A stretch of 64,000 nucleotides of DNA from Nonomuraea sp. SBT364 (GTDB lineage Bacteria; Actinomycetota; Actinomycetes; Streptosporangiales; Streptosporangiaceae). Shown piece after piece: positions 1 through 64,000 of the stretch. Both the position numbers and the translations under genes were made by a program. Each line of letters starts with the position of its first letter. Within the stretch, counting starts at the first letter, position 1. The DNA is taken from positions 1 to 64,000 of the forward strand of contig NZ_LAVL01000023.1 of the NCBI RefSeq assembly GCF_001083785.1, given 5' to 3'. A model generated the notes under the pieces. It had not been told where the DNA came from. It worked only from the letters and a program-made list of their open reading frames with translations, and did not search any database.

Positions 1-448
1 GGGGGGCCGTGCCGGGGAGGGGGTCGCCCGCTTCGGGCAGCGTGTGGGCCGCCGCGGGAGGCTCGTGCTCGGTGCGGGGGCCGGCGCCGGGGGCGGCGTA
101 GACCTCCTGGCGCGCGTGCAACCGGCTGGAGAGGAGCTCCGACACCCGCTGCTCCAGGACCGCGATCCTGGTGTCGCGGGCGCTGATCGCGTTGGCCGCC
201 CTGCGCAGGGTCTCGTCGACCGACTGCGTGTGGTAGCCGACGAGGTTGACCGGGAGCCGCAGCGCCATGAAGTCGACGGCGGTGAGCTTGCCGGCTTCGG
301 GGAGGTTGAGCGGCGGCACGTCCGGCGGGAACTCGGTCAGCTCACCGCCCCTGCCGAGGGAGACCAGCACCACGCAGGCCAGGATGACGAGCGCGGCGAT
401 GGCGAGTATGACCAGCACATTGGCATCGTACTCATACCACGGAGGCAC
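1..448 (-). CDS. DivIVA-like small membrane protein (3' end cut by window)
   Basis: Read from a GTG at 448 toward the window edge, with no stop reached (149 codons visible). The N-terminus has a charged start, then a single hydrophobic segment at about residues 10-28 (VLVILAIAALVILACVVLVS). A soluble part follows with the pattern LPVNLVGYHTQSVDETLRRA, a DivIVA-type motif found in short actinobacterial membrane proteins, and then a Pro/Ala-rich tail. Such proteins are usually peripheral to polar growth or division; that role is inference. The start overlaps the upstream LOG gene by about 110 bases in another frame and has only a weak ribosome site, so the start is uncertain. Confidence 0.6.
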   Translation of the reverse strand, partial: MPPWYEYDANVLVILAIAALVILACVVLVSLGRGGELTEFPPDVPPLNLPEAGKLTAVDFMALRLPVNLVGYHTQSVDETLRRAANAISARDTRIAVLEQRVSELLSSRLHARQEVYAAPGAGPRTEHEPPAAAHTLPEAGDPLPGTAP

Positions 449-1059
449 GAGTCCCGCACTTGCCGCATCCTGCTCAGCCGGCCGGCCTCGCCCAGCTCGG
501 CCACGCTCGGCCGGACCGGGGTCGCCCGGCCTTCGAGCTGGTCGAACGCCTCCTCCAGGGTGGTGGTCCAGGCGACGGCGTCGAAGACCCCGGCGCGGGT
601 GAACCCGGCGTCGTACATGCCGACGATCAACTCCTTGAGGGGCGCGTACAGCCCCCACGGGTCGAGGATCACCAGCGGCCGGTCGTGGATGCCGAGCACC
701 CGGGCCGTCCAGATCTCGAACAGCTCCTCCAGCGTGCCGATGCCGCCGGGCAGCACGAGGAAGGCGTCGGAACGGGCGTCCATGACGCCTTTGCGCTCGC
801 GCATGTCGGCGGTGACGACCAGCTCGCCGGAGTCGCGGTCGGCGACCTCGATGTCGACGAGGACCTGGGGGATCACGCCGACGGTGTGGCCGCCGGCCGC
901 GCGGGCGGCCGTGGTGACGGCGCCCATGCACGACACGGTCGCGCCGCCGCTCACCAGGGTGTGGCCGCGCTTGGCGAGCTCGGCGCCCACATCGGAGGCG
1001 AGGCGGAGGTATTTGCCGTCGATGTGCTGGCTGGAGGAGCAATAGACACAGATGTTCAC
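337..1059 (-). CDS. LOG-family (TIGR00730) protein, second copy
   Basis: A 240-residue reading from GTG 1059. It carries the LOG/lysine-decarboxylase-like Rossmann signature PGGIGTLEE at residues 104-112, with a VSGGA glycine-rich loop at 36-40. LOG proteins are cytokinin riboside 5'-monophosphate phosphoribohydrolases or related nucleotide hydrolases; the bacterial substrate is not settled. Homology seems to end near residue 192 (VAELGEAG). The last ~45 residues read like an out-of-frame overlap with the next gene's membrane segment, so the natural stop may have been lost by a frameshift. It starts 11 bases after the first LOG gene and is probably co-transcribed with it. Confidence 0.75.
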   Translation of the reverse strand: MNICVYCSSSQHIDGKYLRLASDVGAELAKRGHTLVSGGATVSCMGAVTTAARAAGGHTVGVIPQVLVDIEVADRDSGELVVTADMRERKGVMDARSDAFLVLPGGIGTLEELFEIWTARVLGIHDRPLVILDPWGLYAPLKELIVGMYDAGFTRAGVFDAVAWTTTLEEAFDQLEGRATPVRPSVAELGEAGRLSRMRQVRDSCLRGMSTMPMCWSYSPSPRSSSWPAWCWSPSAGAVS

Positions 1060-1070
1060 GGCAAGCCAGC

Positions 1071-1877
1071 CTATTGCGGCTCCGCGACCTGCGAGTCGAC
1101 GGCCTGGATCTCGTCCTCGCGCTGCTGGGAGCGGGCGCGGTCGGCCTCGACGATGATGCTGACGGCCTCGTCCACGTCGTCGGTGAGGGTGATCAGGTCG
1201 AGGTCGTGCTCCGCGATCTTGCCGGTGCCGAGCAGGGTGCCCTTGATCCAGTCGAGCAGGCCGCCCCAGTAGTCGGTGCCCATGAGCACGACGGGGAAGG
1301 AGGTGACCTTGTGCGTCTGGACCAGCGTCAGCGCCTCGAACAGCTCGTCGAGCGTGCCGAAGCCGCCGGGCAGCGCGATGAAGCCGCAGGAGTACTTCAC
1401 GAACATGGTCTTGCGCACGAAGAAGTAGCGGAACTCGATGCCGAGGTCCACGTAGTCGTTCATGCGCTGCTCGAAGGGCAGTTCGATGCCGAGCCCGACC
1501 GACACCCCGCCGTCGACCTCGGTGGCGCCTCGGTTGGCCGCCTCCATGACGCCGGGCCCGCCGCCGGTGATGACGGCGTAGCCGGCCCGGGCCAGCGCGG
1601 CGCCGAGGGCGCGGCCGGTCGTGTATTCGGGCGAGTCGCCCGGAGTCCTGGCGGAGCCGAACACGGTGACGGCCCTGGGCAGCTCGGCGAGCTGGCCGAA
1701 GCCCTCCACGAACTCCGACTGGATGCGCAGCACCCGCCACGGGTCCATGTGCACCCAGTCGGCCGGCCCCTGACGGGCGAGCAGCCGCTGGTCGTGGGTG
1801 GAGGAGGGCACCATGTCGCCGCGGACCACGGCCTGCCCCTGGCGCCTTTCCCGGCGAGTTGATTTCATGAGGATCAC
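1071..1877 (-). CDS. LOG-family (TIGR00730) Rossmann-fold protein
   Basis: 268 residues from GTG 1877. AAGGG sits five to six bases upstream of this GTG but too far from the ATG at 1868, which decides the start. The family motifs are GGGPGVMEAANRG at residues 105-117 and PGGFGTLDE at 170-178; together these bind the nucleotide phosphate and the glycosidic bond region. The likely activity is phosphoribohydrolase on a nucleoside 5'-monophosphate, by family; the substrate is unknown. It has an N-terminal extension of about 65 residues compared with the second LOG copy. It leads a leftward operon LOG-LOG-DivIVA-like. Confidence 0.85.
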   Translation of the reverse strand: MILMKSTRRERRQGQAVVRGDMVPSSTHDQRLLARQGPADWVHMDPWRVLRIQSEFVEGFGQLAELPRAVTVFGSARTPGDSPEYTTGRALGAALARAGYAVITGGGPGVMEAANRGATEVDGGVSVGLGIELPFEQRMNDYVDLGIEFRYFFVRKTMFVKYSCGFIALPGGFGTLDELFEALTLVQTHKVTSFPVVLMGTDYWGGLLDWIKGTLLGTGKIAEHDLDLITLTDDVDEAVSIIVEADRARSQQREDEIQAVDSQVAEPQ

Positions 1878-2015
1878 GCTAGCCCTTCATACGGTTCGGA
1901 TCGCGCCGAACTCCAGGTCTACCCGGCTCAGAAGAATCTTGAAAAACTTCCCGGGAAACCTGGAACCGAATTTCGAGGACCCTGCGTCTAACCGGCGAGG
2001 GTGCTGCTCGGGACT

Positions 2016-2061
2016 GAAAGTGGCTCTCCCCGCCAAATGGCCGGCGAGGAGAGCCACTTTC
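2016..2061. terminator. Inverted repeat at the dapE 3' end
   Basis: GAAAGTGGCTCTC (2016-2028) pairs perfectly with GAGAGCCACTTTC (2049-2061): 13 base pairs with a 20-base loop that is itself partly paired (CCCGCC/GGCGAG-like). One arm contains the stop codon of dapE. It probably ends leftward dap transcription before the LOG promoter region. There is no clear T-run, so it is an actinomycete-type U-less hairpin. Confidence 0.6.
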
Positions 2062-3115
2062 ACGTTGTCAGCCAGGTGCGCATCGCCTGCTCGCTCTCCA
2101 CGATCCGCGTCAGCGACACATACTCCCCCGCCTGGTGTGCCAGGTTCGGGTCGCCGGGGCCGTAGTTCACGGCCGGCACGCCCAGCGCGGAGAAGCGCGC
2201 CACGTCCGTCCAGCCCAGCTTGGCCCGCGGCGTGCCGCCCACGGCGGCGGTGAACGCGGCGGCCACCGGGTGCGTCAGGCCGGGCCGCGCCCCGGGCGCC
2301 GCGTCCACGAAGCGGATCTCGTACCCGTCGAAGACCTCGCGGACGTGCTGCTGCGCCTGCTCGATCGACAGGTCGGGGGCGAAGCGGTAGTTGACGGTGA
2401 CCACGCACTCGTCCGGGATGACGTTGCCGGCCACGCCGCCGCGCACGCCGACGGCGTTGAGCCCTTCGTGGTACTCCAGCCCGTCGACCACCGGCAGCCG
2501 CGCCTCGTAGGCGTTGAGCCTGGAGAGCACCGGCTCGATGCGGTGGATGGCGTTGATTCCGTACCAGGACCTGGCGCTGTGCGACCGCTTGCCGGGCACG
2601 ACCACGTCGGCGCGCAGCGTGCCCTGGCAGCCGCCCTCGATGACGCCGTCGGTGGGCTCCATCAGCACCGCGAAGTCGGCGGCCAGCCAGTCGGGGTGGT
2701 CACGGGCGACCCGGGTGAGACCGTTGCGGTCGGCCTCGACCTCCTCGCAGTCGTAGAAGACGTACGTGACGTCGCGCACGGGGGCGGGCACCGTGGCGGC
2801 CAGCTTGAGCGCGACGGCCACCCCGGCCTTCATGTCGGAGGTGCCGCAGCCGTACAGGAGGTCGCCGTCGACGCGGCTGGGCAGGTTGGCGGCGACCGGG
2901 ACGGTGTCGAGATGGCCGGCGATCAGCACCCGTTCGGCGTGCCCGAGCTCGGTGCGCGCCACGATCGTCTGTCCGGATCTGTCGACCTTGAGGTGGGGCA
3001 GCGCGGTCAGCGCCTGCTCGACCTCGGCCGCCAGGGCCTGCTCGGCGCCGCTCACCGACTCGACGTCGACGATGCGGGCGGTCAGTGTGCGTACGTCCTG
3101 GGTGAGGTCCAGCAT
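2060..3115 (-). CDS. dapE: Succinyl-diaminopimelate desuccinylase
   Basis: 351 residues, M20 metallopeptidase family. It releases succinate from N-succinyl-LL-diaminopimelate in the succinylase branch of lysine and meso-DAP synthesis, in the cytoplasm. Visible metal and catalytic residues are AGHLDTVP (H68, D70), GTSDMKAG (D94), YDCEE (E124/E125), LMEPTD (E153), and a C-terminal His in NLAHQAGEY. Length is normal for the actinobacterial form. Its ATG shares one base with the dapD stop (TGATG), so the two genes are translationally coupled. Confidence 0.96.
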   Translation of the reverse strand: MLDLTQDVRTLTARIVDVESVSGAEQALAAEVEQALTALPHLKVDRSGQTIVARTELGHAERVLIAGHLDTVPVAANLPSRVDGDLLYGCGTSDMKAGVAVALKLAATVPAPVRDVTYVFYDCEEVEADRNGLTRVARDHPDWLAADFAVLMEPTDGVIEGGCQGTLRADVVVPGKRSHSARSWYGINAIHRIEPVLSRLNAYEARLPVVDGLEYHEGLNAVGVRGGVAGNVIPDECVVTVNYRFAPDLSIEQAQQHVREVFDGYEIRFVDAAPGARPGLTHPVAAAFTAAVGGTPRAKLGWTDVARFSALGVPAVNYGPGDPNLAHQAGEYVSLTRIVESEQAMRTWLTT

Positions 3116-3951
3116 CAGGTGTTCACTCCGTGTTCGCGCAGCACGTCGTTGAGCGCTGCCTTGTCGTGCCGCTGCCCCGGCTCCAGGCGCTTGAGCACCA
3201 GCACGCACGGCAGGCCGAACGTGCCACCGGGGAACTCCTTCTGGCGGGTGCCGCCCACCGCCACGCACCAGTCGGGGACGCGGCCTCGGCCCAGTTCCTC
3301 GCCGGTGTGGACGTCGATGACGGGCATGGAGGCCGACAGGATCGTGCCGGCGCCGACGACCGCGCCGCGGCCCACCCGGGCGCCCTCGACGATCATCGCC
3401 CGGCTGCCGATCAGCGCCTCGTCCTCGACCACCACGGGCACCGCGTTGGGCGGCTCCAGCACGCCGCCGATGCCGGCGCCGCCCGACAGGTGGACGTCGC
3501 GGCCGATCTGGGCGCACGAGCCGACGGTGGCCCAGGTGTCGACCATGGTGTCCGCGCCGACGTACGCGCCGATGTTGGTGAACGACGGCATGAGCACCAC
3601 GCCCGGCGCCAGGTAGGAGCCCCAGCGGGCGATCGCGCCCGGCACCACCCGCACCCCGTCGAAGCTGCTCTTGAGCGGCACCCGGTCGTGGTGCTGGAAG
3701 TCGCCCACCTGTGACCTGGCCATGCCGAGCACCTTGAAGCTCAGCAGGATGGCCCGTTTGGCCCGCTCGTCGACGGCCACCCGGCCGTCGGCCGTCACCT
3801 GGGCCACGCGGGCCTTGCCGGTGTCGAGCAGGTCCACGGCGGCGACCACCGCGTGGCGTGCCTCCGCGTCAGCCGCCGACAGCTCCGCACGACGCGCCCA
3901 CAGCTCGTCGATCACCGCCGGCAACGGTGACATGGTGCTCACGTCTGTCAT
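3115..3951 (-). CDS. dapD: Tetrahydrodipicolinate N-succinyltransferase
   Basis: 278 residues from ATG 3951. It transfers succinyl from succinyl-CoA to tetrahydrodipicolinate, the step before DapC and DapE. The C-terminal two thirds show the imperfect hexapeptide repeats of a left-handed beta-helix (IGAYVGADTMVDTWATVGSC, then SGGAGIGGVLEP and VVGAGTILS). The N-terminal ~100 residues are the actinobacterial-type domain. Its start region faces the divergent transglycosylase-like gene, with 37 bases between start codons, so the two promoters must lie in or overlap the coding ends. Confidence 0.95.
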   Translation of the reverse strand: MTDVSTMSPLPAVIDELWARRAELSAADAEARHAVVAAVDLLDTGKARVAQVTADGRVAVDERAKRAILLSFKVLGMARSQVGDFQHHDRVPLKSSFDGVRVVPGAIARWGSYLAPGVVLMPSFTNIGAYVGADTMVDTWATVGSCAQIGRDVHLSGGAGIGGVLEPPNAVPVVVEDEALIGSRAMIVEGARVGRGAVVGAGTILSASMPVIDVHTGEELGRGRVPDWCVAVGGTRQKEFPGGTFGLPCVLVLKRLEPGQRHDKAALNDVLREHGVNT

Positions 3952-3988
3952 GGCCACGGAGCCTATCTGGCCGGGTAGGTTCTTCTGC

Positions 3989-4813
3989 GTGCACCTGCGC
4001 TTCTCCCGCGGCGTCGTCACCATCGCGGTGATCGTCCTCGTCCTGGCCGTGGCCATCTCGTTCGGGCTGTACCAGCTCCTCAAGAGGGCCAAGCCACTGG
4101 CCGTCCAGGAGCCCTACTGCACTGTGCGCACGGCGGACGACCAGCAGCTCAACCTGGACATCGAGCAGGCGCAGATCTCGGCCACGATCGCGGCCGTCGC
4201 GGCGCGGCGCAAGCTGCCCGAGCGGGCGGTGGTGATCGCCTACGCGACGGCGCTGCAGGAGTCGAAGCTCTACAACGTGAGCTACGGCGACCGCGACTCG
4301 GTGGGCGTCTTCCAGCAGCGCGAGTCGCAGGGCTGGGGCACCAAGAAGCAGATCATGGACCCGGTCTACTCGACGAACAAGTTCTTCGCCGCGCTCAAGA
4401 AGGTCAAGGGCTATCGCAAGATGCCGATCGCCGAGGCGGCCCAGGCAGTGCAGCGCTCCGCCGCCGGCTACGCCTACGCCCCGCACGAGACCGAGGCCCG
4501 GATCCTCGCGGCGGCGTTCACCGGCCGCGTCCCGCGGGCCGTGCACTGCTGGTATCCGCCCGAGGCCGGCGCGACCCGGACGCCCAAGGCCCAGACCCGC
4601 GAGGCCCGCCGCCAGCTCGCCCGGGCGATCGGCAGCACCGCCGTCACCAGCGACAAGCGCGGGTGGCTGATCGCCGCCTGGTCGGTGGCCCACGCGCAGA
4701 AGTACGACCTGCGCCAGGTCGCCTACAGCGGGGCCACCTGGACCAACGACATGGAAGTGATCGGCTGGCAGAAGGGCGGCAAGGCCGGGGCCAAGGAGGT
4801 CGAGCTCGCCTAG
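3989..4813 (+). CDS. Membrane-anchored lytic-transglycosylase-like protein
   Basis: 274 residues from GTG 3989. It has a short basic N-terminus, one membrane segment (about 8-28) and an extracellular domain. The domain carries the actinobacterial motif ALQESKLYN (catalytic-type E91) followed by YGDRDSVGVFQQRESQGWGT, a lysozyme/SLT-like fold pattern often mis-annotated as a heavy-metal transporter. It probably acts on cell-wall glycan; activity is inferred from family. It is divergent from dapD. It is convergent with the DUF4178 gene: both genes stop on the same palindromic CTAG at 4810-4813. Confidence 0.75.
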   Translation: MHLRFSRGVVTIAVIVLVLAVAISFGLYQLLKRAKPLAVQEPYCTVRTADDQQLNLDIEQAQISATIAAVAARRKLPERAVVIAYATALQESKLYNVSYGDRDSVGVFQQRESQGWGTKKQIMDPVYSTNKFFAALKKVKGYRKMPIAEAAQAVQRSAAGYAYAPHETEARILAAAFTGRVPRAVHCWYPPEAGATRTPKAQTREARRQLARAIGSTAVTSDKRGWLIAAWSVAHAQKYDLRQVAYSGATWTNDMEVIGWQKGGKAGAKEVELA

Positions 4814-5478
4814 GGGGCGCGGCTGACGATGGAGATGGAGCCGGGCGGCAGCGGCTGGGCGTAGCAGGCGGTCCACGACTGGCCCTGGAGGCGTTCGAAG
4901 GAGAGCAGCCGGCCGTCGGTGGCGCGGTAGTCGGCGAAGTCGAGCAGCCCCCGGTCGGGCGCGTCGGTGTCGCCTTCGGAGCGGAAGGCGACCGTGCCCC
5001 GATCCAGCGGATGGAACTCGACGTCGTCCATCACCAGCGAGCTGCGGGCGGGCACCATGCCCTGGGTCGGCACGCCGGTCCAGAGCAGCACTTCCAGGAA
5101 GGGCGGGTCGCCGGCGGCGAGGCCCTGGCGCATCTCGACGGAGAGCCACTGGACGCGCCGGGCGCTGTCACGCAGGCGGTATTCGATCCACTGCTTGCCC
5201 TGCCAGGACAGGTGCATGGCGCCGAGCACGCGCGCGGGCGCCCCGTACACCTCGATCTTGTCGCCGACCTTGATGGTGCGCGGGTCGGTGTAGTCGGCAC
5301 CGGCATGCGCAGGTTCGCTGACCGGCGCCGGCAACGGGGGCTCGACGGGAGCGGCCTCCACCGGCGGCGCGGTCGTGCGGCCTTTCCTTTCCTGGCGGAG
5401 GGTGGCCAGGAAAGCCCCCAGAAGGAGGAGGACGGTGGCGATGCTCAGCCCGAGAACGACCATGGAGGTCATGCTCAT
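4810..5478 (-). CDS. DUF4178 membrane-anchored protein
   Basis: 222 residues from ATG 5478. It has one N-terminal membrane segment (about 5-25), a Pro/Ala-rich linker, then a DUF4178-type beta-rich domain (KVGDKIEVYG, WIEYRLRDS, WLSVE, FHPLDRGTVAFRSEG). The function of the family is not known. The stop codon overlaps the convergent transglycosylase-like gene at a CTAG. No catalytic residues are apparent. Confidence 0.7.
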   Translation of the reverse strand: MSMTSMVVLGLSIATVLLLLGAFLATLRQERKGRTTAPPVEAAPVEPPLPAPVSEPAHAGADYTDPRTIKVGDKIEVYGAPARVLGAMHLSWQGKQWIEYRLRDSARRVQWLSVEMRQGLAAGDPPFLEVLLWTGVPTQGMVPARSSLVMDDVEFHPLDRGTVAFRSEGDTDAPDRGLLDFADYRATDGRLLSFERLQGQSWTACYAQPLPPGSISIVSRAP

Positions 5479-5500
5479 CGTTCGGCTCGCTCCACTCGCG

Positions 5501-5516
5501 GTTCGCCTAGGCAAAC
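5501..5516. promoter_or_regulatory. Near-palindrome upstream of the DUF4178 gene
   Basis: GTTCGCCTAGGCAAAC is a 16-base dyad with one mismatched pair, lying 22 bases before the DUF4178 start in the 100-base gap after dapC. It is a possible operator. No matching regulator is identified and chance cannot be excluded. Confidence 0.25.
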
Positions 5517-5578
5517 GACCGATATCTATTTGTGCTCGCGGACGTCGCTCCCCGGGATGGGGCGCTTGCGGGGCGATC

Positions 5579-6649
5579 CTACTGGAGGCGGCGCACTGCC
5601 GCACCGATCCGTTCGTCAGTGGCCGTGAGCGCTATGCGAACGTGCCGCCCACCTGCTGATCCGTAGAATTCGCCCGGCGCGACCAAAATCCCGATTTCGG
5701 AAAGCTTGCTTACCTGGTCCCACGTGCTTTGCCCGTTCGTGGCCCAGAAGTACAGCCCTGCCGTCGAATGGTCGATTCGCCACCCGGCGGCCTCCAGCGC
5801 GGGCCGCAGCACCGCCCGCCGGGCCGCGTAGAGCTCGCGCTGCGCGTCGGCGTGGGCGTCGTCGCCGAGCGCCACCGTCATCGCCGCCTGCACCGGCTGG
5901 GGCATCAGCATCCCGGCGTGCTTGCGGATCTCCAGCAGCCTCTTGACCAGGACGGGATCGCCGGTCACGAACCCGGCGCGGTAGCCCGCCAGGTTGGAGC
6001 GCTTGGACAGCGAGTGGACGGCGAGCAGCCCCTCGTGGGAGCCGTCGCAGACGTCAGGGTGCAGGATCGAGACCGGCCGGTCCTCCCAGCCGAGCTCGAT
6101 GTAGCACTCGTCGGAGGCCACGACCGCACCGCGCTCGCGGGCCCACGCGACCACCTTGCGCAGGTGCTCGACTGGCAGCACCTTGCCGGCGGGGTTGCCG
6201 GGCGAGTTGACCCAGACCAGGTCCACGCGCTGCGGGCCGAGCGCCAGCAGCCCGTCGGCGGCCGTCGCCTCGGCCCCGGCCAGCCGCGCGCCCACGTCGT
6301 AGGTCGGGTAGGCCAGCTCGGGGAGGACCACCCGCTTGGCGCCGAGATAGGTCGGCAGCCAGGCGACGAACTCCTTGGAGCCGATCAGCGGCAGCACGTC
6401 CTGCTCAGCGACCGTGACGCCGTGCCTGCGGCGCAACCAGCCGGCCGCGGCCTCGCGCAGCGCCTTGGTGCCGTGCGTGTACGGGTAGCCGGGGCTGTCG
6501 GCCGCCCCGGTGAGCGCGTCACGGACGATCCCGGGCACCGGGTCGACGGGCGTGCCGACCGACAGGTCGACGATGCCGTCGGGGTGTGCGCGGGCGCGTT
6601 CCTTGTACGGCTCCAGCCGGTCCCAGGGGAAGTCGGGCAGGTTGTTCAC
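5579..6649 (-). CDS. dapC: Succinyldiaminopimelate aminotransferase
   Basis: 356 residues, fold-type I PLP aminotransferase. It converts N-succinyl-2-amino-6-ketopimelate to N-succinyl-LL-DAP using glutamate, between DapD and DapE. It shows VNSPGNPAGK (147-156), ASDECYIELGW and the PLP-lysine motif SLSKRSNLAGYRAG (K216). The GTG start at 6649 is fixed by AAGGAG five bases upstream. It sits 74 bases downstream of a ferredoxin gene, an arrangement also known in mycobacteria and streptomycetes (fdxC-dapC). Confidence 0.94.
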   Translation of the reverse strand: MNNLPDFPWDRLEPYKERARAHPDGIVDLSVGTPVDPVPGIVRDALTGAADSPGYPYTHGTKALREAAAGWLRRRHGVTVAEQDVLPLIGSKEFVAWLPTYLGAKRVVLPELAYPTYDVGARLAGAEATAADGLLALGPQRVDLVWVNSPGNPAGKVLPVEHLRKVVAWARERGAVVASDECYIELGWEDRPVSILHPDVCDGSHEGLLAVHSLSKRSNLAGYRAGFVTGDPVLVKRLLEIRKHAGMLMPQPVQAAMTVALGDDAHADAQRELYAARRAVLRPALEAAGWRIDHSTAGLYFWATNGQSTWDQVSKLSEIGILVAPGEFYGSAGGRHVRIALTATDERIGAAVRRLQ

Positions 6650-6723
6650 AGTTCTCCTTGGTCGGGCGCCGTACATGCGGGAACGACCCGCGGGCCGAAC
6701 ACCCGCGGGCGTGCCTGCGCCCG

Positions 6724-7050
6724 CTACTCCTCGGCGGCCTGCGGCGGCAGCGCCGCCACCACCGGGTGGTCCTTCTCGATCTTGCCGACCTTGGAGGCGC
6801 CACCGGGCGAGCCCAGGTCCTCGAAGAAGTCGACGTTGGCCTTGTAGAAGTCCTTCCACTGCTCGGGAAGGTCGTCCTCGTAGAAAATCGCCTCGACCGG
6901 GCACACAGGCTCGCAAGCGCCGCAGTCCACGCACTCGTCGGGGTGGATGTAAAGCATGCGCTCGCCCTCGTAGATGCAATCGACGGGGCATTCCTCGATG
7001 CACGCCTTGTCCAGGACGTCCACGCAAGGCTGCGCGATGACGTAGGTCAC
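6724..7050 (-). CDS. fdxA: 7Fe ferredoxin (3Fe-4S/4Fe-4S)
   Basis: 108 residues. Cysteines at 9, 17, 21, 40, 43, 46 and 50 (plus C25) match the seven-iron bacterial ferredoxin pattern. The motif [16 protein letters not shown] binds the four-iron cluster; the [12 protein letters not shown] part contributes to both clusters. It is a small soluble electron carrier; its partner is unknown. GTG 7050 is chosen over the upstream ATG at 7086 because AAGGAG lies six bases ahead of it. It is co-directional with dapC. Confidence 0.93.
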
Positions 7051-7165
7051 CTCGAGCTCCTTCTTCTCCGCACCATTCCGCACCATGGCATGACTCTGAC
7101 CGCGGTTTGCTAGGCCCTAGTATTGCCGTGCCCGCACCCTGGCTGAAACGGAGGGTGGCAAACTC

Positions 7166-7396
7166 GTGGCCGCTCGCCTCGTCATCACTATCTCAGTCGC
7201 GGACATCGGCGCACGGATCACCACACGCCGGAGGGTCCCCGGAGGGTTCCGCGACGCCGTGGGCGTCCTCGAATCGTGGGAGGGCGGCGTCCTGCGGATC
7301 CGCAAGCGCGACGGCACCCTGGTGGAGATTTCCGAGGAGACACTGGTGGCCGGGCGCGTCGTTCCCGCCGCGCCTCCTCGACCCGAGCCGATGTAA
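7166..7396 (+). CDS. Small SH3-like domain protein
   Basis: 76 residues from GTG 7166, with GGAGG about 11 bases upstream. The core (RRRVPGG, DAVGVLESW, LRIRKRDGTLVEI) resembles the small beta-barrel domain found at the N-terminus of actinobacterial GNAT acetyltransferases of the Rv0428c type, here without the acetyltransferase. It ends in a Pro-rich tail. It is divergent from the ferredoxin gene and 17 bases before the lipoprotein gene. Function unknown; the family link is from pattern only. Confidence 0.6.
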   Translation: MAARLVITISVADIGARITTRRRVPGGFRDAVGVLESWEGGVLRIRKRDGTLVEISEETLVAGRVVPAAPPRPEPM

Positions 7397-7413
7397 CCGT
7401 AAGTATTCATTGT

Positions 7414-8475
7414 GTGACCGTACGTACCTGCGCCGCAGCAGTAGCCATCCTCGCCAGCGCCGGATGCGGCGCGTCGTCCACCGAAGAAGCCGCCCCACAG
7501 GGGCCGCCGGTCAACGTCCGTGCCGCCTCCATGAAGGAAGGCTTCACCAGCATGGAGCGCCTGGCCCAGGCCGCCAAGCAGGAGGGCGCGCTGCACGTGA
7601 TCGCGCTGCCGCGTGACTGGGTGAACTACGGCGAGATCATCGACACGTTCGCCGACAAGTACGGCATCGAGGTCAAGGAGCTGGAGCCGCAGGCCAACAG
7701 CAAGCGTTCGCTGGACGCCGCCGCGCAGCTCAAACCCGACGTGTTCGACCTCACGCTGGACGTGGCCGTGGCCAACGCGTCCCGGTTCGCGCCGTACAAG
7801 GTGCAGGGCTGGCTCGACCTGCCCGACCACGTCAAGGACCCGCGCGGCGCCTGGTACGCGGCCTACGGCGGCTACATGTCGCTCGGGTACGACCCGCGCG
7901 CCGTGCCCGCCCCCGCCTCCTTCGCCGATCTGCTCAAGCCCGGCTACAAGGTCGCGCTCGACGGCGACCCGCTGCGCTCGGCGGCGGCGTTCGACGGGGT
8001 GATGGCCGCGTCGCTGCAGGGCGGCATGCCGCAGCCGAAGCGCGCCGTGGACCTGTTCGGCAAGCTCAAGCAGGCCGGGCAGCTCACCGATCCGGCCCAC
8101 GCCAACGTGATCGTGAACTGGGACCATCTCAACGCCGCCCGCAGCGCCCAGGACTCCGCCTCGTGGAAGGTGACGATCCCGCGTGGCGCCGAGCTGGGCG
8201 CCTACCACGTGCAGGCGATCAACAAGGACGCCCCGCACCCGGCCGCCGCCCGGCTGTGGCAGGAGTTCCTGTTCTCCGACGAGGGCCAGAACCTGTTCCA
8301 GAAGGGGTACGCCAGGCCCGCGCGCGGCGAGGCCATGGTGATGAAGGGGTCGCTCGACACCGAGCAGGCGGCCAAGCTCCCGGTCGCCCCCGGACCGCCC
8401 GTGCTGCTGACGATCCCGCAGACGGACGCGGCCAAGACCTACCTCGGGAAGGAATGGGCACGCAGCGTGGGATGA
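7414..8475 (+). CDS. Lipoprotein ABC-transporter solute-binding protein
   Basis: 353 residues from GTG 7414. The N-terminus has a signal sequence ending in the lipobox ASAGC (C18), so the mature protein is membrane-anchored outside the cell. The body fits the family-1 extracellular solute-binding fold of iron, spermidine or phosphonate importers (DVFDLTLDVA, GYMSLGYDPRAV, FLFSDEGQNLFQKGYARPA near the C-terminus). No permease or ATPase gene is adjacent, so it is an orphan binding protein in this window and the ligand cannot be named. Confidence 0.82.
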   Translation: MTVRTCAAAVAILASAGCGASSTEEAAPQGPPVNVRAASMKEGFTSMERLAQAAKQEGALHVIALPRDWVNYGEIIDTFADKYGIEVKELEPQANSKRSLDAAAQLKPDVFDLTLDVAVANASRFAPYKVQGWLDLPDHVKDPRGAWYAAYGGYMSLGYDPRAVPAPASFADLLKPGYKVALDGDPLRSAAAFDGVMAASLQGGMPQPKRAVDLFGKLKQAGQLTDPAHANVIVNWDHLNAARSAQDSASWKVTIPRGAELGAYHVQAINKDAPHPAAARLWQEFLFSDEGQNLFQKGYARPARGEAMVMKGSLDTEQAAKLPVAPGPPVLLTIPQTDAAKTYLGKEWARSVG

Positions 8476-8493
8476 GTCTGAAGTGACGTGATA

Positions 8494-8506
8494 TGTCGTA
8501 GCGACA
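8494..8506. promoter_or_regulatory. Short dyad between lipoprotein and methyltransferase genes
   Basis: TGTCGTAGCGACA is a 5-3-5 perfect dyad in the 100-base gap before the methyltransferase. The gap is A+T-richer than the coding DNA around it and likely carries the promoter. The regulator is unknown. Confidence 0.25.
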
Positions 8507-8575
8507 ATTGGCTCTAAAGTGAACGGACAGCACGGCCACGGGGGCCCGATGTCTGACGAATGAGAGCTGATCGTC

Positions 8576-9352
8576 TTGCGATACGACACACCGAGCCTGG
8601 AGCGGTGGAACAGTCGCGCCTACGACAGCAGCTTCGGCTACGTGTCCACGCAGGGCGCGCCGCTCGTGGACCTGCTCGACCCCCAGCCGGGCGAACGGGT
8701 TCTCGACCTCGGCTGCGGCACCGGGGTGCTGACCGCGCAGATCGCCTTCCGGGGCGCGGAGGTGCTCGGCATCGACGGCTCCGCCGCCATGATCGAGAAG
8801 GCCATCGCGCAGTACCCGGGCATGAACTTCATCGTCGGCGACGGCCACGACTTCACCGTGGCCAGGCCGTACGACGCGGTCTTCTCCAACGCGGCGCTGC
8901 ACTGGATGAGCCGCGAACCGGCCGCCGTCATCGCCAGCGTGCGCGAGGCGCTCGCGCCCGGCGGGCGCTTCGTCGCCGAGATGGGCGGCTCGGGCAACTG
9001 CGCCGAGCTGACCGCCGCGATGCTCACCGCCTGGCGTGAGCACGGCCTGCGCGAGCCCGAGCTGCCGTGGTACTTCCCCACGCCCGCCGAGTACGCCCGC
9101 CGCCTGGAGCAGGAAGGCTTCGTGGTGCGGCTGCTGGAGTACTTCGACCGGCCTACGCCGCTCGACGAGTGCCCGCGCGGGGCCGCCGACTGGGTGCGCA
9201 TGTTCGCCGCCTCGGCGCTCGACGGGCTCCCGCCGGACCTCGTGGAACCCCTGCTCCAGCGGGTGAACGAGCTCGCCGCGCCCGCGCTGCGCAGGGAGAG
9301 CGGCTGGATGGCCGACTACGTGCGCCTACGCTTTGCCGCCGTTCGACGCTGA
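8576..9352 (+). CDS. SAM-dependent methyltransferase (trans-aconitate methyltransferase-like)
   Basis: 258 residues. Class I methyltransferase fold: motif I VLDLGCGTG at 42-50, acidic end of beta-2 at VLGIDGS (D67), and FSNAALHWM as motif IV. The FSNAALHW and wide C-terminal helical region resemble trans-aconitate 2-methyltransferase (Tam). The substrate remains open. The start is a TTG at 8576; no better in-frame start exists upstream and only a weak GAG lies ahead, so the start is tentative. Confidence 0.8.
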   Translation: MRYDTPSLERWNSRAYDSSFGYVSTQGAPLVDLLDPQPGERVLDLGCGTGVLTAQIAFRGAEVLGIDGSAAMIEKAIAQYPGMNFIVGDGHDFTVARPYDAVFSNAALHWMSREPAAVIASVREALAPGGRFVAEMGGSGNCAELTAAMLTAWREHGLREPELPWYFPTPAEYARRLEQEGFVVRLLEYFDRPTPLDECPRGAADWVRMFAASALDGLPPDLVEPLLQRVNELAAPALRRESGWMADYVRLRFAAVRR

Positions 9353-9464
9353 TGCGTAGTGCATGATGCGTAGGGCTGTTTTGCCGGACTATGGTCTGTT
9401 CCGTGGGCGACGACGATGGCACCGCTACAAGACGGCGGCGTGAGGGGCTGGTGAACGGAACGGG

Positions 9465-11744
9465 ATGAACTTCTGCCTGAGCGACCTCGTACCACCGTTG
9501 AGGTGGAGCGACTCGTCCACGATCACGCTGCTCACCGGGCAGCCGGACCTGCCGGACGCCTGGTGGCGCAGCCTGCCCATGCCGCGGGTGCTGGCCGTCA
9601 TCGGACCGGAATCGCTCGGCGAGCTCCTCACCGAGATCGCGCTGGAGCACTGGCCGGCCGCCGCCGTGGGCGACGTCCTGCCGGCGCTGCACGTGCTCGA
9701 CCCGGAGGAAGCGGACGAGCCGCACGTCGCGATCGCGCTCGACCGCGCGGGGTCGTGGCCGGGCCTGCTGGCGCTCACCAGCCGTGAGCTGGCCGACCAG
9801 CCGTTCATCCAGGCCCGGCCGGTGCTCGGCACCCTGTTCTCGGCGGTGCTCGTCCGTCTCGCGCCCGGGCACGGCGACGTGACCCTCGACGACGAACGCG
9901 AACTTCCCGCCGCCGATGAGAAGGCCGCTGCCCCCAGGAGCGCCGCGCACGCCGTGGAGGACGGCGCGCCCGAGGGGCCGCCGATCCTGGCGGGGCCCTC
10001 CTCCGTAGCGCGGCCGGCCGCCCACCCCGAGGGTGACGTCTCCCCCTCTGACGGCGCAGCGCCCGGAGAGCAGTACGCGGCTCACGCCGAAGTGCCCGCC
10101 CCTCAGGACGGCGCCGAGCACGACGCGCCCCAGGCGGACCCGCCCGAGGCCGCCGCGGCCCAGGCAGAAACGCCCATGACCGCCGGCGCATCCGAGCAGC
10201 ACGCACCCGAGACCGCCGAGGACGACGCGCCCCAGGCGGAAGCCGCCGAGGAAGCCGCCGAGGAAGCCGCCGAGGACGGTGTGCACGAGCAGGGCGCGCG
10301 CGAGGCCGTTGACGACGGCGCGGCCCCAGCGGAAGCGGCCGAGGCGTCCGAGGAGGCGCACGCGGCGTCCCAGGACGGCGCGCACGAGGCGGATGCGGCC
10401 GTGGCAGGCGAGGAGGGCGTGCCCGGGGAGGGCGCGGCCGTCAGCGCCGGGGACGGGGCCGCCGAGGGCCTGCAGGAGGTGGACGAGGCCGCCGCCCAGG
10501 AGGACGCCGCACCGAATGAGGACGCCGCACCCCAAGGCGACGCCCCCCGGGAGGAGGGCGGCTTCCCGGAGGGCGGGCCGCAGGACGCGGAGTTGCCCGA
10601 GCTGATCGAGGCGGCGTTCGCCGGGCTGGACGACAAGAGCTGGGCCGTGGCGCAGAACCGGGTCTTCACCGACCAGCCGTCGGCGGTGGACCAGCTCGCC
10701 AAGCTGTTCGCGGTGCCCCCGGCGGAGATCTCCGCCACGGAGGAGCGCCTCTGGGCGAAGCTGGACAGCTGGCTGGCCAGCGAGGAGGCGGCCCCGTACC
10801 GGGCGCATCTGGACGAGCTGCGCAGGACGATCGGCCCGGCGGCGCCCAAGGAGCGGCTGATCGACGCGGCCGACTGGCACGGCAGGGAGATCCGCGCGCT
10901 GGAGGTGCCCGCCTGGCAGTTCGTGCTGGCGACGCTGCCGCCGCGACCGCCCGCGCCGCCCGCGCCGCCGGTGACGCCCGTGGCGCCTCGGCCGGAGAGC
11001 CCGCCGCCGTCGGCGTTCGCGTCGCCTCCCAAGGCTCCCAAGCCCGCCAAGCCTCTGGGCTCGCTCGGCTCGCTGGGCCCGATCGGCGGGGTGAGCTCGC
11101 TGCCGCCGGGATTCGCGCCGCCGGATCCGGTGCCGTCGCAGTTCCAGGCGTTCGCGCCGGCCGTGCCCGTGCCGGGGGAGGGCAACGGGTCGTCGGGCGA
11201 GCACCCTCATCAGCACGGCAAGCCGTACCAGCCGTTGAAGGACGTCTCGCAGACGCGCCGCTGTTTCCGCCAGCCGGACGGGCGCTGGTGGCTGCGGATC
11301 GACGTGTCGGCCGAACAGCTCGCCGGAGGCGAGTGCGCGCTGCCGACCGGGTTCGCGTCCTACCTGGGGTTGTCGCCGGGCGAGAGCCGTACGGTCAGGA
11401 GCGCGGCCGGTGAGCTGACGATGACCTGGCACGGCAGGCCGGTGCTGGAGTCGATCGAGCGGCTGCTGGTGGACGTCGGGGCGAAGGAGGGCGGCCACCT
11501 GTTCCTGACGCTGTCGGACGAGGGTGTGCTGCGCGCCAGGCACCTGCCGGTGGCCGCGCAGGGCGCCGAGAAGATCACCAAGGCGTTGCGCCTGGTCGGC
11601 TACACGGCTCCCGGCGGCACCCGCGAGCAGGCGGCCAGGGTGATCGCCACGCGGATCGGCATGACCGGCCCGGTGGGGCTGCCGGATCTGCTCACCAGGC
11701 TCCGCGAGCGCGGGGACCGCGACCTGCTCGGCCTCCTGGACTGA
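9465..11744 (+). CDS. Large protein with acidic linker, paralogue A of the helicase locus
   Basis: 759 residues, unknown function. Four parts are visible. (1) Residues 1-135 start MNFCLSDLVPPLRW and share DAWW..LP..RV with the product of 13617. (2) An Ala/Glu/Asp-rich low-complexity linker covers about 146-372. (3) About 375-485 aligns with the sigma-70 region-4-like segment of the paralogue (LPELIEAAFAGLDD, then PAWQFVLATL) but has lost the clear HTH residues. (4) A Pro-rich linker leads to a conserved C-terminal domain (about 587-759: DVSQTRRCFRQPDGRWW, LPTGFASYLG, LRERGDRDLLGLLD). Three bases separate its stop from the helicase GTG, so the two are one operon. Confidence 0.7.
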   Translation: MNFCLSDLVPPLRWSDSSTITLLTGQPDLPDAWWRSLPMPRVLAVIGPESLGELLTEIALEHWPAAAVGDVLPALHVLDPEEADEPHVAIALDRAGSWPGLLALTSRELADQPFIQARPVLGTLFSAVLVRLAPGHGDVTLDDERELPAADEKAAAPRSAAHAVEDGAPEGPPILAGPSSVARPAAHPEGDVSPSDGAAPGEQYAAHAEVPAPQDGAEHDAPQADPPEAAAAQAETPMTAGASEQHAPETAEDDAPQAEAAEEAAEEAAEDGVHEQGAREAVDDGAAPAEAAEASEEAHAASQDGAHEADAAVAGEEGVPGEGAAVSAGDGAAEGLQEVDEAAAQEDAAPNEDAAPQGDAPREEGGFPEGGPQDAELPELIEAAFAGLDDKSWAVAQNRVFTDQPSAVDQLAKLFAVPPAEISATEERLWAKLDSWLASEEAAPYRAHLDELRRTIGPAAPKERLIDAADWHGREIRALEVPAWQFVLATLPPRPPAPPAPPVTPVAPRPESPPPSAFASPPKAPKPAKPLGSLGSLGPIGGVSSLPPGFAPPDPVPSQFQAFAPAVPVPGEGNGSSGEHPHQHGKPYQPLKDVSQTRRCFRQPDGRWWLRIDVSAEQLAGGECALPTGFASYLGLSPGESRTVRSAAGELTMTWHGRPVLESIERLLVDVGAKEGGHLFLTLSDEGVLRARHLPVAAQGAEKITKALRLVGYTAPGGTREQAARVIATRIGMTGPVGLPDLLTRLRERGDRDLLGLLD

Positions 11745-11747
11745 GCC

Positions 11748-13568
11748 GTGCCGCGGCTCGCGATCGGCCCCGAGTCCCCCAGGGAGCTCAGCGCACTGGC
11801 CCAGCCGGTGCGCAGGGACGCCGTGGTCGCGCTGCGCCGCTTCCTGCTGAACGTGGCGGGCGCGCCGCACCCTGAGCGGGTGCGGGGCGGCCGTGACGCC
11901 AGGGTGGCGACGCTGCGGCTGGCCGAGGGCCTGCGGGGGGGGGTGGTGCGGCAGCGGGACGTCTACTGGTTGCGCACGGTGCTGCCGGACGCGGACGCCT
12001 GGTCGTTCGCCCAGCGGCACCGCTACGGCGTCAACCCGGTGATCGGCGTGGTCGAGGAGTGGGACGCGCAGGCGCTGGAACGGGTGGAGCCCGCGTTACG
12101 CCGGTCGGCGAAGGCCTCGCGGCTGTTCGAGCGGATCTGCGACGGCGATCTGCTGGCGCTGGGCATCGACGCTCGCGCGCTGCCTCTGGTCCGGCTCGTC
12201 ACGACCGAGGCGGACGTGGAGGCGCTGGAGCCGCTGCTGCCGCCGACGCAGCATCTGCCGCTGGCGGTGCTGGCCAGGGGCGGGACGCTGGCGGAGGCGT
12301 GGCGGGAGCTGGACGGCTGCCGCGCCCTGGAGGACCCCGGCGAGCCGGTCGACCCGGACGACCTGCACGCGGCGCTGTTGCGCAGCCCGGACCGCGCGGT
12401 GTTCACGGCCGACAAAACGGAGCTGGACCACGTGCTGACGGCCCCCGAGTGGTGCACGTACGTGTATCCGCCGCAGCACCGGCTGGCCAGGGCGGCACGT
12501 TACGAGCATCCGGTGCTGGTGGTGGGCGGGGCGGGCACCGGCAAGACGGTCGTGGCCCTGCACCGGGCGGCCCATCTGGCGGCGCACGGCCGGGGGCCGG
12601 TGCTGCTGGTGACGTTCTCGCAGGGGCTGGCCGACGACCTGGCTGCGCGGCTCGACCTGCTCGTCGGGGACGAGACGCTGCGCAAGAAGATCGAGGTGGA
12701 CAACCCGGAGCGGCTGGCGATGCGCATCGTGGCCCAGGCGGAGGGGCGGCGGCCGGCGCTGGTCGGGCCGGAGGCGCGGAGCATGGCCGAGCTGACCGAG
12801 GAGGCGCTGCGGCTGCTGGCCAGGACGACGGGCGACCTGCTCGACGATCTGGAGCCGGGGCGGAAGCCGTACCGGCACATCGTGGTGGACGAGGGGCAGG
12901 ACGTCAGCCCGGCGCAGTGGCGGCTGCTGCGCGCGGCGGCGCCGCGCGCGCACGACGACCTGTTCATCGTCGGGGATCCGCACCAGCGGGTCACCGACAC
13001 GCGGGTGGCGCTGGGCGCGGTCGGCATCCCGGCGGAGCAGCACACGCTCAGGCTCTCGCACCGGCTCTCGCGCGAGTCGCTGGCGTTCGCGGTGCGGCTG
13101 CGTGGCGGCGGGCCGGCCGACGGGCTGGTCAAGGGCATGTCGGCGATGTACGGTTTCCGCGGCTCGCACTTCGGTGCGCGGCCGGTGGTGCGGGCATACG
13201 AGTCGCCCGAGGCGGAGCTGTCCGGATTGGAGAGCGTGATCGCGGCCTGGCTGGAGGAGGGCGTGCCGGCGGACCGGATCGCCGTGGGGGCGCGCGGCCC
13301 GGAGCAGGTGCGCGCGGCCCGGCGGGTGCTGCGTGACGTGCCGGTGCGGGTGTCGGCGTTCCCGCATCTGAAGGGTCTGGAGTTCGAGCGGGTGGCGCTC
13401 ATCGGGGTGGCCGAGGGGGTCGTCCCCGAGCGGCCTCCCGACGATCCGGGCGCCCGTGCCAGGGCGTTGCAGCGGGAGCGGAGCATGCTGTTCGTGGCCT
13501 GTACGCGGGCCCGATCATTGCTTTACATATCCCATTCCGGAAGAGGTAGCCCCTTTCTGTCCTTCTGA
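11748..13568 (+). CDS. UvrD/Rep-type superfamily 1 helicase
   Basis: 606 residues from GTG 11748. The C-terminal half is an SF1A helicase motor: Walker A GGAGTGKT (260-267), Walker B VVDEGQD (379-385), GDPHQRV (409-415), an SHRLSR arginine motif (437-442), HLKGLEFERVALIG (540-553) and LFVACTRARSLLYI (581-594). The N-terminal ~240 residues have no recognised domain; they include an MPRLAIGPESPRELSAL start and a predicted-helical region. The motor resembles the UvrD-like helicases of stress and defence loci. Its direct coupling to the paralogue A gene and the downstream paralogue C suggests a complex; that is inference. Confidence 0.85.
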   Translation: MPRLAIGPESPRELSALAQPVRRDAVVALRRFLLNVAGAPHPERVRGGRDARVATLRLAEGLRGGVVRQRDVYWLRTVLPDADAWSFAQRHRYGVNPVIGVVEEWDAQALERVEPALRRSAKASRLFERICDGDLLALGIDARALPLVRLVTTEADVEALEPLLPPTQHLPLAVLARGGTLAEAWRELDGCRALEDPGEPVDPDDLHAALLRSPDRAVFTADKTELDHVLTAPEWCTYVYPPQHRLARAARYEHPVLVVGGAGTGKTVVALHRAAHLAAHGRGPVLLVTFSQGLADDLAARLDLLVGDETLRKKIEVDNPERLAMRIVAQAEGRRPALVGPEARSMAELTEEALRLLARTTGDLLDDLEPGRKPYRHIVVDEGQDVSPAQWRLLRAAAPRAHDDLFIVGDPHQRVTDTRVALGAVGIPAEQHTLRLSHRLSRESLAFAVRLRGGGPADGLVKGMSAMYGFRGSHFGARPVVRAYESPEAELSGLESVIAAWLEEGVPADRIAVGARGPEQVRAARRVLRDVPVRVSAFPHLKGLEFERVALIGVAEGVVPERPPDDPGARARALQRERSMLFVACTRARSLLYISHSGRGSPFLSF

Positions 13569-13616
13569 TCACATAGTCTGAACTGCGGATATCTTCCCTT
13601 TGCCGGTTGGACCCCA

Positions 13617-15455
13617 ATGAACCTCAGCCTGAGTGACCTCGCGCCACCCCTGCGCTGGACCTCCCCTGGCCAGATCGCGCCGATCGCGGAAGAGCCCCAG
13701 CTGCCCGAGGCGTGGTGGCAGGCGATCCCGCTCGACCGCGTGTGCGCCATCGTCGGCACGCAGGCCGTCGCGTCCCGGCTCGCCGACCTGTCCGTGGCCT
13801 TCTGGGGTCACCTCCTGCTGGGCGACATCCTGCCGCTGCTGCGTTTCTCCGACCCGGCCGAGGCCGAGCGGACACCGGAGATGCTCGGCAAGGACGTGGT
13901 GCAGAAGCTGTACGGCGGCGTCTTCGACCGGCTGCTCGAACCCGCCGCCGCTCCCGTGGCGGTCCGCCAGGACAAGCCGCTGCCCGAGCTCATCGACGGC
14001 CTGTTCGGCGCGCTGGACGAGCGCCAGCGGGCGATCGCGAGAGACAGGCTGTACGCGGCCGACCGGGCCACGCTGGACGAGCTGGCGCAGCGCTTCTCGG
14101 TCACCAGGGAGCGGATCCGGCAGATCGAGCGCGACCTGCGCGACCACGTCGAAGCCTGGCTGGGCGGGCCGGAGGCCGTCGCGCTGGTCGCGCACGTCTC
14201 CTGGCTGCGCGGCAGGCTCGGCTCGGCGGTGCCGGCCGACGACCTCGCGGCGGCCGTGCCGTGGCACCGGGGCGACGTGCGCACGCTGGGCATCCCCGCC
14301 TGGCGGTTCGTGCGCACGCTGCTGACCGGCTACGAGCAGGCCGACGGATGGCTGGTCGCCGGCGGCGCCGACGAGCTGCGGGAGAAGACCAGGCAGCTGT
14401 TCGCCGACGGTCCGCGCCCGCTGGGCGAGGCCGTGGCCATGGTCACCCAGCTCGGCGTCCGCGAGGACGTGGCCGAGCGGTGGATCCTGGCCGTGCCGCA
14501 GCTGCGCGTGCTCGAACAGCACGTGGTGCCGTGGCCGCGCAGCATCAACGAGAAGGCCGAGGCGGTGCTGGCGGTGGCCGGGCGGCCGCTGGCCCCCGAG
14601 GAGATCCAGGAGCGCATCGGCGAGGACTACAGCCTGGTCGGCATTCGCAACCAGCTCACCGCCGACGAGCGCTTCCGCCGAGTCGACAGGAACAAGTACG
14701 GCCTGACCCGCTGGGGCGGCGACGAGTACCTGGGCATCCGGGAGATGATCGCCAGGGAGATCGAGCGGGCCGGCGGCGAGGCCTCGGTCAGCACCGTCGT
14801 CACCAACCTCACCTCCCGATACGACGTCAGTGAGAGCTCGGTGCGCGCCTACTCGGGCGGGCCCGGGTTCGAGCGGACCCAGCGCGGCTGGATCCGCGTC
14901 GCGGGCACCTCCCCCACCGGGGAGTCCGAGCCGTACCAGCCGCGCAAGGACGTCTCGGAGACCCGGCGCAGCTTCCGCAGCCGCGACGGCCGCTGGTGGC
15001 ACCGGGTGGACGTGAACGCCGAGCACCTGCGCGGCTCGGGATCGCCGCTGCCGACGGGGTTCGCGGCGTACCTCGGGATGGCGCCGGGCGGCCAGCTCAC
15101 CGCCTCGACGACGACCGGCGACGTGGTGATCAGCTGGCACAACCAGCCCACGATGGGGTCGATACGCAACGTACTGGCCGACTTCAAGGCGAGCGAGGGC
15201 GACCACATCTTCCTGACCGTCTCCGACGGCGGCGAGCTGCTGACCCGCCACCTGCCGGCGGCGGCCACCGCGATGCCGCCGCTGAACCGGGCGCTCTACC
15301 TGATCGGCTACACCGCGCCCGTCAGCTCGGAGGCCGAGGGGCTGCGCCTGATCGGCGCGCGCATCGGGCTGCCGGAGACGGCGACACGCGAGGAGGTGCT
15401 CGCCCGCCTGCGCGAGCGGGGCGACCGCGACATCCTCGGCTACCTGGGCGGCTAG
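13617..15455 (+). CDS. Sigma4-HTH / winged-helix protein, paralogue C of the helicase locus
   Basis: 612 residues. Residues 1-110 start MNLSLSDLAPPLRW and match paralogue A. Residues ~122-180 form a sigma-70 region-4-like helix-turn-helix (RFSVTRERIRQIERDLRD). Two winged-helix-like segments follow: ~308-366 (INEKAEAVLAVAGRPLAPEE, HARE-HTH-like) and ~371-428 (IREMIAREIE, WIRV). A C-terminal domain (440-612: KDVSETRRSFRSRDGRWW, LPTGFAAYLG, LRERGDRDILGYLGG) closely matches paralogue A. It looks like a DNA-binding adaptor rather than a sigma factor, since regions 2 and 3 are absent. It lies 48 bases after the helicase and 9 before cysS. Confidence 0.75.
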   Translation: MNLSLSDLAPPLRWTSPGQIAPIAEEPQLPEAWWQAIPLDRVCAIVGTQAVASRLADLSVAFWGHLLLGDILPLLRFSDPAEAERTPEMLGKDVVQKLYGGVFDRLLEPAAAPVAVRQDKPLPELIDGLFGALDERQRAIARDRLYAADRATLDELAQRFSVTRERIRQIERDLRDHVEAWLGGPEAVALVAHVSWLRGRLGSAVPADDLAAAVPWHRGDVRTLGIPAWRFVRTLLTGYEQADGWLVAGGADELREKTRQLFADGPRPLGEAVAMVTQLGVREDVAERWILAVPQLRVLEQHVVPWPRSINEKAEAVLAVAGRPLAPEEIQERIGEDYSLVGIRNQLTADERFRRVDRNKYGLTRWGGDEYLGIREMIAREIERAGGEASVSTVVTNLTSRYDVSESSVRAYSGGPGFERTQRGWIRVAGTSPTGESEPYQPRKDVSETRRSFRSRDGRWWHRVDVNAEHLRGSGSPLPTGFAAYLGMAPGGQLTASTTTGDVVISWHNQPTMGSIRNVLADFKASEGDHIFLTVSDGGELLTRHLPAAATAMPPLNRALYLIGYTAPVSSEAEGLRLIGARIGLPETATREEVLARLRERGDRDILGYLGG

Positions 15456-15464
15456 CATCGGAGG

Positions 15465-16835
15465 ATGCTGCGGATCTACGACACGCGTACCAGGCAGGTC
15501 GAGGAGATCGAGCGCGCCCGCGCCCTGCGCATGTACACCTGCGGGCCGACCGTCTACCGGCACGCGCACGTCGGCAACCTGCGCTCCTACCTGCTGTCCG
15601 ACCTGATCCGGCGGGTCCTGGAGCGGCAGCGGGTGCGCATGGTCGTCTGTCAGAACATCACCGACGTCGGCCACCTGGTCGACGACGTCGACGACACCGG
15701 CGAGGACAAGGTCCGCATGCAGGCGCGGGCGGAGGGACGCTCGCCGGCCGAGCTGGCGCGCCACTACGAGGACGCCTTCCGCCGCGACACCCTGGCGCTC
15801 AACCTGCGCCCGCCGGAGCACACGCCGCGCGCCTCCGAGACGATCGAGCTGATGATCGAGCTGGTGGCCAAGCTGATCGAGCGGGGGCACGCGTACGCGG
15901 TCCCGGACGGCTCGGTCTTCTTCGACGCACGGACCTTCCCGAGCTACGGCGAGATCTCCGGGAACCGGCTGGACGACCTGAAGCCCGCGCACCGCATCGA
16001 GGCCGTCGACCCGCGCAAGCGCTTCCACGCCGACTGGGCCCTGTGGAAGCCCGCCGAGGGCGAGCTGTCCTGGGACGCGCCCTGGGGCGCCGGCTTCCCC
16101 GGCTGGCACCTGGAGTGCTCGGCCATGTCGCTGCGCTTCCTCGGCGAGCGCGTCGACCTGCACACCGGCGGCATCGACCTGCGCTTCCCGCACCACGAGG
16201 ACGAGCGCGCCCAGTCCGACTCGGCGGCCGGGCACGAGGTCGTCAAGCACTGGGTGCACGGCGAGCATCTGCTGTTCGACGGGCGCAAGATGGCCAAGTC
16301 GACCGGCAACGTCGTGCTGCTCTCCGACGTGGCCGAGGCCGGGCTCGACCCGCTGGCGGTGCGGCTGGCGTTCCTGGAGCACCGCTACCGGCAGCAGATG
16401 AACCTCACCTGGGACACCCTGCGGGCCGCCGACCGCACCCTGCGCCGCTGGCGCACCCGGGTGGCCGAGTGGTCGGAGTCCCCCAGCTCCCCCATGGCGA
16501 TGCCGTACGTGGAGCGGGTGGAGGCGGCCTTCGACGACGACCTCGACACGCCGGCGGCGCTGCGGCTGATGCGGGAGCTGGAGCGGGATCCGGAGGTGGC
16601 GCCGGGGGCCAAGTTCGAGTCGTTCCTGCACCTGGACCAGGTGCTGGCGCTGGAGCTGTCGTCCGACATCGGCAAGGCCCCGGCGGCGCTGCCGGCGGGC
16701 GCGGCCGAGCTGCTGGAGCAGCGCTCCCGCGCCCGCGAGGCGCGTGACTGGGACGCCGCCGACCGGCTCCGCGACGCGCTCGGCGAGCTCGGGGTCCGGG
16801 TGTCGGACACCCCCGGCGGGCAGAGCTGGAGCTGA
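15465..16835 (+). CDS. cysS: Cysteinyl-tRNA synthetase
   Basis: 456 residues, full length for class I CysRS. It charges tRNA-Cys with cysteine. Motifs are YTCGPTVYRHAHVGN (zinc C26; HIGH-type HAHVGN 33-38), WHLECSAMS and FPHHEDERAQS (zinc and cysteine pocket) and GRKMAKSTGN (KMSKS loop). It is not MshC, which has a different active-site signature. GGAGG abuts the ATG, and the gene follows paralogue C by nine bases. Actinomycetes often have a second cysS elsewhere. Whether this is the housekeeping copy or an extra one tied to the helicase locus cannot be seen here. Confidence 0.93.
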   Translation: MLRIYDTRTRQVEEIERARALRMYTCGPTVYRHAHVGNLRSYLLSDLIRRVLERQRVRMVVCQNITDVGHLVDDVDDTGEDKVRMQARAEGRSPAELARHYEDAFRRDTLALNLRPPEHTPRASETIELMIELVAKLIERGHAYAVPDGSVFFDARTFPSYGEISGNRLDDLKPAHRIEAVDPRKRFHADWALWKPAEGELSWDAPWGAGFPGWHLECSAMSLRFLGERVDLHTGGIDLRFPHHEDERAQSDSAAGHEVVKHWVHGEHLLFDGRKMAKSTGNVVLLSDVAEAGLDPLAVRLAFLEHRYRQQMNLTWDTLRAADRTLRRWRTRVAEWSESPSSPMAMPYVERVEAAFDDDLDTPAALRLMRELERDPEVAPGAKFESFLHLDQVLALELSSDIGKAPAALPAGAAELLEQRSRAREARDWDAADRLRDALGELGVRVSDTPGGQSWS

Positions 16836-16858
16836 ACCCCCGGCAGCGCCCGCAGTGC

Positions 16859-16898
16859 CCGCCGTCCCGCGGCATCACGCGGTGCGGCGGGACGGCGG
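16859..16898 (+). terminator. First hairpin after cysS
   Basis: A 12-base-pair perfect stem (16859-16870 with 16887-16898; core GCCGTCCCGC / GCGGGACGGC) with a 16-base loop, starting 24 bases after the cysS stop. It has no U-run. Confidence 0.6.
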
Positions 16899-16931
16899 TT
16901 CGCTGCGCGGAAGCAGCACTCACCTGAAGGT

Positions 16932-16964
16932 CGGGCGGACGGCATGGCAGGGACCGTCCGCCCG
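16932..16964. terminator. Second hairpin after cysS
   Basis: CGGGCGGACGG (16932-16942) pairs perfectly with CCGTCCGCCCG (16954-16964) across an 11-base loop. In tandem with the hairpin at 16859 it likely ends the helicase-cysS transcript. Confidence 0.6.
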
Positions 16965-17148
16965 CATGGCGCCGTCCTCTTGCGGTGGTGGACGGTACGC
17001 GCCATGCGCACGATACGCAGATGCTGGGTTGCATCCGGGTTGCGTCATATCACGCGGTACCGGGGCGGAAACGGCCCGTGACGGGCGGCGGAAGGAGTGA
17101 GCGAGGGCTGCCAAACTTGAGTGCGGCGCGGGAAAGATGGAGGTATTC

Positions 17149-19674
17149 GTGAGGTTCAGGCCCTACGCGTGGATGCCATGGCCACTGCGCTGGTCCGCGC
17201 GGATATTGACCGTCGTGCTGGCACTGGCGCTGGTGCTGGCGGGGGTGCTCGTCCACACCGTCCGGCAGTCGTTCCCGCAGGTGGAGGGCACGCTGCGGCT
17301 TCCCGGCCTTACCGGAAATGTAGAGATTTATCGCGATAAAACGGGAATCCCGCACATCTATGCCAGCGCTTCCGAGGACCTGTTCATGGCCCAGGGGTTC
17401 GTGCACGCGCAGGACCGATTCTGGGAGATGGACTTCCGGCGGCACGTGACGGCCGGGCGGCTGTCGGAGCTGTTCGGCGCGGCGACGCTGGACAACGACA
17501 AGGCCATCAGGACCATGGGCTGGCGCCGGGTGGCCGAGCAGGAGCTGTCCGAGCTCACCGAGCGCACCAGGCGTTACCTCGACTTCTACGCCAAGGGCGT
17601 GAACGCGTGGCTGGCCGCCAACCCCAACGCCTCCGACCGCAGCCTCGAATACTCGGTGCTCAAGGTCCAGAACGGTGACTACACCCCCGAGCCGTGGACC
17701 GCGCTCGACTCCGTCTCCTGGCTCAAGGCCATGGCCTGGGACCTGCGCTCCAACGTCGAGGACGAGATCGACCGCGCCCTGGCGCTCACGAAGCTGCCGC
17801 CCGAGCGGGTCGAGCAGCTCTACCCCGGCTACCCGTACGACAAGCACGCCCCGATCGTCACCGAGGGCGCCATCGACAAGGACGTCTACGACCAGCGGGC
17901 CGAGCCCCGGCCTCGGCGCGACCCGCGCACCGGCGCCCGCGCGCTCACCCAGGCGGCGCGGGCGCTGGAAGCGGTGCCGAGCACGATGGGCACGGCCGAG
18001 CGCGACGGGATCGGCTCGAACTCGTGGGTCGTCTCGGGCGACCACACCGTCAGCGGCAAGCCGCTGCTCGCCAACGACCCGCACCTGTCGGCGCAGATGC
18101 CCTCCGTCTGGTACCAGACCGGGCTGCACTGCCGCGAGCTCACCGACGCGTGCTCGTTCGACGTGACCGGGTTCTCCTTCTCCGGTGTGCCCGGCGTGGT
18201 CATCGGGCACACCGACAAGATCGCCTGGGGGTTCACCAACCTGGGGCCCGACGTCGCCGACCTGTTCCTGGAGAAGGTGGACGGCGACACCTACCTCTAC
18301 CGGGGAGAGCGGGTCCCGCTGGAGACCCGGCAGGAGAGGATCGAGGTCGCGGGCGGGCAGCCGGTCACCATCACCGTGCGAAGCACCCGGCACGGGCCGC
18401 TGGTCAACGAGGTGATGGGCACGGTCCGGCCGAGCGGCGAGGCCAACGCCGTCGCCCTGTCGTGGACGGCGCTGCTTCCCGGCCGGACCGCCGACGCGGT
18501 CTTCGCGCTGAACGAGGCGGGCGACTGGAACGAGTTCCGGGCCGCGGCGGCGCTGTTCGAGGTCCCGGCGCAGAACCTGATCTACGCCGACACCAGCGGC
18601 ACCATCGGCTACCAGGCCCCCGGCCGCATCCCCGTGCGCGAGAAGGGCGACGGCACCGTGCCCGTGCCCGGCTGGACCGGCGAGTACGACTGGAAGACCG
18701 CCCCGATCCCGTACGACCAGCTCCCGTCGGTGCGCAACCCCGCCGAGGGCTACCTCGTCACCGCCAACAACGCCGTCATCGACCCCGCCCGCTACGAGCC
18801 GCTGCTGACCAAGGACTGGTCGTACGGATACCGCTCCCAGCGCATCCTCGACCGGCTCAAGGAGGAGATCGGCAAGGGCAAGCTGGACGCCGCCGCCATG
18901 TCGCGCGTCCAGCAGGACGACCACAACGGCCTGGCCGAGACGCTCGTCCCGGCGCTGATGCGGGTCAGCCTGGCAGGGCCGAGCGCCCAAGCCAGGCAGC
19001 TCCTGGACGGCTGGGACGGCTCCCAGGGCCTCGACTCGGCCCCGGCGGCGTACTTCAACGCGGTGTGGCGGCACCTGCTCAGGCTGACCTTCCACGACGA
19101 ACTGCCGGAGGCGGCCCGGCCGAGCGGCGGCGACCGCTGGTACGAGGTGGTCGGGCTGCTGCTGAACTCCCCCGGCGACCGCTACTGGGACGACGTCACC
19201 ACCGAGGAGCGCGTCGAGGAACGCGACGACATCCTGCGCCAGGCGCTCGCCTCCGCCTACCAGGAGCTCACCGAGCTGCTCGGCGACGACGTCAAGGCGT
19301 GGCGCTGGGGCGACCTGCACCGGCTCACGCTCACCCACGAGACGCTCGGCACGTCCGGGATCGGCCCGATCGAGGCCCTGTTCAACCGGGGGCCGCTGCC
19401 GGTCGCGGGCAACAAGGACGCGGTCAACGCCACCGGCTGGAACGTGCTGGAGGACTACGCGATCACGTCGGTGCCGTCGATGCGGATGATCCTCGACCTG
19501 TCCGACCTGGACAAGTCGCAGTGGATCAACCTGACGGGCGCCTCCGGGCACGCCTTCCACGACAACTACTGGGACCAGGCGGAGATCTGGGCCAGGGGCG
19601 AGCTGCTGCCGATGCGCTCGGCTCCGGACTCGGTGCGGAAGGCGGCGGCGCACACGCTCAAGCTGACCCCCTGA
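17149..19674 (+). CDS. Penicillin-acylase-family Ntn hydrolase
   Basis: 841 residues from GTG 17149. GGAGG five bases ahead favours it over the ATG at 17137, which itself overlaps that site. One N-terminal membrane/signal segment (about 16-36) indicates export. It is a single-chain precursor: alpha-chain motifs (TGIPHIYA, FVHAQDRFWEMDF), a spacer, then the autoprocessing site GIGSNSWVVSG where Ser290 becomes the N-terminal nucleophile of the beta chain. Later come NDPHLSAQMPSVWYQ and WGFTNLGPDVADLF. Family members hydrolyse amides such as penicillin G, acyl-homoserine lactones or lipopeptide side chains. The substrate here is unknown. Confidence 0.92.
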   Translation: MRFRPYAWMPWPLRWSARILTVVLALALVLAGVLVHTVRQSFPQVEGTLRLPGLTGNVEIYRDKTGIPHIYASASEDLFMAQGFVHAQDRFWEMDFRRHVTAGRLSELFGAATLDNDKAIRTMGWRRVAEQELSELTERTRRYLDFYAKGVNAWLAANPNASDRSLEYSVLKVQNGDYTPEPWTALDSVSWLKAMAWDLRSNVEDEIDRALALTKLPPERVEQLYPGYPYDKHAPIVTEGAIDKDVYDQRAEPRPRRDPRTGARALTQAARALEAVPSTMGTAERDGIGSNSWVVSGDHTVSGKPLLANDPHLSAQMPSVWYQTGLHCRELTDACSFDVTGFSFSGVPGVVIGHTDKIAWGFTNLGPDVADLFLEKVDGDTYLYRGERVPLETRQERIEVAGGQPVTITVRSTRHGPLVNEVMGTVRPSGEANAVALSWTALLPGRTADAVFALNEAGDWNEFRAAAALFEVPAQNLIYADTSGTIGYQAPGRIPVREKGDGTVPVPGWTGEYDWKTAPIPYDQLPSVRNPAEGYLVTANNAVIDPARYEPLLTKDWSYGYRSQRILDRLKEEIGKGKLDAAAMSRVQQDDHNGLAETLVPALMRVSLAGPSAQARQLLDGWDGSQGLDSAPAAYFNAVWRHLLRLTFHDELPEAARPSGGDRWYEVVGLLLNSPGDRYWDDVTTEERVEERDDILRQALASAYQELTELLGDDVKAWRWGDLHRLTLTHETLGTSGIGPIEALFNRGPLPVAGNKDAVNATGWNVLEDYAITSVPSMRMILDLSDLDKSQWINLTGASGHAFHDNYWDQAEIWARGELLPMRSAPDSVRKAAAHTLKLTP

Positions 19675-19712
19675 CGTGTCGGCACTCCACCGCCCACGGG
19701 TTCCGGGCGCGG

Positions 19713-20144
19713 CTATGCGCGCGGGTCACCGTCCGTACGTCCGCGCCAGCGCGGGGAGGAGCGCGGGTATCCGCCGTCATCGAGGCCGGCCAGCCGTTCG
19801 AAGGGGTTGTACGACGCCTGGTCGCCGCAGACGATCACCGAGACCAGCATGGCCAGCAGGTAGAGCGGCAGCATGGGCAGCCCCACGCACCACGCCCACT
19901 GGCTGGCGTGCCTGCCCTCGTGCCGCAGGAGCCGCTCGCTCAGCGAGTCGCGCCTGGTCAGCACCACGTTCCCGACCGTGAAGGCCCCCGCGACGGGAAA
20001 GCGGTAGCGGTAACCGCAGGCGAGCACCAGCCCGTCGGGCCCGGCCCGCCGGCGGGCCCCGCCCACGACGGAGATCAGCAGCCCGAGCGGCGTGGTGAGG
20101 TTCAGATAGTTCACCACGCGCCGGAACCGATAGCGCCTGTCCAT
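19713..20144 (-). CDS. Small membrane protein with HExxH motif
   Basis: 143 residues from ATG 20144. It has a hydrophobic stretch around 17-28, a beta-like middle (AFTVGNVVLTRRD), the zinc-peptidase-like motif RHEGRHASQWA (H75, H79) and one or two further membrane spans (about 88-106), then NPFERLAGLDDGGY. The same arrangement recurs in unnamed actinobacterial proteins. A third zinc ligand is not obvious, so protease activity is only possible. It is convergent with the acylase gene and divergent from the repeat protein gene. Confidence 0.65.
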   Translation of the reverse strand: MDRRYRFRRVVNYLNLTTPLGLLISVVGGARRRAGPDGLVLACGYRYRFPVAGAFTVGNVVLTRRDSLSERLLRHEGRHASQWAWCVGLPMLPLYLLAMLVSVIVCGDQASYNPFERLAGLDDGGYPRSSPRWRGRTDGDPRA

Positions 20145-20155
20145 GCGTCTCAGTC

Positions 20156-20183
20156 TTGACCAATCTTGACAGGTCGGGATAAT
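20156..20183 (+). promoter_or_regulatory. Sigma-70/HrdB-type promoter
   Basis: TTGACC (20156-20161), a 16-base spacer and GATAAT (20178-20183) stand about 35 bases before the ATG of the repeat protein gene. A second TTGACA at 20166 is too close to the -10 box to be used with it. Good match to the vegetative consensus. Confidence 0.6.
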
Positions 20184-20219
20184 GGCCTGCGTCCTGAAAT
20201 CTCCCACAAGAGCAGGATT

Positions 20220-21269
20220 ATGAGATTAGCCATCCTGGGCGCTCTGCTGGGCACCGCGGCACTGGCCGGTGCGGGTGGAATCGCGATCACCCAGACCTCA
20301 ACCACCGATCCCCTACGTCTCATCGAGCCCCCTCCCGGTGCGCGGCTGGCGCTGCTCCCCAGCACCGCCACCCCCACGCCCACCCCCACAGTCGGGCGCT
20401 ACACCGCGAAGACAAAGATCGTCAAGAAGAAGGGCGTCTCCTACCTGGACGTCTCCATCAAGTACGGCGGAGCCGCCAGGTTCAGCGTCAAGCAGCGTAC
20501 GTGCAAGGGCAAGTCCTGCAAGACCGCCACGGCCGAGCTTCCGGTGACCACCGGCGCGGGCAAGACGCAGAAGAAGCTCGGCAAGGGCACCTACAAGCTG
20601 CGCGGCAAGCCCAAGATCACGGTCAAGCCGCTCCCGTGGCCCACCAAGACCGTCACGGCCACCCCCACGGCGACGGCCACCGTGACCGAGGCCCCGCCGC
20701 CTGAGACGGTCACCGTCACCGAGCCGGGTCCCACGATCACGGTCACCGAGCCGGGTCCCACGATCACGGTCACCGAGCCGGGTCCCACCGTCACCGTCAC
20801 GGAGCCGGGCCCCACGGTGACGGTCACCTGTCAGCCGGCCCCCGTGCCGCCTCCCACGGGAACTCCCACAGTGACTCCCACGGGGACTCCTCCGGAGGCT
20901 CCCACGCCTCCGGTGACGCCGACGGAGGCACCACCTCCCACCGACGTGACGCCACCGCCGCCGACGGACTCCACCGACCTCCCGACACCCCCGCCGACGG
21001 ACCCGACGACGCCTCCGCCGACAGACCCGACCGGCCAGCCCACCGACGTGCCGACAGACCCGACCGACGTGCCGACGGATCCCACGGATCTGCCGACGGA
21101 TCCGGTCCCCGAGTGTCCGGCTCCCACGCAGCCGCCGCCTCCGCCTCCGCCGACCGTCTCACCGACGAGCGAGCCGACGGCGACCCCCACGCTCACCCCG
21201 CCCTCGACGCCCACCTCGACCACGACGCCCACCTCGACCCCGACCGTCCCCGAGCCGCCGGTCCAGTGA
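20220..21269 (+). CDS. Secreted Pro/Thr-rich repeat protein
   Basis: 349 residues from ATG 20220. It has a signal sequence (MRLAILGALLGTAALAGAGG) followed by a short basic domain of about 75 residues rich in Lys, with one Cys pair (RTCKGKSCK). Next comes a repeat array, TVTEPGPTI repeated about four and a half times, and a long Pro/Thr tail with PTDVPTDPTD units. It probably acts as an extracellular stalk or wall-associated protein; no sorting signal or membrane anchor is seen at the C-terminus. Function unknown. Confidence 0.75.
   Translation: MRLAILGALLGTAALAGAGGIAITQTSTTDPLRLIEPPPGARLALLPSTATPTPTPTVGRYTAKTKIVKKKGVSYLDVSIKYGGAARFSVKQRTCKGKSCKTATAELPVTTGAGKTQKKLGKGTYKLRGKPKITVKPLPWPTKTVTATPTATATVTEAPPPETVTVTEPGPTITVTEPGPTITVTEPGPTVTVTEPGPTVTVTCQPAPVPPPTGTPTVTPTGTPPEAPTPPVTPTEAPPPTDVTPPPPTDSTDLPTPPPTDPTTPPPTDPTGQPTDVPTDPTDVPTDPTDLPTDPVPECPAPTQPPPPPPPTVSPTSEPTATPTLTPPSTPTSTTTPTSTPTVPEPPVQ
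20704..20829 (+). repeat. 27-base tandem repeat in coding DNA
   Basis: Near-identical 27-base units encode TVTEPGPTI/TVTEPGPTV; the best two copies are almost identical at DNA level. The array lies inside the secreted repeat protein gene and may vary in copy number between strains. Confidence 0.75.
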
Positions 21270-21281
21270 CACGGCCGCTCA

Positions 21282-21313
21282 CCGGCCCGGTGCCCCCAGG
21301 GGCGCCGGGCCGG
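21282..21313. terminator. Bidirectional hairpin between convergent genes
   Basis: CCGGCCCGGTGCCCC faces GGGGCGCCGGGCCGG with a single T-G pair, giving a stem of up to 15 pairs. It lies between the ends of the repeat protein gene (21269) and the flavin reductase gene (21319). Confidence 0.65.
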
Positions 21314-21318
21314 CGGGA

Positions 21319-21819
21319 TCAGAGCTCCTTGTAGCGTCCCTCGTGGTAGGTCAGCGCGGTCCCCTCGCCCGGCATCCCGAGCGCGGTCACCGCCCCCACG
21401 ATGATCGAATGATCGCCGCCCGGATGCACCGCGTCGGTCCGGCACTCCACCGTCGCCAGCGCCCCGTCGAACAGCGCGACCCCCGACTCCCCCCGGTGAT
21501 GCCCCCACCGTGCGAGCTGCCCGTTCAACGGCCGCCCGCGATGCGCGAAGAACCGCGAGGCGTCCTCCAGGGAGGCCGGCAGCACCGAGACGGCCCACAC
21601 TCCCGCCTCCAGCACCGCGTCGTGGAACCGCGCGACCTTCTCGGCGCAGAAGAGCACGAGCAGCGGCTCCAGCGACACCGAGGTGAAGGAGTTGACGGTC
21701 ATCGCATAGTCGACGTCTGCCACCCGGGTCGTGACGACCGTCACGCCGGTGGCGAAGCGCCCGACGACTTTCCGGTACGTTTGCCGATCTCCGTGCCGCT
21801 CTATGGACCCATGGTGCAC
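21319..21819 (-). CDS. Flavin reductase-like FMN-binding protein
   Basis: 166 residues from GTG 21819. It is the HpaC/flavin-reductase-like split barrel: GRFATGVTVVTT at the N-terminus, MTVNSFTSVSLEPLLVLFC as the flavin-binding segment, then GGDHSIIVGAVTALG near the C-terminus. It supplies reduced FMN/FAD to a monooxygenase or acts as a small oxidoreductase; no monooxygenase gene is adjacent. It is separated by 18 bases from the upstream DUF6113 gene, so co-transcription is likely. Confidence 0.85.
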   Translation of the reverse strand: MHHGSIERHGDRQTYRKVVGRFATGVTVVTTRVADVDYAMTVNSFTSVSLEPLLVLFCAEKVARFHDAVLEAGVWAVSVLPASLEDASRFFAHRGRPLNGQLARWGHHRGESGVALFDGALATVECRTDAVHPGGDHSIIVGAVTALGMPGEGTALTYHEGRYKEL

Positions 21820-21837
21820 GAAGGTTACTTTATGCCG

Positions 21838-22251
21838 CTAAGACCGACTGCTCTCCGGATGCCCATGCATCAACCACGAACCCCCTGATGAGGGCGACAT
21901 CAGGAACGCCGCGACCACGGCCACGATCCCTCCGTAGAGGTACACGTACCCGGGCAGATTTCCCGAGATCACCAGATCCCCCGCGCCCAGCTTGAACGAG
22001 AACGCCATCGACACCAGCAGCCACCCCGCCGAGGTCACCCCGGCCCCCAGGCGTGACCCCATCAGCTTGCCCGCCCCCAGGCTGACGCCGAACAGGATGA
22101 CCAGCCAGGCGATCGCCGTGACGAGCTCCGGCAGGTCGTCGCGCAACGCGTGGGTGAACCCGCCCACCACGCCCATGACGACGCCCAGGACGAAGAGCAT
22201 GCCGTAGGCGGCCCCTCCCAGCGCCGACTCGGCCTGGCTGCGCTGCTCCAT
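21838..22251 (-). CDS. DUF6113-like four-helix membrane protein
   Basis: 137 residues with four hydrophobic segments (about 13-33, 43-60, 70-90, 103-120) and no clear catalytic residues. Proteins of this kind commonly sit just downstream of mshB in actinomycetes. Here a gap of about 450 bases lies between them. Function unknown; a role tied to mycothiol is not shown. Confidence 0.7.
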   Translation of the reverse strand: MEQRSQAESALGGAAYGMLFVLGVVMGVVGGFTHALRDDLPELVTAIAWLVILFGVSLGAGKLMGSRLGAGVTSAGWLLVSMAFSFKLGAGDLVISGNLPGYVYLYGGIVAVVAAFLMSPSSGGSWLMHGHPESSRS

Positions 22252-22698
22252 CAGATCCTCCCGAGAGGACCGGCGGCTTCGGCCGTCGTCGGGGGATTCG
22301 GGAGCGGGATGGTCACCAGAGCTCTGGCGTGCCCTGGCTTGCCGGGTCTGCGTATCACAGTTGTCCTTCGGGTTTGTCGGTGCCGGTCGATGGCGAGGTG
22401 GTGTCGTTACCGAGCGTGAGAGGCGGATGTGCCCAGGTCGTTCAAGTTTCTGCTGCGCCTCACCGGCGAGCGGGCCGACGCGCCCGGGCAGTGCCCGGAG
22501 GATCGCCGGAAGTCGTGCGACGCGGCGACCGCCCCGCCCGGGCCGGGTCGCGACGTACGGCAGGCGGTCACCAAGCGCATGCCGGCGTCGACGCGGCGAT
22601 CGAGGTCTTGAGGGCAGGGCTTGACCTTCGCCGGGCCGCGGGAGCGGCTTGGCGAGAAGCCGCTCCCCTCAGGGAGCGGAAGAGTCACATCGAGGAGG
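22252..22698. other. 447-base gap between mshB and the DUF6113-like gene
   Basis: No convincing gene. A possible small reading frame on the plus strand (GTG 22429 to 22611, 60 codons, basic and Pro-rich, without family resemblance) has only a weak ribosome site. The right end holds the mshB hairpin. The middle is ordinary GC-rich DNA with no repeats that I can see. Confidence 0.5.
22640..22667 (-). terminator. mshB terminator hairpin
   Basis: GGGAGCGGCTT (22640-22650) pairs perfectly with AAGCCGCTCCC (22657-22667) with a 6-base loop, 32 bases past the mshB stop in its reading direction. It has no U-run. Confidence 0.65.
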
Positions 22699-23604
22699 TT
22701 AGTGGATGCCCGCGAAGAGATCGTTCTCGCGGACGTGCGGCTCGCCGAGCCCACCCGCCTCGACCGGCGGCCCGGCCACCGCCGGCCCCCGTACGCCCTC
22801 GGCCAGCACGAAGTGCTCCACGCCGAGCACCTCCTGGCCGATGTCGTTCGACAGCGCGTACCACGGCTCCCGGACCGTGATCTGCGTGGCGTGCGCGCGC
22901 ATGGCGGCGGCCTTGTGGCCGATCCACGGCCGCGCGTCGATCTCGGTGGTGATCACGTCGTCCGGGCTGCCGAACGGCATCTCCTCGACGCTCTCCACGA
23001 TGAACCCGGCGCCGGCCTCCCGCAGGGCCTCGTTGGTGCGGCGCATCACGGACCTGGCGCTGGCCGTGTAGTAGAACTTCGCGATCCGCCACGGCTCACC
23101 CTCGCCGAACGCCGGATCGGCGGCCAGCTCGTACGCCCTGCGCGAGACGCGGTGCGCCTGGATGTGGTCGGGGTGCCCGTAATGCCCGTTCGGGTCGTAC
23201 GTGACCAGGACCTGCGGCCTGACCTCGCGGATCACCTCGACCAGCGCGCCGGCCGCCTCGTCCAGGTCAGCCTGCCAGAACGCGGCGGGGCGGTCGTTGG
23301 AGGCGACGCCCATCATGCCGGAGTCGCGCCAGCGGCCCGGCCCGCCGAGGAAGCGGTGGTCCTCGACGCCCAGCGCCGCGCAGGCCGCCGCCAGCTCGCC
23401 GATCCGGTGCGGGCCGAGCGCGTCGTCACGGTCGGCGGCCAGGTGCGCGAGCTCCGCGGGGATGATCTCGCCCTCCTCGCCCAGCGTGCAGGTCACGAGC
23501 GTGACGTGAGCGCCTTCCGCCGCGTATCGCGCCATGGTCGCGCCGGTGCCGATCGACTCGTCGTCGGGGTGAGCGTGCACCAGCAGCAGCCGTCGGTCCA
23601 TCAT
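22699..23604 (-). CDS. mshB: N-acetyl-1-D-myo-inositol-2-amino-2-deoxy-alpha-D-glucopyranoside deacetylase
   Basis: 301 residues. Zinc-dependent LmbE/PIG-L-type deacetylase of mycothiol synthesis; it removes acetate from GlcNAc-Ins before MshC adds cysteine. It shows AHPDDE (H12, D14/D15), [12 protein letters not shown] (H144, H147) and a long C-terminal part typical of MshB rather than of Mca. Two adjacent ATGs (23604, 23601) could serve as start. It is divergent from the S9 peptidase gene with 45 bases between starts. It marks the host as a mycothiol-making actinomycete. Confidence 0.93.
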
Positions 23605-23649
23605 GGTCCAGAGCGTAACGGGCGCCTGGTTGCTGGCAGGATTGGGCCC

Positions 23650-25716
23650 ATGAGTGAGAGCTTCCCGCGCCTGTCTGCCAGGACCCGCCGCTTCACCCTC
23701 GGAGTGCCCAGGGGCTTCACGATCTCCCCTGACGGCGGCAGGGTCGTGTTCCTGCGGACCGGGTCGGGCACCGATCCGGTGACCTGCCTGTGGGAGCTCG
23801 ACACCGAGACGCACGTCGAGCGGCTGGTGGTCGATCCGCGCACGCTCGACGCCGGCGAGGGAGACCTGCCACCGGAGGAGCGCGCCCGGCGCGAGCGCAG
23901 CCGTGAGCAGGCCGGTGGCGTGGTCGCCTACTCGACCGACTCCACGGTGACCAGGGCCGCGTTCGCACTGGCCGGCGGGCTGTACGTGACCGAGCTGCCC
24001 GACGGGCGCACGCGCAGGCTCGACACGCCCGGCCTGGTGATCGATCCGCGCATCTCCCCTGACGGGCGGCATGTCGCCTACGTCACCGGCGGCGCCCTCC
24101 ACGTGCACGACCTGACGACCGGCGGTGACCGTGCCCTGGCGACGCCCGAATCGCCGACGGTCACCTACGGTCTCGCCGAGTTCATCGCCGCCGAGGAGAT
24201 GGACCGCATGCGCGGCCACTGGTGGTCACCGTCGAGCGACGCGCTCCTGGTCGAGCGGGCCGACGACGCGCCGGTCCAGACCTGGTACATCGCCGATCCG
24301 GCCAACCCCGACCGGCCCGCCGCCGCCCAGCGCTACCCGGCCGCCGGCACGCCCAACGCCGTCACCGAGCTGTTCGTCCTGGGGCTCGACGGCTCCCGGG
24401 TCGCGGTGCCGTACGAGCACGAATACCTGACCACCGCCTCCTGGGACGCGCACGCGCTGTCGATCGTGACGCTGTCGCGTGACCAGAAGACCATGCGCCT
24501 GTTCACTGTCGATCCGGCCGACGGCACGTCCACGCTGGTGCGCGAGGACACCGACCCGGCCTGGGTCGACATCGTCCAGGGCGTCCCCGGGCACCTCGAC
24601 GACGGCACGCTGGTCTGGGTGGCGACCGCCGACGGCGGCCACCGGCTGTTCGTCGGCGACCGCGCCGTCACCCCGCCCACGCTGCAGGTGCGCGCCGTGC
24701 TCGACGTCGACCACGACAGCGTGCTGTTCAGCGCGAGCGGCGACCCGGCCGAGATCCAGCTCTGGACCTGGGACGGGCACTCGCTGCTGCCCGTCTCCAC
24801 CCGGTCCGGGGTGTTCTCCGGGCGGATGGCGGGCGGCGTCGGCGTGCTGTCCGAGCAGAGCCTCGACACCGAGGGCGTGGCCACGACCGTCGTCAGGCGC
24901 GACGGCGTGGCGATCCCGATCCCCTCCCACGCCGAGCGTCCCGGCCTCGACCTGCGCGTCTCGCTCGGCCGTTCCGGCCGCCGCGAGCTGTCCACCGCCG
25001 TGGTGCTGCCCTCCTGGCACGAGCCCGGCTCACGGGCGCTGCCCGTCCTCATGGATCCGTACGGGGGTCCGCACGCGCAGCGCGTCCTCAACCGGCGCGG
25101 CGGCTACCTGGAGAGCCAGTGGTTCGCCGAACAGGGGTTCGCGGTGGTCGTGGCCGACGGGCGGGGCACGCCGGGCCGGGGTCCGGCGTTCGAGCGGGCG
25201 GTGCTGAACGACCTGGCCACGCCCGCGCTCGACGACCAGATCGACGCCCTGCAGGGCGTGGCCGAGCAGTATCCCGACGACCTCGACCTGACGAAGGTGG
25301 CGATCCGCGGCTGGTCGTTCGGCGGGTTCCTGGCGGCTCTGGCGGTGCTGCGCAGGCCCGACGTGTTCCACGCCGCCGTCGCGGGGGCGCCGGTGACCGA
25401 CTGGCGGCTGTACGACACCTGCTACACGGAGCGTTATCTGGGGGATCCGGGCGAGCAGCCGGATGTGTACGACAAGTCATCGCTTTTCGATGACGCGGCG
25501 AAGCTCGAACGGCCGTTGCTGCTCATCCACGGCCTGGCCGACGACAACGTGGTGGCGGCGCACACGCTGCGCCTGTCGTCGGCGCTGCTCGCGGCCGGGC
25601 GCCAGCACAGCGTGCTGCCGCTGTCGGGTGTCACGCACATGACGCCGCAGGAGGTCGTGGCGGAGAACCTGATGCTGCTCCAGGTCGACTTCCTCAAGAA
25701 GGCGCTGCACCTGTAA
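23650..25716 (+). CDS. Prolyl oligopeptidase, dipeptidyl peptidase IV type (S9)
   Basis: 688 residues. An N-terminal beta-propeller of the DPP-IV type ([31 protein letters not shown] with the Glu pair that binds the substrate N-terminus) is followed by an alpha/beta-hydrolase domain. The triad is visible as GWSFGG (Ser556), HGLADDNV (Asp) and GVTHMT (His). It removes N-terminal dipeptides, preferably Xaa-Pro; no signal peptide is seen, so it is cytoplasmic or non-classically placed. The 3' end overlaps a 19-base tandem duplication that creates the present stop. Confidence 0.93.
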
Positions 25717-25733
25717 GAAGGCGCTGCGCCTGT
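25696..25733 (+). repeat. 19-base tandem duplication over the S9 peptidase stop
   Basis: Two direct copies of 19 bases, AAGAAGGCGCTGCRCCTGT, differ at one base (A or G). The junction creates the TAA stop; the second copy runs into a TAG, the probable ancestral stop. Confidence 0.8.
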
Positions 25734-25767
25734 AGAAAGGCCCGCATCTACGACCCGGGGATGACGA

Positions 25768-25808
25768 ACCACGGTCTGATTCAGCCCCTGCCAGAACCAG
25801 ACCGTGGT
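25768..25808 (+). terminator. Hairpin after the S9 peptidase gene
   Basis: ACCACGGTCTG (25768-25778) pairs perfectly with CAGACCGTGGT (25798-25808) over a 19-base loop, 51 bases past the stop and 40 before the next gene. Confidence 0.55.
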
Positions 25809-25848
25809 CCGATGTGGGCGGGGCGCCCTTTCGGCGATCGTGAACGTC

Positions 25849-27228
25849 ATGTTCAAGCCCCTCCTCCTCGCCCTCGCCCTGATCGGGCCGACCGGCGCCC
25901 ACGCGCAGCCGTCCCCCGCCCTCGCATGGAGCCCGTGCCCCGGTGACAAGATCGGCATGGAGTGCGCCGACCTGCAGGTGCCCGTCGACTGGCGCAAACC
26001 CGACGGCCGCCGCCTCACCCTCAAACTGGGCCGCCTCAAGGCCACCGGCACGTCCGAGGGCTCGGCCCTGATCTCCTACGGCGGCCCCGGCGGCCCTGGC
26101 ATCGGCCTGACGCAGAGCTTGTCCTCCTGGTGGACGAAGCTCCGCGAACGCATGGACCTCGTCACCTGGGACACCCGCGGCTACGGCCGCCAGTTCGGCG
26201 GCCTCAGCACCGGCCTCGACTGCACCTGGACCCGCCTCCCCATCCAGCGGTTCCCGCGCGACGACGCCGACTTCGGCCGCCTGTCCGACACCAACCGGGG
26301 CGCGGCCGAGACCTGCCGCCACAACGACCCCGAGTTGTTCGCCAATATGAGCTCCGCCGACCACGCCCGCGACATGGAGGCGATCAGGAAGGCCCTGGGC
26401 GGCGCCAAGCTCAACTACTACGGCGCCTCCTACGCCGGCCTCTACGGTCAGGCCTACGCCCGCCTCTTCCCCGGCCAGGTCCGCACGATGGTCCTCGACG
26501 GCACCCTCAACCACAGCACCGCCGACTGGGACGGCGAGATGGCGGCGATGGCCCACGACAACGAGCAGCACCTGCGCCGCTTCTTCACCTGGTGCGCCGC
26601 CTCCGGCGACTGCCGCGACGTCCCCGCGAAGTTCCGGTCCCTCGTCAAGCGCGCCGACCGCACCCCGGTCCCCGCCGCGCCCAACGTCGCCTACACGGGC
26701 CGTGACCTGCGCTCCTTCGCGATCGGCAGAGCCAGGCAGGGTGAGCCGGGCTGGCCCGCCCTGGCCAAGGCCATCCGCCAGGCCCACACCGGCGACGCCG
26801 CCGCCTTCGTCCCCGAGCGCGGCGCCCGCTATCCCGACCAGAGCACCGGCGTGACCGAGTGCACCGACTGGCCCCGCCCCGCCTCCCGCGCACAGGTCGA
26901 CGACACCGTCACCCGCCTGCGCCGCGCCGCGCCCACCGCGGGGGCCGCCAACACCCTCGCCACCGGCTCCCTGGCCTGCATCGGCTGGCCGGCCCCGGTC
27001 AGCAACCCGCCCGCCCCGCTCCCCAAGGGCCTTCCGCCTCTGCTGGGCGCCGGGGCCTGGGGCGAATCGGAGGCCGTCTCCCGCATCCTCGCCCAGGTCC
27101 CGGGCAGCGTCACGATCGCCCACGACGGCCCCGGCCACACCCTCTACGGGGCCAGCGCCTGCGCCCGCGACCACATCAACCGCTATCTCACCGACAGGCG
27201 ACTCCCGCCCGGGAACACCAGGTGCTGA
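25849..27228 (+). CDS. Secreted S33 alpha/beta-hydrolase (tripeptidyl aminopeptidase-like)
   Basis: 459 residues from ATG 25849 (a GTG at 25840 is an alternative). It has a signal peptide ending near AHAQP. The fold shows the oxyanion SYGGPGGPG, WDTRGYGRQ, nucleophile elbow YYGASYAGLYG (Ser194) and GPGHTLYG (His430). It resembles Streptomyces SlpD/Tap mycelial peptidases. The segment where the catalytic Asp is normally found (family pattern like GTxDPATP) reads PPLLGAGAWGESEAVSRIL and has no Asp, so the enzyme may use a Glu or be impaired. Confidence 0.85.
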   Translation: MFKPLLLALALIGPTGAHAQPSPALAWSPCPGDKIGMECADLQVPVDWRKPDGRRLTLKLGRLKATGTSEGSALISYGGPGGPGIGLTQSLSSWWTKLRERMDLVTWDTRGYGRQFGGLSTGLDCTWTRLPIQRFPRDDADFGRLSDTNRGAAETCRHNDPELFANMSSADHARDMEAIRKALGGAKLNYYGASYAGLYGQAYARLFPGQVRTMVLDGTLNHSTADWDGEMAAMAHDNEQHLRRFFTWCAASGDCRDVPAKFRSLVKRADRTPVPAAPNVAYTGRDLRSFAIGRARQGEPGWPALAKAIRQAHTGDAAAFVPERGARYPDQSTGVTECTDWPRPASRAQVDDTVTRLRRAAPTAGAANTLATGSLACIGWPAPVSNPPAPLPKGLPPLLGAGAWGESEAVSRILAQVPGSVTIAHDGPGHTLYGASACARDHINRYLTDRRLPPGNTRC

Positions 27229-27281
27229 GAGTGCCCGCTGACGGGCTGCTCAACGTTGCCACCACCAACCCGGCCAGGCAT

Positions 27282-27311
27282 CGCAATTCGCGCAAATATC
27301 ACGAAATTGCG
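27282..27311. promoter_or_regulatory. Inverted repeat upstream of the SARP gene
   Basis: CGCAATT (27282-27288) and AATTGCG (27305-27311) are inverted arms 16 bases apart, inside a 137-base gap clearly richer in A+T than its surroundings. It is a likely promoter/operator region for the regulator, possibly self-regulation. No -10/-35 pair is clear. Confidence 0.35.
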
Positions 27312-27365
27312 CCAATGCAACTAGTCATCAATCATGGTGCAAAATCACCAGGGCATTATCCTCCC

Positions 27366-28454
27366 GTGAGATTCAGGATTCTCGGACCGCTGCAAGTCCT
27401 GGGGGAAGCGGGAGAGCTTGAGCTCGGCGTGGGGAGGCAGCGCGTCGTGCTCGCGATGCTGCTGCTGGAGGCCAACCGGGTGGTGCCGGTCAGCCGGCTC
27501 GTGGAGGCGCTGTGGGGCGACTTCCCTCCCGGCACCCCGCGCAACCAGATACAGATCCGCATCTCCCAGCTCCGCCGCACCCTGAACGACACGGCACAGC
27601 CCTACCAGATGGTGATCACCAGGCCCTCGGGCTACCTCATCCGAGTCGCTCCGATGGATCTGGACCTGACCGCGTTCGAACACCTCGTCACCAAGGCGCA
27701 GACCCTGCACCGCGAGGAGGCGGCCCGCACCCTGCGGGAGGCGCTCAAGCTCTGGCGCGCCCCCGCCCTCTCCGACGTCGACAGCGACCTGGTGCGCAGC
27801 ATCGCCCACGGCCTGGAGGAGCGCCGCCTGCTCGCCTTCGAGCGCTGCGTCGAACTTGAGCTGGAGCTCGGCAACCACCTGCGGCTGATCGAGGAGCTGC
27901 GCGCCGTCACCAAGGCCCAGCCTCTCCGCGAACGCCCCCACGGCCACCTCATGCTCGCCCTCTACGGCGCGGGCCGCCAGGCCGAGGCGCTGGAGGTTTT
28001 CCGGGCCTACCGGATGTTCCTGCTCGACATGCTGGGGCTCGAACCGAGCGAGGAGCTGCGCTGGATCGAACGCTCCATCCTCAACCACGACCCCGCGATC
28101 GACCCCCGCCCGGCGAAGGACAAAGGGCTGCCGCCCTCGGCGTCCCAGGAAGCAGGTGCTGCGCGGCGAGCCACGTCCCCCGCCGGCGAGGGCCCACGGC
28201 GAGAGGGCTCCGACCACGGCGGCCCACTCACACCGCCGGCGGACGCGCACGAACGGCACACCAGGGAAGGCTCGGAGCGGAAGCCCCCGCGGCGGGAACA
28301 CTCGGGGCGTGAAGACTCTCGGCGCGAAGACTCAAGGCGCGAAGGGCCGGAGGGGGAGGGGGCGATGTCACTCTGTGTGATGTCCCGGATGTGGTCCCCG
28401 ACATCCCGGATGTGGTCCCCGACATCCCGGATGTCTCAGGTCAGGGGGCGGTAG
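27366..28454 (+). CDS. SARP-family regulator (winged helix + BTAD) with odd C-terminal tail
   Basis: 362 residues from GTG 27366. Residues 1-95 form an OmpR-like winged helix (MRFRILGPLQVLG, PVSRLVEALWG, RRTLN, GYLIRV). Residues 96-245 are a bacterial transcriptional activation domain (LWRAPALSDV, RPHGHLMLALYGAGRQAEAL, YRMFLLDMLGLEPSEELRWI). This fits a short SARP that turns on antibiotic or secondary-metabolite operons. The last ~110 residues are charged low-complexity sequence ending inside repeats at the edge of the prophage, so the natural 3' end may have been replaced on integration. Confidence 0.85.
   Translation: MRFRILGPLQVLGEAGELELGVGRQRVVLAMLLLEANRVVPVSRLVEALWGDFPPGTPRNQIQIRISQLRRTLNDTAQPYQMVITRPSGYLIRVAPMDLDLTAFEHLVTKAQTLHREEAARTLREALKLWRAPALSDVDSDLVRSIAHGLEERRLLAFERCVELELELGNHLRLIEELRAVTKAQPLRERPHGHLMLALYGAGRQAEALEVFRAYRMFLLDMLGLEPSEELRWIERSILNHDPAIDPRPAKDKGLPPSASQEAGAARRATSPAGEGPRREGSDHGGPLTPPADAHERHTREGSERKPPRREHSGREDSRREDSRREGPEGEGAMSLCVMSRMWSPTSRMWSPTSRMSQVRGR
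28383..28434 (+). repeat. Three direct repeats with 21-base period
   Basis: TCCCGGATGT occurs at 28383, 28404 and 28425, exactly 21 bases apart (two DNA turns), with the spacer GGTCCCCGACA also repeated. They form the left side of the repeat cluster around the A+T-rich island and an inverted relative (ATATCCGGG) lies at 28460-28468. Confidence 0.85.
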
Positions 28455-28469
28455 AGGGGATATCCGGGC

Positions 28470-28560
28470 CCCTATATATAAGAAACTATTTTTTAACTAT
28501 TATTACTCTCTGTATATATCCCTATGGTTTTTGCTACACGGAGAGCCACCAACCCCAGAT
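28470..28560. promoter_or_regulatory. A+T-rich island at the left end of the phage region
   Basis: About 90 bases with runs such as CTATATATAAG and ACTATTTTTTAACTATTATT in DNA otherwise about 70% G+C. Repeat arrays stand on both sides. It could be an origin unwinding element, a strong regulated promoter for the late genes, or foreign DNA at the junction; the sequence alone does not decide. No gene is supported from 28455 to 28644. Confidence 0.6.
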
Positions 28561-28576
28561 TCTCAGACGCCCAGCA

Positions 28577-28603
28577 TCCCGGATATCCCGGATATCCCCG
28601 ATG
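28577..28603 (+). repeat. Three direct repeats with 9-base period
   Basis: TCCCGGATA repeats at 28577 and 28586 and a diverged copy (TCCCCGATG) at 28595. It is the same core as the 21-base-spaced repeats on the other side of the A+T-rich island. The last copy ends 41 bases before the first phage gene. Confidence 0.8.
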
Positions 28604-28644
28604 ACTACACACCGTCACAACAACCGCCCCGAAGGGAGCCCCCG

Positions 28645-29154
28645 ATGAGCCGCCGACCCGCCCCCGTCCTCGACCTCCAAGACGCGCTCTTCGGCGACAC
28701 CCCCGCACCACCCGCTCCAGCTATCCCTGAAACCGCCACCGCGCCGGCCGCCAAGCCGGCGCGCACGACCGGCCACCCGAGAGCGCCCCGCCGCGACAAG
28801 GCGTGGAACGAGGCCACCCCGTGCGCGCCCACCTGCCTCGCCTGCCACCGCCCCGAACCCGGCCCCGACGCCCCCGCCTGGCCGCTGTGCACGGTGACCG
28901 GCAGCCGCCACGCCACCCTCTGCGAACACACCAGCGACGCCTACCGCGCCGACGTGTGCCTCATCACCCTCCACGTCCCGGCCGTCCTGATGACGCTGCC
29001 CGAGACCGGGCGCACCGTCGCCGCCGTCACCTGCCCGTACTGCGAACGTCTCCACGCCCACGACCCGAAGCCGGGCCGCCACTACCGGATCAGCCGGTGC
29101 CGGGCCGGCCGCAAGCCGTACATCGTCCACGTCCCCGAACGGAGCACCCCGTGA
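28645..29154 (+). CDS. Phage protein of unknown function, zinc-binding pattern
   Basis: 169 residues from ATG 28645 (GGGAG nine bases ahead; an in-frame TTG at 28531 would add 38 residues from the repeat region and is less likely). It has a Pro/Ala-rich first 50 residues, then CAPTCLACHRP and TCPYCERLH, two CxxC pairs that could bind zinc, and a basic C-terminus. First gene of the rightward cluster. Its stop overlaps the next start (GTGA). Confidence 0.65.
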   Translation: MSRRPAPVLDLQDALFGDTPAPPAPAIPETATAPAAKPARTTGHPRAPRRDKAWNEATPCAPTCLACHRPEPGPDAPAWPLCTVTGSRHATLCEHTSDAYRADVCLITLHVPAVLMTLPETGRTVAAVTCPYCERLHAHDPKPGRHYRISRCRAGRKPYIVHVPERSTP

Positions 29155-30002
29155 CCGTCACCAGTCAGCTCATGGACGCGCTCATCAGCCACTACCGCAA
29201 GCCCGGCACCGAGCAGGACGGCGAGATCCTCCTCCCCGAAGTCGCCGCCCCCGGCAGCAACCGGCGCTGCGACCTGCTGCGCATCGGAGTGTGGGCCTCG
29301 CGCGGCCACGGCATCGACGTGCACGAGCTCAAGACCTCCCGCTCCGACTGGCTGCGCGAACTCGACGAGCCGGCCAAGGCCGAAGCCTGGTGGCCGTACA
29401 GTTCGCGCTTTTGGGTCGTCGCCTCCGCCCGGATGATCCGACCTGAGGAGATACCGACCGGGTGGGGGCTCATGGAGCCACCCGACCGAGCCAACCGGCG
29501 CCGCTTCCGCATCGTGGTGAAGCCAGCCGAGCGGCAGCCGAAGCTCACCATCGCGCTGCTGGCCGACCTTGTGGGTCGGGCCGACAACATCCGGGCCCGC
29601 GAGATATGGAACCTCAAGCAGGAGCACCGCAACGAGCTCTACCAGCAGGCTGAGAAGATCCGAGCTGAAGCCGGTGCCACCCGGCTCGACTTCGACACTC
29701 AGGAGCGGCTCGAACTGCTGGACAAGCTGGAGGCTGCGTTAGGTGTCCGGCTCACAGAGTGGCCGGTGAGGAGAGGCGACCGTATCGGCGTGGACGAGTT
29801 CGTGGCGGCGGTCGCCGAGTTCACCCGGGACCACGTGGCGCTCCAGCGCCGCCGCCGCGAGGTGGCCGACATGGAGGACCGGGTCCGGCGCGCAGCCGAA
29901 TTTGCCCTCGCCCGCCTCTCCCCCGAAATTCGAGGCCCTCAGATCCACGGAGAGCCGCGAACGCGCCCGCACTCTACCCAGGACACCCGACACCACCCAT
30001 GA
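29151..30002 (+). CDS. PD-(D/E)XK-like phage nuclease-fold protein
   Basis: 283 residues from GTG 29151. The N-terminal half has the order RCDLLRIGVWASRGHGIDVHELKTSRSDW split as a D, a second D and an E-x-K (HELK), the pattern of PD-(D/E)XK enzymes such as VRR-NUC or MmcB-like proteins. The C-terminal half is helical and charged (coiled-coil-like at about 225-265). It may be a DNA-end or repair nuclease, or a host-takeover enzyme; position just before terminase hints at packaging. Function unproven. Confidence 0.55.
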   Translation: MTVTSQLMDALISHYRKPGTEQDGEILLPEVAAPGSNRRCDLLRIGVWASRGHGIDVHELKTSRSDWLRELDEPAKAEAWWPYSSRFWVVASARMIRPEEIPTGWGLMEPPDRANRRRFRIVVKPAERQPKLTIALLADLVGRADNIRAREIWNLKQEHRNELYQQAEKIRAEAGATRLDFDTQERLELLDKLEAALGVRLTEWPVRRGDRIGVDEFVAAVAEFTRDHVALQRRRREVADMEDRVRRAAEFALARLSPEIRGPQIHGEPRTRPHSTQDTRHHP

Positions 30003-30119
30003 ACCGCTCCACGGCCCGCACAGCCCCGCGCACGCCACAACCAGCATCGCACCTACGCGCACCTACCCACAGGTGCGCGCACCCCAGCGTCCCCCCGAAG
30101 CCTCCAGGAGGGCAGAGCA

Positions 30120-30257
30120 GTGAAAGAGACCATCCGATTCGACCCGGAGACCGACGAATTCGAGATCGAATACGAGGCAGAAACTCCAGAGGAGCAGCAA
30201 GAACTGGCGGAACTCCTACGCCAGATGTTCCCCGGATGCAGGGGCGAAGGAGCCTGA
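30120..30257 (+). CDS. Small acidic phage protein
   Basis: 45 residues from GTG 30120, with AGGAGG eight bases upstream, which makes it convincing despite its size. Very acidic (FDPETDEFEIEYEAETPEEQ), probably soluble and helical. It ends six bases before the small terminase gene. Unknown function. Confidence 0.6.
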   Translation: MKETIRFDPETDEFEIEYEAETPEEQQELAELLRQMFPGCRGEGA

Positions 30258-30262
30258 GTCCG

Positions 30263-30841
30263 ATGAGCGACCCATCACCCTCCCAGACAGGCCAAGACCC
30301 ATCGCTATCGGGTCGATGCGGCAGGAAGACCAAGCGCGGCCCGTGCAAGGCGTGGCCGGTGAAGGGCGCCGCCGTGTGTGTGGCCCACGGCGGCGCAGCC
30401 CCGCAGGTGCGCCGGAAGGCGGCCGAGCGGCTGGCCGCGCACGAGGCGCTCGGCGAGCTGGCCAGGCGGGGCGTCACCCCGGTCGACAATCCGCTGTCGG
30501 CGCTCGCATCGCTGGCCGGCGAGATTCTGGCGGCGAAGGACGTGTTCCGGGAGCGGGTGTCCCGCCTTCAGGAGGAGGCGTGGCGGTATCAGGACGCGAA
30601 GGGTGGCGAGCAGTTGCGCGCGGAGCTGGCCATGTATGAGCGGGCGTTGGACCGGTCGGCGCGGGTGCTGGCGGATATCGCCCGGTTGAAGATCGATGAG
30701 CGGTTGACTGCGATCACGGAGCAGCAGGGGCAGGCGTTGGCGGCGGTCATCGTCGCGGTGCTGGATCGGCTCGACCTCGGGGAGCGGGCGGGGCAGGTGC
30801 GCGAGCTGGTGGCGGTCGAGTTGGAGAGGTTGGCGGCGTGA
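30263..30841 (+). CDS. Terminase small-subunit-like protein
   Basis: 192 residues from ATG 30263. The N-terminus has a zinc-type motif ending in HGG (GRCGRKTKRGPCKAWP, CVAHGGAAPQVRRKA), which recurs in actinophage and prophage proteins directly before TerL. A long helical body follows (coiled-coil-like about 85-180). It likely recognises packaging sites for the large subunit. Its stop overlaps the TerL start (GTGA). Confidence 0.7.
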   Translation: MSDPSPSQTGQDPSLSGRCGRKTKRGPCKAWPVKGAAVCVAHGGAAPQVRRKAAERLAAHEALGELARRGVTPVDNPLSALASLAGEILAAKDVFRERVSRLQEEAWRYQDAKGGEQLRAELAMYERALDRSARVLADIARLKIDERLTAITEQQGQALAAVIVAVLDRLDLGERAGQVRELVAVELERLAA

Positions 30842-32238
30842 GTGTCTGGTCGGTGGCGGCGGCGGCTCTCCGTCCGCGCCCATTTGTGGGGGATCCGGCC
30901 GGCTGGGTGGAGGGCCGTCTTCGGCAGGTGGTGTGGTCGAAGCAGCGGGAGATCATGGAGTCGGTGCGGGATCACCGCCGTACCGCCGTCAGGAGCGGGC
31001 ACGGCGTTGGGAAGAGCCACGTGGCGTCGGGGGTGGCGTCATGGTGGCTCGACACGCACGAGCCCGGCACCGCGTTCGTGGTCACGTCAGCGCCCACCTA
31101 CGCCCAGGTGAGGGCGATCCTGTGGCGGTACATCCGCCGCATGCACGCGGCAGGCAAACTGCCTGGCCGGGTAAATCAGACCGAGTGGCATCTCGGCGGC
31201 GAGCTGGTCGCCTTTGGCCGCAAGCCGGCCGACCACGACGAGTCGGCGTTCCAGGGTATCCACGCCCGCTACGTGCTCGTCATCCTGGATGAGGCGTGCG
31301 GGATTCCGGGGCAACTCTGGGTGGCGGCCGACGCGCTCACCACGAACACCGACTGCCGAATCCTGGCGATCGGGAACCCGGACAACCCTGCGTCGGAGTT
31401 CCGCCGGGTGTGTCAGCCGGGCAGTAGCTGGAACGTGATCGGGATCAGCGCGTTCGACTCGCCGAATCTGACCGGCGAGCAGGTGCCGTCTGCGGTGGCT
31501 CAGGCGCTCGTGTCGAGGGAGTGGGTGGAGGAGAAGGCGCGCGAGTGGGGTGTCGAGAATCCGCTCTACAAGTCGAAGGTGCTCGGCGAGTTCAGCGAGG
31601 ACAGCGAATGGCAGGTCGTCCGTACGAGCGACTTGGCGGCGTGCCGGATCGACCCGGAGAACAAGCCCGCGCCGGCCGATCTGCTGCCGGTCGAGCTGGG
31701 GGTGGACGTGGGGGGCGGCGGCGATGAGACGGTGATCCGGGAGCGGCGCGGCCGGGTGGCCGGGCGGGAGTGGCGGGCGCACACGGACCGGCCGGAGAAG
31801 ATCGCGCCGCTCGTGCTCAACGCGATCCGCGAGTCGGGCGCCACCTCGGTAAAAGTCGACTCGATCGGTGTCGGGTTCGGCGTGATCGGCGAACTCCGGA
31901 ATCGGGGGTTGCGCGGCGTGCAGATCGTGGCGGTGAACGTGGCGGAGAAGGCGTCGAGGCCGGACAAGTACGTCAACCTGCGGGCGGAGTTGTGGTGGGA
32001 GGTCGGGCGCGGCATGTCGGAGCGGCGCGGCTGGGACCTGTCGGGCATGGCCAACGCGGACACCACCGTGGCGCAACTCGTCGAACCACAGTGGGACGTC
32101 GACCCGCAAGGCAGGATCCGGGTGGAGAAGAAGGAGGAGATCATCAAGCGCTTGGGGCGGTCGCCGGACAACGCTGACGCGCTGCTGCTGGCCTTCTACA
32201 GCGGGACGCGTCCGCGTATCCGCACACTGGGACGATGA
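30838..32238 (+). CDS. Terminase large subunit
   Basis: 466 residues. Packaging motor: Walker A GHGVGKS (54-60), Walker B YVLVILDEA (145-153). RNase-H-like nuclease residues are VELGVDVGGGGDE (D290), VKVDSIGVG (D341) and SPDNADALLLAF near the C-terminus. It cuts concatemers and pumps DNA into the prohead through the portal. Length and motifs are normal. Its stop overlaps the next gene (ATGA). Confidence 0.95.
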   Translation: MSVWSVAAAALRPRPFVGDPAGWVEGRLRQVVWSKQREIMESVRDHRRTAVRSGHGVGKSHVASGVASWWLDTHEPGTAFVVTSAPTYAQVRAILWRYIRRMHAAGKLPGRVNQTEWHLGGELVAFGRKPADHDESAFQGIHARYVLVILDEACGIPGQLWVAADALTTNTDCRILAIGNPDNPASEFRRVCQPGSSWNVIGISAFDSPNLTGEQVPSAVAQALVSREWVEEKAREWGVENPLYKSKVLGEFSEDSEWQVVRTSDLAACRIDPENKPAPADLLPVELGVDVGGGGDETVIRERRGRVAGREWRAHTDRPEKIAPLVLNAIRESGATSVKVDSIGVGFGVIGELRNRGLRGVQIVAVNVAEKASRPDKYVNLRAELWWEVGRGMSERRGWDLSGMANADTTVAQLVEPQWDVDPQGRIRVEKKEEIIKRLGRSPDNADALLLAFYSGTRPRIRTLGR

Positions 32239-32486
32239 CGGAAGGGTTCGACGTGGATGAGCAGCGGTTCCAGGTCCGCAAGTACGTGACCTACCAGCGC
32301 ATCTCGGATGAGGAGGCGATGGAGTTCGGGCTGATCCCGGACACCCGCCCGCCTCTGCCGCCGCCGTCGTGGCGGCAGCGGGCCCGGTGGCGGATCGCTG
32401 CGGCGGTGCGGCCGGTGCGGCTGCGCCTGGCGGCCCGGGTCGGCGGGGTGTCGGTCGAGGCGCTGGAGGAGGCGACGTGGCTGTGA
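32235..32486 (+). CDS. Small phage protein
   Basis: 83 residues with RFQVRKYVTYQRISDEEA at the N-terminus and a basic, Arg-rich middle. Overlaps TerL by four bases and the next gene by ten. Unknown function. Confidence 0.55.
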   Translation: MTEGFDVDEQRFQVRKYVTYQRISDEEAMEFGLIPDTRPPLPPPSWRQRARWRIAAAVRPVRLRLAARVGGVSVEALEEATWL

Positions 32487-32707
32487 TGGCCTTGGGTGTA
32501 CTGGCTGTCGGCGCCATCGTGGTGGTGTGGCTGGTGGCGCGTGAGTGCCGTCGGGTCGATCGGGCGTGGCGGGAGGCTGCCGAGGCGTGGGGTCGCGCGG
32601 AAGCGGCGTGGACTCGGTCGGCTGAGAGCTGGGAGCGGGCGTCCGTGACCTGGGCCGAGGTGGCTCGGCTGCGGGCGGCGAGGCGTCCGCGTCAACCCCG
32701 CCGTTAG
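32477..32707 (+). CDS. Small single-span membrane protein with coiled coil
   Basis: 76 residues from GTG 32477 (GGAGG upstream). One membrane span (about 4-20) is followed by a Trp/Ala/Arg-rich helix (RAWREAAEAWGRAEAAWTRS), likely coiled. Unknown role; placed among head genes. Confidence 0.5.
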   Translation: MAVMALGVLAVGAIVVVWLVARECRRVDRAWREAAEAWGRAEAAWTRSAESWERASVTWAEVARLRAARRPRQPRR

Positions 32708-32780
32708 CGGCACAGGAAATTTTTCGCCTTCGTGCACCTGAAACCGTAGATTCTCCTGTCTCGTCTGTACCATCCGGGTC

Positions 32781-33068
32781 ATGGCCACCCCCGCGACGGC
32801 CCCCCGAGTCGGCTTCCGGCAGGCGTTCCGCACCGAGCGCGCCGCCGCCACTCCGCGTCCGCCGCGCACCCCTCTGGCCGTGCGCGCGGCCCGCTGGCTC
32901 GCCCGCCGTCTCCCGGCCTGGCCCGCCATCCGAACCCTGCTGCTCAGTGTGGCCGGCTTCGGGATGCTGACCGCCGCCGCCTGGACGTTGCATGTCGCCG
33001 CTGGCCTCGCCGTCGGCGGCGTCTCCCTGCTGGTCCTGGAAGCCTTGTCGGGTGGTGACCGGCGTTGA
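32781..33068 (+). CDS. Small basic membrane protein
   Basis: 95 residues. Basic Pro/Arg-rich N-terminal half and two hydrophobic segments (about 51-65, 69-87). Preceded by a 73-base gap that is locally A+T-rich (GGAAATTTTTCGCC), a possible promoter for the head genes. Stop overlaps the TTG start of the portal gene. Confidence 0.5.
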   Translation: MATPATAPRVGFRQAFRTERAAATPRPPRTPLAVRAARWLARRLPAWPAIRTLLLSVAGFGMLTAAAWTLHVAAGLAVGGVSLLVLEALSGGDRR

Positions 33069-35095
33069 GGTCGCCGCTCGGGATGCTGGCCCGCGCCGTC
33101 ACGAACAAGGCGCCCGTCCCGTACACCTCGCGCGGTGCCCGGTTCGCGTTGCCGTTCTCCGGCCGGAACGACGCCGTCTCGCAGATGCAGGCGATGGGTA
33201 CCGTCGGCACCCTGTTCTCGATCGTGCACCGTACGTCGAACGCGGCCTCGCAGGTGGATTGGAAGCTGTGGCGCCGCGCTGCCTCGGGCAAGGACGAGGA
33301 CCGGGTCGAGCAGACCTCGCACCTCGCGCTCGACATCTGGCGGAAGCCGAATCCGTTCATGCCGCGGCAGGAGTTCGTCGAGTCCACACAGCAGCACGTG
33401 GATCTGACGGGCGAGGGCTGGTGGGTGGTGGCCCGCAACCCGCGGATGCGCTCCATCCCGCTGGAGTTGTGGCCTGTCCGGCCGGACCGGATGATCCCGG
33501 TCCCGCACCCGCAGGATTTCCTGGCCGGCTACATCTACGTCAGTCCTGACGGCGAGCAGGTGCCGCTGCGGCTGGATGAGGTCATCCAGTTGCGGATGCC
33601 GAACCCGATGGACCCGTACCGGGGTATGGGCCCGGTGCAGTCGATCCTGGCCGAGCTGGACGCGACCAGGTACAGCGCGGAGTGGAACCGCAACTTCTTC
33701 GTCAACTCGGCGCTGCCGTCCGGGATCATCGAGGCGCCGCAGAACCTAGGCGACGAGGAGTTCAACCAGCTTCGCGACCGGTGGGAGGAGCAGCACCGCG
33801 GTGTCGCGGCCGCGCACCGGGTGGCCATCCTTGAGGGCGGCTTGAAGTGGGTGGACCGCAAGTTCACGCAGCGGGACATGCAGTTCGTCGAGCTGCGGCA
33901 GGTGTCTCGGGATGTGATCCGTGAGGCGTTCGGGATGCCGAAGTTCGCGCTCGGCGACGTTGACGACGTAAACCGGGCGGTGGGTGAGGCGTCGGCGGCG
34001 TGGTTCGCCGAGTACCTGACCGTCCCCCGTCTGGAGCGGATCAAGGCGGCGCTCAACCATGATTTCCTGCCGCTGTTCGGCGACACCGCCCGCGACCTGG
34101 AGTTCGATTACGAGGACCCGGTGCCGCCTGACGCCGAGTCTCGGGATCGTGAGCGTACGAGCAAGGCGACGGCGGCGAAGCTGTACGTGGACGCGGGCTT
34201 CACCGGCGAGTCTGTGGTGGAGGCGCTGGATCTGCCGGACACGCTCGTCTGGAAGGAACCCGCCCCACAGCCCTCCCCTGCCCCTGCCGCTCCGCCGCCG
34301 CCGGGGCCGTCCCCTGACGCGCTGCTGCGCCGCCTCCAGGTGCGCGCCGCTGCCGACCCGGTGACCGGGCGGGAGGACTGGGAGGACCGGCTCGAAGATC
34401 TGCTCGCCGAATGGGAGCAGATCAGCGAAGACCAGCGGCGGGAGCTGCTCGACCAGATCCGGCGCGTCGTCGATGAGGGCGCCGGCGAGGGTGCTGCGCA
34501 GGGTCTGGTTGGCCTGGCCGTCTCCAGTGGTGTGGCTGCGGCGCTGCTGGAGGCGGTCATGGTGTTGCAGGCGGAGGCGGCGGCCGGGCGGATGGTGGAG
34601 GTGGCGGCCGCGCAGGGTGTCGCCATCGAGCCCGCCCCCGTCTCCGGCGCGCTGGCGGCGGCGCTGGCGGCCGGCGCTGCGGTGACGGCCGCTCTGCTCG
34701 CGTCGAGCCTGGCGGTGGCTGCGGGCAGGGCGGCGCTCCGCGTGTGGGCGCCCGGCATGACGGGCGAGCAGGTGGCCGGCCGGGTCGGGGCGTGGCTGGA
34801 GAGCCTGACGGATGCCGGGCTGCGCGCGGAGCTGGGCGGCGCGATCTGGGCGGCGGAGAACCTGGGCCGGTTCGCCACCCTCGAGCTCGCGATCGCGGAT
34901 GGGCGGGGCGCCACCTGGTACGAGGCCAGCGAGATCAGAGACTCGAACACATGTTTCCAATGCCGCGATATCGACGGCGAACGGTTCGACACGCTGCGCG
35001 ACGTGCGCGAGTCGTATCCGCATGGCGGCTTCTTCGCGTGCCTCGGAACGATCCGGTGCCGTGGCACCGTGGAACCTCACTGGGGTGACTCATGA
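33065..35095 (+). CDS. Portal protein fused to a MuF-like head morphogenesis domain
   Basis: 676 residues from TTG 33065 (an ATG six codons later is possible). Residues ~1-390 are an HK97-type portal (MGPVQSILAELDATRYSAEW, FGMPKFALGD, the ring through which DNA passes). A Pro-rich hinge (~391-420) leads to a long helical Ala-rich part and a C-terminal SPP1-gp7/MuF-like end with SNTCFQCRDIDGERF and YPHGGFFACLGTIRC. The two functions are separate genes in many phages. Stop overlaps the protease start. Confidence 0.88.
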   Translation: MRSPLGMLARAVTNKAPVPYTSRGARFALPFSGRNDAVSQMQAMGTVGTLFSIVHRTSNAASQVDWKLWRRAASGKDEDRVEQTSHLALDIWRKPNPFMPRQEFVESTQQHVDLTGEGWWVVARNPRMRSIPLELWPVRPDRMIPVPHPQDFLAGYIYVSPDGEQVPLRLDEVIQLRMPNPMDPYRGMGPVQSILAELDATRYSAEWNRNFFVNSALPSGIIEAPQNLGDEEFNQLRDRWEEQHRGVAAAHRVAILEGGLKWVDRKFTQRDMQFVELRQVSRDVIREAFGMPKFALGDVDDVNRAVGEASAAWFAEYLTVPRLERIKAALNHDFLPLFGDTARDLEFDYEDPVPPDAESRDRERTSKATAAKLYVDAGFTGESVVEALDLPDTLVWKEPAPQPSPAPAAPPPPGPSPDALLRRLQVRAAADPVTGREDWEDRLEDLLAEWEQISEDQRRELLDQIRRVVDEGAGEGAAQGLVGLAVSSGVAAALLEAVMVLQAEAAAGRMVEVAAAQGVAIEPAPVSGALAAALAAGAAVTAALLASSLAVAAGRAALRVWAPGMTGEQVAGRVGAWLESLTDAGLRAELGGAIWAAENLGRFATLELAIADGRGATWYEASEIRDSNTCFQCRDIDGERFDTLRDVRESYPHGGFFACLGTIRCRGTVEPHWGDS

Positions 35096-36102
35096 GCAAG
35101 CCGAGGATCGATGCTGCGCTGGCGGCGCGGGTGCAGGCGCTGCTGGCTGACCGGAACGCGCAGCCGCTCCCGGGCGGGCACGTCCGGCCGGAGCTGAAGG
35201 TGACCGCGCAGACGGAAGGCCAGCCCGCCGAGCTGCTGTTGTACGACGAGATCGGGTTCTGGGGCATCTGGGCGGTCGACGTGGCCGCCGCCTTGTCGAC
35301 GGTGTCGGGGCCGCTGCACGTGCGCGTCAACAGCCCTGGCGGGGACGTGTTCGACGGGATCGCGATCTACAACATGCTGGCCGACTACCCCGGCCATGTG
35401 ACCGTCACCGTCGACAGCCTCGCCGCCAGCGCAGCCAGCTTCATCGCGATGGCGGGCGACACCATCCGCATGAACCGCGCCTCACAGATGATGATCCACG
35501 ACGCTTCCGGCGGTTGCCGCGGCAACGCCGCCGACATGCGGGCGATGGCCGGGCTGCTCGACCAGATCTCCTCCACCATCGCCGGCATCTACGCCGGCCG
35601 GGCGGGCGGCACGGTCGAGGAGTGGCGCGAGCGGATGCTCGTGGATGGCGGGTTCGGCACCTGGTACACCGCCGAGCAGGCGGTCGAGGCCGGTCTCGCC
35701 GACGAGCTCGCCGCGACAGCCGACAGCGACGAGGACGAGCCAGGCGGGCAGGAGGCCGCGGGCCGGGTGGCGGTGGCCGCGCTGTTCCCGTACGGCGACG
35801 CCGCCCGCTGGCGGGCCGCCGCCCACACCCCCGCCCTGGGGGACCAGAGCCAGGCGCCGGCGGTGCGCGAGCAGCCTGAGGCCCCCGTTGCGGCTGCTGC
35901 GCCGTCCCCCGCGGTGGTTCCCACCCCGCCGCCGGCGCCTGCACCAACCGCCCCGCTGGACGCGGAGGCGCCCCCCGCTGACGCCGGGCCTGAGCCGGCC
36001 GTCGAGCCGGACCCTGATCCGTGGGCGGCGTCTGTCGCTCACATGCTGAACACCCCCACGCCGGAGGGCGTGCTGGCGAGCCTGAGGAGGGCTGTGCTGT
36101 GA
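35092..36102 (+). CDS. ClpP-like head maturation protease
   Basis: 336 residues. ClpP/S14-type fold with NSPGGDVFDG (80-89), nucleophile SLAASAASFIAMAG (Ser113) and MMIHDASGG (His136). A Pro/Ala-rich C-terminal third (from ~215) likely plays a scaffold or linker role, as in fused protease-scaffolds. It matures the capsid precursor encoded next door. Confidence 0.9.
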   Translation: MSKPRIDAALAARVQALLADRNAQPLPGGHVRPELKVTAQTEGQPAELLLYDEIGFWGIWAVDVAAALSTVSGPLHVRVNSPGGDVFDGIAIYNMLADYPGHVTVTVDSLAASAASFIAMAGDTIRMNRASQMMIHDASGGCRGNAADMRAMAGLLDQISSTIAGIYAGRAGGTVEEWRERMLVDGGFGTWYTAEQAVEAGLADELAATADSDEDEPGGQEAAGRVAVAALFPYGDAARWRAAAHTPALGDQSQAPAVREQPEAPVAAAAPSPAVVPTPPPAPAPTAPLDAEAPPADAGPEPAVEPDPDPWAASVAHMLNTPTPEGVLASLRRAVL

Positions 36103-37475
36103 CGACACCTGTCCTGCCGAAGGACATCCCCATCCCGAAGAACAGCGACGAGCTGGCGGAGATGATGGGCGACCCGGGCCGCCTCGCGCCGGTACTCGCC
36201 GACACGAAGGCGCTACAGGAGTTCATCAAGGCGTACGCCGAAGCTCAGCAGGCGCCGGGCACCGACCTGCACCGGCAGATCGAGGCCGAGGTGCAGCGCG
36301 GCATGGCCGCGTTCCTGAAGGACAACGCGGCCAGCGGGGACGGCATCCAGCGGCTGAACCTGGACCCGCAGACCCGCCCGGCGAACATGCTGACCGGGCA
36401 CCGGCAGGCGGCGGCGTACAACCCGAAGGCTCCGGGCGCGGTGCTCGACAACGAGTTCGCGAGCGCGGCGGAGTACTTCCACAACGCGTGGCATCTGAAC
36501 CCGAACGCGGACGCGCGGGCGAAGATGCAGCGGATCCGGAACGCCTACAGCACGGTGGTGCCCAGCGAGGGCGGCTTCCTCGTCCCGGAGACGCTGCGCT
36601 CGCAGCTTCTCCAGGTGGCGCTGGAGATGGCCGTGGTCCGGCCAAGGGCGACGGTGGTTCCGATGGAGTCGGCCCGCGTCCCGTTCCCGATGATCGACTC
36701 CACATCGAACGCGTCCAGCGTTTTCGGCGGCATGGTCGGCTACTGGACCGACGAGGCCGCCATGCTCGAAGAGTCGAACCCCAAGTTCGGCAAGATCGTC
36801 CTCGACGCGCAGAAGCTCACCGGCTTGGCCGTCGTCCCCAACGAACTGCTGTCCGACTCCCTCATCTCGTTCGCGGCGCTGATCGAGACGCTGTGGCCGC
36901 AGGCGCTCGCCTTCTTCGAGGACGTCGCCTTCATGTCCGGCAGCGGCGTCGGCGAGCCGCTCGGCTTCCTCGGCGCGGGCAACAGCGCAGGCGTCGCAGT
37001 CGCCGCGGAGGCCGGCCAGCCCGCGGACACGATCGTGCTGGAGAACGTCATCAAGATGTACTCCCGCATGCTGCCCGCGTCGCTGTCGCGCGGCATCTGG
37101 ATCTGCTCCCCCGAGGCGATCCCCGAACTGTTCACGATGGCTCTGTCCGTCGGTACGGGCGGCGGCCCGGTCATGCTGACCAACGTCGCAGGCCCGGCCC
37201 CGATGACCATCTTCGGTCGGCCCCTGGTGGTCAGCGAGAAGGCTGGCCGGCTCGGCGACCGCTCCGACCTGGCGTTCGTCGACCTGTCGTACTACCTGGT
37301 CGGAGACCGGCAGACCATGTCCGCCGACTCCTCCACCGACTACAAGTTCGGGTCGGACCAGACCACGTACCGGATCATCCAGCGCGTCGACGGCAAGCCC
37401 TGGATCAAGAGCGCGATCACGCCGAACAACGGCGGCCCGTCGCTGTCCCCGTTCGTCGAGATCGCGGCGCGCTGA
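36099..37475 (+). CDS. HK97-type major capsid protein
   Basis: 458 residues from GTG 36099, overlapping the protease stop. The first ~130 residues look like a delta-domain (scaffold) removed in maturation. The rest is the HK97 fold: STVVPSEGGFLVPETLRSQL, then QKLTGLAVVPNELLSDS, FLGAGNSAGV and GDRQTMSADSSTDYKF. Its place right after the protease supports the call. Confidence 0.92.
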   Translation: MTTPVLPKDIPIPKNSDELAEMMGDPGRLAPVLADTKALQEFIKAYAEAQQAPGTDLHRQIEAEVQRGMAAFLKDNAASGDGIQRLNLDPQTRPANMLTGHRQAAAYNPKAPGAVLDNEFASAAEYFHNAWHLNPNADARAKMQRIRNAYSTVVPSEGGFLVPETLRSQLLQVALEMAVVRPRATVVPMESARVPFPMIDSTSNASSVFGGMVGYWTDEAAMLEESNPKFGKIVLDAQKLTGLAVVPNELLSDSLISFAALIETLWPQALAFFEDVAFMSGSGVGEPLGFLGAGNSAGVAVAAEAGQPADTIVLENVIKMYSRMLPASLSRGIWICSPEAIPELFTMALSVGTGGGPVMLTNVAGPAPMTIFGRPLVVSEKAGRLGDRSDLAFVDLSYYLVGDRQTMSADSSTDYKFGSDQTTYRIIQRVDGKPWIKSAITPNNGGPSLSPFVEIAAR

Positions 37476-37488
37476 GAGGAGTAGGCAC

Positions 37489-37917
37489 ATGTCTGGAATG
37501 GAAGGGCTCGGCAGGGTCTTCAACGTGGTCCCGGCCGCGTCCGGGGTGCACATCCCGATGAAGGACGCCGCCGCCATCTCGTTCGTCACCTTCGAGGACG
37601 ACGGCAGCACGATTCTGACGTTGAAGGAGTCGATCGACGGCGCCAGCGAGCAGAACCTCGCCGTCATGACCCGCTTCCACAAGGCGCCCGGTGTGGGCGG
37701 CACGTGGACGCTGGTCGAGCAGGCGGCTGCGGCAACGTACGACCTGGGCGACGACACCACGAACGACGCGACCGTGGTCACGGTGCGGGCCGCCCAGCTG
37801 TCCGACGGGTTCAACTGCGTCGAGGCGACCGTGGACGGCGGTATCTGTGTCGCGATCCTGCACGACCTGATGGTCCAGCGGGATCCGGCGAACCTCGCCA
37901 CGAACGTGGACGCGTAG
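37489..37917 (+). CDS. Phage head-associated protein
   Basis: 142 residues, beta-rich (FVTFEDDGSTILTL, VMTRFHKAPGVGGTWTLVEQ). Similar small proteins often follow the capsid gene in actinophages; a decoration or stabilising role is possible but unproven. GAGGAG ribosome site eight bases before the ATG. Confidence 0.6.
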   Translation: MSGMEGLGRVFNVVPAASGVHIPMKDAAAISFVTFEDDGSTILTLKESIDGASEQNLAVMTRFHKAPGVGGTWTLVEQAAAATYDLGDDTTNDATVVTVRAAQLSDGFNCVEATVDGGICVAILHDLMVQRDPANLATNVDA

Positions 37918-37926
37918 GGGGCCGGG

Positions 37927-38385
37927 ATGACCACGATGATCCAGGGCTCGCAGGTGCGGACTCTGCTGCTGGGCAGCGGCCCGGTCGCGTCCCCTTCGGG
38001 CGCGTTCGCGGCGGACACCCGCACGATCTTCACGGTGGCGGGCGGCGAGGTGATGATCACCGCGCTGTGGGGTGTCGTCACCACCAGCATCACCGTCGCC
38101 AACACGGTCAAGCTGCAGACCAACCCGACCGCCGGCGACACCGCTGACCTCGTCACGGCCACGGACATCGGCACCACCGACTCGACGGTGGGGACAGTGC
38201 TCGGCGTGCTCGACCAGACCGACACGCCGCCCGACCTGAACAAGGGTGGCAAGGCTTTGTCCGGCGTCGTCGTGTCGACGGGCAACATCGAGCAGGTCAC
38301 CACCGGCACCACCCCGGATGGTGCGGTCACCTGGTATTGCACCTGGGTGCCGCTGACCGACGGCGCCACGCTGGTGGCCGGCTGA
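37927..38385 (+). CDS. Phage head protein, beta-rich
   Basis: 152 residues, rich in Thr, Val and Gly (TIFTVAGGEVMITALWGVVT). Predicted all-beta; may be a capsid decoration protein. Its stop shares a base with the next start (TGATG). Confidence 0.6.
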   Translation: MTTMIQGSQVRTLLLGSGPVASPSGAFAADTRTIFTVAGGEVMITALWGVVTTSITVANTVKLQTNPTAGDTADLVTATDIGTTDSTVGTVLGVLDQTDTPPDLNKGGKALSGVVVSTGNIEQVTTGTTPDGAVTWYCTWVPLTDGATLVAG

Positions 38386-38957
38386 TGAGCCTGCACGGGT
38401 GCGCTGACTGCTCCACCTCGTACGCGGTGGGGTTGGAGGCGTGCCCGAACTGCGGGTGCAGGGAGCGCGTCGAGGAGGGACGGGCCGTGCGTGGGTCGCG
38501 GCTGCCCTTCGTTGACGTCGCCTGTTCGACTGCCGGGTGCCGCGCTGAGGGCGTGGTCCGCCGCATCCACAAGCCGATGATCGTGCCTGGGGTGGTGGAG
38601 CAGACGGCGTATGCCTGTGTGCCGTGCGGCCTGGTGATGCAGCCCGTCGGCGGCTGGCCGGCGCCTGGGTTGGAGGAGAACATGCCGAAGATCACTCGCC
38701 ATGGTGGGGCGTCGAACGCGGCGGCCGGGTCTGCGGAGGATGCCGCCCGGCCGTCGTCCGAGATCGGAGAGGGTGAGCAGCCATCAGTTGGGAGCAGCTC
38801 CGAGACATCCTCCGAGAGGCCGCCAAGCTCGCCCGAGACGAGCGGGACCGACCGCCCGAAGCCTGCCCCCAAGACGGGGAGCCGCTCCAAGCGGGCCCGC
38901 GGGGCGAGCTCCACTGCCGGTTCGACGGATGGATCTGGCGAGGCTGACGCCTCTTGA
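38385..38957 (+). CDS. Zinc-ribbon phage protein with disordered tail
   Basis: 190 residues. Three Cys pairs (GCADCSTSY, ACPNCGCRE, CSTAGC and CVPCGLV) suggest two zinc ribbons in the first 95 residues. From about 100 on it is low-complexity Ser/Pro/Glu. The tail is read through DNA that also encodes a second conserved-looking protein in another frame (38783-38947), which probably explains its composition. Confidence 0.65.
   Translation: MSLHGCADCSTSYAVGLEACPNCGCRERVEEGRAVRGSRLPFVDVACSTAGCRAEGVVRRIHKPMIVPGVVEQTAYACVPCGLVMQPVGGWPAPGLEENMPKITRHGGASNAAAGSAEDAARPSSEIGEGEQPSVGSSSETSSERPPSSPETSGTDRPKPAPKTGSRSKRARGASSTAGSTDGSGEADAS
38783..38947 (+). CDS. Small conserved-type phage protein overlapping in another frame, non-standard start
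   Basis: 54 codons begin at an ATC after an in-frame TGA nine bases upstream, reading ISWEQLRDILREAAKLARDE, then PPEACPQDGEPLQAGP and LHCRFDGWIW. This resembles small actinophage/prophage proteins that start with M-S-W/Q-W and carry the C-P-x-D-G-E-P-L...C-P-F-D-G pattern. There is no ATG, GTG, TTG or CTG in frame that could give the conserved N-terminus, so ATC initiation (or a start lost by mutation) is implied. Confidence 0.6.
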   Translation: MSWEQLRDILREAAKLARDERDRPPEACPQDGEPLQAGPRGELHCRFDGWIWRG

Positions 38958-38961
38958 GACT

Positions 38962-38998
38962 CCCCGGGCGCCCGTCCACGGCTAAGGGGCGCCCGGGG
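38962..38998 (+). terminator. Hairpin within the head gene cluster
   Basis: CCCCGGGCGCCC (38962-38973) pairs perfectly with GGGCGCCCGGGG (38987-38998) across 13 bases. It sits in the 91-base gap before the connector gene, so it may limit read-through from head to tail genes. Confidence 0.6.
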
Positions 38999-39048
38999 GC
39001 CACAAACGGCCGTGGAGAGCCGATCAGCGCAGGGAGGAGGGGACGGAC

Positions 39049-40122
39049 ATGGCGGCACCGTGGTACTGCACTCGCGAGGACGTGAAGCGGGCGTTGGACG
39101 TCAAGGAGACCGCGCGCAGCAACGCGCAGGTCGACCGCGCCATCGACTCCGCCTCGCGCACCGTCGAGGGCAGGTTGCATCGCCGCTTCTACCCGGAGAC
39201 CGCCACCCGCACCTTCGACTGGCCGAACGCGCAGCGGGCCCGCCCGTGGCGGCTGTGGCTGGACCAGCACGAGCTCGCCTCGGTGACCACCCTTATGGCG
39301 GGCGGGGTGACGGTCGCCTCCAGCGACTTCCTGCTGTATCCGACGGGCGGCCCGCCGTACAACAGGCTAGAGATCGACCTCGACTCCTCCGCCGCGTTCG
39401 CCAGCGGGGACACCCACCAGCAGGCCATCTCCATCGCCGGCGTGTACGCGGGCTGCCCGCTCGACGAGGCCCCGGCCGGCGCCCTCGCTGAGGCGCTCGA
39501 CGCCTCCGAGACGAGCGTGGACGTCACGGACGCCGCGGCGGTCGGGGTGGGCGACATTCTGCGCGTCGGTACGGAGCGGATGATCGTCACCGGTCGGGCG
39601 ATGCTCGACACCGGGCAGAACATCGCCGCCGACCTGACGGCGTCGAACGCGTCCGTCACCGTGACTGTGACGGACGGCACCGCCTACGCGGTGGATGAGG
39701 TGCTGCTGGTCGGGTCGGAGCGGATGCTCGTGGTGGACGTCGCGGGCAACGACCTCACCGTGCGCAGGGCGTGGGACGGCAGCGTGCTGGCCGCGCACAC
39801 CGCGGGGGCGGACGTGTATGCGCCGCGCACGCTGACCGTGACGCGGGGGGCGCTCGGCACGACAGCGGCCGCGCACGACACGGCTGCCGCGGTGGTCCGG
39901 CATCTGGTGCCCGGCCTGGTGCGTGACGCTGTCGTGGCGTTGGCGTTGGCGCAACTGCTGGGCGAGCAGGGCGGCTACACGGCGGCGGGCGCCCGGTCGG
40001 CGGCGTCGGGGTCGGTGGCCGGGTCGCGTCCGCAGTCCCGGCAGGTGGGCGGCGGCGCGGGCGACGTGCTGGCCATGGCCTTCGACGCGTACGGCCGCAA
40101 GGCCCGCACGAGGGCGGTCTGA
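39049..40122 (+). CDS. Head-tail connector (adaptor) protein
   Basis: 357 residues. The N-terminal 100 residues (WYCTREDVKRALDVKETARS, DRAIDSASRTVEGRLHRRFY) fit the gp6/DnaT-like adaptor pattern. The middle has two similar beta units (VGVGDILRVGTERMIVT and VDEVLLVGSERMLVVDV), apparently inserted. The C-terminal part resumes with a helical element (VRDAVVALALAQLLGEQGGY). This makes it longer than ordinary adaptors (about 100-130 residues). AGGAGG ribosome site upstream. Confidence 0.75.
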   Translation: MAAPWYCTREDVKRALDVKETARSNAQVDRAIDSASRTVEGRLHRRFYPETATRTFDWPNAQRARPWRLWLDQHELASVTTLMAGGVTVASSDFLLYPTGGPPYNRLEIDLDSSAAFASGDTHQQAISIAGVYAGCPLDEAPAGALAEALDASETSVDVTDAAAVGVGDILRVGTERMIVTGRAMLDTGQNIAADLTASNASVTVTVTDGTAYAVDEVLLVGSERMLVVDVAGNDLTVRRAWDGSVLAAHTAGADVYAPRTLTVTRGALGTTAAAHDTAAAVVRHLVPGLVRDAVVALALAQLLGEQGGYTAAGARSAASGSVAGSRPQSRQVGGGAGDVLAMAFDAYGRKARTRAV

Positions 40123-40123
40123 C

Positions 40124-40321
40124 ATGGGCTCTTGCACCGCGTTCACGGCCCGCGCAGAGGCGCGCGAGTTGCCCCCGGTTGATGGGTGGCGGCGGGCCGC
40201 GGCGACAGGCGTGGTCGTCTTCAGGTGCTCGTGCGGCACGGTCGTCCGAGGCGGACGGGGCGAGGTGGCGGCGCTGGCGGGGCCGCACATGCGCAGGGCG
40301 AGGGGTGAGACCCGTGCTTGA
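40124..40321 (+). CDS. Small phage protein with CxC motif
   Basis: 65 residues from ATG 40124. FRCSCGTVVRGG suggests half a zinc ribbon. Lies between connector genes with an eight-base overlap to the next. Unknown function. Confidence 0.5.
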   Translation: MGSCTAFTARAEARELPPVDGWRRAAATGVVVFRCSCGTVVRGGRGEVAALAGPHMRRARGETRA

Positions 40322-40706
40322 GATCCACGCGACGATCCACATGAAGGGCCCCGTCTACGACGGCCGCGCGCCCCGCGTGCTCGACGATTTCGCGCAGGCG
40401 GCGGTCGACGAGGTGGCCGAGCAGGGCTTCCGCGACATCGGGTTCACGCTCGTCCGCGTGCTCAAGCATCCGACCGGCCACTACCAGTCCCGGATCCGTA
40501 ACAGGCCGATCGGCCCGCTCACCCGCGTGCTGTACGACGACCGGGTGATCTACGGGTGGTGGCTGGAAGGCGTCGGCTCCCGCAACAGCCCCGTCACGCG
40601 GTTTGAGGGGTATTTCACGTTCCGGCGGGTCGCCCAGCACCTGAAGAAGAAGGCCCCGCAGATCGCGCAGCAGACGTTGCGCCGCTACATCGGCAGGTTG
40701 CAATGA
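40314..40706 (+). CDS. Phage tail-completion/gp10-like protein
   Basis: 130 residues from GTG 40314. DFAQAAVDEVAEQGFRDIG, then RPIGPLTRVLYDDRVIYGWW and FRRVAQHLKKKA fit the head-tail joining HK97-gp10 type by pattern and by position. Overlaps the next gene (ATGA). Confidence 0.55.
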   Translation: MLEIHATIHMKGPVYDGRAPRVLDDFAQAAVDEVAEQGFRDIGFTLVRVLKHPTGHYQSRIRNRPIGPLTRVLYDDRVIYGWWLEGVGSRNSPVTRFEGYFTFRRVAQHLKKKAPQIAQQTLRRYIGRLQ

Positions 40707-41719
40707 CGATCCGCCGCAACCTGTGCGTTAACCCCGCCCTGGCCAACGACGCGGACGGGTGGGGTGGCGGCTCCACACCCACCAGGACGGACGTGACCGG
40801 GCAGGGCTTCGACCGGCAGTGGGCGGCCCGGTACAGCTCGGGCACGTTCACCAGCAGCGCGCGCGGCGCCGTCACCCCGGGCGAGACCTACACGTTCAGC
40901 GAGTACGTCTACATCGACAACGTGGCCGCCGCCATCTCCGGCACGATCTACGTCGAGTGGCGGGACGCCGCCGCCAACGTGCTGTCCTACTCGGACGGCC
41001 CATACAGCGTGCCCGGCGGCACCGTCTCCCGCGTGTCGATCACCGCCACCGCCCCGGCCAACGCCGCGTTTGGCCAGATCATCACGGACAACTACAACTT
41101 CGCGACCGGGGCGGGCGACTTCACGCAGGTCCTCATCGAGCAGACTGCGACGCTGGGCGACTACTTCGACGGCGACTCCCCCGACTCCTCCTGGGACGGC
41201 ACGCCAGGCAACTCCACCTCCACCTTCGACGACACGCCCGCACCGAGCTTGGAGGCTGCGTTGGCGCTGCATGCTGCCGCGATCCTGGACGCTCTCCAGT
41301 CCCACGCCCTCGCCTCCGGCCTGTTCGAGCGGGTGAACGCGCACGAGCCGGCGAACCCGCCCGGCAACGGATTGACAGCGGCAATCTGGGCGGACTCCAT
41401 AGCTCCACTCCCGGCCGGGTCCGGTTTGCGGGTGACGTCGGCGCGGGTGGCGTTCAACCTGCGCATCTACACCAACGCCGACTCCGATCCGCGCGACGCG
41501 ATCGACCCGGCGGTGATGACCGCTGTGGATGTGCTGATGACCGCCTACAGCGGCGACTTCGAGCTCGGCGGCAACGTCCGCAACGTCGACGTGCTGGGGA
41601 TGGCGGGGACTCCGTTGTCGGCGCAGGCGGGCTATCTGGAGCAGGGCCGCACCCTGTACCGGGTCATGACGCTGACGGTCCCTGTGCTGATCAACGACGT
41701 GTGGGAGCAGGTGCCCTGA
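40703..41719 (+). CDS. Tail terminator-type protein with N-terminal carbohydrate-binding-like domain
   Basis: 338 residues. Residues 1-175 look like a galactose-binding-type beta sandwich seen in tail tip proteins (RRNLCVNPALANDADGW start, GETYTFSEYVYIDN, YFDGDSPDSSWDGTPG). Residues ~180-338 (ALALHAAAILDALQSHALAS, ERVNAHEPANPPGNGLTAAI, RNVDVLGM, YRVMTLTVPVLINDVW) match the actinophage tail-terminator/minor tail type usual at this map position. A binding domain fused to this joining protein is unusual. Confidence 0.65.
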   Translation: MTIRRNLCVNPALANDADGWGGGSTPTRTDVTGQGFDRQWAARYSSGTFTSSARGAVTPGETYTFSEYVYIDNVAAAISGTIYVEWRDAAANVLSYSDGPYSVPGGTVSRVSITATAPANAAFGQIITDNYNFATGAGDFTQVLIEQTATLGDYFDGDSPDSSWDGTPGNSTSTFDDTPAPSLEAALALHAAAILDALQSHALASGLFERVNAHEPANPPGNGLTAAIWADSIAPLPAGSGLRVTSARVAFNLRIYTNADSDPRDAIDPAVMTAVDVLMTAYSGDFELGGNVRNVDVLGMAGTPLSAQAGYLEQGRTLYRVMTLTVPVLINDVWEQVP

Positions 41720-42474
41720 TGGCGAAACAGAGCGGCCTCGGCGACGCCTTCTGGCTCGGCGGCTACGACCTGTCCGGCGACGTCGGCTCGCTGGGCCGGA
41801 TCGGCGGCGGCCTCGCCGGAACCCAGGACGTGACCGGCATCAACAAGAGCGGCATGGAACGCATCGGCCTCGTCCGCGACGGGGCGCTGGAGTGGACGTC
41901 GTTCTTCAACCCGGCCACCGCCGCGGCGCACGAGGTGCTGTCCACCCTGCCGACCACGGACCGGATCTGCACGTACGGGCGCGGCACCGCGCTCGGCTCC
42001 CCCGCCGCCTGCATGGTCGGCAAACAGATCAACTACGACCCGAGCAGGGCCGCTGACGGCAGCCTCACCATCTCGGTGCAGGCCCTCGCCAACGGCTACG
42101 GGCTGGAGTGGGGACGGCAGCTCACCGCCGGGGCGCGCACCGACACGGAGGCCACCGACGGCGACTCCGTCGACTTCGGTGCGGCCGGATCGTTCGGGCT
42201 GCAGGCGTGGCTGCACGTCACCGAGTTCACCGGGACAGACGTGACGATCGCGTTGGAGCAGTCCTCGGACGACGCTGCGGCGGATGCGTTCGCGGCGGTG
42301 ACGGGCGGCGCGTTCACCGAGGTCACCGCCGGGCCGACATCGGAGCGGATTCAGACCGCGCGGGATCAGGCGGTCGAGCAGTACCTGCGCGTGGTCACGA
42401 GCACGACAGGCGGTTTCACGTCGCTGTCCTTCGTCGTGGTCGTCAGCGTCAACCCGGTCTCGGTGGTGTTCTGA
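41719..42474 (+). CDS. Tail tube-like protein, long paralogue
   Basis: 251 residues. Residues 1-140 align by eye with the product of 43443: MAKQSGL, QDVTGINKSGMERIGLVRDG, FFNPATAAAHEVLSTLP and SRAADGSL are shared. Residues 140-251 are an additional beta domain (FGLQAWLHVTEFTGTDVTIA, YLRVVTSTTGGFTSLSFVVV). Probably a major tail protein or a tube variant. Start overlaps the previous stop. Confidence 0.7.
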   Translation: MAKQSGLGDAFWLGGYDLSGDVGSLGRIGGGLAGTQDVTGINKSGMERIGLVRDGALEWTSFFNPATAAAHEVLSTLPTTDRICTYGRGTALGSPAACMVGKQINYDPSRAADGSLTISVQALANGYGLEWGRQLTAGARTDTEATDGDSVDFGAAGSFGLQAWLHVTEFTGTDVTIALEQSSDDAAADAFAAVTGGAFTEVTAGPTSERIQTARDQAVEQYLRVVTSTTGGFTSLSFVVVVSVNPVSVVF

Positions 42475-42788
42475 TGGCCTTCACGCCGTGCACCAGCGGG
42501 ACGGTCGCCCTCTACACGGTCGACGACGAGACGCTGCTCGCCGTCCCGGTCGAGGCGTGGGACGAGCAGGGCGTCGCCCACATCGCCGGGATCAAGGGCC
42601 TTATCCAGGCCGACACGCGGCCCGGCTTCCTGCGACTGGAGCAGGCGTCGCAGCCGCTCCCCGCCCCGGGCCGGCCTGTGCGGGAGCCGGTGCGGGTTGG
42701 CCCGCCGCCGGGGAGACGTCCGGGCCCGCGCGACCCGACCGATCCGCGTGGGCCGCGACCGGATCCGCCGAGAGGGAGGCAGCCGTGA
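42474..42788 (+). CDS. Small phage protein with Pro/Arg tail
   Basis: 104 residues. A short domain (TPCTSGTVALYTVDDETLLA, AHIAGIKGLIQADTRPGFLR) is followed by a Pro/Arg/Gly-rich tail. Unknown function; in the tail block. Confidence 0.5.
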   Translation: MAFTPCTSGTVALYTVDDETLLAVPVEAWDEQGVAHIAGIKGLIQADTRPGFLRLEQASQPLPAPGRPVREPVRVGPPPGRRPGPRDPTDPRGPRPDPPRGRQP

Positions 42789-43216
42789 GACCACTGACGA
42801 GGATCACCCCGTCCGCGCCGGCGGGCGCGTTCCAGACGTACCGGATCATCTCGCCACCCGACCGGGCTGTGCGCAGCGCGTGCGAGGAGGTGGGCTGTCT
42901 CGCCTGGCTGCACGGCTGGGAGACGCGGGTGGACGAGCGCACCGACCTCGGCAGTGCGCAGGCGCTCTACATCCGGGCGGACTCCGGGCGGACGTTCCGG
43001 GAGTTGCGGACGGCGGAGGGGCTGACCGTGTTCCGGTTCGAGCCGCGGCAGCGGTGCTTCGCCGAGCACCGCACCCGGCCCGAGTTCTACAGCGTGCGCG
43101 GCGGCGACTGGCGGCAGGACTTCGGCACGCTCCGCCAGCATCAACGCGGCCAGGACTGGGTTGAGGACTTCAGCCTCCACCAGGACCGGCTCGCCGACCA
43201 TCAGAGGAAAGGGTGA
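42785..43216 (+). CDS. Phage tail-region protein of unknown function
   Basis: 143 residues from GTG 42785. YRIISPPDRAVRSACEEVGC, FRFEPRQRCFAEHRTRPEFY and VEDFSLHQDRLADHQRKG. Similar proteins occur in actinophage tail blocks. No catalytic motif is recognised. Overlaps its neighbours by four bases on both sides. Confidence 0.55.
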   Translation: MRPLTRITPSAPAGAFQTYRIISPPDRAVRSACEEVGCLAWLHGWETRVDERTDLGSAQALYIRADSGRTFRELRTAEGLTVFRFEPRQRCFAEHRTRPEFYSVRGGDWRQDFGTLRQHQRGQDWVEDFSLHQDRLADHQRKG

Positions 43217-43440
43217 CCGACGTGGCGTACCTGATAGGCGGCGACCTGCTCACCGCGCTGCGGGAGGCAGGGCTGTGCGACGACGACACGAAGCGCGTGG
43301 TCATCGACGTCCAGGCAGGCCACGTCCCGGTGATCTACACCGAGAAGTTCGCCGATCCGAAACGTGACCTGCTGTCGGTCGTGACCGCGCTCGGCGGCGT
43401 CCAGGTCGAGATCAAGAAAGCTGAAGAGGGAGGGCAGTAG
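43213..43440 (+). CDS. Small phage tail-region protein
   Basis: 75 residues from GTG 43213. Begins MTDVAYLIGGDLLTALREAG and ends acidic. Unknown; two bases separate it from the next gene. Confidence 0.5.
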   Translation: MTDVAYLIGGDLLTALREAGLCDDDTKRVVIDVQAGHVPVIYTEKFADPKRDLLSVVTALGGVQVEIKKAEEGGQ

Positions 43441-43442
43441 CC

Positions 43443-43868
43443 GTGGCCAAGGAATCAGGCCTCGCCTGGTCCGCGCTGTCGATCGACGACAGCAGCGGCA
43501 CCCTGCGCGACATCCGCAACGACATCACCAACTTCGAGTTCGCCACCCCCAGGGCGGTCCAAGACATCACGGGCGTGGACAAGAGCGCGATGGAGCGGCA
43601 GCTCCTGCTCGCCGACATGAGCATGACCTTGAACCTCGTGTTCAACGACGCCGCCAACATGTCGCACGACGTGTTCAAGACCGCGCCCAGCACCAACGTG
43701 GCCCGAGAGTTCACACTCACCGTGTCCGGCCAGACCCTCGGCACCACGCCGCTGTGCACCCTGCTCCCGACCGACTACGCGCTCACTCGGGCGGCTGACG
43801 GGTCCCTAGTCGGCCAGGTGCCGCTGGTACTCGCCAACGGAGCCATCCCCACCTGGACCAGCGCGTGA
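43443..43868 (+). CDS. Major tail tube protein, short paralogue
   Basis: 141 residues from GTG 43443. Typical small siphovirus tube protein by size and position directly before the tail chaperone genes. Shares MAKESGL, QDITGVDKSAMERQLLLADM, DAANMSHDVFKTAP and TRAADGSLVGQVPL with the longer paralogue at 41719. Likely the actual tube subunit. Confidence 0.7.
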   Translation: MAKESGLAWSALSIDDSSGTLRDIRNDITNFEFATPRAVQDITGVDKSAMERQLLLADMSMTLNLVFNDAANMSHDVFKTAPSTNVAREFTLTVSGQTLGTTPLCTLLPTDYALTRAADGSLVGQVPLVLANGAIPTWTSA

Positions 43869-44296
43869 CCGGGTTCGTACGCCCGCGCACGCTCAAGCTG
43901 ACGTGGGCCGACGGCGAGTTCGCCGGGCTGGAGATCCGCGCCCGACGGTCCAGCCTGGAAACCTACTTCCAGTTCGCGCCCATCCTCGACGGCGGCATCG
44001 ACGTCTCCACCCCGGACGGACGCAAAGAGTTCCTCGACCTGTTCCTCGAGTTCGGCGAATACCTCGTGAGCTGGAACCTCGAAGACGAAAACGAGCACGG
44101 CACCCGCACACCCATCCCGTGCACGCCTCAGGAGTTCCTCAACCAGGACCCCCGCTTCGTGCGCGAGGTGCTCGACCAGTGGGCCGACGCCATCGCCGGA
44201 GTCGCCGCCCCTTTGGACAGCAAATCGGCCAGTGGCGAGCCGTTCCCGGAGGCGTCACTGCCGATGGATGCGTTGTCGCCGAGCCTCGCGAGCTAA
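43865..44296 (+). CDS. Tail assembly chaperone G
   Basis: 143 residues from GTG 43865. Acidic, located between tube and tape measure genes, the place of lambda gpG. SLETYFQFAPILDGGI and FLDLFLEFGEYLVSWNLEDE. Contains the slippery heptamer at 44209-44215 where some ribosomes shift to produce the GT form. Confidence 0.8.
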   Translation: MTGFVRPRTLKLTWADGEFAGLEIRARRSSLETYFQFAPILDGGIDVSTPDGRKEFLDLFLEFGEYLVSWNLEDENEHGTRTPIPCTPQEFLNQDPRFVREVLDQWADAIAGVAAPLDSKSASGEPFPEASLPMDALSPSLAS

Positions 44297-44448
44297 CGCA
44301 CGCGAGGTGGGTGCTGCGGCAGTGCGAACGCTTCGGCTGCCTGCCCGGCGCCTTGATGCAGGAAGACGCAGGACTACTCAAGCTCCTGCGGCTGGAGGAA
44401 ATGGCTGGACCGGAGCCCAGGGAGGAGGTGAGCTGGCTTGGCGAATGA
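43865..44448 (+). CDS. Tail assembly chaperone GT (product of -1 frameshift)
   Basis: Frame 0 is read from 43865 to 44215, then -1 from 44215 to 44448, predicted 194 residues. The T part has RELTHARWVLRQCERFGCLP and LMQEDAGLLKLLRLEEMAGP, with no good start of its own. The T stop overlaps the tape measure start, as usual. GT helps load tube protein on the tape measure during tail assembly. Confidence 0.8.
44209..44215 (+). promoter_or_regulatory. Programmed -1 frameshift slippery site
   Basis: C CCT TTG in the G reading frame fits the X XXY YYZ rule exactly (CCC then TTT), so both tRNAs can re-pair in the -1 frame. It lies 78 bases before the G stop codon. GC-rich DNA downstream could fold as a stimulator. 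Confidence 0.8.
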
Positions 44449-47098
44449 CGTCGAAATTGTCATCACGGCCAAGGACAAGTCCGGGCCGGCCTTCGCCGCC
44501 GCCCGCACCAAGCAGCGCGCCTTCGCCGCCGACACCAAGGCGACACTCGGCAAGGCCGGGCAGGACGCAGGCCGCGCTCTGGGCGACGGGATCGTTGAGG
44601 GCGCAGACGGGCGGCTGAGGGACGCCCGGGGCAGGTTCGTCAAGGGCGGCCAGGACCTCGGCGGCGGCATCTCCGACGGGATCAAGGACGGCACCGAGCG
44701 GGGCGGCCGGTTCGTGTCCGGCTTCGCCGCGAGCACCCTGAAGACCTTCGGCAGGTTGGGCCCGGCCGCAGGGGCGTTGCTGACCGCTGGCCTGGTGGGA
44801 GCGGCTGCGAGTGCGGGCACCGTGGCGGGCGGCATCACGTTGGCCGCCGGTGCGGCGCTGACTGGCATTGGTGTCGCCTCGGCCGTGCAGTCGCAGGCGG
44901 TGCGCCGCGACTGGGCGCAGACCGCGCGGGAGGTCCGCTCGGAGCTGGCCGAGGTGGCGCAGCCGATGGAGGACTCTGCGAGTCGCGCGGCCACCGTCAC
45001 CCGCAACACGTTCGGCCGGCTGAAGCCCTTCCTCGCGCGGTTCTTCGAGGATAGCCAGCCGTCCGTCGACCGGTTTGTTCGGTCGATCGGTGACGGGGTG
45101 GCGTCCCTCGGCCCCGCCCTCGGCCCTCTGGAGCGCGGCTACTCCGCCGTCCTGGACCGGATCTCCGCCCGCTCGCCGGAGATTTTCGGCGCGCTGGAAC
45201 GCTCGCTGTCGAATCTCGGCGCCACGGCGGAGGAGCACGCCGACGACATCGCCGGCGCGCTGGAGTTCGTCGCCCGGACGGCGGAGGCGACCACGGTGGC
45301 GATCGACTACCTGGCGGACTCGTGGTCCGATCTGACCGGCGACATCGAGGCTGCCAACGACGCGGGGGAATCGGCTGGCGTCAGCTTCGGCAGGTGGATG
45401 CACAGCGTCGCCGAGTCGATGGGCATCAACACCGAGCAGATGAAGAAGCAGAAGGCGCAATGGGACGCCCTCGACGCGGCCGCCGCCAACCCGGACGGGG
45501 TGCAGAAGGCAGCCGAGGCAACGGGCGTCCTGGGCGGCAAGGCCGCCGACACCACGGTCGGGCTGCGCGACCTGGCCACCGCGATGGATGAGCTGAACGG
45601 GGCCGCGCTCGATGCCGCCGATGCTCAGATCGGCGTCGAGGAGGCGATCGACCGGGCTGCGGAGTCTGTCCGCAAGAACGGGCGCACGCTGAACGTCAAC
45701 ACGGAGGCTGGCCGGGCGAACCGGTCTGCGCTGCTGGATCTGGCGCGGGCGGCGCAGAAGCACATCTCCTCGATGCAGGCCGAGGGCGCCTCGACCGAGG
45801 AGATCGCGGGCAAGTATCAGCGCTACCGCGACCAGCTTGTGAGCACGCTGCAGGCAGCGGGGAGGACGCGGGCTGAGGCGCGCGCGTTGGCGGACCAGTG
45901 GTTGGCGACGCCTGAGCAGGTGACCACGCACGTCGAGGCCGACCTGACCGACCTGAAGTCTCGACTGAAGGAAGCCAAGAACCGGCTGAACGACCCGAAC
46001 TTGACCCGGCCGGAGCGGACCCGGATCCGGGGCGAGATCTCCGACTTGCAGGCCAAGGTGGCCGCAGCCAAGCGGGCTCTGGCGTCCATCCAAGGCAAGA
46101 CCGTCACCATCCGGTCGAACTACGTGACCACGCACACCTACCAGTCGGGTACGGCGTCGCTGCGTGAGCTCCTCCCGGGGTTCGGGCGGGCGTCGGGCGG
46201 CATCTCGGGCGGCGGCCGCGGCCTCCGCAAGATGGCGACCGGCGGGATCGGCGGCGGAACCCCGGTCATGGTCGGCGAGCAGGGCCCGGAGCTCGTGAAC
46301 TTGCCGTTCGGGTCGAGCGTGAGCCCGGCCGGGCAGACTCGGGCGCGCATGATGGGCGGCGGCGGGTTCGGCAGCATCAGCATGGCGTTCCGGCAGGGCC
46401 AGCAGGGCGGCTCGTCGAGGGGCGGGCTCGACGGGATCGTCGACAGCCTGCGCGAGGTCCTCAGCTTCCGTGAGGCGCTGGAGAAGCTGTCGTCCACCCT
46501 GATCGGCCAGACCCGCGCAGTCAGCGCGTACGAGGCCGCTTGGGACGCCGCCGGCCGCAGCCTGAAAGAGAACGGAAAGAGGCTGTCCCTCACCTCCGAG
46601 AAGGGCCGCGAGAACCGCGGTGCCTTGCTGGACTTGGCGGACGCTGCGCGCGAGGTCGTCATCGCCATGCAAGAGCAGGGCCGCTCCAGCTCCACCCTGC
46701 TCTCGACGATGAAGGAGCAGCGGAACGAGTTCATCACCATGGCCCGCCGCATGGGCCTGTCCAAGAAGGACGCCGGCGCGATGGCCGACCGGATGGGGCT
46801 CACCACCGCCGGCGTACGCTCCGCCCTCGCCGGCGGCAAAGCAGGCGGCGGCCCAGCCGGCGGCTGGACCCTGGTGGGCGAGCGAGGCCCCGAACTGGCA
46901 AGGCTGCCCTTCGGGTCGAGCGTGGTCCCCGCGGGACAGTCCGCCGCGATGATGGCCGCAGGCGGCACCAGCCCGGCGCCAGTCGTGCTCGAACTCCGCT
47001 CCTCCGGCAGCGCGGTGGACGACCTGCTGTTGAAGATCCTGCGCGGCGCCATCCGCACCCGAGGCGGCAACGTCCAACTCGTACTCGGGAGGACGTGA
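44438..47098 (+). CDS. Tape measure protein
   Basis: 886 residues from TTG 44438 (GGAGGAGG upstream). Sets tail length; at roughly 0.15 nm per residue this predicts a tail near 130 nm. Helical with hydrophobic Ala/Gly segments at ~110-150. It carries two related modules: about 420-500 plus 600-640, and about 700-780 plus 805-840 (ANRSALLDLARAAQKHISSM versus ENRGALLDLADAAREVVIAM; GEQGPELVNLPFGSSVSPAG versus GERGPELARLPFGSSVVPAG), a sign of internal duplication. Confidence 0.9.
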   Translation: MANDVEIVITAKDKSGPAFAAARTKQRAFAADTKATLGKAGQDAGRALGDGIVEGADGRLRDARGRFVKGGQDLGGGISDGIKDGTERGGRFVSGFAASTLKTFGRLGPAAGALLTAGLVGAAASAGTVAGGITLAAGAALTGIGVASAVQSQAVRRDWAQTAREVRSELAEVAQPMEDSASRAATVTRNTFGRLKPFLARFFEDSQPSVDRFVRSIGDGVASLGPALGPLERGYSAVLDRISARSPEIFGALERSLSNLGATAEEHADDIAGALEFVARTAEATTVAIDYLADSWSDLTGDIEAANDAGESAGVSFGRWMHSVAESMGINTEQMKKQKAQWDALDAAAANPDGVQKAAEATGVLGGKAADTTVGLRDLATAMDELNGAALDAADAQIGVEEAIDRAAESVRKNGRTLNVNTEAGRANRSALLDLARAAQKHISSMQAEGASTEEIAGKYQRYRDQLVSTLQAAGRTRAEARALADQWLATPEQVTTHVEADLTDLKSRLKEAKNRLNDPNLTRPERTRIRGEISDLQAKVAAAKRALASIQGKTVTIRSNYVTTHTYQSGTASLRELLPGFGRASGGISGGGRGLRKMATGGIGGGTPVMVGEQGPELVNLPFGSSVSPAGQTRARMMGGGGFGSISMAFRQGQQGGSSRGGLDGIVDSLREVLSFREALEKLSSTLIGQTRAVSAYEAAWDAAGRSLKENGKRLSLTSEKGRENRGALLDLADAAREVVIAMQEQGRSSSTLLSTMKEQRNEFITMARRMGLSKKDAGAMADRMGLTTAGVRSALAGGKAGGGPAGGWTLVGERGPELARLPFGSSVVPAGQSAAMMAAGGTSPAPVVLELRSSGSAVDDLLLKILRGAIRTRGGNVQLVLGRT

Positions 47099-49845
47099 TG
47101 GCTTTCCCTGAGGATGTGCTGCCCCTGGTCGTGGAACTGTATCTCGATGGCGGCTGGGTGGACGTCACCTCGCACGTCTACCGGCGCGACATGGTGCAGG
47201 TGCAGCGCGGCCGGGCGGACGAAGCCTCCTCCCTCGACCATGGCTCATGCTCGCTCACTCTCAACAACAGGTCGGGCGACTACAGCCCCCGCAACCCGGT
47301 CGGCGCCTACTACGGGCAGCTTGGCCGCAACACGCCGATCCGCGTGGCGGTCGAGGACGGGCCCACGTACCTCAACGTTCCGGGCGGGATGGGCGACTAC
47401 GCCAGCACCCCCGACTCCGCCGCCCTGTCGGTGACCGGGGATATCGACGTCCGCATCGACCTGGTCCTCGACTCGTGGGAGGGCATCGGGATCAGCCAGG
47501 ACCTGATCGGCAAATGGGACAGCGTCGGCGACGAAGGCTCGTGGGCGCTCTACCTGCTGGAGGGCGGGACGCTGCGGCTGTATTGGACCGAGGACGGCGC
47601 CGCAGAGCAGAGCGAGTCCGCCACCGAGACCGTTCCCATCACCACGGACCGCCGCCTCGCGGTGCGCGCCACGTTGGACGTGAACGACGGCTCGGGCAAC
47701 TACGAGGTGCGCTTCTACACCGCGCCGACGCTGGACGGGTCGTGGACGCAGCTCGGCGACACCATCGTCACCGCAGGCACGACCAGCATTTTCAACTCGA
47801 CGTCGAGCCTGTTCATCGGCAAGATCCCGTCGTTCACGTTCGCTGGGATGCAGGGCCGTGTGCTCGCCGCCGAGTACCGCAACGGCATCGCCGGAACCGT
47901 GGTGGCGAAGCCGGATTTCACGAGCCAGACGGCCGGCGACACCAGCTTCGCGGACACGGCCAGCAGCCCGAACACGTGGACGATCAACGGCGACGCCTCC
48001 ATCTCCGACCGCTGCTACCGCTTCCACGGCGAGGTGAGCTCGTGGCCGCCGCGGTGGGACATCAGCGGGCAGGACGTGTACGTGCCCGTCGAGGCGTCCG
48101 GGGTGCTGCGCCGGCTCGCCCAGTCCGGCAGCGTCCTCGGCAGCGCCCTGTATCGCGGCCGTATCTACGACACCGCGGGCCTGGTGGCGTACTGGCCGAT
48201 GGAGGATGAGGAGGGCTCGACGTCGCTGGCTCCGGCGCTGGCGCATGAGCCGCTCACCATCACCGGGGCGCCGGAGCTGGCCAGCTTCGAGGACTTCACC
48301 GCATCCAACCCGATCCTCGTGTTGAACGGTGCCGAGCTGAGGGGCGCGTGTCCGGCGCACGCGGACACGGGTTTCGCGCAGGTGCGATGCCTGCTCGCGG
48401 TTCCGAGCGCGGGCGACGGCGACAACCAGGCGGTCGTGACGTTCTATACGACGGGGACCGCCAGGCGGTGGGAGCTGCACTATGGGACCGGCGGCACCCT
48501 GGGGCTCAGGTCCTATGACGCGGGTGGCACGCTGCTGTTCGACACGGGCGATCTCGCGTACGCGGTCAACGGCGAGCTCCTGCTGGTGAGTGTCGAGTTG
48601 ACGCAGGACGGGGCGGACATCGACTACGCGGTCGCCACCCTGGAGCCGGGCGCCACTTCCGGGCTGACCACCACCGGCACCCTCTCGGGGAACACGTTCG
48701 GCCGGGTGGGAGTGGTGATCGTGTCCCCGTCCGGCGGCCTAACAGGAACCGCCGTCGGCCACCTCAGTGTGCAAAACGTGGTGACGGACCTGTTCGACCT
48801 CGGGGCGCAGCTCGACGCGTGGCGCGGCGAGACAGCGGGCCGCCGCATCGAACGGCTGTGCGGCGAGGAAGGCGTCAGCTTCCGGATGGCGGGCGACCTC
48901 GACCAGACGGTGCGTATGGGGCCGCAGCTCCCGGCCACGCTGCTCACCCTGCTCACGGAGGCTGCGGATGCAGACATGGGCATGCTGTTCGAGCCGCGCG
49001 ACGTGCTGGGCCTCGGGTATCGGCCGCGCGAGGCGCTCTACAACCAGGACGCGCACCTCGCCCTCGACTACGAGCAGCACGAGCTCGCCGAAACGCCGTC
49101 GCCGGTGGACGACGACCAGAGGATCGCCAACGACATCACCGTCACCCGCGAAGGCGGCAGCTCGGCGCGGGCGGTGCAGGAGACCGGCACCCTGTCCGTG
49201 CTCGCCCCGCCGGACGGGGTGGGCCGCTACCCCTCCGAGGTCACCATCTCGGTGGAGTACGACTTGGACCTGTTCGAGCAGGCCGGCTGGCGGCTGCACA
49301 TGGGGACCGTCGACGAGGCGCGCGTGCCACAGCTCGCCATCAACCTCGCCCACGAATCCTTCTCGACGGACGCCACCCTGACCGAGGACGCCCGCACGCT
49401 GGAGGTTGGTGACCGCGTCACCGTCGCCAACCCGCCCAGCCAGTTGCCGCCGGAGACCATCAGCCAGATCGTCCAGGGGTACTCCGAGGTGCTCGGCAAC
49501 TTCGAGCACGCCATCACCCTCAACTGCAGCCCAGAGAGCCCAATGGTGGTCGCCACCTACGACGGCGACAGCCGCTACATGCCGGTCGACACCGTCCTCA
49601 ACGAAGCCCTCGACACCACCGAGACGGCCGTGGACATCACCACCCCGACCGGGCCGCTCTGGTCGACCACCGCCAGCGGATTCGACGTGATGATCGGCGG
49701 CGAACGCATGACCGTCAGCGCGGTCGGCGCCGCGGCGGGCACCGTCCAAACCCTCACCGTCACCCGCTCGGTGAACGGCGTCGTCAAGGCGCACGACTCC
49801 GGCGCCCCGGTGGCCCTGTTCCAGCCTGCGATCTACGCGCTATGA
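47098..49845 (+). CDS. Minor tail / tail tip protein with LamG-like inserts
   Basis: 915 residues. N-terminus WVDVTSHVYRRDMVQVQRGR and SCSLTLNNRSGDYSPRNPVG is the actinophage distal-tail type. Two concanavalin/LamG-like jelly rolls are suggested at ~105-260 (IDVRIDLVLDSWEG, GTLRLYWTED) and ~365-555 (LVAYWPMEDEEGSTSLAPAL). The C-terminal ~300 residues resume the tail hub pattern (RIERLCGEEGVSFRM, LEVGDRVTVANPPSQLPPET). The inserts may bind cell-wall sugars. One-base overlap with the tape measure stop. Confidence 0.8.
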   Translation: MAFPEDVLPLVVELYLDGGWVDVTSHVYRRDMVQVQRGRADEASSLDHGSCSLTLNNRSGDYSPRNPVGAYYGQLGRNTPIRVAVEDGPTYLNVPGGMGDYASTPDSAALSVTGDIDVRIDLVLDSWEGIGISQDLIGKWDSVGDEGSWALYLLEGGTLRLYWTEDGAAEQSESATETVPITTDRRLAVRATLDVNDGSGNYEVRFYTAPTLDGSWTQLGDTIVTAGTTSIFNSTSSLFIGKIPSFTFAGMQGRVLAAEYRNGIAGTVVAKPDFTSQTAGDTSFADTASSPNTWTINGDASISDRCYRFHGEVSSWPPRWDISGQDVYVPVEASGVLRRLAQSGSVLGSALYRGRIYDTAGLVAYWPMEDEEGSTSLAPALAHEPLTITGAPELASFEDFTASNPILVLNGAELRGACPAHADTGFAQVRCLLAVPSAGDGDNQAVVTFYTTGTARRWELHYGTGGTLGLRSYDAGGTLLFDTGDLAYAVNGELLLVSVELTQDGADIDYAVATLEPGATSGLTTTGTLSGNTFGRVGVVIVSPSGGLTGTAVGHLSVQNVVTDLFDLGAQLDAWRGETAGRRIERLCGEEGVSFRMAGDLDQTVRMGPQLPATLLTLLTEAADADMGMLFEPRDVLGLGYRPREALYNQDAHLALDYEQHELAETPSPVDDDQRIANDITVTREGGSSARAVQETGTLSVLAPPDGVGRYPSEVTISVEYDLDLFEQAGWRLHMGTVDEARVPQLAINLAHESFSTDATLTEDARTLEVGDRVTVANPPSQLPPETISQIVQGYSEVLGNFEHAITLNCSPESPMVVATYDGDSRYMPVDTVLNEALDTTETAVDITTPTGPLWSTTASGFDVMIGGERMTVSAVGAAAGTVQTLTVTRSVNGVVKAHDSGAPVALFQPAIYAL

Positions 49846-49855
49846 GGAGGCATCC

Positions 49856-50776
49856 GTGGTAGACATCCTCGTCGGGGCGGAGATCTCGGCCGACGACTTC
49901 CCTCCCGCCGTGTGGGACAGCGACACGACCGGCATCGTCCAGATCAGCTCCACCACCTTCATCGCAGGGTCGCCGGCGGTGGAGTTGAATTTCACCGCGC
50001 CCACCTCCGGCACGGTCATCTTGTCCGTGGGGATGGGCGGTAGCGACAACGGCGGCACCAACCGCATCCATGTTGCGCCGGAGGTGCGGCTCACCAACGT
50101 CTCCGGCAGCGTCGTCCTGGCGGCCGACGTGACCACCCGCGGCGTGGGGACGCCCGGGGAGGTGGGCGCCAACGTTCACCGCTCCCGGACCACGCTGCTG
50201 ACTGGGCTGACCGCCGGGCAGCTGTATTACGCCCGCGTCCTCTACAAGGTGTCCGGCGGCAGCACGGCGGACATCGCCTGCCGGGAGATCTCCGTAACGC
50301 CAACGCCGCTCGGTGGCAGCTTCGCCGGACGGCCGGTGCGCGCGCTGGATTTCCCGCCGGCGGCGTGGGCGCAGAACTCGACGCAGATCAACAACCCGTC
50401 CAACAGCGGCTACATCACGGGCACGCCGGAGGTGAGCGTCACTTTCACGGCGCCCACGTCGGGCCGCGTCCTGCTCATCGTGGGCGGGGCGCTCGGCAAC
50501 GGCGCAGGCGGCGACCGCATCTTCCTGTCGCCGGAGGTGCGGGAGACGAACAGCTCCGGCGACCTGGTGCTCTCCCCCAGCGTCACGAGCAGGGGCTTCG
50601 GGTCCGACATCTGCGCGGGCGCCTTCCACTACGGCTCCAGGGAGTCGGTGCTGGAGGGCCTCACCCCGGGCCAGCTCTACTACGCCGTCGTCAAATACGC
50701 GGTCGCCACCACAGACAGCGGAGGCAGCACGCAGGACATCGGCTGCCGAGACATCGGGGTGGTGCCGATCCCATGA
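49856..50776 (+). CDS. Tail-fibre-type protein with two tandem beta domains
   Basis: 306 residues from GTG 49856. Two ~150-residue copies (1-148 and 155-306) share DFPPAVW, VELNFTAPTSGTVILSVG / VSVTFTAPTSGRVLLIVG, RIHVAPEVRLTN / RIFLSPEVRETN and GLTAGQLYYARVLYKV / GLTPGQLYYAVVKYAV. Likely a C1q/collar-like beta sandwich for receptor binding; inferred from position after the tail tip gene. The adjacent gene encodes a third copy. Confidence 0.65.
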   Translation: MVDILVGAEISADDFPPAVWDSDTTGIVQISSTTFIAGSPAVELNFTAPTSGTVILSVGMGGSDNGGTNRIHVAPEVRLTNVSGSVVLAADVTTRGVGTPGEVGANVHRSRTTLLTGLTAGQLYYARVLYKVSGGSTADIACREISVTPTPLGGSFAGRPVRALDFPPAAWAQNSTQINNPSNSGYITGTPEVSVTFTAPTSGRVLLIVGGALGNGAGGDRIFLSPEVRETNSSGDLVLSPSVTSRGFGSDICAGAFHYGSRESVLEGLTPGQLYYAVVKYAVATTDSGGSTQDIGCRDIGVVPIP

Positions 50777-51231
50777 GCATCGAAGCCGGGGACCTCGTAC
50801 GGGCCGTACAGCCGACCGCGTACGTGCACGATGACACGATCATCACCGAGATAGCCAACACCAGCTATGAGACCGGCAGCCCAGAGGTGGGCGTCTACTT
50901 CATCGCCCCGCCCAGCGGCCGGGTGCGGCTCACGCTCGGCGGCGGGTTCCGCGACAACGGCGCCTCCGCCGTCGACCGGCTGTTCCTCGCCCCGCAACTC
51001 TTCCGCGACAACTCGGACGGCACGCAGGTCCTCGCCCCGTCAGTGACCATCCGCGGCTACCTCGCCGCCCGGGAGGACACCGAATTCCAGTACGGCAGCC
51101 GGGTGTCGTTCATCGAGGGCCTGACGCCCGGACAGCTCTACTACCTGCGCACCATGCACCTCACCAACGGGACCGCCCCGAACAACGCCGACATCGCCGC
51201 CCGCGACATCATCGTCATCCCGCTGCCATGA
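50773..51231 (+). CDS. Single-domain tail-fibre-type protein (third copy)
   Basis: 152 residues. One copy of the same domain: GVYFIAPPSGRVRLTLGGGF, RLFLAPQLFRDN, GSRVSFIEGLTPGQLYYLRT and ARDIIVIPLP. Overlaps the two-domain gene (ATGA). Probably co-assembles with it at the tail tip. Confidence 0.65.
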   Translation: MSIEAGDLVRAVQPTAYVHDDTIITEIANTSYETGSPEVGVYFIAPPSGRVRLTLGGGFRDNGASAVDRLFLAPQLFRDNSDGTQVLAPSVTIRGYLAAREDTEFQYGSRVSFIEGLTPGQLYYLRTMHLTNGTAPNNADIAARDIIVIPLP

Positions 51232-51659
51232 CCGGCCCGCTCCCCCGCCTCGTCCGCCGCCTCCCCGTCTGGGTGCAGGCCCAGCCGCTCGACTGCATGT
51301 TCGCGCTGCTCGGCATCCTGCCCGGCGTCGCCTCGCTGGTCGGGCTGGCGTCTTCGCAGGCGCTGGAGACGCTGCTGCCGTGGTGGGCGGTCCGGCTGTG
51401 GGCGGCCATCCTGCTCGTCGGCTGCGCCTGCTGGCTCGCCGGCGCGTCCAGCGTGCGGGAACGCGACGGGCAGCTCACAGCCACCAGACTGCCCGCGTTC
51501 CTGCTCGGCCTGCACCTGCTGTCCCTGGCGTGCCTCGTCTACGGGGTGGCGATCGTCGCGCTCTCCGGCTGGGGCGGCCTGCTGGCCGCGTACCCGCTGC
51601 TGGTCGGCGCCGCAGGCCTCTACATCCGCAGGGTCGGCTTGTCGCGGAGGGGGGCGTGA
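51228..51659 (+). CDS. Four-span membrane protein
   Basis: 143 residues with hydrophobic segments at about 23-43, 52-72, 88-110 and 115-132. Sits between tail tip and lysis genes, so a holin or holin-partner role is possible. No family is recognised. Confidence 0.55.
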   Translation: MTGPLPRLVRRLPVWVQAQPLDCMFALLGILPGVASLVGLASSQALETLLPWWAVRLWAAILLVGCACWLAGASSVRERDGQLTATRLPAFLLGLHLLSLACLVYGVAIVALSGWGGLLAAYPLLVGAAGLYIRRVGLSRRGA

Positions 51660-51985
51660 TGGGCCCGGACGCGCTCACGCTGCTCGGCTCGGTGCTGGCT
51701 GCGGCGCTCGGCGGCGGCACCGTGTCGGGCCTGCTCGCCTACTTCCGGGACCGGCGCAGGGACAAGGGCGAGCAGTCGATCGGCGCGGTCGGGTCTTTGG
51801 AGCGGCTCAACGACCGGCTGACGGTGCAGGTGGCCGACCTGCAAACCCTGCTGGACGAGGAGCGGCGGAAGCGCCGCGAGCTGGAGGACACGGTCGACCG
51901 GGAGCGTCGGGCCAGGCACGCGTTGGAGGCCCGTATCGCGCTGCTGGAGAAGCGCAGCGAGGAAGGAGAACCGAATGAGGCATGA
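51659..51985 (+). CDS. Membrane-anchored coiled-coil protein (holin-like)
   Basis: 108 residues from ATG 51659. One span near the N-terminus (LTLLGSVLAAALGGGTVSGL), then a long heptad-rich helix (ERLNDRLTVQVADLQTLLDE, RELEDTVDRERRARHALEAR). This shape is seen in actinophage lysis cassettes. Function inferred from position. Confidence 0.55.
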   Translation: MGPDALTLLGSVLAAALGGGTVSGLLAYFRDRRRDKGEQSIGAVGSLERLNDRLTVQVADLQTLLDEERRKRRELEDTVDRERRARHALEARIALLEKRSEEGEPNEA

Positions 51986-52124
51986 GGATTCAGAAGCCGA
52001 CCTGGTCGCCGCCAAGGTGGACCGGCATCCGACCGGGCCCACCGAGCCCGACGAGGAGGCCGTGCTGCGCCGCCTGTACGGCGACCCGGACGCGGACGGC
52101 GTGTATCGCGGGCGGCCGTCGTGA
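51975..52124 (+). CDS. Small acidic phage protein before the endolysin
   Basis: 49 residues from ATG 51975 (GGAAGGAG upstream). HEDSEADLVAAKVDRHPTGP and LRRLYGDPDADGVYRG. Its stop overlaps the endolysin start (GTGA). Unknown role. Confidence 0.55.
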   Translation: MRHEDSEADLVAAKVDRHPTGPTEPDEEAVLRRLYGDPDADGVYRGRPS

Positions 52125-52885
52125 GCGCCCAGTCGATGCTGGCGCAGATGGAGAAGGCGCTCGGCTGGGGTGAGCCGAATCCGGTGCACCGCTGGTACGG
52201 GTCCCGCAACGGCTCCTACTTCGCGCTCGGCAGCACGCCGTGGTGTCAGATGACCATCACGTGGGCCGCTCACCTGTCCGGCAACTACGCCGCCGTCTGC
52301 CCGCACGGCGACCGCGCCTACACGGTGTGGTCGGCGGAGGACGGCGAGCGGCTCGGCCGCTGGCACGCCGGCACGGTCGCCAACATCCTCCGCCACGCGA
52401 AGCCGGGGGCGATCGTCTACATGGACTGGGGCGGCAGCAACGACCCCGACGCGGTCGACCACGTCGGCATCGTCGAGCAGGTGCTCGGCGACGGCCGGGT
52501 CCAAACCATCGAGGGCAACACCGGCAACCAGTGCAAGCGGCGCGTCCGTGGCGCCGGGGACATCGCGGGGTTCTGGAACCCGCCGTACGAGGAGGACGAC
52601 ATGACACGTGACGAGATCTACAAGGCGGCATGGGAGACCGACACGATGCCGGTCCCGTACGCCACCGAGGCGAACCCGACCTGGAAGCCCCGCAGCGTGC
52701 TGGTCGACCACGGCGTGAAGCTCCGTCAGATCCTGGCCCAGCTCGACGCGCAGAACGCCACCATCCGCGAGCTCGTCGCCGTGCTCGCGCAGCGCGATGA
52801 CGAGATCGACGTCGAGGCGCTCGTCGCACGGATCCGGTCGGAGATCGAGCAGGTCACGATCCGGCTCGACGTCGCAGACGCCTGA
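52121..52885 (+). CDS. CHAP-type endolysin
   Basis: 254 residues from GTG 52121. Residues ~1-160 are a CHAP/NlpC-like cysteine peptidase: STPWCQMTITWAAH (Cys42), DAVDHVGIVEQV (His114) and TIEGNTGN (polar third residue). The C-terminal ~90 residues (after FWNPPYEEDDMTRDE) are helical and acidic with a leucine-rich end and could bind wall or oligomerise. It cleaves peptidoglycan cross-bridges or stem peptides at lysis. No signal peptide, so it needs a holin. Confidence 0.82.
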   Translation: MSAQSMLAQMEKALGWGEPNPVHRWYGSRNGSYFALGSTPWCQMTITWAAHLSGNYAAVCPHGDRAYTVWSAEDGERLGRWHAGTVANILRHAKPGAIVYMDWGGSNDPDAVDHVGIVEQVLGDGRVQTIEGNTGNQCKRRVRGAGDIAGFWNPPYEEDDMTRDEIYKAAWETDTMPVPYATEANPTWKPRSVLVDHGVKLRQILAQLDAQNATIRELVAVLAQRDDEIDVEALVARIRSEIEQVTIRLDVADA

Positions 52886-52957
52886 CCAGGCACACCGCCC
52901 GGCAGGACCCCAAATCCCCGACCTCGCGCGAGGCCGGCACCCCCTGAAGGAGGGGCT

Positions 52958-53233
52958 ATGACACACACCCCGTACCCCGTCCCGGTCTCCGTCCGCTACC
53001 CGCTCATGGTGCGCGGGGCGGTCGCCCTCGTCGCCATGGGGCTCGCCAGGCTCGGCATCGCCCTCGGCTGGATCCCGCCCGAATGGGAGCTCACCGAGTC
53101 CGGTGTCGAGCAGCTCTTCGACGCCGCCCTGTTCGCGTGGGCGTGGTTCACGTCGCAGCGGAAGACCACCCCGGTCGCGGACCCGCGCGACAACCGCGGC
53201 CGCCCGCTCGTGGTTGCGGTTCGGGACGAGTAG
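52958..53233 (+). CDS. Holin-like small membrane protein
   Basis: 91 residues (AAGGAGG upstream). Two hydrophobic segments (about 12-37 and 52-68) around GWIPPEWELTESGVEQLFD, ending in a charged tail. The size and topology fit class II phage holins. Last gene of the rightward block. Confidence 0.65.
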   Translation: MTHTPYPVPVSVRYPLMVRGAVALVAMGLARLGIALGWIPPEWELTESGVEQLFDAALFAWAWFTSQRKTTPVADPRDNRGRPLVVAVRDE

Positions 53234-53282
53234 TAGACCTCCCGGCGATCCGGGCGTACGGTAGCCCCGACGCCTGGGCGAG

Positions 53283-53317
53283 AACGCCCCCGCCCTCTCA
53301 GGAGGATCGGGGGCGTT
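53283..53317 (+). terminator. Rho-independent terminator of the late operon
   Basis: AACGCCCCCG (53283-53292) pairs with CGGGGGCGTT (53308-53317) and is followed by TTCTT. Fifty bases past the holin-like gene. One of the few hairpins here with a T-rich tail. Confidence 0.8.
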
Positions 53318-53408
53318 TCTTGCTGCGAGCACGATCGGCTCGATGAGGATGCCGTCGGGCCGCGCCACACGATAAGCGAATCCGGACATCAGGTCTTACA
53401 GTGGACGT

Positions 53409-53449
53409 GCGAGAGCCCCGGGTATGGGGAAGCATCCCGGGGCTCTCGC
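53409..53449. terminator. Terminator of the leftward operon
   Basis: A 14-base-pair perfect stem (GCGAGAGCCCCGGG / CCCGGGGCTCTCGC) with a 13-base loop, 21 bases past the last leftward gene in its direction. With the hairpin at 53283 it forms a back-to-back barrier between convergent operons. Confidence 0.75.
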
Positions 53450-53469
53450 TCGTTTCCGACGCACTCCGC

Positions 53470-53952
53470 TCAGATGGCGGCCTTCACCTTGTACGCCTGC
53501 TGCGGGGATGGCTGCTCTCCGGCGCGGAGAGCGTGCCGGAGATAGATCCACACCTTCGCGCCGGAGTGGAACGCGACCTCGATGGCGTGCTCGGGCGGCG
53601 AGTTGGGGGCCATCACCTGCACCGCCGAGATTTCCTTGCTGCCCGCGTTGGTAATGGCTGCGGCCAGGAAAGCGCCGACGTCGGCGACTCGGACGCCGTT
53701 GGATGTGTCGAGGTGCACGGGCGGGACCGCTGGGAGTGGGTCCCCTTCGACGATCTCCTCGGGCACGCTGTAGTCGTTGGCGCCGGGGGCTGCTGAGCCG
53801 ATGGTGGTGAGCATCAGCCGGGCTCCGCTGGCGAGGGTGACTTCGACGGCGTTGTCGAGTCTGGGGTCGTCGGCGGGGATGCGTACGCCGGTGATGGCCG
53901 GGCTGCCTGTGAGCATGGTTTGCAGGGTGGCCTGGAACCTCATCGGGCGCAT
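53470..53952 (-). CDS. Phage protein of unknown function
   Basis: 160 residues. FQATLQTMLTGSPAITGVRI, PEEIVEGDPLPAVPPVHLDT and PEHAIEVAFHSGAKVWIYLR, mixed alpha/beta, no known motif. Last gene of the leftward operon. Confidence 0.55.
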   Translation of the reverse strand: MRPMRFQATLQTMLTGSPAITGVRIPADDPRLDNAVEVTLASGARLMLTTIGSAAPGANDYSVPEEIVEGDPLPAVPPVHLDTSNGVRVADVGAFLAAAITNAGSKEISAVQVMAPNSPPEHAIEVAFHSGAKVWIYLRHALRAGEQPSPQQAYKVKAAI

Positions 53953-54013
53953 GCGCTGTCTCCTCGCGTGTGGTCGGGTGCGTGTGCGAGGCTACCGGGC
54001 TGGGGCGGCCGGT

Positions 54014-54310
54014 TCATCGCGACATTCCCCGATCAGCATCGAGGGCCAGGTCGTACAGCCGGTCAGCCTCGTCGCCGCCGAGCCGCTCGTAGGCGCCGTC
54101 GATGCCGTCGGCGAACAGGCTCGCTGCGTGGTCGCAGGCGGCGGCCTTGTCGAGGGCCTTGAGCACGGGGTGGGACAAGTAGCGGGCCGGGTAGTGCTGG
54201 CGGGCGTACGCGCTGCCGTCGCTCTCAACCTTGGCCAGGTGTAGGAGTGCGCAGCCCTTGTCGAGGTCGGTCATGGTCTCCCAGGTGGGGAGCGCGGGCG
54301 GGTTGGTCAT
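54014..54310 (-). CDS. Small phage protein
   Basis: 98 residues, helical and acidic: WETMTDLDKGCALLHLAKVE, YPARYLSHPVLKALDK, GDEADRLYDLALD. Resembles unnamed actinophage early proteins. Function unknown. Confidence 0.55.
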   Translation of the reverse strand: MTNPPALPTWETMTDLDKGCALLHLAKVESDGSAYARQHYPARYLSHPVLKALDKAAACDHAASLFADGIDGAYERLGGDEADRLYDLALDADRGMSR

Positions 54311-54341
54311 CGTGTTCTCCGTTCTGCGTCGTCGTCCTGGC

Positions 54342-54569
54342 CTAGCTCCACATCAGGTCATGCACCTTGGCCGGGTCCTTCTGCGCCAGCAGGGCGAGCT
54401 GCAGGTGCGTCATCCCGGCCTTCTGGGCGCCCTCCCACACGAGCCTGGGGGACGCGGCGCCGACCATGAGTTGGAGGATGTCGGCGCAGTACAGCGCCAT
54501 CGCGCCCGCGTCGTCGGCGTTCGCGTTGCCGACCTTCCGGGCCGCCGCTAGGGCCTTCTCGTACGTCAT
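54342..54569 (-). CDS. Small phage protein
   Basis: 75 residues from ATG 54569: MTYEKALAAARKVGNANADD, then a helical tail with KDPAKVHDLMWS. Stands five bases after the next upstream gene. Unknown function. Confidence 0.5.
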   Translation of the reverse strand: MTYEKALAAARKVGNANADDAGAMALYCADILQLMVGAASPRLVWEGAQKAGMTHLQLALLAQKDPAKVHDLMWS

Positions 54570-54574
54570 GCCGC

Positions 54575-54766
54575 TCACCGTCCGTGCCGCTTGTCGATCA
54601 GCGCGAAGTACTCGGGCGTCCCGAACTCCGGGCAGTCGCACGGGCTGTGCCTGCACAGCACGCAACGCGGGCTGCTGGTCTTGCCGGACGCGTAGTCGTC
54701 GAAGTCGGGCGACCACTTCGCGCCGAGCTGGTCGAGGACTTCCTTGGCGGTCTTGGGCTTGCTCAT
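54575..54766 (-). CDS. Small zinc-binding-type phage protein
   Basis: 63 residues with CVLCRHSPCDCPEFG, a Cys4 pattern in a compact loop, and KTAKEVLDQLGAKWSPDFDD. AAGGAG before the ATG. Unknown function. Confidence 0.5.
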   Translation of the reverse strand: MSKPKTAKEVLDQLGAKWSPDFDDYASGKTSSPRCVLCRHSPCDCPEFGTPEYFALIDKRHGR

Positions 54767-54834
54767 GAAGGGCTCCTTCCTGGTGGGTGGCTATGCGACG
54801 GAAGAGGGCGGACGGCCCATGTCCGGGCCAGGAC

Positions 54835-54999
54835 TTACCGGAAGCGGATGCGCAAGGTCCAGTCGTGGCCCTGCCCGCACGCGCACATGGTGACGTCCTT
54901 GTGCGCGCCTTCCGTGAGCCCGGCGGGCCAGGTGAACGTCGCCTCGCGCCTGCACTTCTGGCAGGTGGCCCGCTGGACGTGAGGCTTGGTGGTGCGCAT
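54835..54999 (-). CDS. Small zinc-ribbon phage protein
   Basis: 54 residues from ATG 54999 (GGAGAGGAG just upstream). Pairs CQKCRRE and CACGQGHDW suggest a single zinc ribbon. Ends with a TAA, a rare stop in this genome. Unknown function. Confidence 0.55.
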   Translation of the reverse strand: MRTTKPHVQRATCQKCRREATFTWPAGLTEGAHKDVTMCACGQGHDWTLRIRFR

Positions 55000-55067
55000 C
55001 TCCTCTCCTTCCACTGGTCGTGATGGGGCGGGTGGCCCGGCCGCGCCAGGACCGGGCCACCCGTGCG

Positions 55068-55340
55068 CTAGGCGGAGACGGCCTGCTTGAACCCGGCGCC
55101 CGCCTTGAACGCGGGCACGTGCTTGGCCTCGACGTGGACGGTGCCGCCCTGCGGGGTGCGCCGCTCGCCGCCCTTGCGCGGGCGGCGCTCGAACGACCCG
55201 AACCCGATGATCTGGACGGTGTCGCCAGCGGCGACCGCCTCCTGCACCGTGTCGAGCGTCGCGGCGATGATGGCGGCCACGTCCGCCTTGCTGCGGCCGG
55301 TGGAGGCGGCGACGGCGTCGATGAGCTGGGTCTTGTTCAT
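55068..55340 (-). CDS. HU-family DNA-binding protein
   Basis: 90 residues, full-length HU fold: MNKTQLIDAVAASTGRSKAD, IIGFGSFERRPRKG (the arm base) and VPAFKAGAGFKQAV. It lacks the long Lys/Ala tail of mycobacterial and actinomycete host HupB/HupS. It bends DNA; in a phage it could aid integration, replication or packaging. Confidence 0.9.
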   Translation of the reverse strand: MNKTQLIDAVAASTGRSKADVAAIIAATLDTVQEAVAAGDTVQIIGFGSFERRPRKGGERRTPQGGTVHVEAKHVPAFKAGAGFKQAVSA

Positions 55341-55445
55341 GTGGTGCTCTCTTCCTGTGGGTGGGTTACGTCCGTTCCCTATGACCGGTCGCCCCGGGCA
55401 CCCCGCCCGCCCGGTGCGGCGGACGGAGCACCCCGAACGGCCGGG

Positions 55446-55838
55446 TCAGGAAGCCGCCTCGACGGCAGCCCAGTACGCCTCATCCAGGTACGACACGACC
55501 GCCAGACGGCCGCCATGCACCTCGGCGACGTGCTTCTCAGCCGACCGGCGCGCCGCGCGGTCGGTCTTGTAGTGGCTGGCAGTCATCCGGCACCCACCGC
55601 ACCGCCACGCCGTCTCGTCAGGATCGCGGTACGGGTTGGCCCAGATGTCGAGGCCGAACCCCCACACGACCATCCCGGCCGGGACAGTGACGGTGGCGGC
55701 CAGCCGACGAACAAGAGGTTCCACGAGCTCCTGCCGCCCGTGGACCGCCTCGTCGAAGAGGGTGCGCGCCTTGTCGAGGTTGCGGGCGTGGAGCGCGTCG
55801 GTGATGGCCTCCACGGCGGCGGCCAGACGCCCGGTCAC
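55446..55838 (-). CDS. Phage protein with helical N-terminus and zinc-type motif
   Basis: 130 residues from GTG 55838. The N-terminal ~55 residues are helical (ITDALHARNLDKARTLFDEA); the C-terminal part has WRCGGCRMTASHYKTD with H-x4-H-like spacing (EKHVAEVHGG), perhaps a C2H2 site. Overlaps the upstream small gene (GTGA). Unknown function. Confidence 0.55.
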   Translation of the reverse strand: MTGRLAAAVEAITDALHARNLDKARTLFDEAVHGRQELVEPLVRRLAATVTVPAGMVVWGFGLDIWANPYRDPDETAWRCGGCRMTASHYKTDRAARRSAEKHVAEVHGGRLAVVSYLDEAYWAAVEAAS

Positions 55839-55987
55839 CGCGCACCTGCCATCACGATCGGGTTGGCGGGGGCGTGGTGCTCGGTGTCGAGGTCGGCGGC
55901 GTAGACGGTGCGCCGGCAGGCGGCGCACCGGTAGACGATGGGACCGCCGTCGAGCGCCGTCGTGCAGCGCGGGCAGGTGGCGGCCAT
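55835..55987 (-). CDS. Small Cys4 zinc-ribbon phage protein
   Basis: 50 residues from ATG 55987. MAATCPRCTTALDG and YRCAACRRTVYAADL give two CxxC knuckles 17 residues apart, a rubredoxin-like zinc ribbon. Overlaps both neighbours (ATGA and GTGA). Confidence 0.6.
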   Translation of the reverse strand: MAATCPRCTTALDGGPIVYRCAACRRTVYAADLDTEHHAPANPIVMAGAR

Positions 55988-56169
55988 CAGAGGGCCCTAC
56001 AGGTCAGCGCATGATTCGCGGCCTGCGAGGGATACGCTGTGTCGCTCGCGCCGCAACCGTCGCACTTGAAGCCCCCCCAGGGGTTCTTGTCGTTCTCCTC
56101 CCACCCGGCGGCCCTCTTCCAGGTGACGATGTTTCCGCCGACGGTCTTGTACTTGAGCTCGCTCTTCAT
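55987..56169 (-). CDS. Small phage protein with CxxC
   Basis: 60 residues: KTVGGNIVTWKRAAGWEEND, GGFKCDGCGASD, AANHALTCRAL; Cys and His near the end could complete a zinc site. Typical actinophage/AICE small protein. GGAGA ribosome site. Confidence 0.55.
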   Translation of the reverse strand: MKSELKYKTVGGNIVTWKRAAGWEENDKNPWGGFKCDGCGASDTAYPSQAANHALTCRAL

Positions 56170-56224
56170 GGACGTCTCCTTGCTCGTGGGGTGGAGCGCT
56201 CTGCTCCGTCGAACTGGTGGGGGT

Positions 56225-56407
56225 TTACTGGTCGGCTTCCTGCGGGCCGCGCGCCAACATCACGATCACGCTGACCGCCAGCACGCCGGTCGCTACCAGC
56301 GCCGCCACGGCGAACGGCACCTGGCCGGAGAACGCGAGGCCGAGCGTGGCCAGCGAGCCGACGACGACCACGACGCCGATCGCGGCGACCTTCGCGAACA
56401 CGGCCAT
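56225..56407 (-). CDS. Small two-span membrane protein
   Basis: 60 residues from ATG 56407, which overlaps the preceding stop (TGATG). Two hydrophobic segments (about 5-24 and 30-50) and a charged end. Unknown; small membrane proteins are common in AICE transfer operons. Confidence 0.5.
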   Translation of the reverse strand: MAVFAKVAAIGVVVVVGSLATLGLAFSGQVPFAVAALVATGVLAVSVIVMLARGPQEADQ

Positions 56408-56625
56408 CAGCGCCACCCCTTGACCGCACGGTCCGCGGAGTCCCGCATGAGCTGCTTCGCCTTGCGCGGCCCAACCTCGGCGATGAGCTCCCGCCGGGCG
56501 CGCTGCTTGTCGGCGCGGGTGACGCCGAACCCGTTCGCGACGTCGGCGGTCTGGTTGCGCTTGTTGGTGGCCTGGCCCTGCCCCCTGGCGCGGGCGAGCA
56601 TCTCGGGCGGCATCCGGTCACGCAT
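56407..56625 (-). CDS. Small basic phage/AICE protein
   Basis: 72 residues from ATG 56625 (AGGAGA upstream). Basic and helical: MPPEMLARARGQGQATNKRN, GFGVTRADKQRARRELIAEV. Possibly nucleic-acid binding. First gene after the operator-like cluster. Confidence 0.5.
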   Translation of the reverse strand: MRDRMPPEMLARARGQGQATNKRNQTADVANGFGVTRADKQRARRELIAEVGPRKAKQLMRDSADRAVKGWR

Positions 56626-56817
56626 GGTTGTCTCCTGTCCCGGTGGGGTGTGTGGGGAATACGGGAGCGGCTGCTCCGGGCGGCCCTCCAGAAGGTCTGG
56701 AGAGCCGGCCGCAACCACCCGCTCAGCGGTCTACGGAGGCGTCCTCTTGGAGGCGATTTCTCGGGGCTAGATCGCCGCCTGAGCGGCCCCTGAATCTAGA
56801 CATTTCGCCCCTGAGAT

Positions 56818-56834
56818 TTAGGCGATCCGCCTAA
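56818..56834. promoter_or_regulatory. Operator-like dyad in the leftward operon
   Basis: TTAGGCG-ATC-CGCCTAA is a perfect 7-3-7 dyad. An imperfect second one (CGCCTAA TCCG TTAGGGCG) overlaps it at 56828-56846. They lie in a 280-base gap (56626-56905) before the small-gene operon that starts at 56625, together with two related CAGGGGC direct repeats (on the minus strand). Probably a control region for the downstream half of the operon. Confidence 0.5.
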
Positions 56835-56865
56835 TCCGTTAGGGCGCTTCGACCTGGGAAAACAT

Positions 56866-56886
56866 CCCGCTAGGAGGGCTAGCGGG
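56866..56886 (-). terminator. Rho-independent terminator after the translocase gene
   Basis: CCCGCTAG (56866-56873) and CTAGCGGG (56879-56886) with a 5-base loop; on the minus strand the stem is followed by ATGTTTTCCC, a T-run. Located 20 bases past the translocase stop. Confidence 0.7.
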
Positions 56887-56905
56887 GGTCGCGGAGGCGA
56901 CGGGA

Positions 56906-58912
56906 TCAGCGCCTGTGGAGCCGGTTGAGCGCCTCGGTGAATCCCGACCGGGTGTAGCCCTGCCGGTTGGCCCCCGAGCCGCGCCCATCGCTGATCCACA
57001 CCTGGCCCGGCGCGACCCCGTACGGGCGCAGCAGCCTGGCCAGCTCAGCCGGGTCGTCGACCAGGTGCGCCCACGTCTGATCCTTCGCCAGGCGGGGCAG
57101 CAGTTCGGAGGTCCAAATCTTCTCCGCCTCGCCGCACGCCGCGACGCACGCCTCCAGCAGCATCCGGCCCGGATGCGTATCGGTGACCGGCAGAGTGCCG
57201 GCGGACTCACGCAGCTTGTACGCCGTCCTCGCCAGCCGGGTCACGTCCGGATCGTCGAGGAACCCCGTCCGGCCGGTCACCGGCGTAGACCCCTCGGCGA
57301 ACAGCAGACCGGAACCGCGCTGGCTCGCGTCGATGAGCTGCGCATTGTGTCCCCGCGACGCCCAGCCCTGGCCCAGAATCATGTCGCTGGCCTGCGGCGT
57401 GTTGCAGCGCAGCGCGAGCCGGATCGAGAGCAGGTCCCGCAATTCGGTGTCCACCACCTTGCCGGACGGCCGCTGCGTGGCCGCGCTGGTGAACTTCCCG
57501 ACGTACCGGCCACGCGAGACGTGATCCCGCAACGCCTCGGTGATCTTCGCGCCGAACTCGGGATGCGTCGTAAAGTACGCCAGCTCATCGACATGCAGCA
57601 GCGACATCGACCAGCCCAGTTCCTCCGCCAACTCCTTCGTCAGCTTCTTGACCCGCAGCTTCGCGAGTTGCGCGCCCTTCTCCTCCATGTCCTCGATCGA
57701 CTCCTGGATCATCTCCAGCAGCGCCTCCGGGTCCGGCCGCAGCACCGACCGGTGAGCCAGATCCTCGTAATCGAGCAGGTCGACACCCTTGCCGTCGGCC
57801 AGCCACAGCTCCACGCTCGGGTCCAGCGCGGCAAAACAGAGCAGGATGTTGCAGGCGACCGACTTGCCGGCTTCCGGCTCTCCGCCGACGAGCAGGGACC
57901 GGCCCGGCATGGAGAACCCCATCGGGGCGCCGCGCACGGTCAGGCCGAGCGGCACCCGCTCCGTCCACACGTCCACGGGCGTCGTGCGGCCCTTCAGCTC
58001 GCAGTCCACCTTCGGCGCGCTGAGCGGGTCTCGGTCAGGCGACCACAGCCGTACACGCCCCTCGTGGTCAGGGACCTTGTCCACGTACAGGCGGGACAAG
58101 CCGCGACCAGACGCCGCCGCCAGCCTCGCGCGCTGCTTCAACGCCTCGTCATAGGTTCCGCCGCCAGGCAGCTCGACCTCGCACATCCACGCGATGGCGT
58201 CGCGGACCACGCCAGGCGCGATCACCTTCACGTCCTCGATCCGCTTCGCCAGCTTGGCGGCCACGAACAACCTGCGCACGGCCTTGCTATTCGGGTGGGT
58301 GCCGATCCCGCGCACCACCTCGTCATCGGCGGCGACGGCGTTCTCGGCTCGGCGGCGCATCACGAACTCCGCCGCGCCGCCGGCAGACGCCGTGACGCCG
58401 AGCAGGATCGCGGGGGCGCCCCACCACGGCCAGTCCATGAACAGCCACAGGCCCAGATCACCGAGCAGGCCCGCAGCGAGCGCACCCAGCGACACCTTGC
58501 GCCGGCGAGCGCGCTCCTGTGCGACGAACTCCGGCTTCGACGCCAGCGCCTGCTCATGGTCGGCGGCGGTCACCCACCGCCACCAGGCGCCGGCCGCCCG
58601 GCCGAGCCCGATCGACCCGTAGGCGACGCTGGCGCGGGTGGCCTTCGCCCCCACCCGCAGCAGCCCGCCGTGCTCGTGCCGGATGACGTCCACCTGCCGG
58701 GCGATCGGCGCGGTGACGACGGTGATGGTGCGGCGGGGGGACCAGACGCGGGTCGGCTCAATCGGCGTGACATCGGCGTGCCCGAGTAGGGCGAGCTCGT
58801 GGCCGTCCGGCATGTCCTCCTCCTGTTCCGGGTCGTCGGGGTGGGGCGGGTAGAGCGGCGGGGCGTCCTCCGGCTTGGGGACGATCCGGAGGCGGCGTTC
58901 GGGCTGGTTCAC
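56906..58912 (-). CDS. TraB/FtsK-SpoIIIE-type DNA translocase
   Basis: 668 residues from GTG 58912. Hydrophobic region at ~141-178 anchors it in the membrane. The motor has Walker A GGEPEAGKS (343-351), DGKGVDLLDY, Walker B SLLHVDELAYF and the ATQRPS sensor loop, then a C-terminal winged-helix-like end (GYTRSGFTEALNRL). This layout is closest to TraB/TraSA of Streptomyces plasmids and AICEs, which move double-stranded DNA between hyphae. Some actinophages also encode FtsK-like proteins. Overlaps the small membrane gene upstream by four bases. Confidence 0.85.
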   Translation of the reverse strand: MNQPERRLRIVPKPEDAPPLYPPHPDDPEQEEDMPDGHELALLGHADVTPIEPTRVWSPRRTITVVTAPIARQVDVIRHEHGGLLRVGAKATRASVAYGSIGLGRAAGAWWRWVTAADHEQALASKPEFVAQERARRRKVSLGALAAGLLGDLGLWLFMDWPWWGAPAILLGVTASAGGAAEFVMRRRAENAVAADDEVVRGIGTHPNSKAVRRLFVAAKLAKRIEDVKVIAPGVVRDAIAWMCEVELPGGGTYDEALKQRARLAAASGRGLSRLYVDKVPDHEGRVRLWSPDRDPLSAPKVDCELKGRTTPVDVWTERVPLGLTVRGAPMGFSMPGRSLLVGGEPEAGKSVACNILLCFAALDPSVELWLADGKGVDLLDYEDLAHRSVLRPDPEALLEMIQESIEDMEEKGAQLAKLRVKKLTKELAEELGWSMSLLHVDELAYFTTHPEFGAKITEALRDHVSRGRYVGKFTSAATQRPSGKVVDTELRDLLSIRLALRCNTPQASDMILGQGWASRGHNAQLIDASQRGSGLLFAEGSTPVTGRTGFLDDPDVTRLARTAYKLRESAGTLPVTDTHPGRMLLEACVAACGEAEKIWTSELLPRLAKDQTWAHLVDDPAELARLLRPYGVAPGQVWISDGRGSGANRQGYTRSGFTEALNRLHRR

Positions 58913-59223
58913 GCTCGTATCTCCAAGCGGTTGATGCGCACCGGGTTGAGCGCGACAGCGGCGGCGAGCCAACTCGCGCCTCCCGCGACTGCGAGGAGCA
59001 GGTGGTAGAGGCCGGTCCTCATGGCCGCGACCAGGATGACCAGGACCACGCCGGCGACGGCTTGGATGGCGAGCCAGGCGACGCGCCGTAGTCCGGCCGC
59101 GCGGAGGGCGGCGAGGGCTTGGCTGGGTGTGGGGGTGGTTTCGGGTGTCGGGACGTCGGGGCGGACGGCACACAGGGCCAAGCCGATGCCAGCGAAGAGG
59201 GCGAGGAGAACGATGGCAGTCAT
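58909..59223 (-). CDS. Small three-span membrane protein beside the translocase
   Basis: 104 residues from ATG 59223. Hydrophobic segments about 3-18, 47-66 and 73-92. Placed between the DUF2637 gene and the translocase with four-base or smaller gaps, as Spd-type spread proteins are in Streptomyces plasmids. Function inferred from context. Confidence 0.6.
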   Translation of the reverse strand: MTAIVLLALFAGIGLALCAVRPDVPTPETTPTPSQALAALRAAGLRRVAWLAIQAVAGVVLVILVAAMRTGLYHLLLAVAGGASWLAAAVALNPVRINRLEIRA

Positions 59224-59225
59224 GG

Positions 59226-60422
59226 TCAGCCCCGCTTCCTGGACTGGAGCGCATGCCGGGTCCGGCCGTCCATGTCGGCCTGCCACTCGCGCGCCTTCTT
59301 GGCCCCGTACTGGGGCGAGCACTTGCCGACAGTGGCCAGCTCGGCACCGGACGGGATACGCCGCTCGACCTCGACAACCTTCTGCCAGTGCGCCCACATG
59401 GCGGGCGTGGCGCCGGTTTCATCGCTGGTTTCGATCGGGGTTTCATCGGCGGTTTCATCCGCGCGCCCGTCCGTGATCTCCGCAGACGTCTCCTGGGCGT
59501 CGCCGGGCAGCAACTCCAGGACGGCGAGCGCATCCGACTGCGCCCGAATCAGGGTGGCCTGCGCGGCGGCGAGGTCTCCGCGCGCCCGGCCCGCCATCCG
59601 GTCGGCGTCCGCGAGGATGCGGTCGCGGTGCATGCCCAGCATCGCGGCGGCGGGCGACTGCTCGCTGTACCGGACGGCCCAGCGGAGCGCCTGCCACGTC
59701 TCCCGACGCCACAGCAGCCAGCGCAGCCCAGAAAACTTGGGGGCGCGCGGGTCGATGAGCCCTTGCGCGCGCAGCACCTGCCGGTGCTGGTGCCGGGAGT
59801 GGATGGCCCACAGCCACGGCGACAGCACGCTGGCCGCGCCGAACATGACGGCCAGGTCGCTCAACGACCAGTCCGGCGAGTAGTGGTGGTAGTTGAGCGC
59901 GCCCACGCCGCCGGCGATCCCGTAGGAGGCGAGCCGCAGCCGCATCACCGAGTCGCCTTCGATGAGGGCGACGTGGGCGTGGTAGCCGACGTAGATGGCG
60001 ATCGACTCGATGACCGCCGCGGCGCCGAGCGCGCCCAGCAGCGGCCAGCCGAACGGATCGGCCTGGAAGGCTGTGACCTGGCCCATGATGGCGACGACGT
60101 TGACGCCGACGATGGCGCCGACGAGGACGAAGGCGTGCCACCAGCGCTGTGCGCGGGCCTGCCAGGCGGCGATCCGCTCGCGGCGTTCGGCGCTGCTGCG
60201 AGTCTTGCGGTCGCGCTTCCGTTCGGCGCGGAGCTGGTCGCGTTCGGCGGCCCACTTCTCCTGGTCGCGCTCGCGGGCGCGGCGGGCCTCCTCCCGGATC
60301 CGGTCACGCTCGACGCGGGCGAGCTCGTCGGCGGCCTGCCGTTCGGCGCGCGACATCTTGGCGGGCGGCGGGTGGGCGGCCGGGTGGCTGCCGTTCACCC
60401 GCTCGGGCTGAATCGTGTCCAT
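59226..60422 (-). CDS. DUF2637 (Spd/Pra-like) membrane protein
   Basis: 398 residues. A highly charged helical N-terminus (about 22-90: RAERQAADELARVERDRIRE) is followed by a DUF2637 core with four hydrophobic segments (about 97-117, 128-147, 164-178, 187-206), including GYHAHVALIEGDSVMRLRLA and NYHHYSPDWS. The C-terminal cytoplasmic part is acidic with a TDE-T repeat (ETADETPIETSDET). DUF2637 proteins accompany TraB-type translocases on AICEs and plasmids and are linked to DNA spreading between mycelial compartments. Confidence 0.8.
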   Translation of the reverse strand: MDTIQPERVNGSHPAAHPPPAKMSRAERQAADELARVERDRIREEARRARERDQEKWAAERDQLRAERKRDRKTRSSAERRERIAAWQARAQRWWHAFVLVGAIVGVNVVAIMGQVTAFQADPFGWPLLGALGAAAVIESIAIYVGYHAHVALIEGDSVMRLRLASYGIAGGVGALNYHHYSPDWSLSDLAVMFGAASVLSPWLWAIHSRHQHRQVLRAQGLIDPRAPKFSGLRWLLWRRETWQALRWAVRYSEQSPAAAMLGMHRDRILADADRMAGRARGDLAAAQATLIRAQSDALAVLELLPGDAQETSAEITDGRADETADETPIETSDETGATPAMWAHWQKVVEVERRIPSGAELATVGKCSPQYGAKKAREWQADMDGRTRHALQSRKRG

Positions 60423-60533
60423 GGCTCTGCTTTCTGGTCTGTGGGGTTGGTCGAGGTTGGCGCCCGCCCCCGGCTCGCTCCTGGGGGATGCCGGCTGCCT
60501 GGCGGCTCCGGTCGGGCTGCGGCTGTCAGGGCG

Positions 60534-60848
60534 CTACAGACTGAGGGCGCCGCGAATCTTGTCGTCGAAGTACTCGCTGATAAGGGGCGTGTCGCCGTAT
60601 CCGTCGACGACCTCACGGAGGGCCTCGTCCCACGCCTCCTTGCTGAGGTGCGAGTACGCCGGGTCGCTGGCCATGGCGGCGAACACCTGGGGGGCTTCTT
60701 GGAGGGCTTCGCTCATCTTCTGGAGGAGCAGGCCGTCCAGGATCGCCTCGATGTCGGCGGCGGTGTCTTGGCCGAACTCGTGGTCTCTCCAGCAGTCCGC
60801 TGCGGGCTGGTAGGCGGGCAGGGGCGGCATTCCGGGCTTTCCGAACAT
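60534..60848 (-). CDS. Small acidic phage/AICE protein
   Basis: 104 residues. ADCWRDHEFGQDTAADIEAI, LQKMSEALQEAPQVFAAMAS, acidic and helical. Unknown. A 111-base gap follows before the DUF2637 gene, without visible signals. Confidence 0.5.
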   Translation of the reverse strand: MFGKPGMPPLPAYQPAADCWRDHEFGQDTAADIEAILDGLLLQKMSEALQEAPQVFAAMASDPAYSHLSKEAWDEALREVVDGYGDTPLISEYFDDKIRGALSL

Positions 60849-60891
60849 GGGTGTTCCTCCGTTGTGTTTGCTCCGGGCGGGCTGGTTGGGG

Positions 60892-61074
60892 CTAGCGGCG
60901 GTACCAGGGGATGTTCTTCTCGGCGTCGAGCACGGCCCTGTTCAGGCGCCGGTATTTGGGGGTCTCCTCGCGGATGCCCGCCGCCTCCTCCCGCTCCTGG
61001 TTCGCGTGCAGCGAGGCGAGCGCGTCCTTGTACTTCTTGACGGCGGCCCTCTGCTCGTCCTTGCTCTGGCCCAT
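60892..61074 (-). CDS. Small charged helical protein
   Basis: 60 residues: MGQSKDEQRAAVKKYKDALA, then NREREEA-type charge and PKYRRLNRAVLDAEKNIPWY. Similar short proteins recur in actinomycete mobile elements. GGAGAA ribosome site. Confidence 0.5.
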   Translation of the reverse strand: MGQSKDEQRAAVKKYKDALASLHANQEREEAAGIREETPKYRRLNRAVLDAEKNIPWYRR

Positions 61075-61107
61075 GTGGTTCTCCTTCAGTCGGTCGGGCT
61101 CGGTGGA

Positions 61108-61251
61108 TCAGAGGCGGTTGACGGCGGCCTGCATCTCGGCAAGCTCGGCGTCCACCAGGGCGAGCAGATCCTCAGCCGCCGTCAGCCGCGCCCGCTCCGT
61201 CGCGACGGCGGACCGCTCGACTTCGAGCAGCGCGCCCTCAACGCCGGTCAC
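61108..61251 (-). CDS. Small helical protein
   Basis: 47 residues from GTG 61251, heptad-like and acidic (LEVERSAVATERARLTAAED). Starts inside the previous gene's end (GTGA). Too short for family assignment. Confidence 0.4.
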   Translation of the reverse strand: MTGVEGALLEVERSAVATERARLTAAEDLLALVDAELAEMQAAVNRL

Positions 61252-61364
61252 CGCTTGTCCAGCGGCTTCGACGGGGTGGACTTGGCCGGCATCGCAGAGT
61301 CGTGCTTGTTCAGGTTCTTGAGCTTCTTGGCGAGCTCTTCCGCCTTGTCCTTCGGCGGCGTCAC
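61248..61364 (-). CDS. Very small lysine-rich protein
   Basis: 38 residues from GTG 61364: MTPPKDKAEELAKKLKNLNK and PSKPLDKR. Overlaps both neighbours by four bases, the pattern of real translational coupling. Unknown. Confidence 0.4.
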   Translation of the reverse strand: MTPPKDKAEELAKKLKNLNKHDSAMPAKSTPSKPLDKR

Positions 61365-61507
61365 CGCTTGCCCGCCTTGCTGTCGCACTTCGTGCAACCC
61401 GGGTGCGTGCAACCGCTCCGGTCCATCAGCGGACGCGTGCCAGCCGGCCGCTTCGCGTTCGCCTTCAGCGTCTTGTCGAGCGTCTTCAACGCCTCGTCCG
61501 CGGTCAT
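61361..61507 (-). CDS. Small basic protein with CxxC-type cluster
   Basis: 48 residues from ATG 61507, directly after the upstream stop. SGCTHPGCTKCDSKAG has three Cys and a His in 11 residues, a likely metal site. Unknown function. Confidence 0.45.
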   Translation of the reverse strand: MTADEALKTLDKTLKANAKRPAGTRPLMDRSGCTHPGCTKCDSKAGKR

Positions 61508-61825
61508 TCACGCCACCGCCTGCGCGGCGCGGGCCCGGGTGACCGCGGACAGGATCGCCACGGCGTACGCCTCCGCCTCCTCCAGCGACACCGGCACGAA
61601 CCGGTTCCCCGTCTCGTCGTGCAGCGTCACCAGCGGGTCCAACCCGTCCAACTGCGACAGGTCGACGAGCTGCAGCGGCGCCAACTCGGTCGGGATGCTG
61701 GCGACGGGCGTCCAGTGGCTGCGCTGGCCGGCGGGCTCGCCGTCGTGGTCGGACGTGCACCAGGTGGGGCACGGCTGCTCCGGCATGCGCGGGAGCGGGA
61801 CGAACATCGTCGTAGACTCGGACAC
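61508..61825 (-). CDS. DUF6907-like protein
   Basis: 105 residues. The N-terminus CPTWCTSDHDGEPAGQRSHW matches a short actinomycete family with C-P-x-W-C and D-H motifs, followed by LVTLHDETGNRFVPVSLEEA and a helix. Common on Streptomyces-type mobile elements and chromosomes; function not known. Confidence 0.65.
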   Translation of the reverse strand: MSESTTMFVPLPRMPEQPCPTWCTSDHDGEPAGQRSHWTPVASIPTELAPLQLVDLSQLDGLDPLVTLHDETGNRFVPVSLEEAEAYAVAILSAVTRARAAQAVA

Positions 61826-61865
61826 AGATCTCTCCTCCTGGGCGACAGGTGGGTGTGGATCGGAT

Positions 61866-61898
61866 CCCGGGTCAGGCGTTCGCAGCGCCTGACCCGGG
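61866..61898. terminator. Internal terminator in the leftward block
   Basis: CCCGGGTCAGGCG (61866-61878) and CGCCTGACCCGGG (61886-61898), 13 perfect pairs, 7-base loop. It lies 12 bases after the stop of the membrane gene (61910) in leftward direction, dividing the operon in two. Confidence 0.7.
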
Positions 61899-61909
61899 CG
61901 TTTCTGGAG

Positions 61910-62074
61910 CTAGGCGAGGACCTTGCCGAGGAAGATGGCGAGCTGGTCGGCGCCGTGCAGGATGCCGTCGAACGCGCCGTTGACGGCGCCCGCGGCCTGG
62001 GCGGGGCGGGTGAACAGGAAGAACAGCACGAAGATGACGGCGAGCCACGTGAGCGGCTTCTTGAAGCGGGACAT
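61910..62074 (-). CDS. Small single-span membrane or secreted protein
   Basis: 54 residues from ATG 62074. MSRFKKPLTWLAVIFVLFFL is a basic N-terminus plus hydrophobic core; FTRPAQAAG could be a signal-peptidase site. The remainder is AVNGAFDGILHGADQLAIFL. Similar 50-60-residue proteins are common in AICE operons. Unknown. Confidence 0.55.
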   Translation of the reverse strand: MSRFKKPLTWLAVIFVLFFLFTRPAQAAGAVNGAFDGILHGADQLAIFLGKVLA

Positions 62075-62123
62075 GCTCGGTCCTTTCCGAGGACAAATGG
62101 TTGAAGGCCGGGATGAGGTCGAC

Positions 62124-62282
62124 TCAAATGCGCTCGACCGCGAAGGTGAAGCCGGGGGCGGGGAACCGGAGGTGGAGCTTGGTGACCCTGTCCTCCATTG
62201 CGGGCGCGGTGGCGACCCGCTCGAAGTAGACGAAGTCGCTGCGCTGGCCGTCCTCGACCTGGTAGACGGTGATTCCGAACAT
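62124..62282 (-). CDS. Small protein of unknown function
   Basis: 52 residues from ATG 62282: FGITVYQVEDGQRSDFVYFE and LHLRFPAPGFTFAVERI, an alpha/beta mini-domain. CAGGAGG-like ribosome site (ACCGGAGGTCC). Second gene of the early operon. Confidence 0.5.
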   Translation of the reverse strand: MFGITVYQVEDGQRSDFVYFERVATAPAMEDRVTKLHLRFPAPGFTFAVERI

Positions 62283-62296
62283 GACAGGACCTCCGG

Positions 62297-62677
62297 TCAG
62301 GCCGCGCGACGGGCGGGAGCGGCGGTGAGGATGGCGACGGCGGCGCGGTGGTAGCACTGGTGCTTGCCGCGCTGTCCGGCCGGGCAAGTGCAGCCGGAGG
62401 CGTGCACGAGGTAAGTGACGGTGCCGTCGGACGAGACGGCGGTGTAGGTGCCGGGCCGCTTGGTGGGGAGGATGGCGCCCTGCTCGATCAGCTCGCGCGC
62501 CCGGTCGACCTGGTTGGGCTTGAACTCGTCGAGGTTGACCTCGACGGCGATAGCCCACCGGCCGCCGGTCTTGACGGCGTCGAGCCGGCCGGTCTGGGCC
62601 CAGCGGCGGATGGTGCGCGGGGAGACGCTGTAGGCGGTGGCCGCCTCGCGGCTGCTGATCGAGATAGGCTGGACCAT
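62297..62677 (-). CDS. HTH protein with SWIM-type zinc finger
   Basis: 126 residues from ATG 62677 (AGGAGGAGG upstream). N-terminal MerR/excisionase-type helix-turn-helix (SSREAATAYSVSPRTIRRWA, RLDAVKTGGRWAI). C-terminal SWIM finger ASGCTCPAGQRGKHQCYHRA (CxC-x9-CxH). First gene of the leftward operon, facing the operator repeats, so it probably acts as excisionase and/or early regulator. This domain pairing is uncommon. Confidence 0.7.
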   Translation of the reverse strand: MVQPISISSREAATAYSVSPRTIRRWAQTGRLDAVKTGGRWAIAVEVNLDEFKPNQVDRARELIEQGAILPTKRPGTYTAVSSDGTVTYLVHASGCTCPAGQRGKHQCYHRAAVAILTAAPARRAA

Positions 62678-62786
62678 TGGGTCCTCCTCCTGTTGACGCA
62701 GGTGGTGGATCAAGGCCCGTTCCGGTGTTGACGCACCGGGGCGGGCCGTCTTGCTTGGTCGAACAAGCACAACCGTACCCACCACA

Positions 62787-62848
62787 GGTGCACCCGTCAA
62801 GCTGATCGGTGCACCCATTTTCAGCGCGCCCCCGACACCGGTACACTT
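62787..62848. promoter_or_regulatory. Operator repeats in the divergent control region
   Basis: GGTGCACCC at 62787 and 62808 are 21 bases apart (two turns); a third related site GGTACACTT at 62840 is 32 bases further (three turns) and touches the start region of the rightward HTH gene. GGTGCACC is itself palindromic. Sits between divergent genes starting at 62677 and 62855, so it is the likely lysogeny or transfer switch. Confidence 0.6.
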
Positions 62849-62854
62849 GAGCAC

Positions 62855-63082
62855 ATGACCGACACCCCGCCGCGCCCCCGACCGCTCGCCATGAGCGACA
62901 TAGCCGCCCTGCTCGGCGTCAGCACCAACACCGTCAACGCCTGGCGCAAACGAGCCGCCGGCGCCAAACAGGTCGAACCGCTCCCCCCGCCGGCCGGGAA
63001 AGTCGCCACCAAAACCGACTACTGGTGGGAAGACGACATCGTCGAATGGGCACGCCGCACCGGCCGACTCAAGGAAGCGTGA
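62855..63082 (+). CDS. Small HTH DNA-binding protein
   Basis: 75 residues. MSDIAALLGVSTNTVNAWRK is a helix-turn-helix of the excisionase/MerR type; DYWWEDDIVEWARRTGRL is the second-helix/wing part. May bind the adjacent repeats. Sits on the opposite strand from the HTH-SWIM gene. Confidence 0.7.
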   Translation: MTDTPPRPRPLAMSDIAALLGVSTNTVNAWRKRAAGAKQVEPLPPPAGKVATKTDYWWEDDIVEWARRTGRLKEA

Positions 63083-63098
63083 GCCGACGCGACACCGC

Positions 63099-63122
63099 GC
63101 CCCGCGAGACACCTCGCGGGGC
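63099..63122 (+). terminator. Hairpin after the small HTH gene
   Basis: GCCCCGCGAG (63099-63108) and CTCGCGGGGC (63113-63122), 10 perfect pairs around ACAC, 17 bases past the stop. Confidence 0.7.
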
Positions 63123-63239
63123 GTTCCGCATCCCACCGACAGCGCGGCGACCTGCCGCAACGAACCCATGCTTCAAGCCAACCGCCCACACCGCGCGACC
63201 GCATGGGCAGCAGCACGCCGACCCAGCACCCCTCGCCAG

Positions 63240-63280
63240 AGCTAACCGAACGGCGATAGTGCCACAACCACCAGTTAGCT
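63240..63280. promoter_or_regulatory. Inverted repeat upstream of the HTH-Nudix gene
   Basis: AGCTAAC (63240-63246) and GTTAGCT (63274-63280) are inverted arms 27 bases apart, 50 bases before the HTH-Nudix start. The second arm runs into a TAGCTAGC palindrome. A regulator-binding site is likely in this 247-base gap; otherwise the gap shows nothing but the preceding hairpin. Confidence 0.4.
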
Positions 63281-63329
63281 AGCATCAGGGCTCACCCGCC
63301 AGCCCTGGACAGCCCACCAAGGGACACCC

Positions 63330-63980
63330 ATGGAAGTCGTGGACCGCTGGACCGGCCGCCACGCGGCCGCCCTCCAAGCCGCCCTGAGGATGACGCACGA
63401 CGAGTTCGCCGAACGCCTCGGCGTCGGTCGGCGCACCGTCGCCTACTGGCATGGCAACCAGGACGCAACACCACGCCCAGAGCTGCAGCGCGCCCTTGAC
63501 ACACTGCTCGACCGCACGACCTCGGGCGAACGCGCGCGCTTCGCCCACCAGCTCAACGACGCCGCACGCCCCACCGGCGAACCCGTCGCACTCACCGTCG
63601 CCATCGCCGTCGTCGTACGCGGCGGCGACGTCCTCCTCGTCTGCCGCCGCGACGACGCAGCTGGCCTTCGCTGGCAGTTCGTCGCCGGCATGGTGAAACC
63701 AGGCCAGCAGCCCGACAGCGTCGCCGTCCGCGAAACGTTGGCCGAGACCGGCATCCACTGCACCGTGCAAGAGCACCTCGGCGGCCGACTCCACCCGGTC
63801 ACCGGCGTCCGCTGCGAGTACTACCTCGCCGCCTACCTGGCCGGCGAAGTCGAGAACCGGGACGCCGACGAAAACGTGTCCGTGATCTGGGTGCCGCGTG
63901 ACCAGCTCACGAAGTTCGTCGCCGCTAACCTGATCTACCCGCCGGTCCTGCACGCCCTGGAGAAAGAGCACAGCCCGTGA
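63330..63980 (+). CDS. HTH-Nudix protein, Pif-like
   Basis: 216 residues. Residues ~10-70 are an XRE-like HTH (LRMTHDEFAERLGVGRRTVA). Residues ~85-210 are a Nudix fold (AVVVRGGDVLLVCRRDD, then the box GMVKPGQQPDSVAVRETLAE). In the box, two consensus acidic positions are changed (Q in place of the first E; A in place of the first E of EE). Resembles Pif of pSAM2, a Nudix protein that prevents redundant transfer between hyphae. Overlaps the next start (GTGA). Confidence 0.75.
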   Translation: MEVVDRWTGRHAAALQAALRMTHDEFAERLGVGRRTVAYWHGNQDATPRPELQRALDTLLDRTTSGERARFAHQLNDAARPTGEPVALTVAIAVVVRGGDVLLVCRRDDAAGLRWQFVAGMVKPGQQPDSVAVRETLAETGIHCTVQEHLGGRLHPVTGVRCEYYLAAYLAGEVENRDADENVSVIWVPRDQLTKFVAANLIYPPVLHALEKEHSP

Positions 63981-64000
63981 ACGACACCGAACAGCAGCCC
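63977..64000 (+). CDS. Start of next gene (cut by window)
   Basis: GTG at 63977 overlaps the HTH-Nudix stop and opens MNDTEQQP to the window edge. Eight codons only; identity unknown. Its coupling shows that the operon continues. Confidence 0.45.

Follow-up and report, generated by a model that had tools for sequence, protein, structure and literature searches.

Phages and conjugative elements are usually seen as separate routes of gene transfer. In a 64,000-nt stretch of a Nonomuraea contig, referred to here as the window, a TraB/FtsK-like translocase gene is situated beside the lysis and tail genes of a prophage, and this raises a question that is little asked, how a phage genome crosses the septa of a multi-compartment hypha. 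We assign a probability of roughly 0.6 to the explanation that fits the locus best, namely that the right arm of the prophage carries a conjugation or spread cassette of the TraB–SpdB2 type, working as proposed below. The features are listed in Table 1.

Table 1. Features of the prophage and its flanks (positions in the window, or in the contig beyond its end)
Feature	Position	Strand	Evidence
TCCCGGAT-type iterons around AT-rich core, prophage left end	28376..28605	.	8-mer count, AT content
phrog_14517 protein, upstream of terminase	28803..30002	+	E 4.5e-39
Terminase large subunit (TerL)	30838..32238	+	phrog_2, E 1.2e-37
Portal protein	33065..35095	+	PF04860, E 8.6e-59
ClpP-like head maturation protease	35092..36102	+	PF00574, E 3.7e-25
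Major capsid protein	36021..37475	+	phrog_10, E 7.9e-44
Head-tail adaptor	39049..40122	+	phrog_442, E 1.2e-9
Tape measure protein	44438..47098	+	58% over 911 aa to G127
Large tail protein	46540..49845	+	phrog_5313, E 5e-237 over residues 183-1100
Endolysin	52121..52885	+	phrog_21825, E 9.5e-32
Small membrane protein adjoining endolysin	52958..53233	+	sequence by eye
HU-like DNA-binding protein	55068..55340	-	PF00216, E 1.8e-22
Small membrane protein	56225-56416		sequence by eye
Candidate degenerate clt, 200 bp 3′ of traB	56706..56905	.	four CTAG cores and a CAGGTC box
TraB-type FtsK/SpoIIIE translocase	56906..58912	-	668 aa from GTG 58912
Small membrane protein, 104 aa	58909..59223	-	between Spd-like gene and traB
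SpdB2/DUF2637-like membrane protein, 398 aa	59226..60422	-	phrog_10376, E 2e-13
Small membrane protein	61910..62074	-	sequence by eye
HTH_17 + SWIM protein	62297..63169	-	64% over 114 aa to G127 55228-55569
Excisionase-like HTH ORF	62855..63082	+	phrog_597, E 5.5e-8; phrog_1553 (excisionase), 1.3e-4
HTH-Nudix protein, Pif-like by domain only	63330..63980	+	NUDIX, E 9.4e-17; weak HTH, E 0.005
Second Nudix, running past window end	63977 to 64381		by eye
GntR-like gene, beyond window	contig 65428-65685	+	by eye; similarity to same-place genes in relatives

The prophage and its state

The siphovirus head–tail–lysis cassette occupies 30.8–53.2 kb of the window. The terminase, portal, capsid, tape measure and endolysin genes by which a Caudoviricetes siphovirus is recognized are present, TerL matches four long IMG/VR phage records at 74–81%, and the structural genes are colinear with those of the 57.7 kb IMG/VR record G127 and similar in length. 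In IMG/VR, positions 28645–63980 of the contig form a single virus record of 35,336 bp. The large tail protein probably starts later than 46540, past the tape measure gene, and the membrane protein adjoining the endolysin is, judging by its sequence, a possible holin. The preliminary description, given for 53470–63980, had named full siphovirus structural and lysis genes; the genes do exist, but they are located outside this interval, and "full" is too strong, as the early left arm is missing from this copy.

The left end is cut within a chromosomal SARP-like gene, the 3′ part of which is on another contig. A simple insertion was rejected, since the gene cut on the left does not continue in the right flank. 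The integrase and the RepSA or primase-polymerase genes that had been proposed as things to look for were not found on the contig (C155): there is no PF00589 or PF07508 match, and no replication marker was detected by searches for plasmid Rep with the pSVH1 protein and for Prim-Pol with three seeds, nor by Pfam scanning of chosen proteins, a set that contained no RepSA profile. In the related records, integrases are seen by eye (G118, G127, G134) or by similarity to G118 and G127 (G130). The RecT-like protein of G127 was not found in the genome by a search run without a positive control. The element is probably a temperate siphovirus prophage truncated on the left side, and with the left arm missing, independent movement of this copy is unlikely.

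The copy could also be a decayed remnant with the cassette as passive cargo, as the missing arm, the lack of a detected integrase or replication marker, the cut SARP-like gene and the degenerate array 3′ of traB (see below) would suggest. However, the structural genes retain the order and lengths seen in G127, and the traB reading frame is open and, by comparison with the Nonomuraea turkmeniaca homologue (72%; dN 0.22, dS 0.78, dN/dS about 0.28 by NG86), under purifying selection. We consider this explanation, which concerns the window copy only, quite unlikely; it may moreover be compatible with the conjugation or spread reading, the phage type being functional and the window copy a relic of it.

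The translocase

Searched as the protein from position 58939, the translocase matches FtsK_SpoIIIE (PF01580, E 2.4e-10) and contains the Walker A (GEPEAGKS) and Walker B (LLHVDE) motifs. TraB and its partners are what Streptomyces plasmids employ to move double-stranded DNA from cell to cell. The core of the window protein is 43.6% identical to the experimentally known TraB of pSVH1, a plasmid of Streptomyces venezuelae (E 3e-61); 96 plasmid records were matched, and a search against 50,697 phage records produced three weak matches, the best with E 1e-6. The two closest proteins come from the phage record G134 (59%) and the possible phage G017. In the tree these two and the window protein group with five Streptomyces-plasmid TraBs, pSVH1 included, with UFBoot 100 (99/99 in the second tree), and TraB of pFP11 is among the plasmid proteins grouping with the window translocase. 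A single clade of the window/plasmid TraB group with the isolated-phage FtsK proteins was rejected (p-AU 0.015, the group having been named after the tree had been seen). Five TraB-like proteins shorter than 350 aa were left out of both trees, and WXIN, JCM17656 and L187 also of the second one; the FtsK-like matches of G130, G114, G115 and G131 were not placed, and L203, L204 and L220, assigned to AICEs by eye for the trees, are unclear in the array count below. An ordinary phage FtsK is ruled out by the tree and the AU test. The TraB/FtsK-like assignment of the preliminary description is thus confirmed, and the outcome it had named as contrary, a protein nested inside phage-only FtsK proteins, was not observed.

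Membrane partners

The 398-aa protein encoded upstream of traB had been described as DUF2637 Spd-like. The Pfam DUF2637 profile (PF10935) does not match it at E 0.1, and it also misses SpdB2 of pSVH1. A profile of four members, that is, the window protein and three phage proteins, matches the pSVH1/pFP11 SpdB2 family over 99 columns (hhalign probability 95.8%, E 8e-9); this is a property of the profile and not of the window protein alone, and the three phage proteins were hand-picked as similar (25–29% identity), one of them weakly matching DUF2637. Hence the Spd-like kinship holds at the profile level, while the Pfam assignment does not. The C-terminal domain of the protein is shared with a protein encoded next to the G017 translocase gene.

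The small membrane partners suggested earlier are present, one of them in a tight arrangement: the 104-aa gene starts 2 nt past the stop of the Spd-like gene, and its own stop overlaps the GTG of traB (GTGA). In N. turkmeniaca the start of this gene is similar.

Repeat arrays downstream of traB

According to PMC4170104, TraB recognises 8-bp TRS repeats at clt. With a threshold of 5/200, set after a first look at the data, 8-mer arrays in the 200 bp 3′ of traB were found in 9 of 11 phage-associated copies (8/10 without G017, which, like L205, is not a proven phage and whose contig has no structural gene; 10/12 with the array-positive L221, unclear in the count and otherwise assigned to a prophage), at 20 of 23 AICE loci of the Prim-Pol type and in six of nine plasmids. 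None of seven isolated-phage FtsK genes has such an array, and the control, 3′ ends of other genes, gave 2/78 at 1/40, the 78 being those of 320 gene ends that were less than 50% coding. L205 shows no array (13/200); for G118 the outcome depends on stringency, allowing one mismatch giving a negative (26/200) and exact 8-mers a positive (0/60). Applied to pSVH1, the same method returned GACCCGGA five times, which we take to be the published TRS of this plasmid.

The arrays that the preliminary description had proposed to look for therefore exist in most phage-associated copies, but the window array itself fails the 8-mer test (86/200). Against a contig-wide 0.052 CTAG per 200 bp it has four, and at least four CTAG per 200 bp occur only in this region (4/4355 overlapping windows, all there), the motif having been picked after the relatives had been seen.

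The translocase might alternatively serve lysogen upkeep, so that, when septa form, spores or compartments receive their copy of the prophage or chromosome by FtsK/SpoIIIE-like segregation, with no pumping between cells. The only solved relatives found by sequence are FtsK (E 1e-4), and the absence of arrays from the isolated-phage genes shows that a phage FtsK need not mean conjugation. Yet segregation of an integrated prophage requires neither the clade with plasmid TraBs, nor the adjoining SpdB2-like partner, nor clt-like arrays in most phage-associated copies, and we regard it as unlikely.

Recurrence in other phages and prophages

TraB accompanied by phage structural or lysis genes was observed in G001 (two contigs), G023, G035, G015, G038 and G079 and in the records G134 and G118. 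A search over 37 viral records yielded seven matches, an undercount, as it missed the divergent FtsK of G127; nothing in the phage collection matched TraB of the prophage L206. On the tree the prophage label needs six changes, six being forced by starred branches, and the phage versus non-phage label, isolated phages included, needs seven. Several exchanges of TraB-type cassettes are needed to account for such a tree.

An accidental neighbourhood is unlikely, as the cassette recurs in phages. The same holds, more specifically, for a pair of functionally unconnected elements, in which the remnant of an AICE or plasmid would adjoin the prophage or have inserted into it. The module does lie at the extreme right end, with the GntR-like gene and chromosomal DNA as neighbours, and no integrase can be assigned to either part. 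However, in other Nonomuraea prophages traB and the gene for an adjoining membrane protein are similarly placed beside lysis and tail genes, G118 has the cassette between terminase and the early genes and an integrase, recognized by eye, at one end, and G134 combines the 59% TraB with a HU gene, its product matching that of the window at 44%. Two unrelated elements are thus very improbable.

The SpdB-like protein matches 94 phage records, all from Streptomyces, in agreement with a mycelial role. The host-lifestyle pattern is only partial, because FtsK-like proteins also match phages whose hosts form no mycelium (48 Mycobacterium, 12 Bacillus and five Listeria records); these figures are numbers of records and not shares of the phages of each host.

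Comparison with known systems

A close parallel is pSVH1, with a divergent GntR gene, SpdB2 followed by a small gene upstream of traB, and iterated 8-mers directly 3′ of traB, the latter as in most phage-associated relatives of the window element. In contrast to pSVH1, the window cassette sits on a siphovirus prophage with no plasmid Rep found, separates GntR from the operon by a larger number of genes, and has a degenerate array of the CTAG type; the C-terminal part of its TraB, which would read DNA, differs and aligns poorly.

AICEs of the pSAM2 type share the FtsK-type Tra (PF01580) and Nudix genes with the window; according to PMC3218068, AICEs often carry Nudix genes (Pif) and are defined by having Int and a RepSA, RepAM or Prim-Pol replication gene in one element. 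Since neither Int nor Rep was found on the contig, which carries phage head–tail–lysis genes, AICE identity was rejected. Of the AICE-like transfer module initially proposed, there remain the plasmid-type TraB, the pSVH1-like gene order and, in most phage-associated relatives, the clt-like arrays. The HTH-Nudix protein, with a clear NUDIX domain and a weak HTH, is Pif-like at the domain level. The corresponding pair in G118 matches it at 58% over 210 aa, and the HTH-Nudix/Nudix pair is divergent from the spd–traB run.

The Streptomyces plasmid-phage pZL12/phiZL12, cited as both conjugative and lytic, has phage genes together with an FtsK-like gene, a membrane gene and GntR. PMC5431353 calls phiNon1 of Nonomuraea gerenzanensis reminiscent of pZL12. 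Both replicate as plasmids, a Rep marker being the feature that was not found on the window's contig, and the pZL12 FtsK, on a long branch, falls among the isolated-phage proteins, away from the window TraB, and no array follows its gene. The Streptomyces phages Hiyaa and Galactica have an FtsK-like translocase with a SpdB-like membrane protein nearby, and the Thermobifida phage P1312 has such a translocase; in all three, FtsK belongs to another clade and lacks a significant 3′ 8-mer array. With these, pZL12 and the other Nonomuraea prophages being comparable, the combination is less unusual than first described. Among the titles and abstract openings surveyed in the open-licence PMC literature, many subscription papers being outside this scope, none deals with phage-borne TraB and clt; one paper mentions DUF2637 together with phage.

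Proposed working

The genes are there in a pSVH1-like order and tight spacing, TraB is of plasmid kinship, the cassette recurs in phages, and relatives have the arrays. We read it as a real, recurrent, phage-borne cassette for conjugation or intramycelial spread, with transfer predicted from sequence. The GntR repressor would keep the divergent spd–traB run low; upon relief, a TraB hexamer would form in the membrane, bind the clt array just 3′ of traB on the excised circular phage DNA, and pump this double-stranded DNA into a mating partner or the next compartment of the hypha. The pore or the spread apparatus would be built from the SpdB2-like protein and the small membrane proteins, and the Nudix pair may serve as a Pif-like exclusion factor. 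In a septate mycelium the phage genome would thus cross cross-walls without virions, and such viruses may spread through the mycelium without making particles.

More tentatively, and at somewhat less than even odds, temperate siphophages of mycelial actinobacteria may have repeatedly captured a complete plasmid-type TraB–SpdB–clt cassette, in each case with an 8-mer address of its own, and so disperse in two ways, as virions and, without virions, by conjugation or spread within the mycelium. The dual plasmid-phage is already known from pZL12; beyond this precedent, phylogeny ties the cassette to plasmid-type TraB, several prophages carry it, and it comes with clt-like arrays, each of which predicts an address.

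Other features

The HTH_17 + SWIM protein probably starts near codon 165, like its 125-aa homologue in G127, and the excisionase-like ORF overlaps the upstream, probably non-coding, part of this frame. At the left end, TCCCGGAT occurs five times within 28300–28650, the top 8-mer count in 28001–66500 (maximum of 3–4 in 20 block shuffles), and the 60 bp at 28476, 77% AT, are the most AT-rich in 27000–66500. As a clt these iterons are not favoured, since the array is 3′ of traB in pSVH1 and the relatives; by sequence, the locus is origin-like.

Probable transfer cassette and prophage body

The right arm of the siphovirus prophage most likely carries a phage-borne cassette for conjugation or spread, within a prophage that is missing its left arm. 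The cassette would likely work like a conjugative TraB system. It is transcribed in the order SpdB2-like gene, small membrane protein gene, translocase gene, with a gap of 2 nt between the first two and a GTGA overlap between the last two. In the reference Streptomyces plasmid pSVH1, a GntR gene is divergent from a run formed by two small genes, spdB2, one more small gene and traB.

Features of the prophage and its transfer cassette (window coordinates unless stated)
Feature	Position	Strand or orientation
SARP-like regulator gene (by eye), cut at the prophage edge	27345-28454; its 3' portion opens a different contig, G000:C198:1-1474	
Left-end locus: five TCCCGGAT copies around an AT-rich core of 60 bp, with TCCCGGATRT iterons on either side	28376-28605	
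Phage genes: terminase, portal, ClpP protease, capsid, head-tail adaptor, tape measure, large tail protein, endolysin	30.8-53.2 kb	+
HU	55068-55340	-
TraB-type translocase	56906-58912	-
Membrane protein, 104 aa	58909-59223	-
SpdB2-like protein	59226-60422	-
HTH-Nudix and second Nudix		divergent to the cassette run
GntR-like gene	contig 65428-65685	divergent to the cassette; several small genes in between

The phage genes are colinear with those of four long IMG/VR phage records (G127, G118, G106, G130; 52–58 kb). In these records about 20–33 kb lie upstream of the terminase, and this arm contains an integrase in G130 and, as identified by eye, in G127 and G118. The arm is absent from the window prophage, the SARP-like gene at its edge is cut, being intact (1196 aa) in a relative (contig G005:C57), and a family profile search of the whole contig (87,291 bp, from a genome of 9.98 Mb) yielded no match to the tyrosine or serine recombinase families. 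Hence truncation of the prophage in the window, with loss of its left arm, is the most likely account, although a misassembly may stand behind this arrangement instead. The AT-rich core at the left edge of the prophage is 77% AT within a very GC-rich contig, and the locus, with its iterons, looks like a replication origin or a binding site.

Further along the contig (66810-67735), an exonuclease/endonuclease/phosphatase-like gene, assigned by eye, is 97% identical to a gene from a different Nonomuraea species (contig G026:C23). The flanks of the two are unlike, as if the gene had moved recently; it is followed by a shortened NhaA-like gene.

Phylogeny of the translocase

The closest TraB comes from the same genus, a 43,945 bp contig of N. 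turkmeniaca (G017:C557). In tblastn searches the window translocase matched 96 plasmid records, those of Streptomyces best (pSVH1, 43.6% identity, E 3e-61), whereas a set of 50,697 phage records yielded only three hits, the strongest at E 1e-6. Two trees were built, with 63 proteins and, under a mixture model, with 60 proteins. In both, the translocases of the window, N. turkmeniaca and the phage record G134 form one clade, which is sister to five plasmids, the pSVH1/pFP11 group (support 100 and 99/99). The FtsK proteins of isolated phages (Hiyaa, Galactica, P1312, pZL12, PIS136) form a separate clade together with G127. Forcing the window trio into the latter clade was rejected (p-AU 0.015), the rejection not being absolute, as the group was named only after the tree was known and long branches are involved.

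Other phage-borne copies are scattered over the tree: the translocase of one prophage (L206, in G015) is placed among proteins of AICEs, that of another (L222, in G079) groups with a plasmid, and so does that of G118, with long branches in play. The tree requires six changes of the prophage label, all six forced by starred branches, or seven if the isolated phages and pPaSha2 are counted as phage. Hence conjugative elements and phages seem to have swapped translocases repeatedly; no direction is inferred.

Plasmid pPaSha2 of Pseudonocardia alni, circular and 42 kb long, has annotations of an integrase, DUF2637, FtsK and a holin, and may be a plasmid-phage; on the tree its FtsK lies within the AICE clade.

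The SpdB2-like protein

Pfam DUF2637 does not match the window SpdB2-like protein, and the SpdB2 of pSVH1 is likewise not called. When the window sequence was combined with those of three phage proteins picked by the analyst, the resulting four-member profile matched that of SpdB2 within the membrane part, along 99 columns. At the same gene position, G134 and N. turkmeniaca have a protein whose membrane part resembles no SpdB2. Since the C-terminal 77 residues of the window protein and its N. turkmeniaca counterpart (L037:7849-9213) are 71% identical, a kinship also seen by profile comparison, and the membrane parts are unrelated, we infer a domain swap between them.

Repeats downstream of traB

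TraB of Streptomyces plasmids binds 8-bp repeats at clt (PMC4170104). We took the commonest 8-mer, allowing one mismatch on either strand, in the 200 bp 3' of traB and compared it with 200 dinucleotide shuffles, an array being called at 5/200 shuffles or fewer. The positive control, pSVH1, yielded GACCCGGA (0/200). Arrays were found in 9 of 11 phage-associated copies (8 of 10 without N. turkmeniaca, whose phage nature lacks proof), 20 of 23 AICE copies and 6 of 9 plasmid copies, in none of the seven isolated-phage FtsK loci, not in the single pPaSha2 locus, and in 3 of 17 unclear loci, including prophage L221; the possible prophage L205 is negative. The control regions, 3' of other genes (78 of 320, those under 50% coding, from nine of the same loci), gave two positives at 1/40. 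The 8-mers vary from clade to clade.

The 200 bp 3' of the window traB do not pass this test (86/200). G118 does not pass it either (26/200), yet is positive for exact 8-mers. In the window region CTAG occurs four times, where the contig-wide rate would give 0.052, and nowhere else on the contig are four found together; CTAG is the array core in the sister N. turkmeniaca copy and in many AICE copies. We read this cluster, post hoc, as a degenerate candidate clt.

Distribution of the cassette

A TraB-like match at E 1e-20 is present in 47 of the 98 genomes searched. Among 42 loci (40 fetched, plus contigs C218 and C303 of the genome that holds the window), 23 have a Prim-Pol gene near traB, the AICE type, and three have phage genes (L206 and L222 by markers, L221 by eye), L205 being a possible fourth. 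Together with the window, G001 (twice), G023 and G035, this makes eight TraB-bearing prophage loci, spread over seven genomes; the IMG/VR records G134 and G118 also carry the cassette. In all these relatives the membrane protein gene beside traB was identified by eye only. The transfer module noted on the prophage in the preliminary description is real and more general than was supposed. Membership of the element in the AICEs, whose modules and Nudix exclusion factor Pif are described in PMC3218068, does not hold.

The Streptomyces plasmid-phage pZL12 is a precedent, as is phiNon1 of Nonomuraea gerenzanensis, an element described as replicating itself and containing a chimeric prophage, and likened to pZL12 (PMC5431353); therefore the combination of phage and conjugation in one element is already known in kind. 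In the literature searched we found no report of a siphophage-borne TraB of the plasmid clade with clt-like arrays.

In three prophages a gene for a secreted protein, judged by eye to be lamin-tail-like, is found close to both the lysis end and the transfer cassette (G001:C27 43715-44257, G035:C80 9055-9669, L206:13121-13615). Similar-looking gene pairs, a DUF4365-like gene (by eye) and one for a larger protein, lie close to traB in the N. turkmeniaca element (L037:1059-2806) and in an AICE-type locus (L204:6931-8594), a possible defence or exclusion cassette. The N. turkmeniaca element also has a pair of XRE and HD-phosphohydrolase-like genes (by eye, L037:10678-12366), which resembles the mdp-nud-xre cluster of AICEs (PMC3218068).
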